Assembly (NCBI GenBank): GCA_012519695.1
Contig: JAAYPT010000013.1
Location: 1-64,000 of the forward strand
DNA: 64,000 bases
Direction of reading: 5' to 3'
Source of the DNA: Clostridiales bacterium
Lineage (GTDB): Bacteria > Bacillota > Clostridia > Lachnospirales > Lachnospiraceae
A program made the translations under genes and the position numbers. Numbering within the stretch: the first letter of the stretch is position 1; the number at the start of each line of letters is the position of its first letter. Below are positions 1 to 64,000 of the stretch, piece after piece. The notes beneath the pieces are model-generated. The model did not search any database. It was not told where the DNA came from and was given only the letters and a program-made list of their open reading frames with translations.

Positions 1-107
1 CATTCTTAGGAAGTAAGACCCCTTGAAGAGTACAAGGTAGATAGGGCAGAGGTGGAAGTGCAGTAATGCATGGAGCTGACTGTTACTAATCGGTCGAGGG
101 CTTGACC
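1..107 (+). rRNA. 23S ribosomal RNA, 3' end (partial)
   Basis: The first 107 bases match the conserved 3' terminus of Firmicutes 23S rRNA, including the ACTAATCGGTCGAGGGCTTG stretch at 85-104. The gene begins outside the window. The exact mature end is placed by analogy and may be off by a few bases. No 5S rRNA gene follows; the next genes are tRNAs. Confidence 0.95.
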
Positions 108-169
108 TAGAGAACTTAGGGAAATCGGATAATTTCTGTGTGAACTTTTTAAGGTATATAAAACATTAT

Positions 170-242
170 TCCTCGATAGCTCAGTCGGTAGAGCACGCGG
201 CTGTTAACCGCGCTGTCGTAGGTTCAAGTCCTACTCGGGGAG
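170..242 (+). tRNA. tRNA-Asn (GTT)
   Basis: A full cloverleaf folds: acceptor TCCTCGA with TCGGGGA, anticodon stem CGCGG/CCGCG with loop CTGTTAA giving anticodon GTT, and T stem GTAGG/CCTAC with loop TTCAAGT. The discriminator is G. No CCA is encoded, so the end must be added by CCA nucleotidyltransferase. It lies about 60 bases after the 23S gene and is probably processed from the rRNA transcript. Confidence 0.97.
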
Positions 243-281
243 TTTTTTTATTATCAAAGAATAGTTAAATACTTAAGATTA

Positions 282-353
282 GGCTCCTTGGTCAAGCGGT
301 TAAGACATCGCCCTTTCACGGCGGTAACACGGGTTCGATTCCCGTAGGAGTCA
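282..353 (+). tRNA. tRNA-Glu (TTC)
   Basis: The acceptor GGCTCCT pairs with AGGAGTC (one G-U pair). The anticodon loop CTTTCAC gives TTC, and the T arm is CGGG-TTCGATT-CCCG. The discriminator is A and no CCA is encoded. It is the second of three tRNAs after the 23S gene. Confidence 0.97.
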
Positions 354-406
354 TTTTCTGATATATTGCATATAATATCAGTAAATGGTATAATTTTATA
401 AAATAT

Positions 407-477
<71 letters not shown>

Positions 478-480
478 TTT

Positions 481-514
481 AAAGATTTCAGAAGAATTTC
501 TGAAATCTTTTTTC
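481..514 (+). terminator. Rho-independent terminator of the rRNA/tRNA operon
   Basis: A perfect 13-bp stem (481-493 with 498-510) with a 4-base loop runs into a T run. It follows tRNA-Cys by three bases and closes the rRNA-tRNA unit. The A-rich left arm makes it potentially bidirectional. Confidence 0.9.
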
Positions 515-585
515 TTATATTATAGAATATTTAGAAAATACCATGCTGTATTAAAGATAGAAAAGATAGAAGGGAATGTATCTAA

Positions 586-1332
586 ATGAAAAACTGTGTA
601 CTTATTACAGGGGGAACAAGTGGAATTGGATATGCTTTAGCACAAAAATTTGCAAAAGAACATTATGAAGTTTTGATAGTGGCATCTAATAAAGAACGAT
701 TAGTACAAACAAAGAAGAATTTGGAACAGGCATATGGAACAGCGGTACATATATATCAGCAGGATCTTTCCAAAATAGGAGCAGCAGAAGAACTGTATAA
801 AAAAATAAAACAAGAAAACATAGAAATAGATATTTTAGTAAATAATGCAGGATATGGAGCAATAGGAGCAACGGAGTCTATAGATAAAGAAAAAGACAGG
901 GGCTTGATGGTATTAAATATGATCACGCTTACAGAGTTATGTAAGTTTTTTTTAGAGGATATGTATAAGAGAAAAAGGGGAAAAATACTGAATGTGGCAT
1001 CTACAGGAGCATTTCAACCAGGTCCGTATACAGCGACGTATTATGCAAGTAAGTCTTATGTTTTAAGTTATAGTAGGGCAATTAGGAGAGAAGCTGCAAA
1101 ATATAATGTACAAGTATGTACATTATGCCCTGGAACTACAAATACGGAGTTTTTTCATAAGACAGGGAAAAAAACACCAAAGGGTGCCATGAACCCAGAT
1201 AAAGTGGCGGTATATGCATACAATAAGTTAATGAAAAATAAGGAAATAATCATTCCGGGAATTCTAAATCGAGTACTTAGAGTGATTCCTATAAGAATAA
1301 AAATATTTTTTGTGGAATTGATAAAAAAGTAA
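586..1332 (+). CDS. Short-chain dehydrogenase/reductase (SDR) family oxidoreductase
   Basis: This 248-residue protein is a classical SDR, a Rossmann-fold NAD(P)H oxidoreductase of the cytoplasm. The cofactor motif TGGTSGIG is at residues 8-15, NNAG at 86-89, and the catalytic set is Ser139, Tyr152 and Lys156 (YxxxK). Length is normal for the family. It resembles the DltE/YqjQ-type SDRs whose substrates are mostly unknown, so no substrate is proposed. The ATG at 586 follows an AGAAGGGAA ribosome site. The next genes, an LrgA/LrgB-type pair, start about 85 bases downstream with no clear terminator between, so co-transcription is possible. Confidence 0.88.
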   Translation: MKNCVLITGGTSGIGYALAQKFAKEHYEVLIVASNKERLVQTKKNLEQAYGTAVHIYQQDLSKIGAAEELYKKIKQENIEIDILVNNAGYGAIGATESIDKEKDRGLMVLNMITLTELCKFFLEDMYKRKRGKILNVASTGAFQPGPYTATYYASKSYVLSYSRAIRREAAKYNVQVCTLCPGTTNTEFFHKTGKKTPKGAMNPDKVAVYAYNKLMKNKEIIIPGILNRVLRVIPIRIKIFFVELIKK

Positions 1333-1418
1333 TAGAAAAAAGTGTATTAAATCCTATACAAGGTTTGACGAATGCAAAAAAAAGGTATAGCATGATAAAA
1401 ATGAAAGGAAGTAGGAAA

Positions 1419-1781
1419 ATGAAGTATTTAAGACAATTTTTTATTATTATGTTGATATCGTTATTGGGAGAAGCTTTAAAGTGGCTGATTCCGTTGCCAA
1501 TTCCGGCAAGTATTTATGGGTTGGTACTAATGTTACTTGCATTATGTACAGGAGTTATTACGGTGGATAAGGTAGAGGAAGCCAGTACTTTTTTAATAGA
1601 AATTATGCCAGTCATGTTTATTCCAGCATCGGTAGGACTACTTGATAGCTGGGGAGCATTAAAAGATATTATTTTGCCAATAGGTGCAATTATTGTTATT
1701 ACTACGATTGTAGTTATGGGATTGACCGGAAAAATAACACAGGGAATTATACGAATGGAAAAGAGGAAAAAGAATGAATAA
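1419..1781 (+). CDS. LrgA/CidA-like membrane protein
   Basis: This 120-residue protein has about four hydrophobic segments and matches the LrgA/CidA (holin-like) family. These small membrane proteins pair with LrgB/CidB and have been linked to autolysis control and to pyruvate or overflow-metabolite transport. The SIYGLVLMLLAL and EIMPVMFIPASVGLL regions are typical. The start is set at the ATG at 1419, behind AAAGGAA, instead of an upstream TTG at 1365 that would add 18 charged residues with no homology. The stop overlaps the start of the LrgB-like gene by 8 bases, so the two are translationally coupled. Confidence 0.87.
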   Translation: MKYLRQFFIIMLISLLGEALKWLIPLPIPASIYGLVLMLLALCTGVITVDKVEEASTFLIEIMPVMFIPASVGLLDSWGALKDIILPIGAIIVITTIVVMGLTGKITQGIIRMEKRKKNE

Positions 1782-2466
1782 TTTAGCTCAGGAATCTATA
1801 TTTTTTGGAATGGCAATCAGTCTTTTGGGGTATGAAATAGGACTTATTATAAAGAGAAAGTTTAAGATGGCTATTTTTAATCCTCTTTTAATAGCGGTAG
1901 TAATAGTAATTTTATTTTTAGCAGTATTTCATGTGGATTATGAAACTTATAACAGTAGCGCAAAGTACTTGAGTTATTTGTTGACACCATCAACGGTTTG
2001 TCTGGCGGTTCCTTTATATCAACAGCTTCATTTATTAAGAAAAAATGCGAAGGCAGTAATTTTAGGAATAACCAGTGGAGTAATTATCAGCCTTACCAGC
2101 GTGTTACTATTAAGTAAGTTATTTGGCTTGAACCATCAGCAGTATGTGACCATGCTCCCAAAATCAATTACAACAGCAATTGGTATGGGAGTATCAGAAG
2201 AAATGGGAGGAATTGTCACCATTACAGTAGCATCTATTATTATTACCGGAATTCTTGGAAATATGATGGCAGAATTAATCTGTAAAATATTTCGTATTAC
2301 CGAGCCGGTTGCAAAGGGAATTGCAATAGGGACATCGGCACATGCCGTTGGAACAGCAAAGGCGATAGAAATGGGAGAAATAGAAGGAGCTATGAGCGGT
2401 CTTGCGATTGCGGTGGCAGGTCTTTTAACCGTAATAATGGCATCGTTTTATGCAAATTTAATGTAA
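1774..2466 (+). CDS. LrgB/CidB-like membrane protein
   Basis: This 230-residue, highly hydrophobic protein matches the LrgB/CidB family (PF04172 type). The conserved features visible are SYLLTPSTVCLAVPLYQQ, the MLPKSITTAIGM region and GTSAHAVGTAKA near the C-terminus. The partner LrgA-like gene overlaps by 8 bases upstream. The pair acts in the cytoplasmic membrane, either modulating cell-wall hydrolase activity or carrying small organic acids; the sequence does not decide between these. Confidence 0.92.
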   Translation: MNNLAQESIFFGMAISLLGYEIGLIIKRKFKMAIFNPLLIAVVIVILFLAVFHVDYETYNSSAKYLSYLLTPSTVCLAVPLYQQLHLLRKNAKAVILGITSGVIISLTSVLLLSKLFGLNHQQYVTMLPKSITTAIGMGVSEEMGGIVTITVASIIITGILGNMMAELICKIFRITEPVAKGIAIGTSAHAVGTAKAIEMGEIEGAMSGLAIAVAGLLTVIMASFYANLM

Positions 2467-2544
2467 TGAGAAATAAAATATAATTTGCAATCTCTTTAGG
2501 CAGTGTTATAATAAAGATAATAAAAACAGACAGGAGTGGGGTTT

Positions 2545-3120
2545 ATGATTATTACAATCGGAAGAGAATTTGGAAGCTATGGACATGTAATTGGGAAGAA
2601 GCTTGCAGAAAAATTGGGAATTAAATATTATGATAAGGAATCTATGGCAATAGAGGCAAAAAAATCAAGTCAGTACGAAGAATTAAAAGCATTTTATGAA
2701 GAGGAACCGGTAAGTAGTTTGTTATATGTTATAGCATTGGACAGCGGTTCTGGAAGACATGGAGAGGTTCCGTTTCAATTTATTCGCCAATTAGCAGCAA
2801 AGCAGGATTGTGTAATTGTTGGAAGATGTGGAAATTACATTTTAAAGGACAATCCGGATATGACAAGTGTATTTATTCATGCACCAGAGGAATATCGTAT
2901 TCAAAAAACTGCTGAGAGTCGAAATCTTAGCATGGAAAAAGCAAAGAAGTTAGTAGAAAAGGAAGATCGTGCAAGAGCAGGATTCCATAAGTATTATGCA
3001 GATGAGGTATGGAATTGTAGTGATTCCTATCAGTTGACTATCGATAGCAGTGTTGTTGGGGTTGATGGAGCGGTAGAAATGATTATGGAATTTTTAGACA
3101 AAAAAGAACGTATGAAATAA
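2545..3120 (+). CDS. Cytidylate kinase-like family protein
   Basis: This 191-residue protein matches the cytidylate-kinase-2 family (PF13189), P-loop-type proteins of uncertain substrate common in Clostridia. It opens with MIITIGREFGSYGHVIGKKL, the family's nucleotide-binding start, and carries the downstream CVIVGRCGNYIL strand. The ATG at 2545 is chosen because a GTG 9 bases earlier lies inside the AGGAGTGG ribosome site. It stands alone between the LrgB-like gene and a hairpin. True CMP kinase (Cmk) is a different branch, so no gene name is given. Confidence 0.85.
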   Translation: MIITIGREFGSYGHVIGKKLAEKLGIKYYDKESMAIEAKKSSQYEELKAFYEEEPVSSLLYVIALDSGSGRHGEVPFQFIRQLAAKQDCVIVGRCGNYILKDNPDMTSVFIHAPEEYRIQKTAESRNLSMEKAKKLVEKEDRARAGFHKYYADEVWNCSDSYQLTIDSSVVGVDGAVEMIMEFLDKKERMK

Positions 3121-3133
3121 TAAATAAAAAGTA

Positions 3134-3170
3134 TTACAGCCGCTGACGGGGGTAACGTCGGCGGCTGTAA
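3134..3170 (+). terminator. Strong GC hairpin after the kinase-like gene
   Basis: A 15-bp stem (TTACAGCCGC with GCGGCTGTAA plus an inner TGACG/CGTCG) sits 14 bases after the stop codon. No T run follows on this strand, while the upstream side is A-rich. It may therefore work as a 3' stabilising hairpin or as a terminator for the opposite strand. Confidence 0.55.
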
Positions 3171-3303
3171 GCATGTAAAGGGAGATAATTATAAAAAACA
3201 GAAATAAAAAATTTCCATAATTATAATAACGTTATATTCAAAAAAAATGAATATAAAATTTCTTGGAAATATGTTGTAAATTTGAGAACTCCATTTTAGT
3301 ATA

Positions 3304-3332
3304 TTGTGAGACTACTTTTTCAAGTATAAAAT
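3304..3332 (+). promoter_or_regulatory. Candidate sigma-A promoter for the amylopullulanase operon
   Basis: TTGTGA (3304-3309), a 17-base spacer and TAAAAT (3327-3332) lie 47 bases before the start codon. About 70 bases upstream is a 10-bp perfect palindrome with a central CG (3226-3235, ATAACGTTAT), the form preferred by LacI-family regulators; its use as an operator is a guess. Confidence 0.45.
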
Positions 3333-3378
3333 AAAGGTCAGATGTAAAGGAGAGGGAAAAAAAGGAGGATTTTACACT

Positions 3379-6300
3379 ATGAAATGGACACGCAAATGTG
3401 CGAAGAGAGCTATGGGGCTGCTAACGGCTGCGGTAATGTTGTTCTCTTTTGTGCTGTCTGGGGGAACAACAATGACTGCGAAAGCAGACGGAGGGGAATA
3501 TAAGGGTGCAACAGTGAGTGCAAGTGGTGTTACTTTTTATTATTATGATACTACGAACACACACACAAAGGTTTATATGAAGGGAAGCTGGGATGGAAGC
3601 TGGGGGGCTCATATTCCATTGACAAATGATGGCAATGGTGTTTGGAGTGTAACAGTACCATTTAGCGGTGACGGAGTAACAGGTGTAGAAGCATTTTATG
3701 GCGATGGAACACCGGGAGGAGTAAGTGGTAATACAACAGTTACTTTTGAAAAAGGAACTACATATGCGTACGGATTTGAGGATAATGTAGGTGGAGAGTG
3801 GATTGGTACAGATGATAATAATCCAAAAGTTGGAGGAAATTCTGAAATTGTAGGAAGTCCCGTAATATCCGCAGACGGTGTAAAATTGTATTATTATCCG
3901 GAACATGGAACTTATCCAACAATGACTGTAAAGTATCGTGAAAAAGGAAGCAGTACAGCTTGGGCAGATGCAGCTTCTGTTACAATGAATTTGGATACTA
4001 CCTATACAGCGATTTTATCAGCGACAATTGATACATCTTCTTTAACGAGTGGAAACTATGAGTATAAAATGTATAAAAATGGTACCGAAGTAGCAGATAA
4101 TCTGGTAAAGGAACAAACTTTTAAAGTTTCTAATATTCCGGCAGAAGATCCAAGTGTTAAGAGTCCGGTTGTAAAAGATAATGATGTAACATTTAATTAT
4201 TATGGTCCGACTGCAAATAAAGTAACTGTAAAAGGTGAAATGATAGGATGGGCAGAAAAAGCATTAACAAAAAATGAAGCAACTGGTTATTGGAGTCTTA
4301 CCATTTCCGGAGTAGCAAAAGGAACCTACCAGTATGGATTTATGGTAGATAATAATTGGACAGAAGATAAGCTGAATACAGCTGAAAAAGTTGGCGATAA
4401 TAATGTATTTACAATTACCAATGAATTACAGACAAAAGTAAAGAGTCCGGTAGTAAATGCATGGGGAACAACTTTTAATTATTATGCACCGGATGCAACC
4501 AGAGTTCAGTTGGCAGGAGAACTTACCGGATGGACAGAAGATACAGCAGCAGATATGATTCAGGATGCAGAAGGTTGGTGGACAATTACTATTTCTAACG
4601 CAGCAGCTGGAGATTATGGTTATAAATTTGTGGAAAATGGAGATTTTTCGAATGGATGGAAACAGGACCCATTAAATGCAAGCAGAATGCCAAGCAGCGA
4701 TAACTGTAAAGTAACAGTAAAAGGAACAGAATCTGGAATTAGTCCGGTAATCGAAGGTACTAAGGTGACTTTTGTATATCCGGAAAATCCAAAAACTTCT
4801 GAAAAGGTAAGATTAGCAGGAGATTTGACAACACCTCAGTGGGGTGATAGTGAAGAAGAATTTACCTATAATACAAGTAAAAAACAATGGGAATATACCA
4901 AAACAGTAGCACCGGGAAGCTACGCATATAAATTTATAAAAAATGCAAGTGACTGGATGACAGACCCTGCAAACGAAGAAACTACAGCAGATGGAAATAG
5001 TAAATTGTTAATTGCAGGACTTACAGATACTTCAATTCAGGCAGAAAAAGGTGTAGCAACAAAGTTGCCGGAAACTGTAAAATATTATGCAGGTGATGGT
5101 ACAGAACATCAGGTAAAGGTTACATATTCTTTGCCAAGTGGCGTTACAGGTATTTTTATAAGTGATGGCAATATTACAGTGGAAAAATCTTATACAGGTA
5201 AAAATATTGCAGTAACAATGAAAGCAGGAGAGTTTGAAGCAACATTAACTGTAATACCGGTAGAAGATGTTTACAATTATACGATTTATTATTTTGACAA
5301 GAATCATCAGACAACAGATTCTAGTGACTTGTGGTTGTGGGAAGTAAATGGAGCACCGGGAGCTGCTTATGATTTCACAGAAACAGAAGTATTAGAAGAT
5401 GGAAGAACATGGTTAAAAGCAACAGTTTCTGCTTCTTATACAAATTTCGGAATGATTGCACGTTCTAAAGGAGAATGGAGCTGGCAGGGACCAGATGTTT
5501 ACTATACCAATACAGATAAAAATAAAAATGTAACATTGTATTTGGTTGCAGATGATACAACTGCATATACAACATTGCCAAAGATTACGGAAGCGAAAGA
5601 TCGTTATGCAATGATTGAGTATGTACGTTCTGCTGGTGATTATGATAATTGGTATTTGTATACATGGAACAGCGGTTTTGGAAGCGAAGTAGATATTCCA
5701 CTTACCATTATTAATGGAAAACAGTACTTTAAGGTACCGATTAAAAAGAACACCAAGAGTTTATCCTTTGTTGTCCATAGAAAAGAGGGAGAAGATGCAT
5801 GGGCAGAAAAAGATGGTGGAGACAACAGTCTGTCTACTCCATTAAAACAGACCGTGACAAAAGCTACTTATACTCAGGGACAAGGTATTAGTTATATTTA
5901 TCCGGAAAACATGGGATATAAGTTAGATACCCAAAATGGAAGAGTAGGATTTTTCTATCGTGATGATGACCTGGTATTAGAAGGTAAATTAAATACCTTA
6001 GAAGGAAAAGTTCAGGTTGAAATTGATGGAAATACATATAATATGACCTATGATGCAGATACAGACCGTTTTGTATATTATTATAACAGTCTGACTGAGG
6101 GAGATCATTATTATCGTTTTTGTATTGATGGAAATTACCAGTTAGATGCATATAATGACAGAGTAGAAGAAAGAGCACCATTTGTAAAAGCAACAGATAA
6201 TAATCTTACAAATGCTAAGGGTGCAAATGGTACTTTGGTAGAATATTCTGTTTATACTTATAAAAAGTATGCAGCATCTGCAAGTGCAGAGTTTTCACAG

Positions 6301-8145
6301 AAAACAGTAGATTACACACAAAACTCTGTATTAAAAGTTACAGCAAACAAAGTAGATGATATGGAAGTAAGTGCAGTAACTGCTGATATTTCTGCATTAG
6401 GTGGAAATAGTCAATTTGTAATTGATCCACAGTTAATGGCAGGAACAATTGCAGTAAATGAAAATGTAAAACCGGGAACATATACGATTCCAATCACAGT
6501 AAAGGACCAATATGAAAATGAATATACTACATCTGCAACTATTACAGTAACAGAAAAGACCGGAAATGATTTTGATTGGGATGAAGCGATTATTTATTTT
6601 ATGGTAACAGACCGTTTCTATGATGGAAATACATCCAATAATATAGGTGTAGAGAAAGATAATCCATCTGGATATCATGGAGGAGACTTTGCAGGAGTAA
6701 CACAGAAGTTAGATTATTTAAAAGAGTTAGGAATCAATACAATCTGGATTACTCCAATTGTAGATAATATTGATGATGCACTGACCACAGAAGTTCCAGG
6801 AATTACTTCTCATGGATATCATGGATACTGGGCAAAGGATTTTACAACATTAGATCCAACCCTTGGAACAGAAGCAGAATTCCAGACTTTAATTAGTGAG
6901 GCACACAGCCGTGGCATTAAAATTATGGTAGACGTAGTGCTGAATCATGCAGGTTATAATACAGAATCTGTTTTCGGAGATATGATTCGAAGCAGTGCAG
7001 AAACGGTATCCGGTGATGACCAGTTAGCACCGCTTTCTGGACTTCCGGACTTTGCAACGGAAAAAGCAGAAGTAAGAAATCAGTTAGTTGCATGGCAGAC
7101 AGCATGGATGACAAATTATGATATTGATTACTTCCGTGTAGATACAGTAAAACATGTGGATGATACTACATGGAAAACATTTAAGAACTCTTTGACAGAG
7201 GCAAATCCGGCATTTAAGATGATTGGAGAATATTCCGGTGCAGGATATACTTTTGATGGTGGTCAGTTAAGAACAGGTCAGATGGATTCAATTCTTGACT
7301 TTGATTTTAATGATTTCGGACAGCAGTTTGTAACGGGAAGCATGAGTTCTATTGAAAAGAAGTTAGAGGAAAGAAATAAGACAATTGATAATACAGCAAC
7401 TTTAGGAAACTTCTTAAGCAGTCATGACGAAGATGGATTGGTATATAAGCTGATTAATGAAAATGGAATGACAGAGAAAGAAGCACTGAACAAGATGTTA
7501 GTTGCTGCATCTTTACAGATTACGGCAAAAGGTCAGCCAGTTGTTTATTATGGGGAAGAAATTGGATTGTATGGGGCAAATAATTATCCATATCAGACCA
7601 ACCGATATGATTTTGACTGGAGCAAGGTAACATCTGACAATAAAATCTTGAACCATTATAAGGGACTTTTAGCTGCAAGAAATATATACAGTGAAGTATT
7701 TGCAAAGGGTGAAAGAGTAGGTCTTGGCACAAGTGATGCAGATGGATATGTAGTGTTTGACCGTGTTTATGAGGGACGTCATGTTGTAACTGCATTAAAT
7801 ACTACAGATAAGGCAAAAACAATTACCTTTGATTTGAAGAAGGTAGCAGTAGATGATGTATATACGAATTTGATTACATCTGGATATGGAAACAGCAGTA
7901 AAATTGATGGAACAAAGGTGACACTGACTATTCCGGCAGCATCTGAAGGTGGCACATATATGTTTGCCTATGCAGATAACAAGCAACAGCAGCAGCAACA
8001 GCAGCAACAACAGCAACAAGAAGCAAAACTGGAAAATACCGTAATTAAAACGGGAGATGCTACGCAGGTAGCAGGATTAGTATTGATGGTGTTATCAGCA
8101 GCAGTTGTAATGGCTGAGATAGCGCGTAAAAAGAAATATTGTTAA
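3379..8145 (+). CDS. Surface-anchored multi-modular GH13 amylopullulanase/alpha-amylase
   Basis: This secreted 1588-residue starch enzyme has a signal peptide at 1-36 (cut after AKA). Four or five immunoglobulin-like starch-binding/CBM48-like repeats at about 40-530 begin with SPV(V/I) and have YY and GxYxYxF signatures. Next come a pullulanase-associated CBM41-like module near 635-735 and further beta domains to about 1060. A GH13 catalytic barrel at about 1065-1480 carries DVVLNHA at 1185-1191, nucleophile Asp1255, acid/base Glu1284 and Asp1350. The tail has 12 glutamines (1536-1547), an IKTGD motif (1556-1560), a hydrophobic helix and RKKK, which resembles a degenerate sortase signal. It is similar in plan to the Eubacterium rectale Amy13K type. 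Cleavage of alpha-1,6 versus alpha-1,4 bonds cannot be settled by eye. It shares an operon with the neopullulanase downstream. Confidence 0.9.
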   Translation: MKWTRKCAKRAMGLLTAAVMLFSFVLSGGTTMTAKADGGEYKGATVSASGVTFYYYDTTNTHTKVYMKGSWDGSWGAHIPLTNDGNGVWSVTVPFSGDGVTGVEAFYGDGTPGGVSGNTTVTFEKGTTYAYGFEDNVGGEWIGTDDNNPKVGGNSEIVGSPVISADGVKLYYYPEHGTYPTMTVKYREKGSSTAWADAASVTMNLDTTYTAILSATIDTSSLTSGNYEYKMYKNGTEVADNLVKEQTFKVSNIPAEDPSVKSPVVKDNDVTFNYYGPTANKVTVKGEMIGWAEKALTKNEATGYWSLTISGVAKGTYQYGFMVDNNWTEDKLNTAEKVGDNNVFTITNELQTKVKSPVVNAWGTTFNYYAPDATRVQLAGELTGWTEDTAADMIQDAEGWWTITISNAAAGDYGYKFVENGDFSNGWKQDPLNASRMPSSDNCKVTVKGTESGISPVIEGTKVTFVYPENPKTSEKVRLAGDLTTPQWGDSEEEFTYNTSKKQWEYTKTVAPGSYAYKFIKNASDWMTDPANEETTADGNSKLLIAGLTDTSIQAEKGVATKLPETVKYYAGDGTEHQVKVTYSLPSGVTGIFISDGNITVEKSYTGKNIAVTMKAGEFEATLTVIPVEDVYNYTIYYFDKNHQTTDSSDLWLWEVNGAPGAAYDFTETEVLEDGRTWLKATVSASYTNFGMIARSKGEWSWQGPDVYYTNTDKNKNVTLYLVADDTTAYTTLPKITEAKDRYAMIEYVRSAGDYDNWYLYTWNSGFGSEVDIPLTIINGKQYFKVPIKKNTKSLSFVVHRKEGEDAWAEKDGGDNSLSTPLKQTVTKATYTQGQGISYIYPENMGYKLDTQNGRVGFFYRDDDLVLEGKLNTLEGKVQVEIDGNTYNMTYDADTDRFVYYYNSLTEGDHYYRFCIDGNYQLDAYNDRVEERAPFVKATDNNLTNAKGANGTLVEYSVYTYKKYAASASAEFSQKTVDYTQNSVLKVTANKVDDMEVSAVTADISALGGNSQFVIDPQLMAGTIAVNENVKPGTYTIPITVKDQYENEYTTSATITVTEKTGNDFDWDEAIIYFMVTDRFYDGNTSNNIGVEKDNPSGYHGGDFAGVTQKLDYLKELGINTIWITPIVDNIDDALTTEVPGITSHGYHGYWAKDFTTLDPTLGTEAEFQTLISEAHSRGIKIMVDVVLNHAGYNTESVFGDMIRSSAETVSGDDQLAPLSGLPDFATEKAEVRNQLVAWQTAWMTNYDIDYFRVDTVKHVDDTTWKTFKNSLTEANPAFKMIGEYSGAGYTFDGGQLRTGQMDSILDFDFNDFGQQFVTGSMSSIEKKLEERNKTIDNTATLGNFLSSHDEDGLVYKLINENGMTEKEALNKMLVAASLQITAKGQPVVYYGEEIGLYGANNYPYQTNRYDFDWSKVTSDNKILNHYKGLLAARNIYSEVFAKGERVGLGTSDADGYVVFDRVYEGRHVVTALNTTDKAKTITFDLKKVAVDDVYTNLITSGYGNSSKIDGTKVTLTIPAASEGGTYMFAYADNKQQQQQQQQQQQQEAKLENTVIKTGDATQVAGLVLMVLSAAVVMAEIARKKKYC

Positions 8146-8177
8146 TAAAGTTTTAAGTAGTACAAGGAGAAAACAGC

Positions 8178-9920
8178 ATGAATTTTGCAGAGATTTACCA
8201 TAAGACAGAGCCGCCGTATTGTTATCCACGAAATGAAAAGGAAATGATTGTGAATATCAAGACCGGATATGACGTGGAGCGAGTATGGATTTGCTATGGA
8301 GACCCATACAGCAGTGGAATTGCGGGAGGTGTAGAAGGATGGAGTGGAACAGAAGAAGAAATTATTTACAAAAAGGACCTGAAGTATCAACGATTCTGGA
8401 CAACCACAGTAATTCCGAAATATAAGAGACTGAAATATTATTTTATATTGGAGAGCAATGGAGAACGGTACTATTATTATGAAGATGGTATTATCAATGG
8501 GGAACAGCAAAAACTATCCGCAAAAATGTTTCAGTATTTTATATTTCCATGGATGAATCCTTCCGATATTGCAAAAACACCGGATTGGGTTAACCATATG
8601 GTTTGGTATCAGATTTTCCCGGACCGGTTCTGCAATGGAAATCCTGCACGAAATTCTGCACAGGTGAAGCCATGGAAGAAGGGAAGGGTAAAAAATGAGG
8701 ATTTCTATGGCGGAGACCTGGAAGGAATTATTAAAAAGCTGGACTATTTGAAAGAACTGGGTGTAACGGGGATTTATCTTACACCGATATTTGAATCTCC
8801 GTCTACACATAAGTATGATACAAAAGATTATATGGAAATAGACCCGCAGTTTGGTGACAAGGAAGTCTTCGGACGTTTGGTAGAGGAAATGCATAAGCGT
8901 GATATGAAGATTATGCTGGATGGTGTATTTAATCACTGTGGAACCAGTTTTCCATTTTGGAAAGATGTGGTAGAAAAGGGACCGGATTCACCATATTTTG
9001 ATTGGTTTATGGTACATAAATGGCCGTTTGATACGACTGTATGGGATACCAGAGATGGCAAGTATGATTCCTTTGCATTTGCAGCAGGAATGCCAAAACT
9101 AAATACAAACAATCCGGACGTGGTAGCATATTTTCAGAAGGTATGTAGTTATTGGGTAGAAAACTTTGATATTGATGGAATTCGATTCGATGTAGGAAAT
9201 GAAGTATCTCATCAGTTTTTAAAGACAATAAGAAAGACGGTTAAAAATATAAAGCCGGATATTTATCTGTTGGGAGAAATTTGGAATGATGCATCCTTGT
9301 GGTTAGCGGGAGATGAATATGACTCTGTTATGAATTATCCATTAACCAGTAGCATTAACGACTTTTGGATTGATAAGAGTTTAACAAAGGTAGATTTTGA
9401 GCATACAATTAATCGGTGCTACACCATGTATATGCAGCAAAACAACAATGTATTGTTTAACTTGTTAGATTCCCATGATACAGATCGCCTTTTCTCCAGA
9501 ACAGGAGATGAAGATGCATTTTATCAGGAATTGTGTGTGCTCTTTACTATGCCGGGAAGTCCTTGCATTTTCTATGGGACAGAAATTGCCATGGAAGGAG
9601 GACATGATCCGGATTGTCGTCGGTGCATGCCTTGGGATGAAATAGAAGCGGGAAAATATGAAGAAAGAATTGCTCAGATGAAGCAGCTTATTACACTTCG
9701 AAAAGGGCAGGATACCTTTCGTAGTCTTCACTTCCATTTTCCAAATGAAATCAATAATCCAAGGGTAATCGAATACATTAAGTTAGAGTGGGAACAGAAG
9801 TTATTTGTTTATATGAATTGTTCAAAACAGGCAGAAGAAATTCCGCAAAAAGAAGTATTATTTGCTAGGAAGTATGAGAATGGAAAGTTATTACCTGGAG
9901 GAGTTTTGATTCAGAAATAG
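8178..9920 (+). CDS. Cytoplasmic neopullulanase/cyclomaltodextrinase (GH13_20-like)
   Basis: This 580-residue GH13 enzyme has no signal peptide, so it should hydrolyse imported maltodextrins or cyclodextrins in the cytoplasm. The N-terminal 120 residues form a beta module like CBM34, typical of neopullulanases and maltogenic amylases. The barrel shows DGVFNHCG from Asp248, GIRFDVGNE with nucleophile Asp338, LLGEIW with Glu367, and LLDSHDTDR with Asp434. Length fits the subfamily. The start follows AAGGAG, 32 bases after the amylopullulanase stop, so the two are one operon: one acts outside the cell, the other inside. Neopullulanase, cyclomaltodextrinase and maltogenic amylase cannot be told apart by sequence reading. 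Confidence 0.92.
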   Translation: MNFAEIYHKTEPPYCYPRNEKEMIVNIKTGYDVERVWICYGDPYSSGIAGGVEGWSGTEEEIIYKKDLKYQRFWTTTVIPKYKRLKYYFILESNGERYYYYEDGIINGEQQKLSAKMFQYFIFPWMNPSDIAKTPDWVNHMVWYQIFPDRFCNGNPARNSAQVKPWKKGRVKNEDFYGGDLEGIIKKLDYLKELGVTGIYLTPIFESPSTHKYDTKDYMEIDPQFGDKEVFGRLVEEMHKRDMKIMLDGVFNHCGTSFPFWKDVVEKGPDSPYFDWFMVHKWPFDTTVWDTRDGKYDSFAFAAGMPKLNTNNPDVVAYFQKVCSYWVENFDIDGIRFDVGNEVSHQFLKTIRKTVKNIKPDIYLLGEIWNDASLWLAGDEYDSVMNYPLTSSINDFWIDKSLTKVDFEHTINRCYTMYMQQNNNVLFNLLDSHDTDRLFSRTGDEDAFYQELCVLFTMPGSPCIFYGTEIAMEGGHDPDCRRCMPWDEIEAGKYEERIAQMKQLITLRKGQDTFRSLHFHFPNEINNPRVIEYIKLEWEQKLFVYMNCSKQAEEIPQKEVLFARKYENGKLLPGGVLIQK

Positions 9921-9924
9921 GTAG

Positions 9925-9963
9925 AAAAGAACATGTATGCCAAAAGCATATGTGTTCTTTTTT
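9925..9963 (+). terminator. Rho-independent terminator after the neopullulanase
   Basis: AAAAGAACA...TGTTCTTTT with the inner arms TGTATGC/GCATATG makes a stem of about 15 bp that ends in seven Ts. It lies right after the stop codon and separates the enzyme operon from the malE operon. Confidence 0.9.
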
Positions 9964-10070
9964 CTCCCAAATAACGAGAAAAATCGAGTGCTTATATAGC
10001 ATGTTTGACATAGTTTTATAAAATTTATAAAAAAACGCAGAAATCTGATATATTTCAAAAAATGCTTATA

Positions 10071-10099
10071 TTTACCTTGAATTTAATCAAAAGTATAAT
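10071..10099 (+). promoter_or_regulatory. Candidate sigma-A promoter for malE
   Basis: TTTACC (10071-10076), a 17-base spacer and a perfect TATAAT (10094-10099) lie about 58 bases before the malE start. A second possible promoter, TTGACA at 10005-10010 with TAAAAA 17 bases later, lies farther up. Confidence 0.6.
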
Positions 10100-10156
10100 G
10101 AAATCATCAGATAAAAGTCTGAAAGTAAAGAATTTATATTTTTAGGAGGAAGCAAA

Positions 10157-11410
10157 ATGAAAAAGAAACTCGTATCATTATTATTAGTTTCTGCTATGGC
10201 ATTCGGAACATTAGCTGGATGTGGTAACAGCAATGACAGCAAAAAAGCTGACACAAAAGATGCAGGGGAAAGCAAAGATGGAGAAACAAAAGATGTTTCT
10301 TTAACAGTATGGAGCCCACAGGAAGATCAGGATACTGGCTGGTTAAAACAGCAGTGTGAAGCTTTCAATGAAGCTCATCCGGAATGGAACGTTACATTTA
10401 CTTATGGTGTTTGCCCAGAAGGTGAAGCAAAAGATACAGTGAAGAACGACGTTGAAGGAAGCGCAGATGTTTACATGCTTGCTAACGACAATATTCCAGA
10501 TTTAGTATCTTGCAACGGATTAGCAGAAATCGGTGGAAGCTACTTAGATGATATTAAAGCAAATAACTCTGAGTCTATTGTATCTTCTGTTACATATAAC
10601 GATGCTGTAGTAGCATTCCCATTTACATCTAATACATGGTTTATGTACTATGACAAGAGTGTATTCTCTGAAGATGATATTAAGAGCCTTGATACAATGT
10701 TAGAAAAAGGAAAAGTTTCCTTCCCAATTACCAACTCTTGGTATATCCAAGCTTTCTATGCAGCAAACGGATGTACTTTATTCGGTGATGGAACAAAAGA
10801 AGATGACGGAATCGACTTTGGTGGAGATAAGGGTGCAGCAGTTACAAACTACTTAGTAGATTTAGTTGCAAATCCGAACTTTGTTAACGATGCAGACGGA
10901 GCTGGAATCGCTGGTCTTCGTGATAAGAGTGTAAACGCTATCTTCTCTGGAACATGGGATGCAGATGCTGTAGAAGAAGCACTTGGTGAAAACATGGGTG
11001 TTGCAGCACTTCCTACTGTTAAAATTGATGGACAGGATCAGCAGATGAAATCCTTCATGGGATCTAAAGCAGTTGGTGTAAACCCACATGCAAAGGATAT
11101 GGAAGCGGCTATGTCTCTTGCAGCATACCTTACAGGTGAAGAATCTCAGTTAGCTCATTATGAAATGAGAAACGTTCTTCCATCTAACACAAACATTGAT
11201 GTTTCTGACAATGCTATCGCTGAAGCAGTTGCAGATGTTATGAAGAACACATCTATCGTACAGCCATTAGTATCTAAGATGGGTAACTACTGGAGCCCAG
11301 CAGAAAACATGGGTAAAGCAATCTTCGCTGGTGAAGTTACACATGACAATGCAGCAGATAAAACAGAAGAAATGAATACAGCAATGAACACTGATGCAGC
11401 AGCAGAATAA
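10157..11410 (+). CDS. malE: Maltodextrin-type ABC transporter substrate-binding lipoprotein (MalE-like)
   Basis: This 417-residue family-1 solute-binding protein opens with a lipoprotein signal: a lysine-rich start, a hydrophobic core, and lipobox LAGC with Cys22. The mature part begins with an Asp/Lys/Gly/Ser-rich linker and then the LTVWSPQED strand typical of sugar-binding proteins. It should capture maltodextrins released by the surface amylases and hand them to the MalF/MalG permease encoded next. Codon use is richer in highly used codons (AAC, TTC, GCT) than in its neighbours, as expected for a very abundant protein. The maltodextrin assignment rests on the surrounding GH13 genes; the ligand itself is not visible in the sequence. 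Confidence 0.9.
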   Translation: MKKKLVSLLLVSAMAFGTLAGCGNSNDSKKADTKDAGESKDGETKDVSLTVWSPQEDQDTGWLKQQCEAFNEAHPEWNVTFTYGVCPEGEAKDTVKNDVEGSADVYMLANDNIPDLVSCNGLAEIGGSYLDDIKANNSESIVSSVTYNDAVVAFPFTSNTWFMYYDKSVFSEDDIKSLDTMLEKGKVSFPITNSWYIQAFYAANGCTLFGDGTKEDDGIDFGGDKGAAVTNYLVDLVANPNFVNDADGAGIAGLRDKSVNAIFSGTWDADAVEEALGENMGVAALPTVKIDGQDQQMKSFMGSKAVGVNPHAKDMEAAMSLAAYLTGEESQLAHYEMRNVLPSNTNIDVSDNAIAEAVADVMKNTSIVQPLVSKMGNYWSPAENMGKAIFAGEVTHDNAADKTEEMNTAMNTDAAAE

Positions 11411-11454
11411 ATAATAAGATAGTTATTGAGCGGTTCGGAGTTAATAAGAACCGA

Positions 11455-11494
11455 AGACTCCAGGATGCCGTAAGAACCGGCACCCTGGATGTCT
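11455..11494 (+). terminator. Intercistronic hairpin between malE and malF
   Basis: AGAC-TCCAGG-TGCCG pairs with CGGCA-CCTGGA-GTCT, giving a strong stem of about 15 bp followed by a weak T-rich tail. A smaller hairpin (CGGTTC/GAACCG) precedes it. Such structures partly end transcription or protect the malE mRNA, leaving binding protein in excess over permease. Confidence 0.7.
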
Positions 11495-11519
11495 TTGTTA
11501 AATGATAGGAGGCCCAAAA

Positions 11520-12902
11520 GTGAAAAAGGCTGAGGCAAAGAAAAAAAGAGTAAAAGAGTTTCAAGATCCTTATACAGTTACCGGAGCGTTGGTAAAAGGA
11601 AATATAATTACAAAATTGTCCCTGTTGATTATGGGTCTTGGAAATATTGCACATAAGCAAGTTATAAAGGGACTGATATATTTAGCAGTTGAAATCAGTT
11701 GGTTAGTTTATATGATTCAATATGGTTTCTACAGCATGTCCATGTTGCCATCTCTGGGGTGGAGAGAGCAGCAGAAAGTTTGGAATGACGCAAAAAGTAT
11801 TTTTGAATATACAGCAGGAGATCAGTCAAGTCTGATTTTGCTATATGGTGTTGCAACTATATTTGTTACCTTCTTATTCATTATTGTATGGAGAGATTCT
11901 GTAAAGAGTGGGTATAAGGTAGAATTACTTGCTAAAGAAGGCAAGCATATTAATACATTTAAAGAAGACTTCAAGAGTTTGTTTGATAAAAATTTACATA
12001 AATTATTATTAGCAGGACCAATCATGGGGGTATTGGTATTCACAGTATTACCATTGTTATATAATATCACCATGGCTTTCACAAATTACAGTAAGATTGG
12101 TGATAAGCTGGTACTGTTTGACTGGGTAGGACTTGCAAACTTTAAGAAAATTTTAAATATTAAAGATGGTATTGGAGGACAGTTCTATTCTGTATTAGGG
12201 TGGACATTAATCTGGGCGGTATTTGCAACTGTATTGAATTATATCTTTGGTATGATTTTAGCAATCGTAATTAACCGTAAAGACACAAAGGCAAAGGGAT
12301 TTTGGAGATTTTGTTTCGTTATTTCTATTGCTGTACCACAGTTCGTGTCTCTGCTGATTATGAGAACAATGTTGCAGCCGACAGGTATCGTAAATACATT
12401 GTTATTGAAATATGGTTTGATAGACAAGGCACTACCATTTTTTACAAGTGCCACATGGGCAAGAGTTACTGTTATTGTAATTAACTTATGGGTGGGTATT
12501 CCATATACCTTACTTCAGGTAACAGGTATCTTGCAGAATATTCCGGCAGAGCTTTACGAAGCAGCTAAAATTGACGGAGCAAATGCAGTGCAGACATTCT
12601 TTAAGATTACATTACCATATATGTTGTTCGTTATGACCCCATATCTGATTACACAGTTTACAGGAAATATTAATAACTTTAACGTTATCTTCCTGTTGTC
12701 AGGTGGTAATCCAACCGGTGTTGGCGATACAGCAGGTAAGACAGACCTTTTGGTTACCTGGTTGTATAAGTTAACCGTTGATAAGAGTTATTATAATTTA
12801 GGTGCAGTTATTGGTATTATGACCTTTATTGTATTGGCAATTGTTGCTTTGGTAACATATCGAAATACCACATCCTATAAAGATGAGGAGGGATTCATGT
12901 AA
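11520..12902 (+). CDS. malF: Maltodextrin ABC transporter permease (MalF-like)
   Basis: This 460-residue integral membrane protein has two extra N-terminal membrane spans (about residues 22-65 and 100-130) before the conserved permease domain, as in other Clostridia MalF proteins. The cytoplasmic EAA loop reads EAAKIDGANAVQTFFKITLP, the docking site for the ATPase. The GTG at 11520 is preferred because an in-frame ATG at 11502 lies before the AGGAGG ribosome site at 11507-11512. It forms the channel with MalG, whose start overlaps the malF stop by one base (TAATG). No ATPase gene (malK/msiK) is in the locus. Confidence 0.92.
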   Translation: MKKAEAKKKRVKEFQDPYTVTGALVKGNIITKLSLLIMGLGNIAHKQVIKGLIYLAVEISWLVYMIQYGFYSMSMLPSLGWREQQKVWNDAKSIFEYTAGDQSSLILLYGVATIFVTFLFIIVWRDSVKSGYKVELLAKEGKHINTFKEDFKSLFDKNLHKLLLAGPIMGVLVFTVLPLLYNITMAFTNYSKIGDKLVLFDWVGLANFKKILNIKDGIGGQFYSVLGWTLIWAVFATVLNYIFGMILAIVINRKDTKAKGFWRFCFVISIAVPQFVSLLIMRTMLQPTGIVNTLLLKYGLIDKALPFFTSATWARVTVIVINLWVGIPYTLLQVTGILQNIPAELYEAAKIDGANAVQTFFKITLPYMLFVMTPYLITQFTGNINNFNVIFLLSGGNPTGVGDTAGKTDLLVTWLYKLTVDKSYYNLGAVIGIMTFIVLAIVALVTYRNTTSYKDEEGFM

Positions 12903-13753
12903 TGAACAGTGCAAGAAAAAAAGTTACAAATGTTATTGTGCATATATTGTTAGCAATATTGGCATTTATTTGGGTGTTACCAGTATTTTGGGTAATTTTG
13001 ACAAGTTTCCGTGGAGAAAAGGGATCATATGTATCAACCTTTTTTCCAAAGACTTATACATTGAACAATTATGTTAAGTTATTTACGGATACAAGTATTT
13101 TGGACTTCCCTAAGATGTTCATGAATACATTTATTATCGCAATTTTTACATGTATTATTTCAACAGTATTCGTACTGTCAGTATCTTATTGTATGTCCAG
13201 AATGCGCTTTAAGATGAGAAAACCATACATGAACATTGCCATGATTTTAGGATTATTCCCTTCTTTCATGTCTATGATTGCAGTATACTATATTTTGAAG
13301 GCATTAAATCTTGTAAACGGATCTATGATTCGTCTGGCATTGATTATTGTATTCTCTGCCGGTAGTGGTGTTGGATTCTATGTAGCAAAGGGATTCTTTG
13401 ATACCATTCCAAAGGCTTTGGATGAAGCTGCAATTATTGATGGAGCTACTAAGTGGCAGACATTTACAAAAATTACAATTCCACTGAGTAAACCGATTAT
13501 TGTGTATACCGTTTTGACATCCTTTATGGCACCATGGCTTGACTTTATTTTTGCAAAAGTTATCTGTCGTGCAGATGCAACTCAGTACACAGTCTCTATT
13601 GGATTGTGGAAGATGTTGGAAAAAGAGTATATTGATTCTTGGTATACCTGTTTCGCAGCAGGTGCCGTAGTAGTATCTGTTCCAATTGCTATCTTATTCC
13701 TGATTACGCAGAAATTCTATGTAGAAGGTATGAGCGGAGCAGTAAAAGGTTAA
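12902..13753 (+). CDS. malG: Maltodextrin ABC transporter permease (MalG-like)
   Basis: This 283-residue permease has six membrane spans and a C-terminal EAA loop (DEAAIIDGATKWQTFTKITIP). Together with MalF it forms the sugar channel. It begins one base before the MalF stop codon, which indicates translational coupling. Length and the C-terminus (FYVEGMSGAVKG) are typical of MalG; the conserved GAVKG end is a family hallmark. A hairpin and the lipoprotein amylase gene follow. Confidence 0.93.
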   Translation: MNSARKKVTNVIVHILLAILAFIWVLPVFWVILTSFRGEKGSYVSTFFPKTYTLNNYVKLFTDTSILDFPKMFMNTFIIAIFTCIISTVFVLSVSYCMSRMRFKMRKPYMNIAMILGLFPSFMSMIAVYYILKALNLVNGSMIRLALIIVFSAGSGVGFYVAKGFFDTIPKALDEAAIIDGATKWQTFTKITIPLSKPIIVYTVLTSFMAPWLDFIFAKVICRADATQYTVSIGLWKMLEKEYIDSWYTCFAAGAVVVSVPIAILFLITQKFYVEGMSGAVKG

Positions 13754-13786
13754 TAAATTTATCCGCAGAGACGGAGAGAATATCAA

Positions 13787-13815
13787 GGGAGAGGCGGAAA
13801 AGTCTCTCCCATTTT
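13787..13815 (+). terminator. Hairpin between malG and the lipoprotein amylase gene
   Basis: GGGAGAG (13787-13793) pairs with CTCTCCC (13804-13810), followed by ATTTT. It is a short but GC-rich stem, 34 bases after malG. It may partly terminate or tune expression of the downstream amylase. Confidence 0.6.
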
Positions 13816-13835
13816 GTTTAAGACAGGAGAAGTAT

Positions 13836-15443
13836 ATGAAAAGAAAAGTACAGGCATTGATTTTGACCATTTGTCTGGTAGCGGGGAGTTTCCTTACTGC
13901 TTGTTCAAAGGAAAAAAATGTAGAAGCATTAAATATTGTAGATGATAATTATCGCAATTATTACGAAATATTTGTAGGTTCCTTTTATGACAGTGACGGT
14001 AATGGAACAGGCGACCTGCAAGGAGTCATTCAAAAGTTAGATTATATTAATGATGGGGATGACAAAACAGATACAGATTTAGGCTTTAATGGAATATGGC
14101 TTATGCCGATTATGCCTTCCGATTCCTATCATAAGTATGATGTAAAAGATTATTATGATATTGATAAAAGTTATGGAACTATGGAAGATATGGAACAGTT
14201 GATTGAGGGATGTCATAAAAGAGGAATAAAATTAATTATTGATATGGTATTTAATCATACATCTGCATCACATCCGTGGTTTACAGAGGCATGTGATTAC
14301 TTGAAAAGTCTGCCGGAAGGAGCAGAACCGGATGCATCACAATGTAAGTATGTAAATTATTATAATTTTGCAAAAGATAAAGGCGGAGTAAATACCTGGC
14401 ATCAGGTTGGAAATAGTGAATGGTATTATGAGTGTGTATTCTGGGATCAGATGCCGGATTTGAACCTTGGAAATGAAGATGTAAGAAATGAAATTGAAAA
14501 TATAGCAACATTTTGGCTGGATAAGGGAGTGGATGGATTCCGCTTGGATGCAGCAAAGGAATATTATTCCGGTGAAGTAGACAGAAATGTAGAAGTACTG
14601 TCCTGGTTTACAAATTATGTGAAAAGTGTGGATAAAGATGCCTATGTGGTAGCGGAAGTGTGGGAAAAGTCAGACACCATTGCCAAATATTATGCCAGTG
14701 GAATTACAAGTTTGTTTGATTTTCCAATGTCTCAGAGTGATGGAAGAATCGCAAAAACTGTGCGTGGAGTTGCAGACGATAAGAGCTTTACAGAAGCATT
14801 AGAAGCGTTTGACAGTAAATATCGTGCACAAAATCCAGCATATATAGATGCACCGTTTTTAAGTAATCACGATACTGCCAGAGTGGGAGCACAGTATGCA
14901 TACAATGAAAATCAAATGAAATATGCAGCAGGATTATTAATGACAGAAAGTGGTAGCCCGTTTGTATATTATGGAGAAGAAATCGGAATGGCAAGCAGTG
15001 GTAAAAAGGATGAAAATAAGAGACTTGCTATGTACTGGTCTGATGATGATAAGACAGGTATTGCCAATGATCCGGTGGGGGCAGATAAAGTAAAACAGAA
15101 ATTTGAACCGGTGGATAAGCAAATAGAAGATGAAAATTCTATTTATAATTATTATAAAAAGGCAATTCGGATTCGAAATACTTATCCGGAAATTGCAAGA
15201 GGAACCATACAGGCAGTAAAAGATATCAAACAGAAGAATGTATCAGCCATGACTAAAACCTGGAAAGATGATACCATTGGAATTATTTGTAATTCTTCGG
15301 AAAAAGAGGTCAAAATATCTTTAAAGGATATAGGGATGGAGAAAATGTCTGTTTGTAACTACCTTACTGTGGATGGAAGTGAAATTACATCCACAAAAGA
15401 AGAAATAAAAATGCCCGCATATTCTATTGTCTTTTTGAAATAA
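13836..15443 (+). CDS. Extracellular lipoprotein alpha-amylase (GH13)
   Basis: This 535-residue GH13 enzyme is exported and lipid-anchored: the signal ends in lipobox LTAC with Cys23, so it sits on the outer face of the membrane. The barrel starts near residue 42 (YYEIFVGSFYDSDGNGTGDL). Motifs are DMVFNHTS at 136, nucleophile Asp238 in GFRLDAAKE, Glu274 in VAEVWE, and Asp346 in FLSNHDTAR. It looks like GH13 subfamily 36-type alpha-amylases, which trim maltodextrins. It lies directly after malEFG and should produce short oligosaccharides next to the transporter. The end of the gene contains the -35 region of the next operon. Confidence 0.9.
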   Translation: MKRKVQALILTICLVAGSFLTACSKEKNVEALNIVDDNYRNYYEIFVGSFYDSDGNGTGDLQGVIQKLDYINDGDDKTDTDLGFNGIWLMPIMPSDSYHKYDVKDYYDIDKSYGTMEDMEQLIEGCHKRGIKLIIDMVFNHTSASHPWFTEACDYLKSLPEGAEPDASQCKYVNYYNFAKDKGGVNTWHQVGNSEWYYECVFWDQMPDLNLGNEDVRNEIENIATFWLDKGVDGFRLDAAKEYYSGEVDRNVEVLSWFTNYVKSVDKDAYVVAEVWEKSDTIAKYYASGITSLFDFPMSQSDGRIAKTVRGVADDKSFTEALEAFDSKYRAQNPAYIDAPFLSNHDTARVGAQYAYNENQMKYAAGLLMTESGSPFVYYGEEIGMASSGKKDENKRLAMYWSDDDKTGIANDPVGADKVKQKFEPVDKQIEDENSIYNYYKKAIRIRNTYPEIARGTIQAVKDIKQKNVSAMTKTWKDDTIGIICNSSEKEVKISLKDIGMEKMSVCNYLTVDGSEITSTKEEIKMPAYSIVFLK

Positions 15444-15455
15444 AGCAATTATAAT
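15427..15455 (+). promoter_or_regulatory. Sigma-A promoter for the two-component operon
   Basis: TTGTCT (15427-15432), exactly 17 bases, then a perfect TATAAT (15450-15455). The -35 box lies inside the last codons of the amylase gene. A hairpin in the 5' leader follows. Confidence 0.7.
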
Positions 15456-15472
15456 GATATTATCTGTTCTTG

Positions 15473-15496
15473 TGGCGGCGCTTTGTAGCACCGCCA
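15473..15496 (+). promoter_or_regulatory. Hairpin in the 5' leader of the response-regulator gene
   Basis: TGGCGG pairs with CCGCCA and the inner GCT with AGC, around a TTGT loop. No T run follows, so it is probably not a terminator of this strand. It sits between the -10 box and the ribosome site. Confidence 0.5.
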
Positions 15497-15533
15497 ATAA
15501 GTCGTGTATAAATGACGGAAAGGTGATATCATT

Positions 15534-17102
15534 ATGTATCATATCTTAATTGTTGATGATGAAAAAATTGAAAGAAGAGGAATTCAGTTTCTATTAAAAC
15601 AAATTGATGTAGAGTGGGATATAGAAGAAGCAGCAAATGGCCGGGATGCATTGGAACGATTAAAACAAAAGCGATTTGATATTATGCTGACAGACGTAAA
15701 AATGCCGTTTATGGATGGACTTCAGCTAATTGAAGAGGCTGTAAAAGTGGACCCGGAAATGAAAACGGTAATTTTCAGTGGATATGGTGAATTTGAGTAT
15801 GCCAGAAAAGCATTATCTTTTCGGGTGGTTGATTATATGCTAAAACCGGTAGAGCCGGAAGCGTTTGAAAAATTAATTAAGAAAATTATTTCTCAAATGG
15901 AAAGTCGCCAGAGAACGAAAAAAATTACAGAAAAGGGATTAAGCTATGTAAAGGAACATGCATTATATGGACTTTTAAATGGAAAATCTATAGAAGATGT
16001 AAAGAAAGAATCTGGTGAGTTAGTAGACATTCAGGAATTTGAAGAAATTAAGTGTTTGTTATTGTTAGAGTTTATGGGAGACTTTTTCAATAAAGCAGGA
16101 GTAGAGTTTAAAGATGAGATTTTACAGGTTGCCGGTGAGGATAGTTTGTATTTGAACTTAAATCCTCAGCAGTCTGTATTATTGTTGAAATATGACGATG
16201 TCAGTGACGTGAAAAATATGGCACAGTCAGTAATTAATTATATCAAAGAAACCTATCAGGAAGATTGTTTTATTGCAATTGTAAATGATATTGCAGAATC
16301 TGTGAATTTGGAAAAAGCATATAATGAAGCAGAACTGTTGATGGAAGGTCGTTTTTATCAACCAGAGCGTAAAATCTATGTTTCAGAGAGTACTGATATG
16401 ACAGGAGAAGAGTCTGAACACACCAATGATGATACGTTGATGAAGCAGATAAAACAAGACATCCGTATGAAGGATATTGCCGGATTGCGGGAGCACTTTG
16501 GAAGATTATGTGACAAGTATCGCAATAAGACGGATTTTTCTCAGATATATATTAAGTTTGTGTTTTCTAATCTGTTAAAAGATATTTACAGTAGTATGCC
16601 AAAGATAGATGAGACACAGTTAAATGAAGAAATTACACAGTTATATAGTGTAACAGATTTTAAAACAATTATGGATACCGTAAATAATAATATTGACCGT
16701 TTGGAGAAGAGTTTTGGAAGCAGTCCATCTGTATTGCATCGAGAAATTGAAACGGTAAAACAGTACATTTATGAGCATTATAGTGAAGAACTCAGTGTAG
16801 ATGCATTGGCACAAAGTGTATATATGGCACCAAGTTATTTAAGCCATGTGTTTAAAAAAGAAACAGGACAAAATATCAGTAAGTTTATTAAAACTTATCG
16901 TATGGAAAAGGCAAGAGAGATGTTAGAGAATACACACAACAAGATTGTGAATATTAGTTATGCTGTAGGGTATCCCAATGTATCTTATTTTTGTCAGAGT
17001 TTCCGTGAGTATTTTGGAATCAGTCCTCAAAAGTATAGGAGCCAGGGGGAAATAAATGAAGAAGATATATCGTTGGATCAAGGATCTGAAATTACGAAAT
17101 AA
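15534..17102 (+). CDS. YesN-like response regulator with AraC-type DNA-binding domain
   Basis: This 522-residue protein joins an N-terminal receiver domain (acidic pocket Asp8/Asp9, phosphoacceptor Asp54 in LTDVKMP, Lys in YMLKP near 106), a middle region of about 250 residues, and a C-terminal AraC helix-turn-helix pair (about 408-505). This is the YesN plan, used in Firmicutes to control carbohydrate uptake and hydrolysis genes. The overlapping gene downstream is its YesM-type kinase. Given its position next to malEFG and amylases, the starch locus is the likely target; that is inference from location. Confidence 0.93.
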   Translation: MYHILIVDDEKIERRGIQFLLKQIDVEWDIEEAANGRDALERLKQKRFDIMLTDVKMPFMDGLQLIEEAVKVDPEMKTVIFSGYGEFEYARKALSFRVVDYMLKPVEPEAFEKLIKKIISQMESRQRTKKITEKGLSYVKEHALYGLLNGKSIEDVKKESGELVDIQEFEEIKCLLLLEFMGDFFNKAGVEFKDEILQVAGEDSLYLNLNPQQSVLLLKYDDVSDVKNMAQSVINYIKETYQEDCFIAIVNDIAESVNLEKAYNEAELLMEGRFYQPERKIYVSESTDMTGEESEHTNDDTLMKQIKQDIRMKDIAGLREHFGRLCDKYRNKTDFSQIYIKFVFSNLLKDIYSSMPKIDETQLNEEITQLYSVTDFKTIMDTVNNNIDRLEKSFGSSPSVLHREIETVKQYIYEHYSEELSVDALAQSVYMAPSYLSHVFKKETGQNISKFIKTYRMEKAREMLENTHNKIVNISYAVGYPNVSYFCQSFREYFGISPQKYRSQGEINEEDISLDQGSEITK

Positions 17103-18780
17103 GCTATATCTTATCTATTTAGCAGCAGGGTTGTTGCCAATGTTGATTGTAGGTATATACTGCTATCATTTTGTGAATCAGCTATTAGTAGAACGAGAGG
17201 TAAAAAATCTGCAAAATAGTTTGAATCAGGCAATGGGAGTAGTAAATAATCAATTGACAATTTATGAAAACATGTCAGATTATCTGGCATTTAATCAGGC
17301 AATTTTGCAAACAGTGTCATATCCCTATGAAGATAATTATTATGAGATGTATAATCAGTTTTCTACGGTATTTGATCCCATGGTAACATCCTTGAAGTAT
17401 TTACATAATGACATTAAGCAGGTTACCATTTATGCAAGAAATGATATCGAAAGACATGATACTACACTTGCTCCCATTACGGATATAGAAAAAGAACCCT
17501 GGTTTGCGCAGCTTGCTGCCAACAATAATAAAATACTGTGGGTGATGGATAAGTCACAAAAGAAGGTATTTTGTGTAAGGAATATGCCACAGTTGCAGGG
17601 AGAATCCGGAGTTATTTATATTGAAGTAGATTATGATAAGTTGTTTGAGCCTTTTACCCAGATGTTGGATGAGAACTATGGCGTATATGTGCAGAAAAAT
17701 GACAAAATGATTTTTGATTATAATGTGTTTAAGAAACCATATGATGAAATGGATTTTAGCGAGAAAAATATTACTTCGCTAAAGACGGCGAATGACTCGG
17801 AATTTATTTTTGTAGATTGTGATTCCAAAGAGGAAATCGGACTTCATGCAGGATTATATCGTCCAACTTCTCAGATTGAGACGACCATTCGTCCAATGAT
17901 GAAGACAATGGTATTGATTTATGTAATCAGTATTATTGCAGCAATTATGCTATTGACACAGCTTACCAGAATCATTGTAAAAAATATCGAAAAGTTAACT
18001 CAGAATATGAAGGATGTAAAAAGAGGAAACCTGGAGGTAACGGTAGTAAGTGATTCACAGGATGAAATCGGAGAATTAATACAAGGTTTTGGAGATATGG
18101 TAGAGCGGATAAAGACCTTGATAGAAGAAGTGTACGAGGGAAAAATTTCGTTGAAAGAATATGAAATGAAGGCACTTCAGGCTCAGATTAATCCTCACTT
18201 TTTATATAATAGTCTGTCTTTAATTAACTGGAAGGCAATTGAAGCAAACGAAAAGGATATTAGTAAAATTACATTAGCCTTATCAAAATTTTATCGAACT
18301 GCGTTGAATAAAGGAAATAATGTGTTGCCATTAGAGGATGAGATTAGTAATGTAAAGTCTTATCTGGATATTCAGTTGATGATGCATGATTATGAGTTTG
18401 ATGTGGAGATGGATATTGATGAGCGGATGTATTACTATGATACACCAAACCTGATTTTACAGCCATTAATTGAAAATGCCATTGACCATGGTGTGGACTT
18501 GAAAACAGAAGGCAGAGGAAAGATTATCATTCGCGGCTGGAGTGAAGGGGAAACCATGTACCTTTCTGTAGAAGATAATGGAGTGGGCATGGAAGAAGAG
18601 GTAGCTAAGACAATTATAACGCAAAAATCAAAGGGATACGGTGTCCGAAATGTAAATGAAAGAATAAAGTTAATATACGGACAGGAGTATGGTCTTGATA
18701 TAAAAAGTAAAGTGGGAGAGGGAACTACAATTACGGTAAAGCTTCCAATTGTAATCAGAAAAGGAGGACTGAATCCGTGA
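17056..18780 (+). CDS. YesM-like sensor histidine kinase
   Basis: This 574-residue membrane kinase has a first membrane span at about 15-37, a long extracellular sensor region to about 280, a second span at 285-305, a HAMP domain (about 306-360), and the His-kinase core with phospho-acceptor His381 in QINPHFLYNSL. The ATPase boxes follow: IENAIDHG, VEDNGVGM and KGYGVRNVNERI. Its start lies 47 bases inside the response-regulator gene, so the two are co-translated. It should sense a carbohydrate or its binding protein outside the cell. The next gene, a binding lipoprotein, overlaps its stop. Confidence 0.94.
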   Translation: MKKIYRWIKDLKLRNKLYLIYLAAGLLPMLIVGIYCYHFVNQLLVEREVKNLQNSLNQAMGVVNNQLTIYENMSDYLAFNQAILQTVSYPYEDNYYEMYNQFSTVFDPMVTSLKYLHNDIKQVTIYARNDIERHDTTLAPITDIEKEPWFAQLAANNNKILWVMDKSQKKVFCVRNMPQLQGESGVIYIEVDYDKLFEPFTQMLDENYGVYVQKNDKMIFDYNVFKKPYDEMDFSEKNITSLKTANDSEFIFVDCDSKEEIGLHAGLYRPTSQIETTIRPMMKTMVLIYVISIIAAIMLLTQLTRIIVKNIEKLTQNMKDVKRGNLEVTVVSDSQDEIGELIQGFGDMVERIKTLIEEVYEGKISLKEYEMKALQAQINPHFLYNSLSLINWKAIEANEKDISKITLALSKFYRTALNKGNNVLPLEDEISNVKSYLDIQLMMHDYEFDVEMDIDERMYYYDTPNLILQPLIENAIDHGVDLKTEGRGKIIIRGWSEGETMYLSVEDNGVGMEEEVAKTIITQKSKGYGVRNVNERIKLIYGQEYGLDIKSKVGEGTTITVKLPIVIRKGGLNP

Positions 18781-20444
18781 AAAAGAAAGTAATTAGTGTG
18801 CTTTTAGTAGCTGCATTGATGACAGGATGTACTTTTTCTGCAAAAGAAGAACAGCAGGGAAAAGAAGAGCAAAATCTGGCAGAAGAATATGAAGTGGCCA
18901 GCACTACCCCCTTCGGAAAATATCCTAAGGAAGTGACCTATACCCTTGGAAAGATGACAAGTACTAATAATTCTAATCTTCCGGAGGGAGATACCTATGA
19001 AAATAACGTTTACACCAGATATCTGAAGGATATGCTTAATATACAAAATGTGGATGTATTTGAAGAAACCAGTGTTTCTTATTACGATATTGTAAATATG
19101 GCAATTGCAGAAAATAATCTTCCGGATGTGATGTTAGTTCAGGGATTAGATAACTTGCAGACCTTGGTGGAAAATGACATGATAGAAGATTTGACAGATG
19201 CCTATCAAAATTGTGCCAGTGAACGTATTAAAGATATTTATGCCAGCTATGATGAGAGTGTTTTGGGAAATGTGACATTTGATGGAAAGCTCATGGCATT
19301 GCCGGAAACCAATATTTCTGATGGTCCACAGTTATTGTGGCTACGAAAGGACTGGATGGACAAGCTGGGATTAGCAGAACCACAAACATTAGAGGATGCA
19401 GAAAATATTATTGAACAGTTTGTAACGCAAGACCCTGGTGGAAATGGAGCAGGAAATACCATTGGACTGGCATGTGAAAATGACATTTGTGGTGAGATGG
19501 GATATAACTATGAATATCACCTGGATATTTTATTTGCTAAGTATGATTCGTATCCGCAACAGTGGATGAAGGATGGGGATGGAAAGCTTTATTATGGTGG
19601 TGTGCAGCCGCAGACAAAGGAGGCACTTGCCAAAGCAAGAGAATGGTATGAGCGTGGTATTTTAGATAAGCAGTTCTTAATGCGTACTAATGATAATATT
19701 GCAGATACGATTATTGAAGGAAAATGTGGAGCATTTTTCGGACCTTGGTGGGCACCAAATAATCCATTGATGGAGGCAATGCAGGAAAATCCGGATGCAG
19801 AGTGGAAACCATATCTATTGTCTAATACAGAGGATGGAAAGACAAGATATGCACAGCAAAACGCAAGTACTCAGTATGTAGTGGTGCGAAAGGGATATGA
19901 ACATCCGGAAGTAATTATGAAAACAATTAGTGTGCTGTTTGATTATGTTCGTTATACGGATATTAATAACGAAGATTTTATCCATTATTATCAATGGAAT
20001 GTGGATCCCACAGCACGACCTGTTTATATCAATGTAGATTACAGTGATGCATTGAATCGTTGTTACAATGAGCTGACTTCTGCATTATCAGGAGAGAGGG
20101 ATGTAGACAGTATGGAGTTGTTAGAACAGTCCTATTACCAACACTGTTTAAAATATATAGACAATCCGGAAACGGCTACGCCGGATCAGTGGGCCGCATA
20201 TACCTCACGAATTACAGCGTGTGAAGTATTAGCGGGAGCCCAGACAGAAGAAGTAAAGACCTATTTTTTTGCAGAAACAGATACCATGCGTTCTATGTGG
20301 TGGAAATTAAAGGAAATGCAAAAACAGACCTATTTAGAAATTATTACAGGTGAAAAACCAATTGATTATTTTGATACTTTTGTGGAGCAATGGTATCAGA
20401 CTGGTGGAGAAAAGATATTACAAGAAGTAAATGCCGGAATGTAA
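18777..20444 (+). CDS. Extracellular solute-binding lipoprotein linked to the two-component system
   Basis: This 555-residue lipoprotein starts at a GTG that overlaps the kinase stop. Its lipobox is LMTGC with Cys18. The mature protein has the size and features of large oligosaccharide-binding proteins of the LplA/YtcQ type (MLVQGLDNLQTLVENDMIEDL, LLWLRKDWMDKLGLAEPQT). No permease genes follow. It may deliver sugar to a transporter encoded elsewhere or present its ligand to the kinase as a co-sensor, as proposed for other kinase-linked binding proteins. No ribosome site separates it from the kinase, other than a GGAGG inside the kinase end. Confidence 0.88.
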   Translation: MKKKVISVLLVAALMTGCTFSAKEEQQGKEEQNLAEEYEVASTTPFGKYPKEVTYTLGKMTSTNNSNLPEGDTYENNVYTRYLKDMLNIQNVDVFEETSVSYYDIVNMAIAENNLPDVMLVQGLDNLQTLVENDMIEDLTDAYQNCASERIKDIYASYDESVLGNVTFDGKLMALPETNISDGPQLLWLRKDWMDKLGLAEPQTLEDAENIIEQFVTQDPGGNGAGNTIGLACENDICGEMGYNYEYHLDILFAKYDSYPQQWMKDGDGKLYYGGVQPQTKEALAKAREWYERGILDKQFLMRTNDNIADTIIEGKCGAFFGPWWAPNNPLMEAMQENPDAEWKPYLLSNTEDGKTRYAQQNASTQYVVVRKGYEHPEVIMKTISVLFDYVRYTDINNEDFIHYYQWNVDPTARPVYINVDYSDALNRCYNELTSALSGERDVDSMELLEQSYYQHCLKYIDNPETATPDQWAAYTSRITACEVLAGAQTEEVKTYFFAETDTMRSMWWKLKEMQKQTYLEIITGEKPIDYFDTFVEQWYQTGGEKILQEVNAGM

Positions 20445-20479
20445 TAACGATAAGTAAGGATAGAAAAGGAGAGAATAGT

Positions 20480-21610
20480 ATGGAAAAGCGAGAAATGAAA
20501 AAACTTGGTGTAACTGCAAGTTTGCTGGGATTTGGATGCATGCGTTTTCCTACAACCCCAGAAGGTAAAATTGATGAGCCAAGAGCAGAAAAAATGTTGG
20601 ATATGGCATATCAGGCAGGGGTAAATTACTTTGATACTGCATATCCATATCATGAAAAGGCAAGCGAACCATTTGTAGGACGAGTATTAAATAAGTATGA
20701 CAGAGATACTTATTACCTGGCAACCAAATTGCCAACCTGGCTACTGGAAAAGGAAGAAGATACAGAAAGAATCTTTCGGGAACAGTTAGAGCGACTACAA
20801 AAAGATTATGTAGATTTTTATCTGATTCATGCCTTGGACAAAGAACGTTGGGAAAAAGTGAAAGAGCTAAATGTAATAGAACATTGTGAGAAGTTACAGA
20901 GGGAAGGAAAAATTAAATACCTGGGATTTTCTTTTCATGATGACTATGAAGTGTTTGAGGAAATTTTAACAAGCAGAGACTGGGATTTTTGTCAAATACA
21001 GTATAATTACATGGATACAGAAGAACAGGCAGGAGACAAGGGGTATGCATTGACGGAAAAGTTAGGAGTACCGCTTGTAATTATGGAGCCGGTTCGTGGC
21101 GGAAGTCTGGCAGGTTTTTCCGAAGACATCGAAGAGATGTTTCATAAACTAGATGCGGATAAGTCGGTTGCTTCTTATGCATTGCGCTGGGTAGCAAGTC
21201 ACCCAAATGTAAAAGTAGTGTTGAGTGGAATGTCTACAGAAGAACAGGCACAGGATAACCTGAATACCTTCACACATTTTAAGCCGTTAAATGAAAAAGA
21301 GGAAAGTACCATTAATGAAGTGGTGAAAACACTACGCAGCAGGGTGAAAAATGGTTGTACCGGATGTGCTTACTGTATGCCATGTCCGGCAGGTGTGAAT
21401 ATTCCGAAAAACTTCCGAATCTGGAATCAGTATCATATTTACCAAAGATATGGAGTTATAAAGTATTCTTGGGAAGAGATGGAGGAAAAAGAAAGACCAG
21501 TCAACTGTATAAAGTGTGGAAAGTGTGAAACTGTCTGTCCACAGCACCTTTCCATTCGTGAAAATTTGGAACAGGTGCAAAAAGACTTGGAAGAAGCAAA
21601 AAGAAAATAA
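20480..21610 (+). CDS. Aldo/keto reductase with C-terminal 4Fe-4S ferredoxin domain
   Basis: This 376-residue cytoplasmic protein has an aldo/keto reductase barrel with the tetrad Asp52, Tyr57, Lys83 and His117, fused to a ferredoxin-like tail. Eight cysteines fall in two clusters: Cys293/296/299/302 and Cys343/346/349/353, the latter in the CxxCxxCxxxCP form. Such fusions are common in anaerobes and may take electrons from ferredoxin. The ATG at 20480 is chosen because it follows AAAGGAGAG; a longer reading from 20390 would overlap the previous gene and adds no conserved sequence. The substrate is not identifiable. The next gene starts 20 bases downstream, probably in the same operon. Confidence 0.92.
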   Translation: MEKREMKKLGVTASLLGFGCMRFPTTPEGKIDEPRAEKMLDMAYQAGVNYFDTAYPYHEKASEPFVGRVLNKYDRDTYYLATKLPTWLLEKEEDTERIFREQLERLQKDYVDFYLIHALDKERWEKVKELNVIEHCEKLQREGKIKYLGFSFHDDYEVFEEILTSRDWDFCQIQYNYMDTEEQAGDKGYALTEKLGVPLVIMEPVRGGSLAGFSEDIEEMFHKLDADKSVASYALRWVASHPNVKVVLSGMSTEEQAQDNLNTFTHFKPLNEKEESTINEVVKTLRSRVKNGCTGCAYCMPCPAGVNIPKNFRIWNQYHIYQRYGVIKYSWEEMEEKERPVNCIKCGKCETVCPQHLSIRENLEQVQKDLEEAKRK

Positions 21611-21630
21611 GAAAAGCAGGAGCAAAAGCA

Positions 21631-23328
21631 ATGAAACAGGCGATAGAATTAAGGGAATTATTGAAAAAAATTGACCGTAAAGGATATCCTGCCTATAAAG
21701 AAACCCGGGGACAATACCAGTTCCCGGGTTATGTGTTAAGTATAGACCATGTACAAGGGGACCCATTTGCGGCACCTTCTAAAGTGAGCGTACAGGTGAA
21801 AGGAGCACAGGCAGGTTTTGCAAAGGAATTATATGATAAGGAGCATAAAAGAATTGCATTGCAGGATTACTTATTGCGGCAGTTTGGGAAGGAAGTAGCG
21901 GGCTTTGCATTTCAGGCGAAGGGATCGGGAAAGAGTGGCTTAATGTCGGTAAGTCGTCCGGGACAGGAAATTTTAGAACGCAGTGCATGCAGTATACAAG
22001 AAGAAAATGGTGACATTTTGCTGCGACTGGAAATTGGGTTTCCTGCAAACGGAAGAACCATTAATGCAAGAGAACTGGAGAAAATAATATTTGATTTTTT
22101 ACCGGAGTGCGTAAGAAAGTCCCTATATTATAAGTCGTTGAATAAAAAACAAGTGCAGCAGGTTATGGAATTGTCACAAGACCAGCAGTATATTCGAGAA
22201 GAATTAAAAAAACGCAATCTGTGTGCCTTTGTGGCAGATGGTAGTGTTTTACCAAGAGAGTCAGGTATTTCTCAAAAGCCTATGAAAGGTGCGATAAAAT
22301 TTCGGTCACCAGAGTCATTAAGAGTAAGCTTAGAATTGCCTTATTATGGAACATTAACAGGAATGGGAATACCAAATGGGATCACATTAGTTGTGGGTGG
22401 CGGTTATCACGGAAAATCTACCTTGTTAAAAGCTTTGGAAATGGGTGTTTATAATCACATTGCCGGAGATGGTCGAGAGTATGTCATAACGGATAGTTCT
22501 GCAATGAAAATTCGGGCAGAGGACGGCAGAAGTATTAAAAATACAGATGTATCTATGTTTATCAATCATTTGCCAAACGGGAAGAATACAAAACATTTTT
22601 CCACGGAAGACGCCAGCGGAAGCACCTCTCAGGCAGCAAATGTAATAGAGGCAATGGAGGCAGAAACGAAAGTATTTTTAATTGATGAAGATACCAGTGC
22701 AACTAACTTTATGATACGAGATGAGCTGATGCAGCGTGTGGTAAGCAGGAATGCGGAGCCGATTACACCGTTTATAGACCGAATTGAGGAGTTGTATAAA
22801 CACTACGGTATTTCTACTATATTGGTAGCAGGAAGTTCCGGCTCTTATTTTCATAAAGCGGATGTAATTTTGCAGATGGAGCAGTATATTCCACGGGATA
22901 TTACCGACTTTGCCAAACAAGAGGCGGAGAGTTTCCCAATTCCGGTGGAAAAAGTACCGAAAAGTGAACGACCATCCTTTGAACGAAAATTAGAATTCTA
23001 TGTAAAAGGAAAACGTGGTGATGACAGGATAAAGGTAAAAGTGCAGGGAAAGGATGGATTTTCCTTAAACCATGAAACTGTGGATTTACGTTATTTAGAG
23101 CAGATTGCAGATGTGGAGCAGGTAACGGCTCTGGGGTATATTTTAAAATATGTAGCGATGAATATGGGAAGAGGAGAAGAAACACTTCAGGAAATCCTAG
23201 GGAAGTTAGAACAGATATTGGCGCAACGAGGATTGGCTGGAATTTGTGATGGAAATTATTTACCGTCAGGACTTGCAATGCCTAGAAAACAGGAAGTATT
23301 TGCATGTTTGAATCGATGGAGAGGGTAA
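21631..23328 (+). CDS. ABC-class ATPase domain protein (PF09818 type)
   Basis: This 565-residue soluble protein belongs to the 'predicted ATPase of the ABC class' family, whose function is unknown. A Walker A motif GGGYHGKST lies at 256-264 and a Walker B VFLIDED ends near 354. SGSTSQA at about 329-335 sits where an ABC signature would be expected, and the GSSGSYF segment follows. It has no membrane spans and no transporter partner, so it is not a transport ATPase. The N-terminal 200 residues form the family's own domain. It lies 20 bases after the aldo/keto reductase gene. Confidence 0.88.
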   Translation: MKQAIELRELLKKIDRKGYPAYKETRGQYQFPGYVLSIDHVQGDPFAAPSKVSVQVKGAQAGFAKELYDKEHKRIALQDYLLRQFGKEVAGFAFQAKGSGKSGLMSVSRPGQEILERSACSIQEENGDILLRLEIGFPANGRTINARELEKIIFDFLPECVRKSLYYKSLNKKQVQQVMELSQDQQYIREELKKRNLCAFVADGSVLPRESGISQKPMKGAIKFRSPESLRVSLELPYYGTLTGMGIPNGITLVVGGGYHGKSTLLKALEMGVYNHIAGDGREYVITDSSAMKIRAEDGRSIKNTDVSMFINHLPNGKNTKHFSTEDASGSTSQAANVIEAMEAETKVFLIDEDTSATNFMIRDELMQRVVSRNAEPITPFIDRIEELYKHYGISTILVAGSSGSYFHKADVILQMEQYIPRDITDFAKQEAESFPIPVEKVPKSERPSFERKLEFYVKGKRGDDRIKVKVQGKDGFSLNHETVDLRYLEQIADVEQVTALGYILKYVAMNMGRGEETLQEILGKLEQILAQRGLAGICDGNYLPSGLAMPRKQEVFACLNRWRG

Positions 23329-23394
23329 GGAAAAATACCTTATAAAAAACATTTGATGCAAGAGAGAAAATTATAAAAAGGTCATTTTTGTAAG

Positions 23395-23423
23395 TTGACA
23401 GTATGGCATATATACCATATAAT
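23395..23423 (+). promoter_or_regulatory. Consensus promoter with palindromic operator for the toxin-antitoxin operon
   Basis: TTGACA (23395-23400), 17 bases, TATAAT (23418-23423) is a perfect sigma-A promoter. The spacer and -10 box contain an 18-base imperfect palindrome at 23402-23419 (TATGG...CCATA, 16 of 18 symmetric). This is the expected site for autorepression by the downstream HTH antitoxin. Confidence 0.85.
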
Positions 23424-23451
23424 ATGATTAAAGTAGAAGGGAGGAAGAAAG

Positions 23452-23814
23452 ATAAAAAATAGATTTGATGTAGAGTTTTATACAAAAGATAATGGAGAAA
23501 AACCTGCAAAAGAATTTATTTTAAGCCTTGATAAGAAAATGCGAGCTAGAATGTTGGGAATAATCGATATACTAGAAGAAAAGGGAAACTATCTTAGAGA
23601 GCCATATAGTAAATATTTAGAAGACGGAATTTTTGAAATAAGGGTAAAAGTTGGAAATAATATATCAAGAGTATTATATTTTTTCTATTTTGAGAAAAGA
23701 ATAGTTATTACAAATGGATTTATTAAGAAAACCCAAAAAACCCCAAAACAAGAAATAAAATTGGCAAAGACATATCGAAATCATTTCTTAGAAAGGATGG
23801 AACATCATGAGTGA
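23452..23814 (+). CDS. HigB/RelE-like toxin (Gp49 family), apparent ATA start
   Basis: This 120-residue protein matches phage-derived Gp49/HigB-type mRNA interferase toxins: the N-terminal FDVEFYTKDNGEKPAKEF, the GIFEIRVKVGNN core and the RVLYFF-NGFIKKTQKTP region. The first ATG (23539) would remove the conserved first strand. The frame is open back to a TAG at 23434 and holds no ATG, GTG or TTG there, but an ATA at 23452 lies 7 bases after GGGAGG. I therefore place the start at ATA; an ATT at 23515 is less likely. It overlaps the antitoxin gene by 8 bases, in the toxin-first order typical of HigBA. Confidence 0.8.
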   Translation: MKNRFDVEFYTKDNGEKPAKEFILSLDKKMRARMLGIIDILEEKGNYLREPYSKYLEDGIFEIRVKVGNNISRVLYFFYFEKRIVITNGFIKKTQKTPKQEIKLAKTYRNHFLERMEHHE

Positions 23815-24094
23815 ATTTAGAGAATTTTTAAATGAACAGTTACAAGACGAAGAGTTTCAGAAAGAATGGAATGATATTCAGCCGGAAATGGATGTTATTC
23901 GGGCAATTGTGGATGCCAGAATTTCGCAGAATCTTACGCAAAAGGAGCTTGCCAAAAGGACGGGAATTAATCAGGCGGATATTAGCAAGTTAGAAAATGG
24001 AACCAGGAATCCATCATTGAAATTATTAAAACGTCTTGCTGATGGAATGGATATGGTTTTGAAAATTGAGTTTGTACCAAAAGCAAAAGTTTAA
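23807..24094 (+). CDS. HigA-like antitoxin, XRE-family HTH protein
   Basis: This 95-residue protein has a Cro/C1-type helix-turn-helix at about 37-85 (LTQKELAKRTGINQADISKL). The acidic N-terminal half would neutralise the toxin. It probably represses the operon through the palindrome inside the promoter at 23402-23419. The start overlaps the toxin stop, behind GAAAGGATGG. The 5' overlap ensures linked production of both partners. Confidence 0.92.
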   Translation: MSEFREFLNEQLQDEEFQKEWNDIQPEMDVIRAIVDARISQNLTQKELAKRTGINQADISKLENGTRNPSLKLLKRLADGMDMVLKIEFVPKAKV

Positions 24095-24101
24095 AAGGGT
24101 T

Positions 24102-24147
24102 AAAAAGAGGCTGTCAATGAGAAAAAAATCTCAGTGGCAGCTTTTTG
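24102..24147 (+). terminator. Terminator after the antitoxin gene
   Basis: AAAAGAGGCTGTCA...TGGCAGCTTTTT with inner ATGAGA/TCTCAG and an A-rich loop forms an imperfect stem ending in five Ts. It closes the toxin-antitoxin operon. Confidence 0.85.
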
Positions 24148-24183
24148 AAATAATAAAAGATGCATTAAAAGTTAAAAATCCTC

Positions 24184-24212
24184 TTGACAGAATACTGTTT
24201 TCTGCATATAAT
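24184..24212 (+). promoter_or_regulatory. Consensus sigma-A promoter for the SGNH hydrolase gene
   Basis: TTGACA (24184-24189), 17 bases, TATAAT (24207-24212): a perfect promoter about 57 bases before the start codon. Confidence 0.9.
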
Positions 24213-24268
24213 CCATATATAACCTAGTTAATAAGTATGAAATATAGGAAATAGACAGGAGGATGCAG

Positions 24269-24883
24269 ATGAAACAGATATTATGCTTTGGAGATTCAAA
24301 TACCTATGGATTGATTCCGGGAACGAAGGACCGCTATCCTTGGGAAGTGCGTTGGACTGGAATTTTAGCAGAAGGGATAAGGGAAAAAGGTTTTCAGGTA
24401 GTGGAGGAAGGTCTTTGTGGAAGAACAACGGTCTTTGAAGATGAACTGCGGGACAATCGAAGAGGTGCGGCAGTACTTCCTATGATTTTAGAATCACATC
24501 AGCCATTGGAAAAGGTAGTTCTCATGCTTGGAACCAATGATTGCAAAACAATTTATCAGGCATCTGCGGAAGTAATTGGAAAGGGCGTAGAAAAGCTGGT
24601 TCACCAGATACAGGCGGCGGATGAAAATATTGAGATTCTTTTGGTATCTCCTATTTTGCTGGGAGAAGGTGTGGGAGAAGAAGGATATGACCCGGAATTT
24701 AATCAGGAATCCGTTGAAACTTCAAAGGGCTTAAAGGCAGTTTATGAACAGGTGGCAAAGCGCAACGGTTGTGCCTTTTTAGCTGCATCCGACTACGCCA
24801 AGGCAAGTGGCGCAGACCGTGAGCATTTAGACGAGAACGGACACAGACAGTTAGCAGAGGCAGTTTTACAAAGAATAGCGTAA
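24269..24883 (+). CDS. SGNH/GDSL-family hydrolase (arylesterase/acetylesterase-like)
   Basis: This 204-residue cytoplasmic esterase has the SGNH blocks: GDSNTYG with nucleophile Ser9, the glycine in CGRTT, LGTNDCK with the block-III Asn, and DREHLDENGHRQLA with the catalytic Asp-x-x-His near the C-terminus. The family removes acetyl or acyl groups from sugars and other esters. Two ATGs are available; 24263 abuts the AGGAGG site directly, so 24269 with six bases spacing is preferred. It has its own promoter and points toward the RpiR gene, which is convergent. Confidence 0.9.
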   Translation: MKQILCFGDSNTYGLIPGTKDRYPWEVRWTGILAEGIREKGFQVVEEGLCGRTTVFEDELRDNRRGAAVLPMILESHQPLEKVVLMLGTNDCKTIYQASAEVIGKGVEKLVHQIQAADENIEILLVSPILLGEGVGEEGYDPEFNQESVETSKGLKAVYEQVAKRNGCAFLAASDYAKASGADREHLDENGHRQLAEAVLQRIA

Positions 24884-24921
24884 AAATCTCATCAAATCGT
24901 CAATAAGTAGGAAATCTTGAT

Positions 24922-25758
24922 TTACCGCTTGATAAAGTTTGAATAGTTTTCCCGGAGCTGTTCTAAGTATTCCGCACGTTTTACTGCATCCGGGCATTCC
25001 TCTGTCAATTTCATAATCAATAAATCAACAACCGTCATCGGGGCGACCATGGAATGATATTCATTTGGTTCACCCCGATAACTGTAAAGAAGTATATCCG
25101 CCTGGGTAATTTCCGGAGAAGCAAGAAGGTCTGTAAACAAAATGGTCTTATAGTGAACCTTTTTGGCATGACGGAGTAAAATTTGCACTTCGGATAACAG
25201 GCGGGAATAGCTGAACATAATCACCAGGTCACGACTGCCAAGGTTGGTCATAGTTTCATAGATACCGGAACCGGTGGCAATGGGAGTAAAGGTAAGCCCA
25301 AGGCGGCGACAACGATAAGTTAAAATATCTGCAAGACCAATGGCGGCATCGGTAGCGAAGAAATAAAGATGCTTTGCTGTTAAAATAGTATGTACTGCCT
25401 GGTGAAGTACCTCCGGTTCTAACTTATCCAGTGTGTGCATGATATGGTCTTCGTATTGACTTTTTATATTCTTTAGATGGCTTTCCTCGGCTTGCCAACG
25501 TTTTAAAGCAAATGAAGTTCTGGCAGAAGGGGAGGACTGCTCGGCAAGACGTACAAAATCTTTAAAGTCTTTCATATTTTGAAATCCAATTTTTTCCCAA
25601 AAGCGAGATACCGTAGAGCTGCTTAAGCCCAGGGAGTCTACAAGACTTTCTGTGGTAAGATAGGGAAGATTTCTTTGATTTTTCATCAAATGATCCATAA
25701 TTTTGTAATCTGATTTAGAAAAAGAATCTTTATGTTCCTCATATAATTTTTCAAGCAT
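24922..25758 (-). CDS. RpiR/MurR-family transcriptional regulator
   Basis: This 278-residue regulator has an N-terminal RpiR helix-turn-helix (LTTESLVDSLGLSSSTVSRFWEKIGF) and a C-terminal SIS domain (about 110-250) that binds phosphosugars. The start is placed at 25758, where GGAGG lies 9 bases before the ATG; an ATG at 25800 has no ribosome site and adds 14 atypical residues. It is divergent from the isomerase-transporter-phosphatase operon, the usual place for a local regulator, which suggests that operon handles a sugar phosphate. Confidence 0.93.
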   Translation of the reverse strand: MLEKLYEEHKDSFSKSDYKIMDHLMKNQRNLPYLTTESLVDSLGLSSSTVSRFWEKIGFQNMKDFKDFVRLAEQSSPSARTSFALKRWQAEESHLKNIKSQYEDHIMHTLDKLEPEVLHQAVHTILTAKHLYFFATDAAIGLADILTYRCRRLGLTFTPIATGSGIYETMTNLGSRDLVIMFSYSRLLSEVQILLRHAKKVHYKTILFTDLLASPEITQADILLYSYRGEPNEYHSMVAPMTVVDLLIMKLTEECPDAVKRAEYLEQLRENYSNFIKR

Positions 25759-25995
25759 TTCTTGAAACCTCCAGGTAGAAATTTTTATAATTTTGCTCAT
25801 TTATGGGGCGGTGACTCTATTGGAGCCACCTAGAATAGTTACCTTTATTCTAACAAAATATCTCAAAATTGCAATAAAAATTGCAAAACAATAAAAATGA
25901 AATAAATTTACTCAAAATTTACAAAAGTATATCATTACATTTTACAAAAGAACTCTATTATCAACTCATGACTGAAACAGACGAGGAGGATTCAT
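25759..25995. other. Divergent intergenic region (rpiR-type gene / isomerase operon)
   Basis: This gap is AT-rich and must contain both divergent promoters. On the minus strand TGTTAGAAT (plus 25847-25855) resembles an extended -10 box for the regulator. A small stem GGTG-CTC/GAG-CACC (25810-25830) lies in the regulator's leader. No convincing promoter was found for the plus-strand operon. Confidence 0.4.
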
Positions 25996-26775
25996 ATGTC
26001 AGAGATTTACTTAGGTTCCACTTTGCTGTGGAATGCTTCATTGGAAGGAATATTTTCCTTTATTTACAGCAATGGGCTGGATGGAGTGGAAATGTGGGCA
26101 CAACATTGGTTTGAAAGAGGATATTCCATAGAAGAATATCAAAGGTTGTCAGCACTTTACCCAGTAAAGACAGTAGTTCATAGCTGTAGTTGGGATTTGA
26201 ATCCATCATCTTTGAATGAAAGTATTCGCAAGGCATCCGTTGGAGAAATTGAAAAGTCCATTGACCTGGCAGTGGAATTAAATGCCGATGAAGTTACCGT
26301 TCATCCGGGACATGCAACAGTTGCCGGAAATATGGAGGAATATTATCCGCGAATGCATCAGTCATTACAGGAAATACTGGAGTACGCGAAACAAAAAAAT
26401 ATAGATATTTTGCTGGAAATCATGGAAGAAATTCCAAAAGAATATGCCACTTCAGTAGGTGCTATGAAGAAAATCACACAGGAAATGGAAGATGAATTTT
26501 GTTATACGTTAGACATTGCCCACTGTGAAGGGAAAAAAGAAATTTTCACAGCGTTAGAAGAGGGAAAGCATTTTTCAAAGTTCCACATTAGTAATCGGCA
26601 GGGAAAACATCTTCATACTCCGTTGCCGGAGGGGGATTATGATTTTACAGAACTTCTTCCTATATTAGAGAAATATCAGCTCCCATTTGTAGTAGAAGGA
26701 TTTGATTCAAGCAAAGAATTTTCAGTAGCCAGGAAAAATGTTAATTTTTTAAAGAATTATGGAGGAAAAAAATGA
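25996..26775 (+). CDS. Sugar phosphate isomerase/epimerase family protein (TIM barrel)
   Basis: This 259-residue protein matches the AP-endonuclease-2-like TIM-barrel sugar isomerases/epimerases. Metal-binding positions are suggested by VTVHPGH, DILLEIME, YTLDIAHCEG and FHISNRQG, plus the C-terminal FVVEGF Glu. It should interconvert a sugar or sugar phosphate in the cytoplasm. The start follows GAGGAGG. Its last four bases overlap the start of the binding-protein gene, so it is the first gene of a five-gene operon with the transporter and PHP phosphatase. The exact substrate is unknown. Confidence 0.88.
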   Translation: MSEIYLGSTLLWNASLEGIFSFIYSNGLDGVEMWAQHWFERGYSIEEYQRLSALYPVKTVVHSCSWDLNPSSLNESIRKASVGEIEKSIDLAVELNADEVTVHPGHATVAGNMEEYYPRMHQSLQEILEYAKQKNIDILLEIMEEIPKEYATSVGAMKKITQEMEDEFCYTLDIAHCEGKKEIFTALEEGKHFSKFHISNRQGKHLHTPLPEGDYDFTELLPILEKYQLPFVVEGFDSSKEFSVARKNVNFLKNYGGKK

Positions 26776-27626
26776 AAAAAAGTTTATTGGCAAAAGCAGT
26801 AGCGGTAGTGCTGGTAGCAGCAAGTTTGGCAGGTTGCGGAAATAGTAAGACAGACACAAATCAGGCAGATTCCGTATTGGCAGATGTATTGTTAGTTGCT
26901 GACAGCGTTACATTTGAATCTTTAAAAGAACAGGATTTAATGATGAGTTATGAGTCTCCGGAACTAAAAGGAATTCCGGAAGAATTTATTGATAAAGATC
27001 ACATGTATACAGGAACAAAAGTAATTTCTACCGGTATTATCTATAACACCGATATGGTATCAGAAGCACCAAAAGGATTTGCAGAGCTGGCAAAGGATAC
27101 TTTTAAGGACAATACCATTATGCCAAGTCCATTGTACTCAGGTGCAGCAGCATATAATCTTGGAGTAATGACCAGAAATGATGCATTAGGATGGGATTAT
27201 TATGAAGCATTAAAAGAAAACGGAGTTACTGTTGATAAAGGAAACGGTGCAATTCAAAAATCAGTTGTAGCAGGTGAAAAAGCAGCAGGTGTAATTGTTG
27301 ATTATATGGCAGTTCGTTCAAAACAGGAAGGTGCACCGGTAGAATTTGTATATCCGGAAGAAGGTTCTCCATGTGTAACAGAGCCAATTGGAATTTTAAA
27401 AGATACTAAAAATGAAGAATTAGCAAAGGCATTTGTAGATTATGTTTTATCAGATAAAGGACAGGAATTAGCAGCATCTATCGGTTACACTCCAATAAAA
27501 GAAGGCGTTAAGGCGCCGGAAGGATTAAAGAGTATCAGTGAGTTAAAGACTATGACATATGATATTTATGAGTTATATAAAGCAAGAGAAACAGATAAAG
27601 AGCAGTTTAGCTCCTTGTTCCAGTAA
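26772..27626 (+). CDS. AfuA-like ABC transporter binding lipoprotein, shortened N-terminal lobe
   Basis: This 284-residue lipoprotein (lipobox LAGC, Cys22) matches the iron/hexose-phosphate/2-aminoethylphosphonate binding-protein family from ADVLLVADS onward. Members are normally about 340 residues. Here only about 15 residues separate the lipid cysteine from ADVLL (residue 37), where about 70 are usual. The first beta-alpha-beta unit of the N-lobe, normally a (L/V)xVYxxxxx start, is missing. The frame is intact and the rest is well conserved, which points to an in-frame deletion of about 55 residues. Ligand binding is therefore doubtful. It overlaps the isomerase gene by 4 bases and precedes the fused permease. 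Confidence 0.8.
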   Translation: MKKSLLAKAVAVVLVAASLAGCGNSKTDTNQADSVLADVLLVADSVTFESLKEQDLMMSYESPELKGIPEEFIDKDHMYTGTKVISTGIIYNTDMVSEAPKGFAELAKDTFKDNTIMPSPLYSGAAAYNLGVMTRNDALGWDYYEALKENGVTVDKGNGAIQKSVVAGEKAAGVIVDYMAVRSKQEGAPVEFVYPEEGSPCVTEPIGILKDTKNEELAKAFVDYVLSDKGQELAASIGYTPIKEGVKAPEGLKSISELKTMTYDIYELYKARETDKEQFSSLFQ

Positions 27627-27641
27627 AAGCAGGAGAGACCC

Positions 27642-29387
27642 ATGGAAACGTTAAAAAAAGGAAAAAAGCATGCAATTCACAGTTTATGTTATTTGTTAAT
27701 CATACTGGTATTTATTGCGCCTATTGTGCGGTTGTTTCTCATGAGTCTAAAGTCAGAGGAAGGGTATAGTCTGTGGAACTATGCCCTTCTCCTGCAAGAA
27801 GATAGAACCAGAAAAGCAATTTTAAATACCATTGTGATTGCAGTAGGATCAACTGCCATTGCAGCAATATTAGGCAGCGCATTTGCATTTATTATTGCAT
27901 ATACCAATGTGCGAAGAAAAAGGTTACTGGAATTACTGGTGTTACTTCCATTTATTATTCCATCCTACATCATCACTCTTTCCTGGAGCAGTCTTTTTAG
28001 CCAAAAGGGAATGATTAACCAGACACTTTCAGCTATGGGACTTGGGAAGATTAACGTCTATTCCATAGCAGGTATTATTTTAGTTTTGGGATTTTGTAAT
28101 GTACCTATTGTATATATGAATGTAATTCATATGTTGCGTAAAATACCAACAGATATGGAATGGGCAGCGCGGACTTGTGGTTATGGAATCGGACAGGCGA
28201 TGCTTAAAATCAATTTAGTTCAGGCAATGCCGGCAATTATCAGTGGAAGTATTCTGGCATTTTTAGCAGCGATTGATAACTTTGCTGTTCCGGCATTTTT
28301 AGGAATTTCTTCGGGAATTCCGGTGTTAAGTACTTACATCTATGAAAAGTCTATTAGTTTTGGACCAAATAGCTTTTCTTTAGCGGCTACATTGTCAGTG
28401 ATTTTATCGGTAATTGCAGTAGCGGGAACGTTGGTAGAAGGAATATTTGGAAAAAAGAGTTCTGGAATGGAAAGTATTAAGGAAGATTATTCTGTGCGTA
28501 TTCCGTTAAGTTCAGGGAAACGAAAAGTTTTACAATACGGTGTAATTCTCTTTTTGTGTATCATTAATATTGTGCCGTTGATTTCCATGTTTACCAGCGC
28601 ATTTCAAAAAAATTACGGCGTAAAAATGACCTTAGACCAATTTACCACAGATAATTTCACTGCAATCCTTCAGAATAAAGGTATATTAGATGCAATACGA
28701 AACAGTTTGATGCTTGCCTGTGGTTGTTGCATAATCTGTATTGTCATAGGAACGGCTATTGCTTATCAGAAAGTACGTCATCCGGGAAGAATGATTACTT
28801 TGGTAGAAAAGAGTGCATCTCTTACTTATGCCATTCCGGGAATTGTACTGGCATTATCTATGATTTTTCATTGGGTAGAGCCACTGCCGGGGATTCGCCC
28901 GGGAATTTATGGAACCATTAGTATTTTAATGATAGCCTATGTAACCCGCTATTTAATTTTACAAATAAAGGGAAGTGCAACAGCAATGTTGTCCATTCAT
29001 CCTGCATTAGAGGAAGCTGCCGCAGCATCCGGAAGAAGTGTTTTTGCAGTGTGGGGGAAAATATTGATTCCCTTATTAATTCGACCAGTGTTGTCTAGTA
29101 CCTTTATGATATTTGTTTCAGCATTAACAGAACTGACGCTGTCATCCATGCTTGCGGCGGCAGGAACCAAAACCATTGGTTTAATGATCTTTAATTTTCA
29201 GCAGGCAGGAGATTATAATCTTGCAGCAGCCATGTCAGTGGTAATTGTGGTGTTAGTGCTAACAGGATATTTTCTTATCAATCATAAAAATAGTGAATAT
29301 AAAAAAGTAGAGGAACGTGTATATGAGTCTTTCAATAGAAAATGTAACCAAAAAGTTCAATCAAACATTAGCGTTGGATCATATTAA
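27642..29387 (+). CDS. Fused double-domain ABC permease (AfuB/FbpB-like)
   Basis: This 581-residue membrane protein has two tandem binding-protein-dependent permease domains (about 60-275 and 345-555), each with six spans. The EAA-like loops read MEWAARTCGYGIGQAMLKINL and LEEAAAASGRSVFAVWGKILIP. The plan is that of ferric-ion, aminoethylphosphonate and hexose-phosphate transporters. The last 25 residues run into the next gene, so the reading frames overlap by 65 bases; a C-terminal tail of this kind is unusual. It seems full length, unlike its two partner genes. Confidence 0.88.
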   Translation: METLKKGKKHAIHSLCYLLIILVFIAPIVRLFLMSLKSEEGYSLWNYALLLQEDRTRKAILNTIVIAVGSTAIAAILGSAFAFIIAYTNVRRKRLLELLVLLPFIIPSYIITLSWSSLFSQKGMINQTLSAMGLGKINVYSIAGIILVLGFCNVPIVYMNVIHMLRKIPTDMEWAARTCGYGIGQAMLKINLVQAMPAIISGSILAFLAAIDNFAVPAFLGISSGIPVLSTYIYEKSISFGPNSFSLAATLSVILSVIAVAGTLVEGIFGKKSSGMESIKEDYSVRIPLSSGKRKVLQYGVILFLCIINIVPLISMFTSAFQKNYGVKMTLDQFTTDNFTAILQNKGILDAIRNSLMLACGCCIICIVIGTAIAYQKVRHPGRMITLVEKSASLTYAIPGIVLALSMIFHWVEPLPGIRPGIYGTISILMIAYVTRYLILQIKGSATAMLSIHPALEEAAAASGRSVFAVWGKILIPLLIRPVLSSTFMIFVSALTELTLSSMLAAAGTKTIGLMIFNFQQAGDYNLAAAMSVVIVVLVLTGYFLINHKNSEYKKVEERVYESFNRKCNQKVQSNISVGSY

Positions 29388-30186
29388 TGTTTCCATTAAG
29401 GATTCAGAGTTTATTGCAATTTTAGGACCTTCCGGTTGTGGAAAAACCACATTGCTTCGTACCATTGGTGGATTTATTCAGCCCAGGAAAAAGAAAAAAA
29501 TGGTGGACTATGCGTTAAAGTGTACCGGACTTACGGCATTGGAAAACAGATTGCCGGGGGAATTATCCGGTGGACAACGACAGCGAGTAGCATTGGCAAG
29601 AGCTATTGTAGGAAAGCCATCGGTGCTTCTTATGGATGAGCCGTTAAGTGCATTGGATGCAGAATTAAAAATCAGTATGCGAAAGGAAATTCAAGATATT
29701 CATAAGATGACAGGTGCGACTATTGTATATGTAACTCATGATCAGAGTGAAGCGATGGCAATGGCAGATCGAATCATTATTATGAAGGACGGAAAAATAG
29801 AGCAGATAGGAACACCCAAAGAGATATATTGTCATCCTGCAACGCGGTTTGTGTCTACCTTTGTCAGCAAATGCAATTTAATCAAAGGTAGATGGAACGG
29901 AGACTATTTCCAAGTGTTAAATGAGCCTATCCGGTACCATGACGGTGAAATCGCACCTGTATTTCATCAGGAAGGACTATATCCGGTACGACCGGAAGAA
30001 ATAAGGCTGGTAACACAGGGTGAAGGTATTCCGGGTGTCATAACCAATAAACAGTATAATGGTCGGGAAATACACTATTCGGTGCAGTATGGCGAAGATA
30101 ATTTTACCGTATACACAAGTGCCAATGAAGAATATGAGCCGGGACAAAATATAAAAATGGTAATAGAAAGAAGAGAAGCAGTATGA
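29323..30186 (+). CDS. ABC transporter ATPase (AfuC/PotA-like) lacking the Q-loop region
   Basis: This 287-residue ATPase has Walker A GPSGCGKTT (35-43), signature LSGGQ (81-85), Walker B LLMDEP with Asp105-Glu106, and the switch His139. The span between Walker A and the signature is only about 40 residues; it is about 95 in PotA/FbpC-type ATPases. The sequence jumps from IGGFIQP (48-54) straight to RKKKKMVDYALKC, so the beta subdomain and the Q-loop that contacts the permease are gone, about 55 residues. The frame is open. Such a protein should not couple to the permease. The ATG at 29323 is chosen over a GTG 6 bases earlier. It overlaps the PHP gene by 4 bases. Confidence 0.85.
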   Translation: MSLSIENVTKKFNQTLALDHINVSIKDSEFIAILGPSGCGKTTLLRTIGGFIQPRKKKKMVDYALKCTGLTALENRLPGELSGGQRQRVALARAIVGKPSVLLMDEPLSALDAELKISMRKEIQDIHKMTGATIVYVTHDQSEAMAMADRIIIMKDGKIEQIGTPKEIYCHPATRFVSTFVSKCNLIKGRWNGDYFQVLNEPIRYHDGEIAPVFHQEGLYPVRPEEIRLVTQGEGIPGVITNKQYNGREIHYSVQYGEDNFTVYTSANEEYEPGQNIKMVIERREAV

Positions 30187-30911
30187 AATTATTATTTGAC
30201 CTGCATAGCCACACAGTTGCCAGTGGACATGCGTATGGTACGTTAAAAGAAAATGTGGAAGAGGCAGCGGCAAAGGGATTGAAGATTTTGGGAACCTCAG
30301 ACCATGCAATCAGTATGCCGGGAACGACCAATCCAATCTTTTTTACCAATTACAGAGCAATTCCAGAGGAAATTCAGGGCGTAAAAATATTAAAAGGAAT
30401 TGAAGCAAATGTTATGGATTATCAGGGAACCATTGATGTGGAAGAAAAAATATATCCGGCATTGGACTATGTAATAGCAAGTCTTCATGTTCCTTGTATT
30501 AAGTCAGGAAGTAAAGAAGAGAATACCAGTGCGTTAATTGGAGCAATGAAAAATCCATATTTAAAAATTATCGGACATCCGGATGACAACCGTTATCCCT
30601 TAGATTATGATCGATTGACGGATGCAGCAAAAGAACAGGAAGTGGTATTAGAATTAAATAATTCTTCTTTTGGCCCTGCTTCCGGACGACAGAATGCATG
30701 GGAAAATGACTTGGTATTATTAGAATACTGTAAGAAAAAGGAAGTACCAATTATATTGGGAAGTGATGCGCATATTTTTTGTGATGTAGGATGTTTTGAA
30801 GGCTGTTTAAAAATATTGGAGTATTGCGATTTCCCAAAGGAATTAGTGGTCAATCGTAAGAAAAAAGGATTACTAAAAGTACTGAATCGAGTACCGGAAT
30901 GGCTTCAGTAA
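30183..30911 (+). CDS. PHP-domain phosphatase/hydrolase (YcdX-like)
   Basis: This 242-residue protein has the PHP metal-binding blocks: DLHSHT (6-11), GTSDHA, KGIEANV, ASLHVP, IIGHPDD and GSDAHIFCDVG near the end. These bind a trinuclear metal centre that cleaves phosphate esters, as in YcdX and histidinol phosphatases. No HisK-specific context is present. As the last gene of the isomerase/transporter operon, a role in removing phosphate from an imported or made sugar phosphate is plausible. The start overlaps the ATPase stop (ATGA). Confidence 0.9.
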   Translation: MKLLFDLHSHTVASGHAYGTLKENVEEAAAKGLKILGTSDHAISMPGTTNPIFFTNYRAIPEEIQGVKILKGIEANVMDYQGTIDVEEKIYPALDYVIASLHVPCIKSGSKEENTSALIGAMKNPYLKIIGHPDDNRYPLDYDRLTDAAKEQEVVLELNNSSFGPASGRQNAWENDLVLLEYCKKKEVPIILGSDAHIFCDVGCFEGCLKILEYCDFPKELVVNRKKKGLLKVLNRVPEWLQ

Positions 30912-30943
30912 AAAGCCGAAAATAATATATGCAATTACAAAGA

Positions 30944-31774
30944 TTAAAGAATTATTTTATGTTTTTTCCGATACGCTCCGGCAGTCATTCCACACTGTTT
31001 CAAAAAGCATTGGGAAAAGTAACTTTGAGAAGAAAATCCGGTAAGCTGTGCAATTTCTCCAATACTGTGGTCGGTATCTGTTAGCAATTCGCAACTGGCT
31101 AAAATTCGTTTCTTTTGCAGATAGCTAATAGGAGAAATACCAAAGGTATTGGTGAAAATGTGCACAAAGTAATATTTGTTCAGGTGCGCAAGTTTTGCCA
31201 GTGCATCCAGAGAGAGGTCTTGCGCATAGTGAGCATCTATATAGTGTTTTATTTTGCTGCATTCATGATGTAGGGTTTGCGTTGGAACAAGATTATAAGA
31301 AAAGTTGTTATAGCGGCTTAGTTGTATCAGAAGAACTTCCAGCAGTTTTTGACAAGCCAGTTCATAATCAGGTTTCTTTTCTGTAATTTCTTTTAAAAGG
31401 GTAGAAAAGTAAAATAGCAAGGTTTGTGTATCGTTTTTACAGTGAAGAATCATGTATTGGGATTGCTGAGAAAAAGAGAACACAACACCATCCACACCGA
31501 GAATCACATATTCCAAAGGTTCTGTGTGAAACGAAATTTCCGTATGGGCTACATTGGGATTCACCAAAATAAGATCGTCTTTTTGGATAGGAATAGTGTC
31601 ATCTTCAATGACAAATTCACCCTTTCCGTTTTTCACATAAAAAAGTTCACAAAAATGATGACTGTGCCTTAAACTGGTCCAGTCTTCTTCATATTTAGAA
31701 AAAGTAACATATAAAAGTCGAGCAGAACTACTGCCTGCGTCAGGGGAAGAAAGATGATATTTTGTATTTCCCAT
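30944..31774 (-). CDS. AraC-family transcriptional regulator with cupin sensor domain
   Basis: This 276-residue regulator has an N-terminal cupin-like sugar-sensing domain (HSHHFCELFYVKNGKGEF, VNPNVAHTE) and a C-terminal pair of AraC helix-turn-helix motifs (DLSLDALAKLAHLNKYYFVHIF and GFSSQSYFSQCFLKQCGMTAGAYR). The ATG at 31774 is preferred because AAAGGAG lies just upstream; an ATG at 31828 would add 18 residues without homology. It is divergent from the GH112 phosphorylase, its likely target. Confidence 0.92.
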   Translation of the reverse strand: MGNTKYHLSSPDAGSSSARLLYVTFSKYEEDWTSLRHSHHFCELFYVKNGKGEFVIEDDTIPIQKDDLILVNPNVAHTEISFHTEPLEYVILGVDGVVFSFSQQSQYMILHCKNDTQTLLFYFSTLLKEITEKKPDYELACQKLLEVLLIQLSRYNNFSYNLVPTQTLHHECSKIKHYIDAHYAQDLSLDALAKLAHLNKYYFVHIFTNTFGISPISYLQKKRILASCELLTDTDHSIGEIAQLTGFSSQSYFSQCFLKQCGMTAGAYRKKHKIIL

Positions 31775-31951
31775 AAGGCTCCTTTCGAAAGAACAAACAG
31801 TTCCCTTGCCGGACGTCTTTGTGTCCAAGCGGTGTCAGTTATGACTGAGTTCATCGTAAGTATCTAAGTTTCTTATAATCCAATGATATTAATATTTTAG
31901 CAAGAAAAGAATAAAATAGCAATATATCTAAAAAACAGCGCAAGATATAAG

Positions 31952-31980
31952 TTGAAAAAGAACGATTTTTTCCATATGCT
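31952..31980 (+). promoter_or_regulatory. Candidate promoter of the GH112 phosphorylase gene
   Basis: TTGAAA (31952-31957), 17 bases, TATGCT (31975-31980), about 58 bases before the start. This is a moderate match, as expected for a promoter that needs an AraC-type activator. Confidence 0.55.
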
Positions 31981-32038
31981 GAAGGTAGAAAACAATTGTG
32001 AAAAATATTTCAGAGAAGGGATATAGGAGGAGATTACT

Positions 32039-34201
32039 ATGGGAAAAACAAAGGGACGCGTAACCATACCAACAGATGTGGATGTAATACCACAAACACT
32101 GGAAATGATGAAACGCTGGGGAGCGGATGCAGTGAGAGATTGCGATGGAACAGATTTTCCGAAGGAATTACAAGAGGTAGATGCTAAGATATATTCTACT
32201 TACTATACAACAAGAAAAGATAATGAATGGGCAAAGACAAATCCGGATGAGGTGCAGCAGATGTATTTGATGACACCGTTTTATACGGCGAAGGACACTA
32301 GCCTTGTGGTACACCTGATGAAAGGGCTGTATCCGGATATGTTAAAACCAAATAGCAGAGATGATATTACTCGTTGGTGGGAAGTGATAGATCGGACCAC
32401 AGGACAGGTAGTGCCTGTAACGGAATGGCGTTATGAGGAGACAACCGGGAATGTCACCATAAAAACACAGCCTTTTCACGATTATACGGTAAGTTTTCTT
32501 GCTTATATTATTTGGGACCCGGTGCATATGTATAATGCAGTTACCAATAATTGGACGGAGGTAGAACATCAGATTACCTTTGATGTACGTCAACCAAAGA
32601 CCCATGCATTTACCATGAAGCGGTTGCGAAAGTTTATAGAGGAGCATCCTTATGTAAATGTACTTCGTTTTACCACATTTTTTCATCAATTTACCTTGGT
32701 GTTTGATGAGTTTGCAAGAGAAAAATATGTGGATTGGTACGGATATTCCGCATCTGTCAGTCCTTATATCTTAGAACAATTTGAAAAAGAGGTAGGGTAT
32801 CCATTTCGCCCGGAATATATTATTGATCAGGGATACTATAACGGACAGTATCGGATTTCCTCCAAGGAATATGGGAATTTTCAGGCATTCCAGCGAAGAG
32901 AAGTAGCGAAAATTGCTAAGGAAATGGTGGACATTACCCATGAATACGGTAAGGAGACCATGATGTTCTTAGGAGATCATTGGATTGGAACAGAGCCATT
33001 CATGGAAGAGTTTTCAAACATTGGATTAGATGCTGTGGTAGGAAGTGTGGGAAATGGTTCTACACTTCGACTTATTAGTGATATTGAAGGGGTGAAATAT
33101 ACGGAAGGGCGTTTACTGCCATACTTTTTCCCGGATACATTTTATGAAGGAGGCGACCCGGTAAAAGAGGCAAAAATAAATTGGGTAACAGCCAGACGAG
33201 CCATTTTAAGAAAACCGGTAGACCGCATTGGATATGGCGGATATTTAAAACTGGCGATTGAATTTCCCGAGTTTGTGGACTATGTAGAATCCGTGTGTGA
33301 TGAGTTTCGGGAGTTATACGAGAATGTAAAAGGATGTACACCATATTGCGTAAAACGAGTCGCTGTTTTGAACTGCTGGGGGAAAATGCGTGCATGGGGT
33401 GCACACATGGTTCACCATGCCCTCTATCAGAAACAAAATTACTCTTATGCAGGTGTTATAGAAGCGTTATCTGGGGCACCGTTTGATGTAACATTTATAA
33501 GTTTTGAGGATATAAAAGCGAATCCGAATTTATTAAAGGATATAGATGTTATCTTAAACATTGGCGGTGCAGATACGGCGCACACCGGAGGAGAGTACTG
33601 GTGTGACCCACAGATTGTTACTGCCATAAAGGAATTTGTATATCGAGGTGGAGGAATCATTGGAGTAGGAGAACCAAGTGCCCATCAAGCCAATGGTCGT
33701 TATTTCCAGTTGGAAAATGTGTTTGGAGTAGAGGAAGAACGTGGCTTTACCCTGGGATATGATAAGTATAATTGGAAAAATCATGCACACTTTATTACGG
33801 AAGACTGCAAAGGCAGAATTGACTTTGGAGAAGGGCAGAAAAATATTTATGCACTGGAAGGAACTACAATTTTGGTGCAGGAAGAAAAAGAGGTGCAATT
33901 GGCGGTAAATGACTTTGGAAAAGGTCGAGCTGTGTATATCAGTGGACTTCCTTATAGCTTTGAAAATAGCAGACTGTTGTATCGAGCAGTTCTTTGGAGC
34001 AGCCATGAGGAAGAAAATCTCTACAAATGGTTTAGTACAAACTATAACGTAGAAGTGCATGCGTATATTAAAAATGGAAAGTACTGTGTAGTGAATAACA
34101 CTTATGAACCTCAGAAAACCACAATTTATAAGGGAGATGGAAGCAGCTTTGAATTAGAAATGGCAGCAAATGAGATACGATGGTACCAAATAGAAATTTA
34201 A
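32039..34201 (+). CDS. GH112 phosphorylase (1,3-beta-galactosyl-N-acetylhexosamine phosphorylase type)
   Basis: This 720-residue cytoplasmic enzyme is recognised by the GH112 start RVTIPTDVDV, RWGADAVRDCDGTD and the catalytic segment FLGDHWIGTEPF, whose Asp313 matches the general acid of the bifidobacterial enzyme by position. GH112 enzymes split galacto-N-biose or lacto-N-biose (mucin or milk glycans) with phosphate to give galactose-1-phosphate; a clostridial branch acts on galactosyl-beta-1,4-rhamnose. Reading alone cannot decide between lnpA-type and rhamnose-type activity, so no symbol is given. It is single, with no transporter or N-acetylhexosamine kinase beside it, and is divergent from an AraC regulator. 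Confidence 0.93.
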   Translation: MGKTKGRVTIPTDVDVIPQTLEMMKRWGADAVRDCDGTDFPKELQEVDAKIYSTYYTTRKDNEWAKTNPDEVQQMYLMTPFYTAKDTSLVVHLMKGLYPDMLKPNSRDDITRWWEVIDRTTGQVVPVTEWRYEETTGNVTIKTQPFHDYTVSFLAYIIWDPVHMYNAVTNNWTEVEHQITFDVRQPKTHAFTMKRLRKFIEEHPYVNVLRFTTFFHQFTLVFDEFAREKYVDWYGYSASVSPYILEQFEKEVGYPFRPEYIIDQGYYNGQYRISSKEYGNFQAFQRREVAKIAKEMVDITHEYGKETMMFLGDHWIGTEPFMEEFSNIGLDAVVGSVGNGSTLRLISDIEGVKYTEGRLLPYFFPDTFYEGGDPVKEAKINWVTARRAILRKPVDRIGYGGYLKLAIEFPEFVDYVESVCDEFRELYENVKGCTPYCVKRVAVLNCWGKMRAWGAHMVHHALYQKQNYSYAGVIEALSGAPFDVTFISFEDIKANPNLLKDIDVILNIGGADTAHTGGEYWCDPQIVTAIKEFVYRGGGIIGVGEPSAHQANGRYFQLENVFGVEEERGFTLGYDKYNWKNHAHFITEDCKGRIDFGEGQKNIYALEGTTILVQEEKEVQLAVNDFGKGRAVYISGLPYSFENSRLLYRAVLWSSHEEENLYKWFSTNYNVEVHAYIKNGKYCVVNNTYEPQKTTIYKGDGSSFELEMAANEIRWYQIEI

Positions 34202-34228
34202 TGATTGTGAAAAGAGGGATATCATGTT

Positions 34229-34253
34229 AAAATATGTGCAAAGCATATTTTTT
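34229..34253 (+). terminator. Short terminator after the GH112 gene
   Basis: AATATG (34231-34236) pairs with CATATT (34244-34249) and runs into a T stretch. The stem is short and AT-rich, so its strength is uncertain. Confidence 0.55.
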
Positions 34254-34338
34254 CTAAGATTCCAGGCAAATTGCCATCTACTTTTCTAAAGATTCTTTAT
34301 TCAGAAAATCCGTGCTTTTATTCGTGTAAAACAACAAA

Positions 34339-34365
34339 GCAGGAGATTCTGTAGAAGCCTCCTGC
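34339..34365 (+). promoter_or_regulatory. Hairpin directly before the Rpn gene's ribosome site
   Basis: GCAGGAG (34339-34345) pairs with CTCCTGC (34359-34365). It lies 8 bases before the AAGGAGG ribosome site at 34374-34380. No T run follows, so a role in controlling translation is more likely than termination. Confidence 0.4.
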
Positions 34366-34387
34366 GATATAAGAAGGAGGACAATAT

Positions 34388-35386
34388 ATGAACAAAACAG
34401 AAAACTTAATACTTGAGGCACCGCAGACAGAACGGAAATATAAGGATAAATTATTTCGTTTGGTATTTCGGGAGAAAAAGGAATTGCTTAGTCTGTATAA
34501 TGCAGTAAATGGAACAGACTATAACAATCCGCAGGATCTAGAGGTAAACACACTGGAAAATGCCATTTATATGAATATGAAAAATGACATTTCCTTTGTA
34601 TTTGATGTGGAGTTGAATCTGTATGAGCATCAGTCTACTTATAATCCCAATATGCCGTTGCGAGATTTACTTTATATTGCCAGGCTTTTAGAGCGGATAA
34701 CAACAGACCGTTCCTTATATGGCATATCAATGGTTCAGATACCAACCCCAAGGTTTGTGGTATTTTATAATGGAACGGAGGAACAACCGGAGCGACAGAT
34801 TTTAAAGCTTTCGGATGCGTTTGAAAAGAAAATATCTGAACCGGAGTTAGAGCTAAAAGTATTAATGTTAAATATCAATTTAGGGAAAAATAAAGAATTA
34901 TTGGAAAAGTGTGAAACATTACGAGAATATATGATTTATGTAACAAAGGTGCGGGAATATGCAGCTACAATGAGTATTGATGTGGCTGTAGAACGGGCAG
35001 TCAATGAGTGTATCAAACAGGGAATTTTGCAGGAGTTCCTGCTCAAGTATAAAGCGGAGGCGATTCAAATGAGTATTTTCGAATATGATGAAGAACGGGA
35101 AATGCAGTTAATAAAAGAATCTATGCGGCAGGTGTATTCAAAAGAAGGTCGAGAGGAAGGACGTAAACAGGGGTTAGAAGAAGGTCGAAAAGAAGGTCGA
35201 AAGGAAGGTCGAAAGGAAGGTCGAAAAGAAGGTCGTGTAGAGGGAATTCAGATTTTTATTTTAGACAATCTGGAAGAGAAAATTCCACCAAAACGTATTT
35301 TGGAAAAACTTCAAAAACGATTTCATTTAAATCAGGAACAGGCAGAAATGTATTTTGAAAAATATTCGAAAGAGTCAAACATGTAA
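34388..35386 (+). CDS. Rpn-family PD-(D/E)XK nuclease/transposase-like protein
   Basis: This 332-residue protein matches the Rpn (recombination-promoting nuclease, PF12784-like) family that is abundant in Lachnospiraceae. It shows KYKDKLFRLVF, SLYNAVNGTDY, the nuclease-core FDVELNLYEHQSTYNPNMPLRDLLYIARLLE and VVFYNGT. The C-terminal part carries a Lys-Glu-Gly-Arg repeat (about residues 253-284) encoded by 12-base tandem units. Rpn proteins are DNA endonucleases linked to recombination or phage defence, usually scattered singly through genomes, as here. Confidence 0.9.
   Translation: MNKTENLILEAPQTERKYKDKLFRLVFREKKELLSLYNAVNGTDYNNPQDLEVNTLENAIYMNMKNDISFVFDVELNLYEHQSTYNPNMPLRDLLYIARLLERITTDRSLYGISMVQIPTPRFVVFYNGTEEQPERQILKLSDAFEKKISEPELELKVLMLNINLGKNKELLEKCETLREYMIYVTKVREYAATMSIDVAVERAVNECIKQGILQEFLLKYKAEAIQMSIFEYDEEREMQLIKESMRQVYSKEGREEGRKQGLEEGRKEGRKEGRKEGRKEGRVEGIQIFILDNLEEKIPPKRILEKLQKRFHLNQEQAEMYFEKYSKESNM
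35180..35239 (+). repeat. 12-bp tandem repeat inside the Rpn gene
   Basis: Five copies of a 12-base unit (GAAGGTCGAAAR, last copy diverged) encode the EGRK run of the Rpn protein. In-frame copy number can vary by slippage without breaking the gene. Confidence 0.9.
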
Positions 35387-35411
35387 CTTAGAATAACCGG
35401 AATGAGAATTG

Positions 35412-35440
35412 TTGACAAATCAGTAAAAATATACTAACAT
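35412..35440 (+). promoter_or_regulatory. Promoter of the TetR gene
   Basis: TTGACA (35412-35417), 17 bases, TAACAT (35435-35440). The operator palindrome at 35438-35453 overlaps the -10 box. The expected transcript start is only a few bases before the ATG, so the mRNA has almost no leader. Confidence 0.7.
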
Positions 35441-35453
35441 AACAGGTGTTATG
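35438..35453. promoter_or_regulatory. TetR operator, 16-bp perfect palindrome
   Basis: CATAACA-GG-TGTTATG overlaps the -10 box and the start codon of the TetR gene. The same core, TAACA-N2-TGTTA, occurs at 36083-36094 before the methyltransferase gene, supporting its role as the TetR site. Confidence 0.75.
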
Positions 35454-36047
35454 ATGAAAAACAAAGAAAAGACAGTAGAAAAGATAAAGCAGGCGGCAGT
35501 GGAGGAGTTTTTGGAAAAGGGATATACCAAAGCAAGCCTTAGAACCATCTGCAAAGCAGCCGGAGTTACCACCGGGGCAATGTATTTTTCTTTTGAAAGC
35601 AAGGAAGCTTTATTTCGAGCCATTCTTGAACCTCTTATTGTGCAATACGAGGAACTGTTAGAAAAATACATGAAAATAGAGCTGAAAGATCCTGAGAAGG
35701 GTGCCAGGTTGGATGTGCTTATGATGCAGTTCATATTAGAACATAAAAAGGAAACCATTATTATTATGGAAAAGGCACAGGGAAGTTGTTACGAGAGTTA
35801 TCGAAGAAATGTAGAAAGAATGATGGAACGGTCTTTTCAGGTATATTATAAGAGTAGATTGGAAACGCCACCAAATGAAGATTTAATAAAAATACTGGCA
35901 AAAATCAGGCTGGATAGTTGCCTGGAGATTATTAAAGGAAATTATGACATGGAATATAGTTTGTATTTAGCGGAGAAAATTGGTATTTATGCCAATGGTG
36001 GAACCGAAAAATTATTACAGAATTTAAAAGAGTTTCATAGCAATTAG
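35451..36047 (+). CDS. TetR/AcrR-family transcriptional regulator
   Basis: This 198-residue regulator has a TetR helix-turn-helix near the N-terminus (YTKASLRTICKAAGVTTGAMYFSFESKEALF) and a variable all-helical ligand domain. Two ATGs (35451, 35454) start the gene; AGGTG may serve the second. A palindrome covers the promoter and start, so the protein probably represses itself. A terminator overlaps its stop codon, and a second copy of the operator core lies before the following methyltransferase gene, its likely second target. Confidence 0.9.
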   Translation: MMKNKEKTVEKIKQAAVEEFLEKGYTKASLRTICKAAGVTTGAMYFSFESKEALFRAILEPLIVQYEELLEKYMKIELKDPEKGARLDVLMMQFILEHKKETIIIMEKAQGSCYESYRRNVERMMERSFQVYYKSRLETPPNEDLIKILAKIRLDSCLEIIKGNYDMEYSLYLAEKIGIYANGGTEKLLQNLKEFHSN

Positions 36048-36064
36048 CTATGGAGCTCTTTTTT
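36026..36064 (+). terminator. Terminator overlapping the TetR stop codon
   Basis: AAAAGAG/CTCTTTT outer arms and CATAGC/GCTATG inner arms around AATTA, ending in six Ts. The stop codon of the TetR gene lies in the loop. Confidence 0.85.
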
Positions 36065-36082
36065 ATATAACATAACAAAAAG

Positions 36083-36094
36083 TAACAACTGTTA
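36083..36094. promoter_or_regulatory. Second TetR operator core before the methyltransferase gene
   Basis: TAACA-AC-TGTTA has the same symmetric core as the site on the TetR gene, and a half site CATAACA lies at 36071-36077. It sits 24 bases before the methyltransferase start codon, where a repressor would block transcription. Confidence 0.65.
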
Positions 36095-36117
36095 TGATGA
36101 AAAGGAAGGAGAACATC

Positions 36118-36921
36118 ATGGAGGAAAAAGAAAAACTTACAGTAAAGGGAGTGCCGGAAACAATGCTTCAGACACTGTATGCAAGGGCGAAGGAATCTCA
36201 GAAAAAAGAACATTATATTTATGATCCTAAGGCGGTTGAGATTGTATCTCAGTTAGAATATGATTTTTCTAAGGCAGATAAAGATGGAACAATGAGCTCT
36301 GGAGTTATTGCAAGAACAATCGTGTTGGATAAAATGGTTGGAGAATTTCTGAATAAATTCCCAGATGCAATTGTAGTAAATATTGCATGTGGTATGGATA
36401 CAAGATGTTATCGAATGCAGGGAAAATTTTCACGGTGGTACAATATTGATTTACCAGAGACAATTAATATTCGAAAACGATTTTTAGAGGAAAACGGTCC
36501 GGTTTATCAGATAGCAAAGTCCGCCATGGATGCCTCCTATACAAGTGAAATTGAATATAAGGGAGAGCCGGTATTAGTTATAATTGAAGGCCTTACCATG
36601 TATCTAAGTGAAACAGAGGTAAAACAGATATTTGACATTATCAATAAAAAATTTCATAAAGCAACCGTGTTTGTAGAGACGATGTCTCCGTTTGTGGTAT
36701 GTCATGTTACAGAAAAATCCATTGAAGGAAGTCAGGCAAAGTTTACCTGGGGAGTAAAAAATGGAAGTGAGTTTCAAAAACTTATACCACAGTTTGCTAA
36801 TAAAAAAGATGTCAGTCTGGTAGAAGGAATGAAGGTATTTATTCCAGTCTATAAAGCGATAGGAAAGATTCCATTTATTCGAAATATATCAAATAAAATT
36901 CTTGTAATGGGAAAAATATGA
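36118..36921 (+). CDS. Class I SAM methyltransferase of the leucine carboxyl methyltransferase-like family (PF04072 type)
   Basis: This 267-residue protein matches the LCM/PPM-type O-methyltransferases: a VPETMLQTLYARAKES start, the IVVNIACGMDTRCYRM SAM-binding loop with a downstream acidic strand (YNIDLPE), and the VLVIIEGLTMYLSE segment. In bacteria these often modify small metabolites or polyketides; the substrate is unknown. The ATG at 36118 follows AAGGAAGGAG and is preferred over one at 36094 that lies inside the operator. Regulation by the upstream TetR protein is likely. It may serve detoxification. Confidence 0.88.
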   Translation: MEEKEKLTVKGVPETMLQTLYARAKESQKKEHYIYDPKAVEIVSQLEYDFSKADKDGTMSSGVIARTIVLDKMVGEFLNKFPDAIVVNIACGMDTRCYRMQGKFSRWYNIDLPETINIRKRFLEENGPVYQIAKSAMDASYTSEIEYKGEPVLVIIEGLTMYLSETEVKQIFDIINKKFHKATVFVETMSPFVVCHVTEKSIEGSQAKFTWGVKNGSEFQKLIPQFANKKDVSLVEGMKVFIPVYKAIGKIPFIRNISNKILVMGKI

Positions 36922-36971
36922 AACGTTAAAGAAGAGAAAAAACTAATAGTTATAAATTACGCAAGATTTCG

Positions 36972-36999
36972 TTGACAGAACGTTATAAAAGGGTAAAAT
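36972..36999 (+). promoter_or_regulatory. Promoter of the small membrane protein gene
   Basis: TTGACA (36972-36977), 16 bases, TAAAAT (36994-36999), about 57 bases before the start codon at 37056. Confidence 0.8.
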
Positions 37000-37055
37000 A
37001 GAAGTCATAAAGGGAGAGCACAAAACAACCGTACAGGTAGAAAGGTGGAGTGAGT

Positions 37056-37199
37056 ATGGAACTTTTAGTGAGTGGCGTATTGCTAAGTGTGATTGCGGTA
37101 GTATATGCGATTTTCTGGCGCAAGGTTGGCAGTAACATTGGAAGCGGATACGGTAAGAATTACATGAAAGAAAAATGGGGAATTGAGGAAGACAAGTAA
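37056..37199 (+). CDS. Small single-span membrane protein (47 residues)
   Basis: An ATG behind GGTGGAG opens a 47-residue frame: an N-terminal hydrophobic helix (about residues 3-21, ending in WRKVG) and a charged C-terminal tail rich in Gly, Lys and Glu. The topology should be N-out, tail in the cytoplasm. It has its own promoter 57 bases upstream and a strong terminator 13 bases downstream, so it is an independent transcription unit. That supports it being a real gene. I do not recognise the family. Confidence 0.75.
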   Translation: MELLVSGVLLSVIAVVYAIFWRKVGSNIGSGYGKNYMKEKWGIEEDK

Positions 37200-37211
37200 G
37201 AAATAGAAGTG

Positions 37212-37254
37212 CAGCCCAAAGCCAAGAAAAAAATGGCTTTGGGCTGTATTTTGT
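37212..37254. terminator. Bidirectional terminator between the small gene and cbiK
   Basis: A perfect 12-bp stem (CAGCCCAAAGCC with GGCTTTGGGCTG) around an A-rich loop, followed by TATTTT. It serves the small membrane protein gene and lies just beyond the 3' end of the convergent cbiK gene. Confidence 0.92.
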
Positions 37255-37263
37255 GTGCATATA

Positions 37264-38052
37264 TTATGTTTCAGCTTCTGCATTTTTTAAATGTTCTAAA
37301 TATATTTTTCGTATGCTTTCGCATTCTCCTAATCCCTTAATATGACAGATAACTTCATATCCGGCAGCTTCAAACCGTGATTTCCAGGAGTCCTCCTTAT
37401 CACCTGCCATATCATTATTAGCATGGTCTCCGGCAACCAATAAAAACGGTGCCAAGTGGACACGTTTTGGATGAACACGACCTACCTGACGAATCAATAC
37501 ATCCAGGTCAGGATAAGCCTCTACGGTTCCCATAAAAGCATGTGTATATCCCATATCCTTTAATGTATAATCTAAAGCAGCATAAACGGAGTTTACATAA
37601 TGTGTTGTACCATGTCCCATAAATACTAATGCGTCTTCTTGCGGAATGTCTGCAAACTCCTTCATTACCGCATCTAATACCAGGTGGTTATCTTCGGTAG
37701 AGGTAAGAAGAGGAGTGCCAAAGCGAACCGTCAATTCCTCTGAAGCCATAGATAAAATAGTTTCTTTCATGGCATCGTTTTCTAATCCGTTAATTAAATG
37801 GGTAGGTTGTACAATTAAGTCTGTAATTCCGTCTGCCCAAATTTGTGTCATTGCTTCCTCAATAGTAGGAATGTGAATATGGTCACGTTTCTGTAAAATA
37901 TGAATGATTACTTTGCTGGTCCATGCCTGATAAATGGTGTAGTCAGGGAAAGCATTCATAACATCAGCCACCATTTTGTCTATTGTTTTTTCTTTGCTTT
38001 CTATATAGCTTGTACCAAAGCTTACCAAAAGGATTGCTTTTTGTTGATTCAT
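37264..38052 (-). CDS. cbiK: Sirohydrochlorin cobaltochelatase (anaerobic)
   Basis: This 262-residue chelatase inserts cobalt into sirohydrochlorin, an early step of anaerobic B12 synthesis. Metal ligands match Salmonella CbiK closely: His147 in VFMGHGTTH, Glu178 in GTVEAYP and His210 in LVAGDHANNDMAGD. The opening KAILLVSFGTSY is typical. The start at 38052 follows an AGGCAGG site; the longer frame from 38109 adds 19 residues that lie in the promoter region. No signal peptide is present, so it is cytoplasmic. It is alone here and away from other cob/cbi genes. Confidence 0.94.
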   Translation of the reverse strand: MNQQKAILLVSFGTSYIESKEKTIDKMVADVMNAFPDYTIYQAWTSKVIIHILQKRDHIHIPTIEEAMTQIWADGITDLIVQPTHLINGLENDAMKETILSMASEELTVRFGTPLLTSTEDNHLVLDAVMKEFADIPQEDALVFMGHGTTHYVNSVYAALDYTLKDMGYTHAFMGTVEAYPDLDVLIRQVGRVHPKRVHLAPFLLVAGDHANNDMAGDKEDSWKSRFEAAGYEVICHIKGLGECESIRKIYLEHLKNAEAET

Positions 38053-38085
38053 ATGATTACCTGCCTCTTTGTTGATATCAGCACA

Positions 38086-38114
38086 AGTATAGCAGAGTGA
38101 CAAAGACACGTCAA
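38086..38114 (-). promoter_or_regulatory. Promoter of cbiK
   Basis: On the minus strand, TTGACG (plus 38109-38114), 17 bases, TATACT (plus 38086-38091). It physically overlaps the divergent promoter of the patatin gene. Confidence 0.75.
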
Positions 38115-38126
38115 ATATGATATACT
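38097..38126 (+). promoter_or_regulatory. Promoter of the patatin-like gene
   Basis: GTGACA (38097-38102), 18 bases, TATACT (38121-38126). The match is moderate. It interlocks with the cbiK promoter, so the two probably compete. Confidence 0.5.
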
Positions 38127-38149
38127 CAAAAAAATGGGAGGTGGATGAA

Positions 38150-39451
38150 TTGAGAAGAGCTATCGCACTTTGCGGAGGAGGAACGAAGGGAGCCTATGAG
38201 TTGGGAGTATGGCAGGCACTCAAGGAATTAGATATTGATTATCAGATTGTAACGGGAACATCCATAGGTTCGATTATTGGGGCATTGATGACTACGAGAG
38301 ATTATGAAAAAGCCTGTGAACTTTGGGGAAATATCCGCATGGAAGATGTTATGAAGGATGGAGTTAATCTTACGACCACCATAGAAGGCATGTATAATCA
38401 AAGAGAGCAAATTCGTCCTTTTTTGAAAAAATATGTAAAAAATAAAGGAGCAGATATTTCTCCTTTTATAGAATTTATAGATGGAATGATTGATGAGGAA
38501 AAAGTGCGTCAATCAGATATTGATTTTGGATTAGTAACAGTTCAGGTAAGCAATTTAAGGTCATTAGAACTTACTAAGGAAGAAATCCCACAGGGAAAAT
38601 TGAAGGACTTTATTATGGCATCTGCTTCTATTTTTCCGGTATTTCCAATGCATAAAATCGATGGAGAAACATATTTAGATGGCTGTTATTATGACAATTT
38701 ACCGATAGATTTGGCGTTAAAAATGGGAGCAGATGAAGTCATTGCAATTGATTTACACACCAATCCAAGTCATCCTAATTATGTAAACAAACCATATGTA
38801 ACCTATATAAAACCAAGTCGTTCGCTGGGAACGATGTTGAACTTTGAACGTCAGATTATCGATGATAATATTCAGCTTGGATATTATGATGCAATGAAAG
38901 AATTTGGCTGTATGATGGGAAAACAGTATCAGTTTTACGGAGAAGATTATACAGAGTATCAGGAGATAATACAGAACTTTGTAAGTCGTGTGGCAAGAAC
39001 GGAATCCTATCTTACCGAAGGGACATTCAGTCGTTTTGTAAAGCCGGGAGACAGTAAAAAACTTTGCGGAAATATAGAAGATCATATCCGAAAAACAGAA
39101 AATGCGTATACCAGAGAAGATTATTTTACCGGAGCAGCAGAAATCTGTGGTGAAATTTTTAACATTCAACAAAATAAGGTATGGCATCTAAAAGAATTTA
39201 TTGGGGAAGTTTTGGAAAAACTAGAAGAAAAAGAAGCATATCCCGATATTGATGTATTTGATGGAAAGTCGGGAATGGAAATCACTTCCAGGATGGCAGA
39301 ATTAAAAATAAGAGAAAACAGTGATTATATTACAGGTTGTATTTATTACGGATATAAAGCAGGAAAAATAGATTTAACAGAACAATTGGGACTATTAACC
39401 TTTTTACCTTATGAATTGGCAGCGGCACTATTTTTGCTGGCAGTGGATTAG
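38150..39451 (+). CDS. Patatin-like phospholipase family protein
   Basis: This 433-residue protein has the patatin Ser-Asp dyad: the oxyanion loop CGGGTKGAYELG (8-19), nucleophile Ser38 in GTSIG, and Asp177 in YLDGCYYD. It should be a cytoplasmic or membrane-associated lipid acyl hydrolase. I place the start at TTG 38150, since GGGAGG lies 7 bases before it and the protein then begins at the conserved RRAIALCGGG; an ATG at 38117 lies in the promoter region without a ribosome site. The C-terminal 200 residues are a poorly conserved extension. Confidence 0.88.
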   Translation: MRRAIALCGGGTKGAYELGVWQALKELDIDYQIVTGTSIGSIIGALMTTRDYEKACELWGNIRMEDVMKDGVNLTTTIEGMYNQREQIRPFLKKYVKNKGADISPFIEFIDGMIDEEKVRQSDIDFGLVTVQVSNLRSLELTKEEIPQGKLKDFIMASASIFPVFPMHKIDGETYLDGCYYDNLPIDLALKMGADEVIAIDLHTNPSHPNYVNKPYVTYIKPSRSLGTMLNFERQIIDDNIQLGYYDAMKEFGCMMGKQYQFYGEDYTEYQEIIQNFVSRVARTESYLTEGTFSRFVKPGDSKKLCGNIEDHIRKTENAYTREDYFTGAAEICGEIFNIQQNKVWHLKEFIGEVLEKLEEKEAYPDIDVFDGKSGMEITSRMAELKIRENSDYITGCIYYGYKAGKIDLTEQLGLLTFLPYELAAALFLLAVD

Positions 39452-39511
39452 GAGTGACAGAAAAAGGGCATGCGCATATAGTATAGAGATAGAAAAAATG
39501 GGAGAATCGTT

Positions 39512-40054
39512 GTGGATTATAAACAGGAATCTTTATACGGAGCGTGGGACGCAAGTCACAATAAAATGCCTTTTTATATGGCATATCCAATTCAGACCGT
39601 TTATATGGAAGAATTAGAGTATGCCAGAGATATGCAGAAGCTAAAGGATATGTATCCAAAGGAGGTTCGTGAGATTCAGGAACTGGTAGAAGATGAATGT
39701 GACAAAATGGAGTATGATGGCAGTCTTATGTTTGACGAGACACCGGATCAACTGATGTTGCGTCAGATTACAGACCGAATTTATGATGCAGTCTCCGGAA
39801 AAAGCATGAATATTCGGGATTTTGAAAGTGAGCAATATGAAGAGACGATGCAGGCAGAGGAGCTTCCGCTAGAGGGAAGTATGGTAGAAGAACGAGGTCA
39901 GAAAATAAACCTGCAAAGACCGGGGAGACCACCACACAGACCAGGGATGCGTCCACCAAGAGACAGAGGATTGGAAGATTTGATACAGGTTTTGTTGTTT
40001 AATGAAATGCATCAGCGCAGATGTCGCCATAAACGTTGCCGCAGATGGTGGTAA
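39512..40054 (+). CDS. Hypothetical protein with basic Pro/Arg/His-rich tail
   Basis: This 180-residue protein starts at GTG behind GGGAG. An acidic first half (MYPKEVREIQELVEDECDKM, SLMFDETPDQ) is followed by a linker and a Pro/Arg-rich segment (about 134-150), and it ends in a cysteine-, arginine- and tryptophan-rich tail. There is no signal peptide or membrane span. I do not recognise a named family, though such proteins look restricted to related Clostridia. A spore or nucleic-acid-binding role would fit the tail but is only a guess. Confidence 0.7.
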   Translation: MDYKQESLYGAWDASHNKMPFYMAYPIQTVYMEELEYARDMQKLKDMYPKEVREIQELVEDECDKMEYDGSLMFDETPDQLMLRQITDRIYDAVSGKSMNIRDFESEQYEETMQAEELPLEGSMVEERGQKINLQRPGRPPHRPGMRPPRDRGLEDLIQVLLFNEMHQRRCRHKRCRRWW

Positions 40055-40129
40055 AATCCCCATGATTGTGATATACTTTTCAACTGATAGAAGAAACAGG
40101 AAAAACCATTAAATATAGAAAGGTTTCAA

Positions 40130-41275
40130 ATGGAAGAATTACAAGAACTTTTATATAAATATCTAAATCAGAGCCTTGTACAGATGATTATCAGTAACCC
40201 AAGGAACCGGGAGAATGCTGGAAAAATCCACCTTCGACCGGTTCTGGTGAAGGATGAACTGGTATTTCAGGCAAGCGAATATAAGGAGAAAAAGGTTTAT
40301 CATAAGAACTTAACCAAAGAAGAAGCAGTAGAACAGGTATTACAGTGGATGGAACTGTATCGCCAGTTAGAAGTTACGGCGCAGTGTGGACAGGCTACGG
40401 TTCTTATTAGCAAAAAAGGAAAAGTAACCATAAAGGAAAAAAAGGACTGTACCTGTGCAAAGCAGATAGATTTGTCTCACAATCGGAAAAAGAAGTATAT
40501 TTTAGAACCGGAGAAAAAAGTTGAATTTCTGGTGGATTTGGGTGTGCAGACCAAAGAAGGAAAAATCGTACATGCCAAGTATGATAAGTTTCGCCAAATT
40601 AATCGTTTTCTGGAATTTATCGAAGATATTTTACCGGAGTTACCCAAAGACCGTGAAGTTACGATTCTGGACTTTGGATGCGGGAAATCTTATCTGACTT
40701 TTGCAATGTATCATTATTTAAAAGAATTAAAGGGATATCCGGTACGGATTATTGGGCTGGATTTGAAGGCAGATGTGATTGCACATTGCAATGAACTGGC
40801 AGAAAAATACGGTTATGACGGACTTCGCTTTTTTGTAGGTGACATTGCACAGTATGACGGTGTAGATGCGGTAGACATGGTAGTTACTTTGCATGCCTGT
40901 GATACAGCTACGGATTATGCCTTGGACAAGGCTGTGAAATGGGGAGCAAAGGTGATTTTATCCGTACCTTGTTGCCAGCATGAGTTGAATAGACAGATGC
41001 AAAATGAGCTATTACAACCAGTGTTGAAATATGGTCTGATAAAGGAGCGAATGGCGGCATTACTTACTGATGCTCTTCGTGCAGAGATATTAGAAAGTAA
41101 AGGTTATCAGGTACAGATATTGGAATTTATTGATATGGAACATACTCCGAAGAATATATTGATTCGTGGAGTGAAAAAGGGCGGGAAAAAAGATGCAGCA
41201 GCCTATCGAAAGGTAATGGAATTTTTTGACGTGTCTCCTACACTAGAAATTTTGCAGAATGGAAAGGACGAATAG
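40130..41275 (+). CDS. SAM-dependent methyltransferase (PF13679-type)
   Basis: This 381-residue cytoplasmic protein has a C-terminal Rossmann methyltransferase domain: motif I TILDFGCGKSYLTFAMYHYL (Asp181, Gly183-185), RIIGLDLK, FFVGDIAQYD, VVTLHACDTATDYAL and SVPCCQHEL. These features match the methyltransferase-32 family, whose known eukaryotic members modify RNA or proteins. A small cysteine-containing segment (DCTCAKQ) lies near residue 107. The substrate is unknown. The next gene begins immediately after its stop codon. Confidence 0.88.
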   Translation: MEELQELLYKYLNQSLVQMIISNPRNRENAGKIHLRPVLVKDELVFQASEYKEKKVYHKNLTKEEAVEQVLQWMELYRQLEVTAQCGQATVLISKKGKVTIKEKKDCTCAKQIDLSHNRKKKYILEPEKKVEFLVDLGVQTKEGKIVHAKYDKFRQINRFLEFIEDILPELPKDREVTILDFGCGKSYLTFAMYHYLKELKGYPVRIIGLDLKADVIAHCNELAEKYGYDGLRFFVGDIAQYDGVDAVDMVVTLHACDTATDYALDKAVKWGAKVILSVPCCQHELNRQMQNELLQPVLKYGLIKERMAALLTDALRAEILESKGYQVQILEFIDMEHTPKNILIRGVKKGGKKDAAAYRKVMEFFDVSPTLEILQNGKDE

Positions 41276-41276
41276 C

Positions 41277-43799
41277 ATGCGTAAGGGTGTGATAAAAGGA
41301 ATTGTACTAGTTGCAGTTTTTATTGTAACAATGGTGATAACCAGTATTTTAACTCACCAAAATAACATAGATCTTACTACGAAAATGTCGGAGCCGACCT
41401 TGCCGGTAATATCATTAGAAGAAAACGAAACCAAAATCGATGAATTGTACGGATATACCAAGGAAATGGACGGTACAGGAGTCAGAGATGCCATTGCACC
41501 GTTGGGGGAAGATTTAACATTACCAATTGATATAAAAACGTATCAGAGTCAGGTAGAAGCTATTTCCTATCAGGTGCGCACTATCGACATGGAACGGTTG
41601 ATTCAGGAAGATAAAATCGAAAGTTTTTCACAAAAAGATGGAGTAGTGAGCGAGAAGCTTCAGTTTGAAAATATATTAGAAGAAGACAAAGAGTATATGT
41701 TGATTCTCACATTACAGTGTGATGGAAAAGAAGTTTACTATTATACCAGAATTATTCGGGAAAGTGGATATCATGTACAAGAGGCAGTAGATTTTGTCTT
41801 AGATTTTCACGAAAAAACCTTTGATAAGCAGCAGGCAAATAGTCTCGCAACGTACTTAGAACCCAACACACAGGAAGATAATACTTCCCTTCAAAAAGTA
41901 ACCATTCATTCTAGTTTGAACCAGGTGTCATGGGCAGATTTTACCGGAGAGCGTGTGGAAAAACCGATACCATCTATTAAGGAAATCGGAACATCCTATA
42001 ATACCATCGTGCTGAATTATGTACTAATGGCTGCCGGTGAAAACGGAGAAGTGGAGTATTATAATGTAGAAGAGTATTATCGGGTACGTTATGGAAATAA
42101 TCGAATGTACCTGTTGAATTATGAGCGAACAATGAATGAGATTTTCCGGGGAGAAAGTGACAGAGTTACTGCAAATGGAATTTCTCTTGGAATTCGTTCC
42201 AAAGATGTGGAATATAAGGCAAATGAAAAAGGAAGTGTCATAGCCTTCGTGCAGGAAGGGGAATTATGGAGTTATAGCAGTGATGACAATCGTCTTTCCA
42301 AAGTATATAGTTTCCGTGGTGCAGAAGGAATTGATGACAGAGAAAATAATCCACAGCATGATATAAAAATTATTAAGATAGACGAAACCGGAAGTATGGA
42401 TTTTGTAGTGTATGGTTATATGAATCGAGGAAATCACGAAGGAAATACCGGAATTGCAGTTTATCATTATGATGGAGTGGGAAATACCACAGAGGAAGAA
42501 TTATTTATTCCATCAGATAAGTCCTATGAGATGTTAAAGGCAGAATGGGGAGATATTTTCTACGTTAGTGACGGAAATGTATTTTATCTGTTAGCCGGTG
42601 ACAGTCTTTATAGCATCAATCTGTATACCAGAGAGAGTAAAAAAGTGTTAGAGCATTTAGAGGGAGGACGATATGCAGTATCTGAAACAGGACGATATAT
42701 TGCATGGCAGGATTCAGATACCCTTTATAATGCAACAACGATTAAAGTTATGGATTTAGAAGGAGAAGAAATCCGTGAGGTTCAAGCGGGTGAGGGCGAA
42801 TATCTGCAACCGATAGGATTTGTCCAGAATGACTTTATATACGGAGCGGCAAGACAGGGAGATGTTGTAGTGGATAGCGCAGGAAATACCCAGTTCCCAA
42901 TGTGTCGCGTTCAGATATTGGATGAAAAGGGAGAAGTTGTAAAAGATTATGCCAAAGACGGTTATTATATAACAAAGGCCTATGTAGAGGATGAGACCAT
43001 ATATCTGAATCGTGTATATCAAAATGGAGCAGGTGCAATCCCGGCAGAGCAGGATACCATTAAAAATCAACAGTTAGAGGCAGAACGAAATATTACCGTG
43101 GACACCTCTCAATTAGAACAGAAGCAGACAATTGTTGAATTTACCTTTGCGGGAGATAGAGAAGAATTGACAGAAGCACCCCAGATTGTAGTACCAAAGG
43201 AGATTTTGGTAAAAGAAGATCGAAGTGTAACGCTAAATACAGATGCCAAACAGGAAATTTACTATGTATATAGTGCAGGAAAGATTGTAAAAGCCACCCC
43301 GTTTGTGGCAGAGGCGGTAACTACAGCAGATAGTAATATGGGCGTAGTTATTGGGGATAAACAAAAATATATTTGGCGAAGAGGAAGAAAAACATCACAG
43401 CCAGTAGTAGGTGATGTAACTATAGACGAAAGTCAGACAGGTGCCAATTCTACCGCAAGGTGTCTGACAGCAATTCTTCAGACCGAAGGTATCAGTATGG
43501 ATGTGGAAGGGCTTTTGACCCAGGGAGAGACACCAAAACAGATATTGACGGAAGCATTAAGTGATGATAAAGTCATTGATTTGACAGGTTGTAATGTGGA
43601 ACAGGTGCTATATTATGTAAACCTAAAAACACCTGTATATGCAGTTGTAAATAACGAGGCGATGTTAATCGTGGGATATGACGAACATAATACCATTTTA
43701 TATAATCCGGATAGTAATACAACCTATAAAATGGGGCTTCAGGATAGCAATGCCATGTTCGAGGCAGCAGGAAATGTTTTCCTGGGGTATCTGAAGTAG
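41277..43799 (+). CDS. Membrane-anchored beta-propeller protein with a C39-like domain lacking catalytic residues
   Basis: This 840-residue protein has a signal anchor at about 8-28, an extracellular region of about 650 residues with beta-propeller-like repeats (YAVSETGRYIAWQDSD, GSVIAFVQEGELWSY), and a C-terminal domain resembling peptidase C39 (papain fold): NSTARCLTAILQTEGI and MLIVGYDEHNTILYNPDS. The usual nucleophile Cys position reads Ser (near 725), and the catalytic His before VGYD is absent, so it is probably non-peptidase. The ATG at 41277 follows GGAAAGGACG. It follows the methyltransferase gene without a gap and is unrelated in appearance to it. Confidence 0.78.
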   Translation: MRKGVIKGIVLVAVFIVTMVITSILTHQNNIDLTTKMSEPTLPVISLEENETKIDELYGYTKEMDGTGVRDAIAPLGEDLTLPIDIKTYQSQVEAISYQVRTIDMERLIQEDKIESFSQKDGVVSEKLQFENILEEDKEYMLILTLQCDGKEVYYYTRIIRESGYHVQEAVDFVLDFHEKTFDKQQANSLATYLEPNTQEDNTSLQKVTIHSSLNQVSWADFTGERVEKPIPSIKEIGTSYNTIVLNYVLMAAGENGEVEYYNVEEYYRVRYGNNRMYLLNYERTMNEIFRGESDRVTANGISLGIRSKDVEYKANEKGSVIAFVQEGELWSYSSDDNRLSKVYSFRGAEGIDDRENNPQHDIKIIKIDETGSMDFVVYGYMNRGNHEGNTGIAVYHYDGVGNTTEEELFIPSDKSYEMLKAEWGDIFYVSDGNVFYLLAGDSLYSINLYTRESKKVLEHLEGGRYAVSETGRYIAWQDSDTLYNATTIKVMDLEGEEIREVQAGEGEYLQPIGFVQNDFIYGAARQGDVVVDSAGNTQFPMCRVQILDEKGEVVKDYAKDGYYITKAYVEDETIYLNRVYQNGAGAIPAEQDTIKNQQLEAERNITVDTSQLEQKQTIVEFTFAGDREELTEAPQIVVPKEILVKEDRSVTLNTDAKQEIYYVYSAGKIVKATPFVAEAVTTADSNMGVVIGDKQKYIWRRGRKTSQPVVGDVTIDESQTGANSTARCLTAILQTEGISMDVEGLLTQGETPKQILTEALSDDKVIDLTGCNVEQVLYYVNLKTPVYAVVNNEAMLIVGYDEHNTILYNPDSNTTYKMGLQDSNAMFEAAGNVFLGYLK

Positions 43800-43803
43800 C
43801 CTC

Positions 43804-43831
43804 TAAAGTTTTTTGCACTTATTACCGAAAT
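43804..43831 (+). promoter_or_regulatory. Candidate sigma-28 (SigD) promoter before the FliK-like gene
   Basis: TAAA (43804-43807), 16 bases, ACCGAAAT (43824-43831) resembles the SigD/FliA consensus TAAA-N15-GCCGATAA, with the key CCGA core kept. It is weaker than the flagellin promoter. It would place this gene in the late flagellar regulon. Confidence 0.5.
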
Positions 43832-43884
43832 AGTAGTTATGAAATAACGTAACGATGAGTATAGAGGATAATGGAGTGCGGAAC

Positions 43885-46800
43885 ATGAGAGTAGATAACA
43901 GTAATTTAATAGAAATTACCAAATCAAATAGTAGTGTAGAGATAAAAGGGAATGTTTCCGTTCAGACGCAGCAGACCACAACTCAGCAGATTGATAAGAC
44001 AACTGGTGAGGTGCGGTCTGTACAGCAGACGACCGTAGACAAGCCCTTTTTTGCTGGAGATTCAGAGTCCGAATTGGACAAAATTCGTCAGGATGCAGAG
44101 AATATGGAGGTAAAACTCTATAAAAAACGTATGGAAACGGTGACCAATACTGCATCAGCAGATGATTGTGCGAAAATGGATGAGGATGGTTCTCCATTAA
44201 ACAGTACCGAAGTAAAAACGGTAGTAACAGAAATGGATAAGATAAAAATGCAGCTTGCTAAAGCCGGAGTAGATATTAGCATTTTTGGTGATGATTTAAG
44301 CATGGATCAGTTGGCAGAAATGTTAGGCAGTACGGGAATGGCATACCAGATGGAACAGACCATTACTGCGGCAGATTTACCGGCTACCGAGGAAAACATT
44401 TCGGATTGTCAGGAGACTTTGAAGCAGGCAGCAGACCTAACCGATTGTAACGAACAGACTGTAAAGTATATGGTAGAAAATGAACTTTCTCCTACCGTAG
44501 AAAATTTGTATAAAGCACAGCATAGTACAACTTCATCTGCAACGGTACCAATGCAGCAGACAGCGGAAACCGGTGCAAAACAAGAAAGTGTAGTAGATGA
44601 AAACTTCCAAAAGCAGATTGAACAGGTAGTAAAAGAAGCAGGACTGGAAGTAAACGATACCACATTAGGTTATAGCCAGTGGATGCTGGATAATAATATT
44701 CCGTTGACAGCAGAAAATCTTAAGTATGCGGCAGATTTATTTGAAATGGAGTTTCCGCTGGATGTAGCAACTGTTATGGACGGAATGATGACAGCTATTT
44801 CTGAGGGAAATCGTCCAAAAGATGCGGTAGTGGTAGAGGGATACAGCTTAGAAGACCGGGCAGAGCAGACTGCCGATATCGTAGAAAACGTTACGGATGC
44901 AGATATATGGACCGTGGTAGAAAAGGGACAGCAAGTAACCGTAGAAAATCTTGCGGCAGCCCATAACAGTAATACAGCCGCACAAAGTGGTGATGAGACA
45001 GATAGTAGAAAAGAGACGCAGAGTGCAGAAGTTCCGGCATATGCACAGGAAGATATAAAGTATATTACTGCACGCCGCCAGTTAGAAGAAATTCGTCTCA
45101 TGATGACAACGGAGGCAAATTATGCCTTACTGAAAAAGGGAATCAGCATAGAAACAAAGCCATTAGAGGACTTGGTAGAGCAATTAAAAAATTTAGAGAA
45201 TGATTATTATAAAAATCTGTTAAGCAATAATGGAATTGAACCAACCAAGGAAAATACCAAACTTTTCGCAGAGACGGTAGGAAAAGCGGAAGAATTAAAG
45301 AGTGTACCGGCATATGTATTAGGAACAGATAACGTAGAAAATCATACCGTTAATACCTTGCATGAAACAGGAACTCAATTAAAAAATGAGTTCCAAAAGG
45401 CCGGAGAAGCGTATGAGACTTTGATGACTGCTCCAAGGGCAGATATGGGAGATTCTATTCAAAAAGCATTCCCAAATGTAGATGATATTTTAAAAGACCT
45501 TGGAATGGAAACTACAGAGGCAAATCAAAGAGCAGTAAGAATACTGGCATATAATCAGTTGGATATTACAGCAGATTCCATTACGCAAATGAAAGCGGCA
45601 GACCAGAAGGTACAGGTATTATTCCAAAATCTTTCTCCATCCGTAGTAATGGAAATGATTCGTGAAGGTGTAAATCCATTGGAAATGGATATTAGTCAGT
45701 TAAATGCAAAGGCAGAAGAAATTAAAAATCAAATAGATGCAGGCGGCGAAGAAAAATTCAGTAAGTATCTTTGGAAAATGGAGCAAAAAAACGAAATTAC
45801 TTCGGAAGAAAGGGATAGTTACATCGGAATTTACCGTTTATTAAATCAGATTGATAAAACAGATGGAGCAGTAATAGGAGCAGTATTAAATCAGGGAGCA
45901 GAGCTTAGCATGAAGAATCTGCTTACTGCGGTAAGAACCAATCGAAGCCATGGCGTGAATACATCGGTAGATGATAATTTTGGAGCAACAGAAACGGTAA
46001 AGACACCGGATTTAAGTATTTCACAGCAGATAGAGGCAGCATATCAGACCGATTGTGCCAAGGAAGCATTTGCAAGAATGACGCCGGAAGGTATGGAACA
46101 GGCACAGCAGCAAGGGGCAGTAGACGAAATGACGCCGGAAGAATTGCTGTGGCAACTGAAAAATACCAAAGTGGATCAGGAATCAGAGGAAGCATACTAT
46201 CAACAGCAGTTACAGGAATTTGCACAGGCAAGAGGTGCAGAAGAACAAGTATTAAAATTACTGACCGGATATGATATGCCGGTAACGGCGTATAATGTAC
46301 TGGCAGCAAACCAGATGCTTCATAATCGAAACGGTATGTTTAAGACCTTGTTTGAACATAGCAACGAGGAAGAAACCGATATTGATTTAGAAGAAGTAAA
46401 GCAGGGGATTTTAGAGGACTTTGCAGAAGCGGTAAAAACACCGGAAGATATGGCAAAGGCACAGAAAAAACTTGCAGATGTAGCTGAAAACGTAATGAAA
46501 ACAATGGCACAGGCTACAGATGTACAAAGCTTCGATATTCGAGACTTAAAGATTATGCGTCAGGAAATTGAACTGGGAAATAAAATGGCAAAAGAAGAAA
46601 ATTATGCAATCCCCGTTCTTGTAGCAGACGAATATACCAATATACAGTTAAAGATTGTACGGGGAACAGAAAAGCGAGGAAGATTAGATGTTATCTTTGA
46701 CTCACCGAAACTTGGAAAAGTAGCAGCAAGATTTCAGGTGCAGGGAGAAAAGGTAAAGGGCTATATTGCTTCGGATTCTGAAGATACCATAGAAAATCTG

Positions 46801-47034
46801 AAAGAACAGCAAGAACAGTTATCTGAAAAACTCAGTATGGAAGGAACCTTATATCCAAACTTGGATTTGATTCAAAGTGATAACTTGGATTTAACACAGT
46901 TTTCTCTGGATAATCGAACCTATGGGGATATTAGTGACCAGCCGGAAGAAGAATATCAGGTACAGACCAAGGTGCTGTATGGTATGGCAAAAGAATTTAT
47001 TGGTGCAGTAAAACAACTGGGAATAGAAGAGTAA
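43885..47034 (+). CDS. Large FliK-like flagellar-locus protein with repeated motif
   Basis: This 1049-residue protein has no signal peptide or membrane span and is rich in Gln, Glu and Asn. It contains eight or so copies of a short motif of the form (N)xxIPxTxENLxxA, for example near nucleotides 44476, 44690, 44920, 45225, 45556, 45895 and 46270. The last 150 residues (RGRLDVIFDSPKLGKVAARFQVQGEKVKGYI) resemble the C-terminal hook-length-control domain of FliK. It lies directly before flagellin. The ATG at 43885 follows GGAGTGCGG; an ATG at 43855 has no ribosome site. The FliK link is an inference. Confidence 0.72.
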   Translation: MRVDNSNLIEITKSNSSVEIKGNVSVQTQQTTTQQIDKTTGEVRSVQQTTVDKPFFAGDSESELDKIRQDAENMEVKLYKKRMETVTNTASADDCAKMDEDGSPLNSTEVKTVVTEMDKIKMQLAKAGVDISIFGDDLSMDQLAEMLGSTGMAYQMEQTITAADLPATEENISDCQETLKQAADLTDCNEQTVKYMVENELSPTVENLYKAQHSTTSSATVPMQQTAETGAKQESVVDENFQKQIEQVVKEAGLEVNDTTLGYSQWMLDNNIPLTAENLKYAADLFEMEFPLDVATVMDGMMTAISEGNRPKDAVVVEGYSLEDRAEQTADIVENVTDADIWTVVEKGQQVTVENLAAAHNSNTAAQSGDETDSRKETQSAEVPAYAQEDIKYITARRQLEEIRLMMTTEANYALLKKGISIETKPLEDLVEQLKNLENDYYKNLLSNNGIEPTKENTKLFAETVGKAEELKSVPAYVLGTDNVENHTVNTLHETGTQLKNEFQKAGEAYETLMTAPRADMGDSIQKAFPNVDDILKDLGMETTEANQRAVRILAYNQLDITADSITQMKAADQKVQVLFQNLSPSVVMEMIREGVNPLEMDISQLNAKAEEIKNQIDAGGEEKFSKYLWKMEQKNEITSEERDSYIGIYRLLNQIDKTDGAVIGAVLNQGAELSMKNLLTAVRTNRSHGVNTSVDDNFGATETVKTPDLSISQQIEAAYQTDCAKEAFARMTPEGMEQAQQQGAVDEMTPEELLWQLKNTKVDQESEEAYYQQQLQEFAQARGAEEQVLKLLTGYDMPVTAYNVLAANQMLHNRNGMFKTLFEHSNEEETDIDLEEVKQGILEDFAEAVKTPEDMAKAQKKLADVAENVMKTMAQATDVQSFDIRDLKIMRQEIELGNKMAKEENYAIPVLVADEYTNIQLKIVRGTEKRGRLDVIFDSPKLGKVAARFQVQGEKVKGYIASDSEDTIENLKEQQEQLSEKLSMEGTLYPNLDLIQSDNLDLTQFSLDNRTYGDISDQPEEEYQVQTKVLYGMAKEFIGAVKQLGIEE

Positions 47035-47069
47035 AGGAACTTAATTGCCGAAACAAGGAAGAAACGGCT

Positions 47070-47096
47070 TAATATTTCAGGCAGGGACGCCGATAT
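47070..47096 (+). promoter_or_regulatory. Sigma-28 (SigD) promoter of the flagellin gene
   Basis: TAAT (47070-47073), 15 bases, GCCGATAT (47089-47096) is an almost perfect SigD/FliA promoter, 26 bases before the start codon. Confidence 0.88.
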
Positions 47097-47121
47097 ACAA
47101 ACCATAAGAGAGGTGCACAAT

Positions 47122-48565
47122 ATGAAAATTAATCACAATATGTCGGCAGTTATTGCCAATAAACAATTATTAAGAACGGAGAATGGATTGACTTCTTCTT
47201 TAGAGCGTTTGTCTTCTGGATTGCGTATTAATCATGCATCCGATGATGCGGCTGGAATGGCAATCGCAAGCAAAATGAATGCGCAGATTAAAGGATTGAA
47301 TCAGGCATCCAGAAATGCATCAGATGGTGTATCCGTATTGGATACTGCAGATGGTGCATTAAACGAAGTAGCAAGCATGTTACAAAGAATGCGTGAATTA
47401 TCTGTACAGGCAGCAAATGAGACCAACACAGAGACAGATTTAAAAGCCATTCAGGCAGAAATCACATCTCTTACAGATGAAATAGACCGTGTTTCCAAGG
47501 ATACAGAATATAATACCATGAATCTGTTAGACGGAACACAGGATACCAGAGTATATCCAAGTGTAAGAGGAATTGAGCGTATTGATATTTCAGATAATGT
47601 GGAAAAAGGTGTTTACAATATTACAGTAAATGCACCGGCAGAACATGCGGTAGGTGAAGGAAATACTGCGGCAGCTACTACAACAGTAACAGCAGCTCAG
47701 GAAGGTAAAGTTGTAATCAACGGTGTAGAAGTAGAAATTAATGAAGGTGATACGTTTACACAGGTATACGAGAAACTTCGTGCCGGAGCAGAAACCGGAA
47801 ATGTAAATCTTTTGGTAGTGGCAGATACTACGGCAACAGGCGGAACAGCTGAAAATGCAGGATATGTACCAACAGATGTAGCAGCAGGTGGAATATTGGT
47901 ATTTGTTTCCAAACAATATGGTTCAGCAGCAGAATTAAATATAAGTTGTGAAAATACAGCATTAGCAGCATACCTTGGAATTCCGGCCAATGGTTATACA
48001 GAACATGGTGCAGATGCAGATGTGTCATTTGCAGCAGGTGATAATGGATTCACCACACAGGCAACTATGACAACAGAAGGAACACATGTAAAAGTAACAG
48101 ATCGAAGCGGATTTGAAATGAACTTTGAAGTAATGCCAGACGTAGCCGGAGATGTATCACTGGAAGTTACAGATATCGGAACAATGACACTTCAGATTGG
48201 AGCAAATGAAAATCAGACAATGGATGTGCGTATTCCGGAAATTTCTTCTAAGAGCCTTTACATTGATCAAGTAGATGTAAGAACTGTAAATGGTGCCGGT
48301 AGAGCAATTACAAGTTTTGATAATGCAATTGGTAAGGTAAGTGAAGCACGTTCTAGAATCGGTGCATACCAGAATCGTTTGGATTCTGCTGTAAATAGTC
48401 TGGAAGGAACAGAAGAGAATATGACAGCGGCTCTTTCCCGTATTGAAGATGTGGATATGGCAGAAGAAATGTCTGAATATACAAAATATAATGTATTATC
48501 TCAGGCAGCAACCTCTGTACTTGCGCAGGCAAATGATATTCCACAGCAGGTACTCCAGTTATTAC
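47122..48565 (+). CDS. Flagellin
   Basis: This 482-residue flagellin (the coding sequence runs to a TAG ending at 48570) has the D0/D1 N-terminus MKINHNMSAVIANKQLLR with LSSGLRINHASDDAAGMAI, a variable central domain of about 200 residues, and the C-terminal D1/D0 part ending in ATSVLAQANDIPQQVLQLLQ. It polymerises into the flagellar filament after export by the type III apparatus. The ATG at 47122 follows GAGAGGTG; a GTG 9 bases earlier is part of the ribosome site. It is driven by a SigD promoter and followed by a FliS-type chaperone. Confidence 0.95.
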
Positions 48566-48582
48566 AGTAGGGGGCTTAAAGT

Positions 48583-49059
48583 ATGAAGGATGAAAAGAAA
48601 CAGGAGTTTACCCGAAGGCTTAGTTGCTGTAATCGTGGGGAAATGATTATTATTATTTACGATATCCTGTTTTCCTATCTGGAAGAGGCACAGGAAGCAC
48701 AGAAAGTAGGAAATTATGAAGGATTTAAGGATTCTGTGCATAAGGCTCAGCAGGTAGTACGAAGATTGATGGGAACATTGGATTTTACCTATCCGGTATC
48801 AAAGGATCTTCATGCACTTTATCGTTTTATAAATGAATTATTGGCACTTGCTATTGTAAAAAATACGGAACAAAATATTATAGATGCTAAGAAGGTTTTG
48901 AAGAATCTATATGATGGATTCTGGGAAGCGGCACAACACGATACATCAGAACCATTAATGCAGCATACACAACAGGTAGTTGCAGGGATGACCTATCAAA
49001 AGGGAACATTGACAGAAACCCTTCAAGGTTCAGAGAGTAGCAGAGGGTTCTTAGCATAA
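48583..49059 (+). CDS. Flagellar export chaperone FliS-like protein
   Basis: This 158-residue all-helical protein matches FliS: EMIIIIYDILFSYLEEAQEA, HKAQQVVRRLMGTLDFTYPVSKDLHALYRFINELLALA. FliS binds the C-terminal helices of flagellin in the cytoplasm and prevents early polymerisation. It lies 12 bases after flagellin, which supports the match. It is somewhat longer than typical FliS (about 130 residues), with an extra Gln/Thr/Ser-rich tail of about 25 residues. A strong terminator follows. Confidence 0.85.
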   Translation: MKDEKKQEFTRRLSCCNRGEMIIIIYDILFSYLEEAQEAQKVGNYEGFKDSVHKAQQVVRRLMGTLDFTYPVSKDLHALYRFINELLALAIVKNTEQNIIDAKKVLKNLYDGFWEAAQHDTSEPLMQHTQQVVAGMTYQKGTLTETLQGSESSRGFLA

Positions 49060-49065
49060 AAAATA

Positions 49066-49117
49066 AAAATGGAGTTATTACATTCTGATATCAGTGATGT
49101 ATAACTCCATTTTTTCA
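49066..49117 (+). terminator. Terminator of the flagellin operon
   Basis: AAAATGGAGTTAT...ATAACTCCATTTT with an inner TACAT/ATGTA stem makes a long hairpin that ends in six Ts, right after the FliS-like gene. It also lies 16 bases beyond the convergent DUF2508 gene. Confidence 0.9.
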
Positions 49118-49132
49118 TATAACATCGCAAAG

Positions 49133-49393
49133 TCAAGCTTTTTGCAGAGAAAAATTTTCTTCCGTAGAATTACAATTTTCGGGATTAAGCTGTTTCACCC
49201 GGGTAAGTAAAAATTTATATCGCATCTGCAAGGCATTTACCTGATAAATGCAACAGTCTATCATATCCGGGTCCATGGCATTTTGAAAATCATCATAAGC
49301 AAGTGCCAAATCATATCTGGCTTTTTCCAGGTCATCTAAAAGTAGAGTGTAAGCAGTGGTATCAGATAACTGCTTTTTCGAACTCTGAAACAT
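49133..49393 (-). CDS. DUF2508 family protein (YaaL-like)
   Basis: This 86-residue protein has the DUF2508 core (LLLDDLEKARYDLALAYDDFQNAMDPDMIDCCIYQVNALQMRYKFLL), a small helical protein whose function is unknown. The ATG at 49393 follows AAAGGAATGGG. A much longer frame in the same register (to 49696) runs through divergent bofA and has no homology, so it is not used. In Bacillus, yaaL and bofA are co-directional next to recR; here the two are divergent. Confidence 0.85.
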   Translation of the reverse strand: MFQSSKKQLSDTTAYTLLLDDLEKARYDLALAYDDFQNAMDPDMIDCCIYQVNALQMRYKFLLTRVKQLNPENCNSTEENFSLQKA

Positions 49394-49534
49394 ATGAATC
49401 CCATTCCTTTCATAATAGCGCTTAAAAGTTTCTTTTATAAAGTATAAGCAGAAAATGGGAAGTCTATACAAAAAGTCATAAATTTTTCCAAAATGTATAT
49501 ATTTTAGAAAAAGAAGATAGCAGGAAAACAAGAA

Positions 49535-49807
49535 ATGGAACAAGAATACGGAATGATAGCAATTGCCGGAATTTGTCTGGTGGTACTTCTTATGGGAATG
49601 ATGAAGAAAAAGGCGAAGGTGGCAGCGGTTTTTTTGAGTCGCGCGGCAGTGGGGGTGGTAGGTATTAGTGTTGTAAATCAGATGCTGGAAACCCAAGGGA
49701 TTGCCATAGCGGTTGGAATAAATCCAGTCAGTGCTTTGACAATCGGAACCCTTGGTATCAGCGGGTTTGCGTTGTTATATGGGATTATGTTGTATGGTTC
49801 TTTGTAA
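49535..49807 (+). CDS. Pro-sigma-K processing inhibitor BofA family protein
   Basis: This 90-residue membrane protein matches BofA: hydrophobic spans at about 5-20 and 60-85, and the GINPVSALTIGTLGISGFALLYGI C-terminal region. In Bacillus BofA holds the SpoIVFB protease inactive in the forespore membrane until sigma-K activation. Its presence suggests spore-forming ancestry. The ATG follows AGCAGGAAAAC. No sporulation genes flank it besides the DUF2508 gene. Confidence 0.88.
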   Translation: MEQEYGMIAIAGICLVVLLMGMMKKKAKVAAVFLSRAAVGVVGISVVNQMLETQGIAIAVGINPVSALTIGTLGISGFALLYGIMLYGSL

Positions 49808-49814
49808 GAACAGT

Positions 49815-50378
49815 TTAAAAATTAAATATAATTCCACAGACAGCCGCAATGGCAATATAAACAACGGGATGAGCCTTGATTTTTTTTACTCCAATAAAGA
49901 GTAAAATAGCAAGAATAATTCCCTTGACATCAAAGATAGATAGTATGTTATTCGTTTCGTTGAATAAGTTTAGATGTAAAAGTGCAACGGTAGCAACAGA
50001 GCACATAGCAACAGCAATTAATGCACTAGATGCAGGACGTAAGCCGTACAGTACATTTTGCACGATTTTAGAATCTTTAAAGCTATTCAAGAAATGAGCA
50101 ATGATGATAATAATAATAATAGATGGTGCAACTAATCCCAGAGTTGCAATAATACTACCAGAAATTCCTGCAGTGATATTGCCGGTATAGGTTGCCATAT
50201 TAACGCCAAGCGGGCCTGGAGTACATTCTGATATGGCAATAAGATTACTTAGATCTTTGGTAGTAAACCAATCAGTTTTTTTGCATAAATCTTGTAAAAA
50301 AGGAAGCGTAGCCAGTCCACCTCCAATACTAAAGAGACCAATTTTAAAATATTCCCAAAAAAGTCTTAAATATATCAT
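49815..50378 (-). CDS. Chromate transporter family protein, second half-size subunit
   Basis: This 187-residue membrane protein is a short-chain CHR-family member: YFKIGLFSIGGGLATLPFLQ, LIAISECTPGPLGVNMATYTGN and about six spans. Half-size CHR proteins work as heterodimers encoded by adjacent genes, as here: its start overlaps the stop of the other half by 4 bases. The family moves chromate or sulfate-like anions. Function in an anaerobe without chromate is unclear. Confidence 0.92.
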   Translation of the reverse strand: MIYLRLFWEYFKIGLFSIGGGLATLPFLQDLCKKTDWFTTKDLSNLIAISECTPGPLGVNMATYTGNITAGISGSIIATLGLVAPSIIIIIIIAHFLNSFKDSKIVQNVLYGLRPASSALIAVAMCSVATVALLHLNLFNETNNILSIFDVKGIILAILLFIGVKKIKAHPVVYIAIAAVCGIIFNF

Positions 50379-50953
50379 CGTATATCCTCCTTTTGTTTTT
50401 CTAAAGTATTTTTTGCAATTTTAGTTTTAATAGTACAGATAATGACTCCGAGTATACCAGAAAAAATAATTAAGTATGCAGAAGAAATGTTTGTAAATAA
50501 AGAGATACAAAAAACTAAAAGAAAAATAAGAATACTACATTTATCTTTTAGGGATTTTTTTCCAAGCTTAATTACGGCATCTAATATTAAAACAAAGACA
50601 CAAACGGTAATTCCGGCGAGAGCATGTTGCACGGCAGCATATTCAGCAAAGTGTTGTACAAACATAGCAATAATAGTGATAATAATCCAAGAAGGAAATA
50701 CAACACCTATAGTAGCAAAGATTCCGCCTAGGATACCGGCCATTTTATAACCTACAAAAGTGGCAGTGTTAATGGCAATGACTCCGGGAGTACATTGACC
50801 AATCGCATAATAATCCATAAGCTCTTCTTCTGTTACCCAGTGTTTATCTTCTACAAGTTCTCGTTGAAGCATAGGAAGCATTGCATATCCGCCTCCAAAA
50901 GTAAGTCCGCCGATTCTGGCGAAAGATGTGAATAAGTTTAATAGTAGTTTCAT
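50375..50953 (-). CDS. Chromate transporter family protein, first half-size subunit
   Basis: This 192-residue protein is the partner half of the CHR pair: FARIGGLTFGGGYAMLPMLQREL, YYAIGQCTPGVIAINTATFVGYK and six spans. The ATG at 50953 is chosen because AGGAG lies 9 bases before it; the GTG 6 bases upstream falls within the gap. It is the first gene of the minus-strand pair. The 280-base region up to the plus-strand binding-protein gene holds the promoters of both units and the leader element at 51148. Confidence 0.92.
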   Translation of the reverse strand: MKLLLNLFTSFARIGGLTFGGGYAMLPMLQRELVEDKHWVTEEELMDYYAIGQCTPGVIAINTATFVGYKMAGILGGIFATIGVVFPSWIIITIIAMFVQHFAEYAAVQHALAGITVCVFVLILDAVIKLGKKSLKDKCSILIFLLVFCISLFTNISSAYLIIFSGILGVIICTIKTKIAKNTLEKQKEDIR

Positions 50954-51147
50954 AGACACACACTCCTCTTTTTTATGATTACGAAGTATATCATGAGGGA
51001 GAAAAAAAGAAAAATACTATAAAAATATAAAAAATATACATAAAAAGTATGGAGGATAAAAAGACTATATAAAATAAATATAGGAAATATATAGAAAAAA
51101 TATTAGACAAAATAAAAAGAACTGTGATGTTCTGTGTTCAACGATTT

Positions 51148-51189
51148 AGGCGTACGAAGATGTAGCAATACATTTTCTGCGTCTTTTTT
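51148..51189 (+). promoter_or_regulatory. Folded leader element, copy 1 (before first binding-protein gene)
   Basis: An outer stem AGGCG/CGTCT (one G-U pair) encloses a smaller stem ATGTA-GCAA-TACAT, and six Ts follow. It ends 43 bases before the start codon. The same arrangement recurs at 54633 and 56964. It can act as a terminator or attenuator of the transporter genes. Confidence 0.75.
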
Positions 51190-51232
51190 ATTGGTAATAA
51201 AATAAGCGGAAAGAAAAGAGGAGGACACTATT

Positions 51233-52915
51233 ATGAAAAGACGAAGCAAATTAATTGCAGCAATTCTTATTTCTACATTAACCGTTGGAAGTTTTGTGGG
51301 GTGTGGTAGCAGTTCGGAAAAATCTAATCCGGGGGCTACAAGTTCAGGAGAGAGTACAGCCCTTGAAGGAAAAAATGTTTTAAGTGGGGATGAATCATCT
51401 GCCGCAAATGAAAGTGTCACAAATAAAAGAGAGTATAAAAAGGAAATTCATGTGGCAATCAGTGCACCACCAAGCAATTTAGATGCAATGGTAAATGCAG
51501 CATTTTTAACAAGGCAGTTAGTTGGTGGAGGACAGGTGTATGAACAGTTAGTAACATTAGATGGAGATTATAATCCACAGATGGAACTAGCAGAATCATA
51601 TGAGGTTAGTGAGGATAATAAAATTTGGACATATAAATTGAGACAAGGAGTGAAATTTCATGATGGTAGCGAGATGACAGCAGAAGATGTGGTAGCATCT
51701 ATAAACCGTTGGATTGATAAGGTTGCAGTAGCAAAGGCATTATTTGGAGATGCCAGATTTGAAGTTGTAGATGATTATACAGTAAGGGTTGAATTGGTAG
51801 AAGGTTCTAGTGCTGTAAATACAATTTTGGCAGCAACGTCACCATCTTGTGTAATTACAACAAAAGAGGCAATTGATACAGTAAAAGATGATGTATTAAC
51901 AGAATATATAGGTACGGGTCCTTATAAATTTTCTGAATGGGCAACAGACCAGTATATTAAATTTGAAAAATTTGATGATTATGTGCCATATGAAGAAGAA
52001 GGAACCTTTAGTGGATGGTGGGGACACAAAACAGCATATATTGATACAATTTATTATGATATTGTAAAAGATAATTCTACACGAGTAGCCGGATTACAGA
52101 CAGGACAGTATGATATGTTGTATGTTCCGTGTCCATTGGATAATTTTGAACAGTTAAAGGATACATCTGGAACCACTTTAATTCAGGAAAATCGTGGAAA
52201 CTTTATTATGATTTATAATAAAAAAGGTGAGGCTGCTTCCAATAAAGTATTGCGTCAGGCAATCAATAAGGCATTAGATTATGATGAAGTTATGACAGCG
52301 GCTTTTGTTGATTCGAAGTATTATACAATTACACCGAGTGTTATGTACAATGAAAAAAGTAGTTATTATACAGAAGCCGGAACAGAAGCATTTAATCTAA
52401 ATGATCCGGAAGGTGCAAAGAAAATGTTAGAAGAAAGTGGATATGATTTTTCGACACCAATTAAGCTTTTAACACCTACGGATTATCCAGAATACTATAA
52501 TGCTACATTGGATATAGCCAATCAGTTAGAAAAAATTGGACTTACAGTAGAATTAGAATCTATGGATTGGGCATCTTGTCTTTCGGCGAAAGCAGAGGAG
52601 AGTGGTTGGGATGCATATGTAAGTACACAGAGTGAAGTAGCAGTACCAGCAGCATTACCATATCTTTCGGGTGCAAAAGCTTTTGGCTTTCCGGATGATG
52701 AAACAGTAATTTCCTTACAGCATGATGGATTATTTGCAGCAGATGAAGATACCGCAAAGGCTAAATGGGAAGAGTTGCAGACATATTGTTTAACGGACTA
52801 TGTTCCATTTACTTCTTTTGGACCATGGAAATCATATAGTGCAATAGCAGGAGATTATGACATGTCTTTTATGCAGGGTGGAATTATGTGGAATGCAAAG
52901 TTTTATGAAGAATAA
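51233..52915 (+). CDS. Peptide ABC transporter substrate-binding lipoprotein (OppA/DppA-like), copy 1
   Basis: This 560-residue family-5 binding lipoprotein has lipobox VGC with Cys24, a Ser/Gly linker, and the conserved NLDAMV, YEQLVTLD, LAESYEVS, YKLRQGVKFHDGSEMTAEDV and YIGTGPYKFSEW segments. It should bind peptides at the cell surface for the DppBCDF transporter encoded downstream. It is closely collinear with the copy at 54710, including the leader, so the two arose by duplication. The ATG follows GAGGAGGAC. Ligand is unknown; the gamma-glutamyltransferase gene between the copies hints at gamma-glutamyl peptides. Confidence 0.93.
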   Translation: MKRRSKLIAAILISTLTVGSFVGCGSSSEKSNPGATSSGESTALEGKNVLSGDESSAANESVTNKREYKKEIHVAISAPPSNLDAMVNAAFLTRQLVGGGQVYEQLVTLDGDYNPQMELAESYEVSEDNKIWTYKLRQGVKFHDGSEMTAEDVVASINRWIDKVAVAKALFGDARFEVVDDYTVRVELVEGSSAVNTILAATSPSCVITTKEAIDTVKDDVLTEYIGTGPYKFSEWATDQYIKFEKFDDYVPYEEEGTFSGWWGHKTAYIDTIYYDIVKDNSTRVAGLQTGQYDMLYVPCPLDNFEQLKDTSGTTLIQENRGNFIMIYNKKGEAASNKVLRQAINKALDYDEVMTAAFVDSKYYTITPSVMYNEKSSYYTEAGTEAFNLNDPEGAKKMLEESGYDFSTPIKLLTPTDYPEYYNATLDIANQLEKIGLTVELESMDWASCLSAKAEESGWDAYVSTQSEVAVPAALPYLSGAKAFGFPDDETVISLQHDGLFAADEDTAKAKWEELQTYCLTDYVPFTSFGPWKSYSAIAGDYDMSFMQGGIMWNAKFYEE

Positions 52916-52940
52916 ATTTATTACGAAGGAGGAAGTCCAT

Positions 52941-54560
52941 ATGGGATATAAAGGAATGAATCCATTTGATTATACTTATACATCCAGACGTAATATTACT
53001 TATGGAAAACAGGGAATGGTTGCGGCGAGTCAGCCACAAGCAAGCCAAGCAGGATTAGAAATTTTAAAAAAGGGTGGAAATGCAGTCGATGCGGCAATTG
53101 CAATGGCAATTGCCCTAACGGTAGTAGAACCAACATCAAATGGTGTAGGTGGAGATGCATTTGCACTGATTTGGACAAAAGATGGACTGAAGGGATTAAA
53201 TGCCAGCGGTCCGGCGGGATCATTAGCAGATGCAGAAAAGATGAAGAGTGAAAACTACACTAAGATGCCAGAATATGGAATAAAAACAGTAACGGTTCCG
53301 GGAGCACCATCTGCATGGGTTACACTTTCTAAAACGTATGGAAAATTACCATTTAAGGAGTTATTTAAGCCAGCAATCTCTTTGGCAGAAGAAGGTTATG
53401 TTGTTTCGCCGATGGTTTCAGAAATGTGGGAATACGAATTTAATGTACACAATAAACAACATAGAGAACAACCCGAATATAAAGCATGGTTTGACACATA
53501 TATGCCAATGGGAAGAGCGATGAGAGCAGGTGAAGTTTTTAAAAACCCAGATTTAGGAAAAACACTAAGAGAATTGGCGGATACGGAATGTGAGAGTTTT
53601 TATCGAGGTGCAATTGCAGGAAAAATAATAGATTTCTGCGCAAAATATGATGGTTTTCTTACAAAGGAGGATTTGGCAACTTATTATCCAGAGTGGGTAG
53701 AACCCATAAGTATAAATTATCGAGGTTATGATGTGTGGGAAATTCCACCTAATGGACATGGAATTGTAGCACTTATGGCGTTAAATATGTTAAAAGGATA
53801 TGATTTAAAAGAAAAGGAAAATGTGGATACTTACCACAAGTCCATAGAAGCACTAAAACTTGCTTATACAGATGGAAAAAAATATGTGACAGACATTCGA
53901 CATATGTCCGTTAAAGTCGAAGATTTATTAAGTGATGAATATGCAAATAAGAGAAGAGACTTAATTAACAAAGAAGCCCTAATGCCAGAGGCTGGAAATC
54001 CTAAGAAAGGTGGAACAGTTTATTTGTGTGCAGCTGATGGAGATGGAAATATGGTTTCTTATATTCAGAGTAATTATTGGAAATTCGGTTCAGGGTTAGT
54101 GATACCGGGAACATCAATTGCTTTACATAATCGAGGAAGAGAATTTTCGCTAAATAAGGAAGATGATAATTATCTGTTACCAGGGAAAAAACCGTATCAT
54201 ACAATTATTCCGGGATTTTTAACAAAGGACGGAAAACCTGTGGGACCATTTGGGGTTATGGGAGGATATATGCAACCACAAGGGCATGTACAGGTTGTTG
54301 AAAATATGATTGATTTTCATATGAATCCACAACAAGCCTTGGATGCACCAAGATGGCAGTGGATTGGAGGAAAGAAGATATTAGTAGAATATAATTTTCC
54401 TATTGAGACTTATCAAAAATTGCAGGAAATGGGACATGAAATAAAGTATTCTAATAGTATAGGTTCTTTTGGCAGAGGACAGATTATTATTCGACAAGAA
54501 GATGGAATACTTGTTGGAGGAACAGAGCCAAGAACAGATGGGGCAGTGTTAGGATATTGA
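52941..54560 (+). CDS. Gamma-glutamyltransferase family protein (YwrD-like), copy 1
   Basis: This 539-residue Ntn-hydrolase has no signal peptide, unlike classical secreted GGT, and matches Bacillus YwrD closely in its start (FDYTYTSRRNITYGKQGMVAASQP) and its VWEIPPNGHGIVALMALNMLKG segment. The self-cleavage/nucleophile Thr359 is in KKGGTVYLCAADGDGNMVSYIQS, and GSGLVIPGTSIALHNRG follows. It should hydrolyse gamma-glutamyl peptides such as glutathione in the cytoplasm. The start is ATG 52941 behind GAAGGAGG. A longer frame overlapping the binding-protein gene is not supported. Confidence 0.92.
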   Translation: MGYKGMNPFDYTYTSRRNITYGKQGMVAASQPQASQAGLEILKKGGNAVDAAIAMAIALTVVEPTSNGVGGDAFALIWTKDGLKGLNASGPAGSLADAEKMKSENYTKMPEYGIKTVTVPGAPSAWVTLSKTYGKLPFKELFKPAISLAEEGYVVSPMVSEMWEYEFNVHNKQHREQPEYKAWFDTYMPMGRAMRAGEVFKNPDLGKTLRELADTECESFYRGAIAGKIIDFCAKYDGFLTKEDLATYYPEWVEPISINYRGYDVWEIPPNGHGIVALMALNMLKGYDLKEKENVDTYHKSIEALKLAYTDGKKYVTDIRHMSVKVEDLLSDEYANKRRDLINKEALMPEAGNPKKGGTVYLCAADGDGNMVSYIQSNYWKFGSGLVIPGTSIALHNRGREFSLNKEDDNYLLPGKKPYHTIIPGFLTKDGKPVGPFGVMGGYMQPQGHVQVVENMIDFHMNPQQALDAPRWQWIGGKKILVEYNFPIETYQKLQEMGHEIKYSNSIGSFGRGQIIIRQEDGILVGGTEPRTDGAVLGY

Positions 54561-54632
54561 TTGTAATTATATAAAGGAATATAAGATGAATAAAATATAG
54601 GATAACCTAAGGTGGATTTTGGGTTAATAAAA

Positions 54633-54674
54633 AGACGTACAAAGATGTAGCAATACATTTTCTGCGTCTTTTTT
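54633..54674 (+). promoter_or_regulatory. Folded leader element, copy 2 (before second binding-protein gene)
   Basis: The outer stem extends to nine pairs (AAAAAGACG with CGTCTTTTT), enclosing ATGTA-GCAA-TACAT and followed by six Ts. Spacing to the start codon is about 36 bases. The core differs from copy 1 at only a few positions, one of which swaps a G-U pair for an A-U pair. Confidence 0.8.
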
Positions 54675-54709
54675 ATAAGCAATAAAAAGAAAAGAGGAGG
54701 AATCACATT

Positions 54710-56389
54710 ATGAAAAAACGAAACAAATTACTTGCAGTAGTTCTTATTTCTGTACTAACGGTTGGAAGTATTGTGGGCTGCGGTGGGAGTTCAAAGTCAT
54801 CTGGTTCAAGTACAACAGGTGCGGGAGGAGATGCAAGCCTAAAGGGAGAAAATATTTTAAGTGGGGATGAGTCATCTGCTGCTAATAACAGTGTTGCGGA
54901 TGAAAGAGAATCTAAAAAAGAGGTTCATATTGCAATTAATGCACAACCGGCAACATTGGATATTATGGTAAATCCTAATTTCCTTGCAAGACAGATTATG
55001 GGAGCTGGTTCCGTATACGAGCAGTTGGTTACATTGGATGCTGACTATAAACCACAGCTTGAATTAGCAGAGTCTTACGATACAAGTGAGGATATGACAA
55101 CTTGGACATATCATCTTCGTAAAGGTGTAAAATTCCATGATGGTTCTGAAATGCTTGCGGAAGACGTAGCAGCATCCGTAAATCGTTGGATTGAGAGTGT
55201 GCCTGTTGCAAAGGCAGCATGTGGAGATGCCAGATTCCAAGTAGTGGATGACTATACGGTATCTATTACATTAGCAGAACCATGTTCACAGATGAATATG
55301 TTGATTGCTGGTTCTTCTCCGTCTTGTATTATCACGACAAAAGAAGCTATATATTCTGTAAAAGATGGTACATTAACAGAATATATAGGTACTGGTCCCT
55401 ATAAGATGGTAGAATGGGCAACAGATCAGTATATTAAATTAGAGAAATTTGATGATTATCAGCCATACGGTACAGAAGGTGAATTTAGCGGATGGGGTGG
55501 ATATAAGACAGCATATATTGATACTGCTTATTATGATATTGTTTCTGATGATTCCACTAGAATTGCAGGAGTTCAATCCGGTCAGTATGATATGTTGTAT
55601 GTTCCGTGTCCATTGGATAACTTTGACCAGCTTGCAGCAAGTGCAGACACTACCCTTATCAAAGAGGATAGAGGTAATTTCTTGATTGTTTATAATAAAA
55701 AGGGTGAAGCAACTGGAAATAAGGTAATGCGTCAGGCAATTAATAAGTTGTTAAATTATGATGAGGTTATGACAGCTGCATTTGTAGATCCGAAATTCTA
55801 TACCCTTACACCAAGTATTATGTTCAATGAAAAGAGTATGTATTATACAGAAGCTGGAAAAGAAGATTTCTATCAGAATGACCCAGAGGGTGCAATCAAG
55901 CTTTTAGAGGATAATGGAGTTGATATTTCTACACCAATTAAAGTTTTAACACCAACCAATTATACAGAGTATTATAATGCAGAGCTTGCAATTAGTAATC
56001 AGTTAGAAGAGGCTGGATTGAATCCGGAATTAGTATCTATGGATTGGGCATCCTGCTATTCTACAATGCAGTCAGAAGATGGATGGGATATCTTTGTATA
56101 TACTGTAGCAGATAGTATTCTGCCACCACTTCTCCAGTATTTGTCTGGTCCGGCAGCGCATGGATTCCCAGAAGATGAAACAGTACAGGCATTGCAGCAT
56201 GACATTTTGTTCGCGCCGGATGATGAAACTGCAACGGCAAAATGGAATGAATTGCAGGAGTATATGTGGACGGATTATGTACCGGTTACATCTTTTGGTG
56301 CATGGCAGTCATACAGTGCAGTTGCAGGAGATTATGATATGTCCTTTATGCAGGGTGGAATTTTGTGGAATGCAAAATTTTATGAATAG
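54710..56389 (+). CDS. Peptide ABC transporter substrate-binding lipoprotein (OppA/DppA-like), copy 2
   Basis: This 559-residue lipoprotein (lipobox VGC, Cys24) is a clear paralog of the protein at 51233, matching along the full length with most motifs identical (MLYVPCPLDNFDQL, YIGTGPYKMVEWATDQYIKLEKFDDYQPYG). The two may bind different peptides or have shared duty. It precedes a pair of hairpins, and then the P-II gene. Ribosome site AGAGGAGG. Confidence 0.94.
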   Translation: MKKRNKLLAVVLISVLTVGSIVGCGGSSKSSGSSTTGAGGDASLKGENILSGDESSAANNSVADERESKKEVHIAINAQPATLDIMVNPNFLARQIMGAGSVYEQLVTLDADYKPQLELAESYDTSEDMTTWTYHLRKGVKFHDGSEMLAEDVAASVNRWIESVPVAKAACGDARFQVVDDYTVSITLAEPCSQMNMLIAGSSPSCIITTKEAIYSVKDGTLTEYIGTGPYKMVEWATDQYIKLEKFDDYQPYGTEGEFSGWGGYKTAYIDTAYYDIVSDDSTRIAGVQSGQYDMLYVPCPLDNFDQLAASADTTLIKEDRGNFLIVYNKKGEATGNKVMRQAINKLLNYDEVMTAAFVDPKFYTLTPSIMFNEKSMYYTEAGKEDFYQNDPEGAIKLLEDNGVDISTPIKVLTPTNYTEYYNAELAISNQLEEAGLNPELVSMDWASCYSTMQSEDGWDIFVYTVADSILPPLLQYLSGPAAHGFPEDETVQALQHDILFAPDDETATAKWNELQEYMWTDYVPVTSFGAWQSYSAVAGDYDMSFMQGGILWNAKFYE

Positions 56390-56398
56390 AAAGTAACA

Positions 56399-56456
56399 TA
56401 CAATACTGTTGATGTTACGTATTGTAAGAGACTGGAAAGTTAATTTCCGGTCTCTT
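56399..56456 (+). terminator. Two hairpins after the second binding-protein gene
   Basis: TACAATAC pairs with GTATTGTA (56399-56426), and AGAGACTGGAAA pairs with TTTCCGGTCTCT (56427-56455, one G-U). The second stem has 12 pairs but only a weak T tail, so it could be a terminator or a stabilising structure. Confidence 0.65.
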
Positions 56457-56552
56457 GTGTATCTATAAGATTTTCATATAGAAAAAGAAACAACTATATA
56501 ATTCGAATATATGAAATATATGAAAAAGGTATTAGGCATTTGTTAAGCGGTG

Positions 56553-56561
56553 TGCTATACT
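56553..56561 (+). promoter_or_regulatory. Extended -10 promoter of the P-II gene
   Basis: TGCTATACT is an extended -10 box (TGn-TATACT). TTAGGC 18 bases upstream is a poor -35 box. It lies 31 bases before the P-II start codon and suggests that the P-II and Dpp genes can be transcribed on their own. Confidence 0.45.
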
Positions 56562-56591
56562 TGGTTCAACAATTTAAAGGAGGATTTGTGT

Positions 56592-56933
56592 ATGAAGAAG
56601 ATTACAATGTTTATTAGACCAGAGAAATTAGAGTATGTAAAAAAGATTTTAATTGACAAGTATCAGTGTGGAGGAATGACGGTTTCGAATGTCATGGGAT
56701 GTGGTAACCAAAAAGGTTATAATGAGGAATTTAAAAATATCCGTACCAATGTAAATTTACTTCCGAAGTTAAAGGTAGAGGTATATTCCTTGGATGAAAA
56801 AGTAGAAGGAATTATTGATGAAGTTTGTGAATCGCTTTCCACGGGTATGGCAGGAGACGGAAAGATTTATGTTTCAGATGTTTCTTATGGAGTTCGTATC
56901 AGAACCAAAGAAAGAGTCGGAGAAGACAGCTAA
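56592..56933 (+). CDS. P-II family nitrogen-regulatory protein with shortened T-loop
   Basis: This 113-residue protein matches P-II/GlnB: MKKITMFIRPEKLEYVKKIL, GMTVSNVMGCGNQKG, the LLPKLKVEVYSLDEKVEGIIDEV strand-helix, and the B-loop TGMAGDGKIYVSDV followed by IRTKE, which bind ATP and 2-oxoglutarate. The T-loop between GCGNQKG and LLPKLK is short and lacks the Tyr51 that is uridylylated in many P-II proteins. P-II trimers bind and gate transporters; placed between binding protein and permease genes, this one probably regulates the peptide transporter. The ATG at 56592 follows AAAGGAGG; no shared name is given. Confidence 0.9.
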   Translation: MKKITMFIRPEKLEYVKKILIDKYQCGGMTVSNVMGCGNQKGYNEEFKNIRTNVNLLPKLKVEVYSLDEKVEGIIDEVCESLSTGMAGDGKIYVSDVSYGVRIRTKERVGEDS

Positions 56934-56963
56934 GGGAAAAAGTAATAAGAGATGTAAAATATT

Positions 56964-57006
56964 AAGCGTACAAAGGTGTATGAAACCATTGTTACGCTAT
57001 TTTTTT
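56964..57006 (+). promoter_or_regulatory. Folded leader element, copy 3 (before dppB-type gene)
   Basis: AGCGTA (56965-56970) pairs with TACGCT (56993-56998), then seven Ts. The loop holds CAAAGGTGTATGAAACCATT, similar in layout to copies 1 and 2 but with changed inner arms. It lies between the P-II stop and the ribosome site of the first permease gene. Confidence 0.7.
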
Positions 57007-57033
57007 ACGAAAAATTACTGAGGAGGAAAGAAG

Positions 57034-57978
57034 ATGAAAAAATATATCTTAAAAAGATTATTGTCTCTGATTCCGGTATTGTTCGTTGTGTCGGTTGTTG
57101 TATTTTCAGTTATTCATTTAACACCGGGAGATCCGGTTCAGATGATGTTAGGTGATACAGCAACACCGGAAATGATTGAGGAAATGAGAGAACAGATGGG
57201 ATTAAATGATCCGATTATCCTACAGTATGTACACTGGATTGGCGGTCTTTTCCAAGGCGATTTCGGAGATTCTTATTTTATAGATGAACCAATGTCACAG
57301 ATTATTGTAGAGCATATTGGACCAAGTTTTGCACTTACGCTCTATGCAATGATTATTGCAACTGTAATTGCTATTGTTTTTGGTGTACTTGCGGCAAAGA
57401 AACGTGGAAGCGTGGCAGATAACATAATTGGAACGGGTTCAATGATAGGTATTTCATTACCAAGTTTCTTGACGGGATTGTTTTTAATGTTAGTGTTTTC
57501 TGTAAAAATGCAATGGTTTCCGGTTGCAGGATATACAAAACCGGCAGATGGATTTCTAGAATGTATTCGTTCATTGACACTTCCGGCGATTGCGTTAGGA
57601 TTGCAACAGGCTGCAGTTATGACTCGAATGACACGTTCTTCTGTACTTGAAATCTTAAATTCTGATTATATCAAGATGGCGAAGTCAAAGGGAGTAAAAG
57701 AATCTGTATTGGTATATAAACATGCACTTAGAAATGCACTGCTTCCTATCATTACTTTGATTGGAACGGGATTTACAGAACTTATGGCAGGAACTACGGT
57801 TGTAGAGAATGTATTTGGAATTCCGGGAATGGGACTTTTGGTAGTAAATTCTGTTAGTAGACGTGATTATGAGGTTGTTCAGATTACCGTTTTGGTAGTG
57901 GCAGTTATCAATGTTATAGCAATGTTGCTTGTGGATTTGGTTTATGCAAAAGTTGACCCACGTGTAAAAGTGAAATAG
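57034..57978 (+). CDS. Peptide ABC transporter permease (DppB/OppB-like)
   Basis: This 314-residue protein has the DppB opening MKKYILKRLLSLIPVLFVVSV, the HLTPGDPVQMMLG segment, six membrane spans and the EAA loop YIKMAKSKGVKESVLVYKHALRNALLP. It forms one half of the channel with the next gene product. It is preceded by a folded leader and by AGGAGGAAAG. Confidence 0.94.
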   Translation: MKKYILKRLLSLIPVLFVVSVVVFSVIHLTPGDPVQMMLGDTATPEMIEEMREQMGLNDPIILQYVHWIGGLFQGDFGDSYFIDEPMSQIIVEHIGPSFALTLYAMIIATVIAIVFGVLAAKKRGSVADNIIGTGSMIGISLPSFLTGLFLMLVFSVKMQWFPVAGYTKPADGFLECIRSLTLPAIALGLQQAAVMTRMTRSSVLEILNSDYIKMAKSKGVKESVLVYKHALRNALLPIITLIGTGFTELMAGTTVVENVFGIPGMGLLVVNSVSRRDYEVVQITVLVVAVINVIAMLLVDLVYAKVDPRVKVK

Positions 57979-57992
57979 GAGGTGACTGAGGT

Positions 57993-58877
57993 ATGGGAAA
58001 AAACGAAGCCAGTATGAATAATATAGCCAGAGAGTTAAGAAAAGAGCAGGCCGCAGTCAAGAGAAAAAAGTTCTTAAAAAATAAAATGGCAGTCGTTGGA
58101 CTGATAATTACGATTATCGCGATTTTAATTGGTATTTTGGCACCGTTAATAGCTAATCATGACCCATTAGAAATGGATCCTATTAATCGATTGAAAGGCC
58201 CAACGGGTGAATTTTTCTTTGGAACGGATAAATTAGGCAGAGATTTGTTTAGTCGTGTTGTATATGGAACACGTTATGCAATGTTGATAGGTGTTTCTGT
58301 TGCAGCAATTACAGCGGTTTTAGGATTGATTATCGGATTGTATGCAAGTTACTACAAAGTGTTGGATAGTATTTTGATGCGTATTTGTGATGGATTAAAG
58401 GCAATTCCTACCACGTTGTTGGCATTGGCATTAATGGCTGCATTAGGTGCAAGTTTAAAAAATGTGTTTATCAGCTTAGTGATAGTATATACACCAAGTA
58501 TTGCGAGACTTGCCCGTTCACAGGCATTGTTGATAAAAGAACAGACTTATATAGAAGCGATGAAGGCATTAGGAGCTAAGCCATCAAGAATTATTTGGCG
58601 TCATATTGCACCGAATATTCTATCGCCAGTTATTGTACAAGCAAGTTTTATTTTTGCGTCAACGATTGTAACAGAGGCAGCATTAAGCTTTTTGGGAGCA
58701 GGTGTTCCGGTTCCACAGCCAAGTTGGGGAAATATTCTTTACGATGGAAAAGAAGTTATTTTCAATGCACCGTGGATGATTTGTTTTCCAGGTATCATAA
58801 TGGCGGTGACGGTTTGGGGCATCAATATGTTTGGTGATGGATTGAGAGATTACCTTGATCCGTTGACAAATAATTAG
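57993..58877 (+). CDS. Peptide ABC transporter permease (DppC/OppC-like)
   Basis: This 294-residue permease has the OppC-type N-terminal span (FLKNKMAVVGLIITIIAI), the FGTDKLGRDLFSRVVYGTR motif typical of DppC, and the EAA loop YIEAMKALGAKPSRIIWRHIAPN. It pairs with the DppB-like protein. The start follows GGAGGTGACTGAGG, 14 bases after dppB. Confidence 0.94.
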   Translation: MGKNEASMNNIARELRKEQAAVKRKKFLKNKMAVVGLIITIIAILIGILAPLIANHDPLEMDPINRLKGPTGEFFFGTDKLGRDLFSRVVYGTRYAMLIGVSVAAITAVLGLIIGLYASYYKVLDSILMRICDGLKAIPTTLLALALMAALGASLKNVFISLVIVYTPSIARLARSQALLIKEQTYIEAMKALGAKPSRIIWRHIAPNILSPVIVQASFIFASTIVTEAALSFLGAGVPVPQPSWGNILYDGKEVIFNAPWMICFPGIIMAVTVWGINMFGDGLRDYLDPLTNN

Positions 58878-58889
58878 GAGGTACATCAT

Positions 58890-59870
58890 ATGGCAGAGAA
58901 AATTTTGGAAGTAAAAAATTTATGTACCACATTTCGTACTGAGAGAGGAACGATGAGAGCAGTAGATGGCGTTAGCTTTCATATTAATAAAGGAGAGATT
59001 CTTGGAGTAGTAGGAGAATCCGGTTGTGGAAAAAGTGTGACATCCCAATCCATTTTAAGATTGTATGATGAAAAGAGAACGGCTTCTTATGAGGGAGATA
59101 TTTTACTTGAGGGAAAGTCTGTTTTATCTTTGAAGGAAAAAGAAATGCAGGCAATCCGAGGATATGACATTGCAATGATTTTTCAGGATGCTTTGAGTTC
59201 GTTGAATCCGGTTTTCACCATCGGTGACCAGATTATGGAAACTTTAAGAATACATCAAAACATGGATAAGGAAAAAGCGAGAGAAGAGACCATAGAGATG
59301 CTTCGACTAGTTGGAATTCCTGCACCGGATAAGAGGGTAGACCAGTATCCTCATGAACTTTCGGGAGGAATGCGACAGAGAGCGATGATTGCTATTGCGC
59401 TTGCATGCCATCCAAAGGTTTTGATTGCAGATGAGCCAACTACAGCGCTTGATGTGACAATTCAGGCACAGATTATGGAGTTAATTAAGAAACTAAATGA
59501 AGAACTTGATATGGGAGTTATGCTGATTACACATGATTTGGCTGTAGTAGCGGAGACTTGCAGTCGTGTAGTTGTTATGTATCTTGGACAAATTGTAGAA
59601 GAAGGTGATGTCATGGATTTATTTGACAATCCTTTGCATCCATATACAAATGGACTTATGAGGTCAATTCCTAAATTGGACGGAGAACGACAGGATAGGC
59701 TTTATATGATAAAAGGAATGGTCCCATTATTAAGTCAGATTCCAAAAGGATGTCGTTTTGCACCAAGGTGTCCCTATGCTACGGATAAATGTAGAAAGGA
59801 AATGCCAGAACTTAAAACGATAGAGGGTAATCAGAAAGTTAGATGTTTCAGAGTACAAGAGGAGGTGTGA
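58890..59870 (+). CDS. Peptide ABC transporter ATPase (DppD/OppD-like)
   Basis: This 326-residue ATPase has Walker [10 protein letters not shown], the Q-loop [14 protein letters not shown], signature [12 protein letters not shown], Walker [12 protein letters not shown] and the switch His in LITHDLAVV. The C-terminal [14 protein letters not shown] region is the cysteine-rich OppD/DppD signature. It drives peptide import with the DppF-like partner. The start is 12 bases after dppC. Confidence 0.95.
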
Positions 59871-59875
59871 GGAAA

Positions 59876-60874
59876 ATGGAAGAAAAAGTATTAGTAGCAA
59901 ATGATGTAAAAAAATATTTTCCTATTAAGCAGGGGATTGGAAAACCGGATAATTATGTAAAGGCAGTAGATGGTGTATCGATTTCTATTAGAAAAGGCGA
60001 AACTTATGGATTGGTAGGAGAATCCGGTTGCGGAAAAAGTACTCTTGGAAGAACATTAATTAAGTTACTTGAGCCTACTTCAGGTGAAATTTTTATCAAT
60101 GGGAAAAACATTGCAGAACTTTCGGAAAAAGAGATGCGAAAAATGAGAAAAGAAGTACAGATGGTTTTTCAGGATCCATTTACCTCATTGAATCCAAGAA
60201 TGAAGGTGGGGGATATTTTACAGGAAGCGTTATTGATAAATCATATAGGTGCAGATAAAACTGAGCGTACGGAAATGGCACTGGAAATTATGGCAAAGGT
60301 CGGTCTTAGAAAAGAACATTTTTATCGCTACCCACATGAATTTTCTGGTGGTCAGCGTCAACGAGTGGGACTTGCCAGAGCATTGATTTTGAATCCGAGT
60401 TTAGTAGTATGTGATGAGCCAGTATCGGCCTTAGATGTATCTATTCAGTCACAGATTATTAACTTACTTTTAGATATGCAAGAGGAACTTGGATTGACAT
60501 ATATTTTTATTGCACATGATATGAGTGTAGTAAAGTATATATCAACAAGAATTGGAGTTATGTATTTGGGACACTTGATGGAAGAAGGACCAACAGACGA
60601 TTTGTTTAGTATGCCATTGCATCCGTATACACAGGCATTATTATCTGCTGTACCGAATCCAAATCCAAGAATCAGAAAAGAAAGAATTGCGTTGGAAGGT
60701 GATATACCGGCTCCCATTGACCCACCAAGTGGATGCGTATTTCATACTCGTTGTCCATATGCAATGCCGATTTGTAAGACAATGGCGCCGAAAAAAAGAG
60801 AGGTTATGCCAGAACACTTTGTAAGTTGTCATTTGACAGATAGTGATATAGAAAATAAAGCAGAAATTAAGTAG
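59876..60874 (+). CDS. Peptide ABC transporter ATPase (DppF/OppF-like)
   Basis: This 332-residue ATPase has Walker [11 protein letters not shown]-loop MVFQDPFTSLNPR, signature FSGGQRQRVGLARAL, Walker B VVCDEPVSALD and switch HDMSVVK. The C-terminal GCVFHTRCPYAMPICK is typical of DppF/OppF. ATG 59876 is preferred to an earlier frame at 59843 that overlaps dppD, since AGGAGGTG lies before it. Confidence 0.95.
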   Translation: MEEKVLVANDVKKYFPIKQGIGKPDNYVKAVDGVSISIRKGETYGLVGESGCGKSTLGRTLIKLLEPTSGEIFINGKNIAELSEKEMRKMRKEVQMVFQDPFTSLNPRMKVGDILQEALLINHIGADKTERTEMALEIMAKVGLRKEHFYRYPHEFSGGQRQRVGLARALILNPSLVVCDEPVSALDVSIQSQIINLLLDMQEELGLTYIFIAHDMSVVKYISTRIGVMYLGHLMEEGPTDDLFSMPLHPYTQALLSAVPNPNPRIRKERIALEGDIPAPIDPPSGCVFHTRCPYAMPICKTMAPKKREVMPEHFVSCHLTDSDIENKAEIK

Positions 60875-60923
60875 CGTACAATCAGAGAAAGTGAGTTGTA
60901 ATAAGAAAAGAGGCAGGAATGTT

Positions 60924-62168
60924 ATGATTGAAACAAATATGTTAAATAATAAAAAGCTTTCCGTATCTGAAGAGCCGCCCTATGATGTGCTTCAGGCATT
61001 TGTGCGTGAGAACCATATTGCCATTAATGGTTCGGGTGAAGGACCATTAATGGGCATGGTATTTGCGGCAAAGGATGTTTTTAAAATATTAGGTAGTACA
61101 GTTGGAAATGGACATCCGGAATGGTTACGAACCCATGAACCAGATGATTTTACTTCTAGTATTATTCTTCAATTGTTGGAAGCGGGGGCAGATTTAGTTG
61201 GAAAAACAATTGCAGATGAATTGTGTTATAGTATTAGCGGTGAAAATTGGAATTATGGCGCCCCTATTAATCCACATGATCCGAGAAGGTATACCGGTGG
61301 GTCTTCTTCTGGTTCAGCAGCAGCGACGGCAGGTGGCTTAGTGGATTTTGCGTTGGGTAGTGATTGCCTTGGCTCTGTTCGCGTTCCGGCTGCTTATAAT
61401 GGAATTTTGGGAATGAGACCTACTTTTCATCGTGTTCCATCAGATGGTGAGGTTCCATATTGTGAGAGTTTTGATATGCCAGGGTTTATGGCGGCATCAC
61501 CGGAAATCTTTCGAAAAGTTGCAGAAGTGTTGTTGGGAACAGATGAAAAACCAGAAAGAGTAAAAAGACTAGTGATAGCTAAAGATTGTTTTGAAGCGGT
61601 GAATCAGAATGTGGCAGAAGCATTGAAACCGGCAGTGGATTATCTAAAAGAAAATATGGACGAAGTTAAAGAAGTTATTGTAAGCAAGGAGGGGCTAAAA
61701 GAATGGGCGGAAATCTTTCGTGTAATTCAGGGATACGAAGTTTGGAAAAGTTATGGTGGATGGGTGAGAAAATATCAACCGCATTTGAATCGTGGACCAA
61801 AGGAGCGATTAGAGTGGGCATCTACTGTTACAATGAAAGAATATAAAGAAGCGTATGCAAAACGAAAGGGTATTATGGAGCAGGTAGGAGAGCTTGTTGC
61901 AGATGGCGGAGTGATTTGTTTGCCAACAGCAGCATCGGTAGCTCCATTGCGTACGGCATCTTTAGAAGAAATAAATGCTACACGTTTGCAATCAACCCAT
62001 TTGACATGCATTTCTCCATTAACAGAAACACCACAGATTAATCTTCCGATGGTAAGTCAATATGATGTTCCTCTTGGACTTGGAATTATAGGTGAATGGG
62101 GAACGGATAGGGCAATGGTTGATTTTGCTGCTAATATGGTATTGAATTTTAAGAAAGAAAAGAAGTAA
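60924..62168 (+). CDS. Amidase-signature family amidase
   Basis: This 414-residue enzyme has the amidase-signature Ser-Ser-Lys triad: Lys50 in AAKDVFK, the Gly/Ser-rich loop YTGGSSSGSAAATAGG (about 123-137), and nucleophile Ser151 in GSDCLGSVRVPA. It is cytoplasmic. Such enzymes hydrolyse small amides. In this operon it could act on an imported peptide or on the product of the gamma-glutamyltransferase. The usual GSDTGGSIR reads GSDCLGSVR. The start at 60924 follows GAGGCAGGA; an upstream TTG adds 11 residues without homology. Confidence 0.88.
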   Translation: MIETNMLNNKKLSVSEEPPYDVLQAFVRENHIAINGSGEGPLMGMVFAAKDVFKILGSTVGNGHPEWLRTHEPDDFTSSIILQLLEAGADLVGKTIADELCYSISGENWNYGAPINPHDPRRYTGGSSSGSAAATAGGLVDFALGSDCLGSVRVPAAYNGILGMRPTFHRVPSDGEVPYCESFDMPGFMAASPEIFRKVAEVLLGTDEKPERVKRLVIAKDCFEAVNQNVAEALKPAVDYLKENMDEVKEVIVSKEGLKEWAEIFRVIQGYEVWKSYGGWVRKYQPHLNRGPKERLEWASTVTMKEYKEAYAKRKGIMEQVGELVADGGVICLPTAASVAPLRTASLEEINATRLQSTHLTCISPLTETPQINLPMVSQYDVPLGLGIIGEWGTDRAMVDFAANMVLNFKKEKK

Positions 62169-62181
62169 AGGAGGATGAGTT

Positions 62182-63804
62182 ATGAGATATGAAGGAGGAG
62201 TAAATCCATTTGATTATACTTATACATCCAGACGGAGTGTGACCTATGGAATGCATGGAATGGTGGCAACAAGTCAGCAACAGGCATCACAAGCTGGACT
62301 AGAGATATTAAAGAAAGGTGGAAATGCCATAGATGCAGCTATCGCTATGGCGATTGCATTGACAGTGGTAGAGCCTACTTGTAATGGAGTAGGTGGAGAT
62401 GCGTTCGCTATCGTATGGACAAAAGATGGTCTTGCCGGACTTAATTCCAGTGGACCGGCAGGAAGCCTTGCAGATGCAAAAAAGCTGAAAGAGCAGGGTT
62501 ATACGCAGATGCCTGCATACGGTTTTCAGCCGGTTACCGTACCGGGGGCCCCTTCGGCATGGATTACACTTTCGGAAAAATATGGAAAACTTCCGTTTGA
62601 GGAATTATTTGAACCGGCAATTCGGTTGGTAGAGGAAGGATTTGCAGTATCACCGGTAATTTCTGAAATATGGGAAAATGAATTTAATATACATTATGAA
62701 CAACATAGAGAGGATCCTGCACATAAGGCGTGGTTTGATACCTTTGCTCCCAAAGGGAGAGCGCCAAAAGCCGGTGAAATTTTCTATAATCCGGAATTGG
62801 CTGAAACTTTAAAGGAATTGGCAAAGACGAAATGTGAAAGTTTTTACCGTGGAAAAATTGCGGATAAGATCGTAGCATTTTCAGAAGAGTTTGGTGGTAA
62901 TTTAGTAAAAGAAGATTTGGCAAATTATTATGCTGAATGGGTGAAACCGATCAACGTAAATTATAGAGGATACGATGTATGGGAAATTCCGCCAAATGGA
63001 CATGGAATTGTAGCACTGATGACTTTAAATATGTTAAAAGGATTTGATTTAAACGAAAAAGAGAGTGTTGACACCTATCATAAGTCGATAGAAGCATTAA
63101 AGATTGCTTATGCGGATGGAAAGAAATATGTAACAGATATCCGCCATATGTCAGTTGGTGTGGAAGATTTGTTAAGTGATGAATATGCAGCAGAAAGAAG
63201 AAGTCTGATTGGAGAAAAAGCTATTGTTCCAACAGCCGGAAAGCCGAAAAAGGGTGGTACGGTGTATATGTGTGCGGCAGATGAAGAAGGAAATATGATA
63301 TCTTATATTCAGAGTAATTATCAAAAATTTGGTTCTGGTCTGGTAGTGCCGGGAACATCAATTGCGTTACATAATAGGGGAAAAGATTTTTCTTTAAATG
63401 AAGAAGATGACAACTATTTGTTACCGGGAAAGAAACCTTATCATACCATTATACCGGGATTTTTGACAAAAGATGGAAAGCCGGTAGGACCTTTTGGCGT
63501 TATGGGGAATTATATGCAGCCACAGGGACATGTGCAAGTGGTACAGAATATGATAGATTTTCATATGAATCCGCAGCAGGCATTGGATGCACCTAGATGG
63601 CAGTGGACAGGTGGCAAGGAGGTTTTGGTAGAGTACAATTTCCCACTGGATACTTATCAGAAGTTGCAGGAAATGGGACACGAAATAAAGTATTCTAACG
63701 ATACCGGTTCTTTTGGAAGAGGACAGATTATCGTTAGAATGGATAATGGCGTCTACGCAGGAGGTACGGAGCCAAGGACAGATGGAGCTGTATTAGGATA
63801 TTAA
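62182..63804 (+). CDS. Gamma-glutamyltransferase family protein (YwrD-like), copy 2
   Basis: This 540-residue Ntn-hydrolase is a paralog of the protein at 52941, matching along its whole length. The nucleophile Thr360 is in KKGGTVYMCAADEEGNMISYIQSNY, and there is no signal peptide. It starts 13 bases after the amidase stop, behind AGGAGG, and closes the operon. Two cytoplasmic copies in one cluster with a peptide importer suggest gamma-glutamyl or related amide-linked dipeptides as substrates; redundancy or different specificity cannot be decided by reading. Confidence 0.93.
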   Translation: MRYEGGVNPFDYTYTSRRSVTYGMHGMVATSQQQASQAGLEILKKGGNAIDAAIAMAIALTVVEPTCNGVGGDAFAIVWTKDGLAGLNSSGPAGSLADAKKLKEQGYTQMPAYGFQPVTVPGAPSAWITLSEKYGKLPFEELFEPAIRLVEEGFAVSPVISEIWENEFNIHYEQHREDPAHKAWFDTFAPKGRAPKAGEIFYNPELAETLKELAKTKCESFYRGKIADKIVAFSEEFGGNLVKEDLANYYAEWVKPINVNYRGYDVWEIPPNGHGIVALMTLNMLKGFDLNEKESVDTYHKSIEALKIAYADGKKYVTDIRHMSVGVEDLLSDEYAAERRSLIGEKAIVPTAGKPKKGGTVYMCAADEEGNMISYIQSNYQKFGSGLVVPGTSIALHNRGKDFSLNEEDDNYLLPGKKPYHTIIPGFLTKDGKPVGPFGVMGNYMQPQGHVQVVQNMIDFHMNPQQALDAPRWQWTGGKEVLVEYNFPLDTYQKLQEMGHEIKYSNDTGSFGRGQIIVRMDNGVYAGGTEPRTDGAVLGY

Positions 63805-63807
63805 AAC

Positions 63808-64000
63808 TTATGATTCCTCATAAAGAGTTTGTATGTATTGAAAAAAGAGCTGGGCAGCAACGGAACGGAAGTTTTCCGGTGTAAACATACATACAATGTT
63901 TGTTGTTATATCGAAATCCTTAAAATATTTTATTGCAATATTGGAAGTGTGAAGCATGTGGGAACTGGATTCCGGTAGGATTCCAATCCCCATGCCCTTT
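63808..64000 (-). CDS. LysR-family transcriptional regulator, C-terminal fragment (partial)
   Basis: The minus-strand frame is open to the window edge and ends at 63808. The 64 residues visible resemble the end of a LysR substrate-binding domain (GMGIGILPESSSH, MFTPENFRSVAAQLFFQYIQTL). The DNA-binding part lies outside the window. It is convergent with the peptide operon; regulation of that operon is possible but not shown. Confidence 0.65.
   Translation of the reverse strand, partial: KGMGIGILPESSSHMLHTSNIAIKYFKDFDITTNIVCMFTPENFRSVAAQLFFQYIQTLYEES

Follow-up and report, generated by a model that had tools for sequence, protein, structure and literature searches.

The stretch of DNA that we analyzed (the window) comprises the first 64,000 nucleotides of contig JAAYPT010000013.1 from a Clostridiales bacterium of the family Lachnospiraceae (assembly GCA_012519695.1). 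We identified in it a six-gene island that consists of a divergent RpiR-type regulator and the genes of an epimerase, a binding lipoprotein, a permease, an ABC ATPase and a PHP phosphoesterase. From their sequences, we take the flanking genes to encode an SGNH-type hydrolase (ending at 24883) and an AraC-type regulator (30944-31828). The operons most closely related to this one occur in genomes of other genera and families: G198 (locus L064), G674 (L074) and G700 (L075), followed by G914 (L108) and G1042 (L109). The RpiR/MurR-type regulator (24922-25800, minus strand), assigned by its HTH_6 (36 bits) and SIS (39.9 bits) Pfam domains, forms one end of the island, and an orthologue with 46% identity adjoins the operon of L074 too. 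The operon itself is on the plus strand and starts with an intact TIM barrel protein resembling sugar-phosphate isomerases/epimerases (25996-26775; Pfam AP_endonuc_2, 97.9 bits), which is 52% identical to, and similar in length to, its L074 counterpart (262 amino acids). It ends with an intact PHP-family phosphoesterase (30183-30911; NF006702, 293.9 bits, above the cut-off of 264) that is 58% identical to the L064 protein and whose start codon overlaps the stop codon of the ATPase gene (30183-30186). The fused two-domain permease (27642-29387) is full length, as a preliminary description of the sequence had proposed: it aligns with the L064 permease over 535 columns (residues 9-543, 60% identity, 6 gap positions) and matches positions 5-533 of the 546 in profile TIGR03262 with 178.1 bits, a score below the cut-off of the model. 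The permease frame overlaps the start of the ATPase gene by 65 bp (29323-29387). The two genes share 4 bp in L064 and in L075, and 29 bp in L074; the permease tail is, therefore, variable in the family.

The two other transporter genes are shortened internally, although both remain open reading frames throughout and both junctions are in frame. In the substrate-binding lipoprotein gene (26772-27626, plus strand), alignments revealed the absence of approximately 50-70 codons at the start of the mature domain. Only 12 residues separate the lipobox cysteine from the SV(L/Q)AD motif, compared to 76 in L074 and 77 in L075, the two closest proteins compared, which amounts to a net loss of 64 and 65 codons, respectively. 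Because the linker varies, the loss can be fixed only within this range of approximately 50-70 codons (roughly 150-210 bp). The codon for Cys22 is at 26835-26837 and homology to L074 resumes at 26859-26871; the junction, which joins the linker to the SVLADVLL strand, is thus within 26838-26870. The protein has 284 amino acids, as opposed to 325-406 in the intact relatives examined. Its first lobe is incomplete, for it lacks the segment of the relatives that runs from YTSQP to RSGTEE, two motifs kept in the four closest intact relatives found (L074, L075, L108 and L109). Consistent with this, the Pfam profiles SBP_bac_8, SBP_bac_11 and SBP_bac_1 match the window protein only from profile positions 42-50 onward. 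SBP_bac_6 also matches it (88.3 bits, gathering cut-off 24.6), yet the profile itself starts near the ADVLL strand (residue 36 lies at profile position 3) and does not cover the missing part.

The ABC ATPase gene (29323-30186, plus strand) has lost codons between the Walker A and signature motifs, as deduced from their spacing. The window protein has 27 residues between GGF and ELSGGQ, where L064, L074 and L075 each have 86; therefore, 59 codons (177 bp) are gone. Similarly, 46 residues separate Walker A from LSGGQ in the window protein, as opposed to 102-106 in eight relatives (L109 among them) and 98 in a ninth (L068). The Q-loop motif (VFQS or VFQQ) present in all nine is absent from the window ATPase, as the preliminary description had noted, and its estimate of about 55 missing residues in each protein was close. 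A search of the organism's own genome with the L064 segment showed homology resuming at 29485, which, together with the alignment, places the junction at about codons 54/55 (~29484/29485, within 29482-29487). Walker A, the signature LSGGQ, Walker B and the H-loop are the motifs of ABC-importer ATPases of the MalK/CysA class, and the translated window protein retains all four (GPSGCGKTT, LSGGQ, LLMDEP and YVTHD). L064 informs about the ATPase loss only, because its contig ends inside the binding protein, and a further locus, L002, about the binding protein only.

All of the intact relatives compared keep both segments and, judging from the alignments, the lost pieces are as conserved among close relatives as the pieces that were kept. 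Identical columns account for 34 of 64 in the lost segment of the binding protein and 176 of 283 in the kept part (two relatives), and for 31 of 59 and 139 of 284, respectively, in the ATPase (three relatives). We also searched genomes of the family for similarly short proteins. The binding protein was present in 9 of 397 genomes, including the window's own, with open frames of 336-420 amino acids outside the window. In 200 family genomes, with about 12 candidates scored in each, the shortest ATPase frame apart from the window's had 322 amino acids among the matches listed. Hence, no binding protein or ATPase as short as those in the window appeared among the matches listed in these searches, and the shortening of both proteins goes beyond the variation within the family. 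The organism's genome does encode shorter ABC ATPases, which are other, more distant paralogues, and also full-length MalK-type ATPases, with open frames of 365-380 amino acids on contigs C23, C62 and C104. As a test for pseudogenes, the loss of a conserved segment was found in the alignments, and we infer the functional need for that segment.

The remaining sequence of the two genes is well preserved. Neither has an internal stop, and the residues that are invariant in the other family members aligned are kept at 33 of 35 positions in the binding protein and 65 of 68 in the ATPase. The corresponding counts for the intact genes are 44/45 in the permease, 44/48 in the epimerase and 99/115 in the PHP protein, the latter based on only three other members. 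When we simulated neutral evolution, both genes stayed free of stops in 47% of the runs at 0.01 substitutions per site and in 3% at 0.05. DNA divergence from the nearest congeners is approximately 20%; if the genes are dead, their death would be very recent by comparison. There was no clear sign of faster evolution of the broken genes, as pairwise identities go both ways. For the binding protein, the window and L074 had identities of 0.417 and 0.424 with L065, 0.417 and 0.399 with L066, 0.537 and 0.622 with L075 and, over 47 columns only, 0.596 and 0.830 with L064. The window ATPase was as similar to L075 (0.616) as the L074 protein was (0.602), and the intact PHP protein also gave a lower value in the window (0.502 compared to 0.549 for L074, both with L075).

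The distribution of the operon is patchy. Of 28 congeners, 25 lacked any match to the binding protein at E<=1e-3, and the other three had only weak ones. The two best congeners, G005 and G023, lack the island at this place. In G005, assembled as a single contig, the hydrolase and AraC-type genes are approximately 2.3 kb apart and the island is absent; in the contig fetched from G023, the flanking genes are present and the island genes have no match. In wider searches, the permease turned up in three genomes among 392 from the order (E<=1e-70) and in three among 391 from the class (E<=1e-110); both counts include the genome that carries the window. The binding protein turned up in two among 58 genomes from the family to which G674 belongs (E<=1e-60). 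We infer from this pattern a horizontal spread of the operon. Base composition does not mark the island as foreign, with a GC content of 38.0% compared to 37.0% and 37.6% in the flanks.

We noted further features elsewhere in the window. Adjoining the island is a pair of small genes (23539-24094), presumably a RelE/HigB-type toxin and an XRE-type antitoxin judging from their sequences, with no congener match at E<=1e-10 in the regions fetched from G005 and G023. The gene at 34388-35386, which we take to encode an Rpn/PD-(D/E)XK-type protein with a run of EGRK repeats, has a 39-residue insertion relative to its G005 copy; in G005, this copy is located between the counterparts of the two island-flanking genes. 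A large surface protein (3379-8145), presumably amylase/pullulanase-like, has a long glutamine run just ahead of a C-terminal anchor-like segment. At 51233-63804, duplicated genes surround one ABC cluster and have no orthologue-like match in the fetched congener regions; their sequences suggest to us oligopeptide-type binding proteins and gamma-glutamyltransferase-like genes.

We examined the assembly, a draft of 111 contigs, for signs that the losses are artifactual. The missing segment of the binding protein was not found elsewhere in the 111 contigs: the search returned the retained part and one weak place on contig C74 (E 0.215). Nor was the missing segment of the ATPase, for which we recovered the retained part and 16 other places encoding ABC ATPases. 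On the contig that carries the window (C63), we scanned 115 ORFs (at least 80 amino acids, overlaps removed), of which 51 had orthologue-like matches with at least 60% identity and at least 70% coverage in the G005 or G023 regions. None of the 51 showed an internal loss of at least 15 residues, and a contig-wide artifact is thus not supported. The scan covers the neighbors only, as the overlap filter removed the ATPase and the other island genes have no congener match, and it could miss losses beside unalignable ends, such as the N-terminus affected in the binding protein. It flagged three ORFs: the one at 34388-35386 and another at 73269-74495, both with insertions in C63, and a third at 49133-49696, whose two matching pieces are 225 codons further apart in G005 and whose first 75 residues look non-coding. 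The latter two fall outside the 51.

Recombination between short repeats, which the preliminary description had offered as one option, found no support in the relatives, and a repeat-driven collapse of the assembly is not indicated either. Exact repeats at the edges of the ATPase break were 6, 7 and 8 bp long in three relatives, lengths that 57, 31 and 7% of random position pairs also reached. Those at the binding-protein edges were 6 and 7 bp in two relatives, here without a random control. Repeats in the window region were short or diverged and none explained the junctions among the 20 direct families, out of 34, that were considered.

Taken together, the evidence leads us to favor, with somewhat better than even confidence, a very recent inactivation of a horizontally spread importer operon, through two internal deletions that arose in this strain or species. 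The first deletion would have taken the initial part of lobe 1 of the binding protein. This lobe forms part of the ligand cleft and closes on the ligand, and the protein would lack a portion of it. The second would have removed from the ATPase the region that follows Walker A, including the Q-loop and a portion of the helical subdomain. In MalK-type ATPases these elements contact the transmembrane domain and couple ATP to the permease, so the ATPase would no longer couple to a permease that is itself full length. With the Q-loop region and part of the cleft lobe gone, we consider the transporter to be very probably dead, as predicted from the sequence. Chance (approximately 1 in 9) may account for the preserved reading frame; alternatively, frameshifts may have been avoided because they would harm the overlapping genes downstream, and selection for translation of the overlapping permease, ATPase and PHP genes is plausible.

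In the preliminary description, two in-frame losses of like size in one operon had been regarded as unlikely by chance. This was overstated for the frame, given a probability of 1/3 x 1/3, and the argument from like size is weak because the size of the binding-protein loss can be given only as a range (roughly 150-210 bp). What is truly odd is that the two large losses are accompanied by neither a stop nor a frameshift. Under neutral decay, small indels and stops usually come first, and on this one point such decay fits poorly with two large in-frame losses and no small lesion. For the same reason we keep as a serious, though unlikely, rival an error of assembly or strain mixture, whereby the organism would have full-length genes from which the draft dropped 177 bp and roughly 150-210 bp. 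Such an error would be in keeping with a draft of 111 contigs and with remaining parts that look alive, free of stops and with their invariant residues kept. However, it would rarely be in frame twice, and the short matches of 6-8 bp at the ATPase (three relatives) and binding-protein edges (two relatives), with no long direct repeat, speak against it, as do the failure to find the missing pieces on other contigs and the absence of losses in the 51 contig genes with congener orthologues.

The deletions could also be real and selected, if loss of the importer was favored and the overlapping downstream genes had to stay translated, so that only in-frame losses were tolerated. The frame of both losses, the intact neighbors and the overlaps between the ATPase stop and PHP start (30183-30186) and between the permease and ATPase genes (65 bp) agree with this scenario, but two events are indistinguishable from chance and a permease kept without a working ATPase and binding protein has no obvious use; we regard it as improbable. 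Even less probable are functional reduced forms, in which the short proteins retain a function, perhaps in sensing or together with an ATPase shared within the genome. The open frames, the well-kept remainder and the full-length MalK-type ATPases on C23, C62 and C104 would allow for them. Nevertheless, the Q-loop region and the conserved YTSQP and RSGTEE motifs are gone, no equally short match was among those listed in the family searches, and sharing an ATPase would leave the binding protein defective. Least probable of all is a stable, selected, reduced assembly that no longer transports and instead senses a ligand or nucleotide while coupled to the permease. Of the four options in the preliminary description, therefore, real decay fits best and assembly error stays, while the functional reduced form is poorly supported.

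Inactivation by recent deletions would make the locus, at most, a clear picture of how gene loss begins in an operon of patchy distribution. It also warns that annotation may take dead genes for living ones if it relies on open frames alone. Should sister strains repeatedly carry in-frame losses only, the locus would allow selection against polarity to be tested in a decaying operon.

The best NCBIfam models for the three transporter parts are those of PhnS2, PhnU2 and PhnT2 (TIGR03261, TIGR03262 and TIGR03265), a putative 2-aminoethylphosphonate importer with which the window operon shares the fused two-domain permease. However, all three parts, the full-length permease included, scored far below the curated equivalog cut-offs (101, 178.1 and 253.9 bits compared to 392.75, 593.25 and 457.7, respectively), which led us to reject membership in that family, and the window's binding protein and ATPase differ further in their internal deletions. 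By analogy with these and the relatives described below, and from the neighboring epimerase, PHP and RpiR genes, we propose that the operon probably encoded an ABC importer nearest to PhnS2/PhnU2/PhnT2 for a phosphorylated organic compound. The sugar-phosphate importer AfuABC (4r72-4r75; PMC4546632) is another relative: the L074 binding protein matches AfuA with an E-value of 7.7e-11, and the epimerase, PHP and RpiR genes suggest phosphate-linked neighbors in the window as well. P5PA, a pyridoxal-5-phosphate binding protein (6wce), is also a sequence relative of the L074 protein (E 2.5e-8), the structure being linked to its publication (PMC8427247) by name. In the PDB, iron-binding proteins match the L074 protein with scores better than or similar to those of AfuA and P5PA. 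As described for AfuA, Ser37 hydrogen-bonds the ligand phosphate, an S37A substitution lowers binding without abolishing it, and His205, Asp206 and Glu229 bind the sugar (PMC4546632). In the alignment of L074 with 4r72, numbered by hand count (offset of 2), the threonine of RSGTEE aligns with Ser37, Asp206 is kept and His205 is not matched; by the same numbering, the loop that holds the counterpart of Ser37 is missing from the window protein. Because S37A only lowered binding in that study, the case for an inactive binding protein rests on the whole segment rather than on this residue. The window genes also have in common with young bacterial pseudogenes (PMC2916853) a recent loss in otherwise well-kept frames, and differ from them in that a single operon bears two large in-frame losses and neither a stop nor a frameshift. 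The event has the appearance of common, recent gene decay, perhaps of an error in the assembly, and not of a novel type of transporter.
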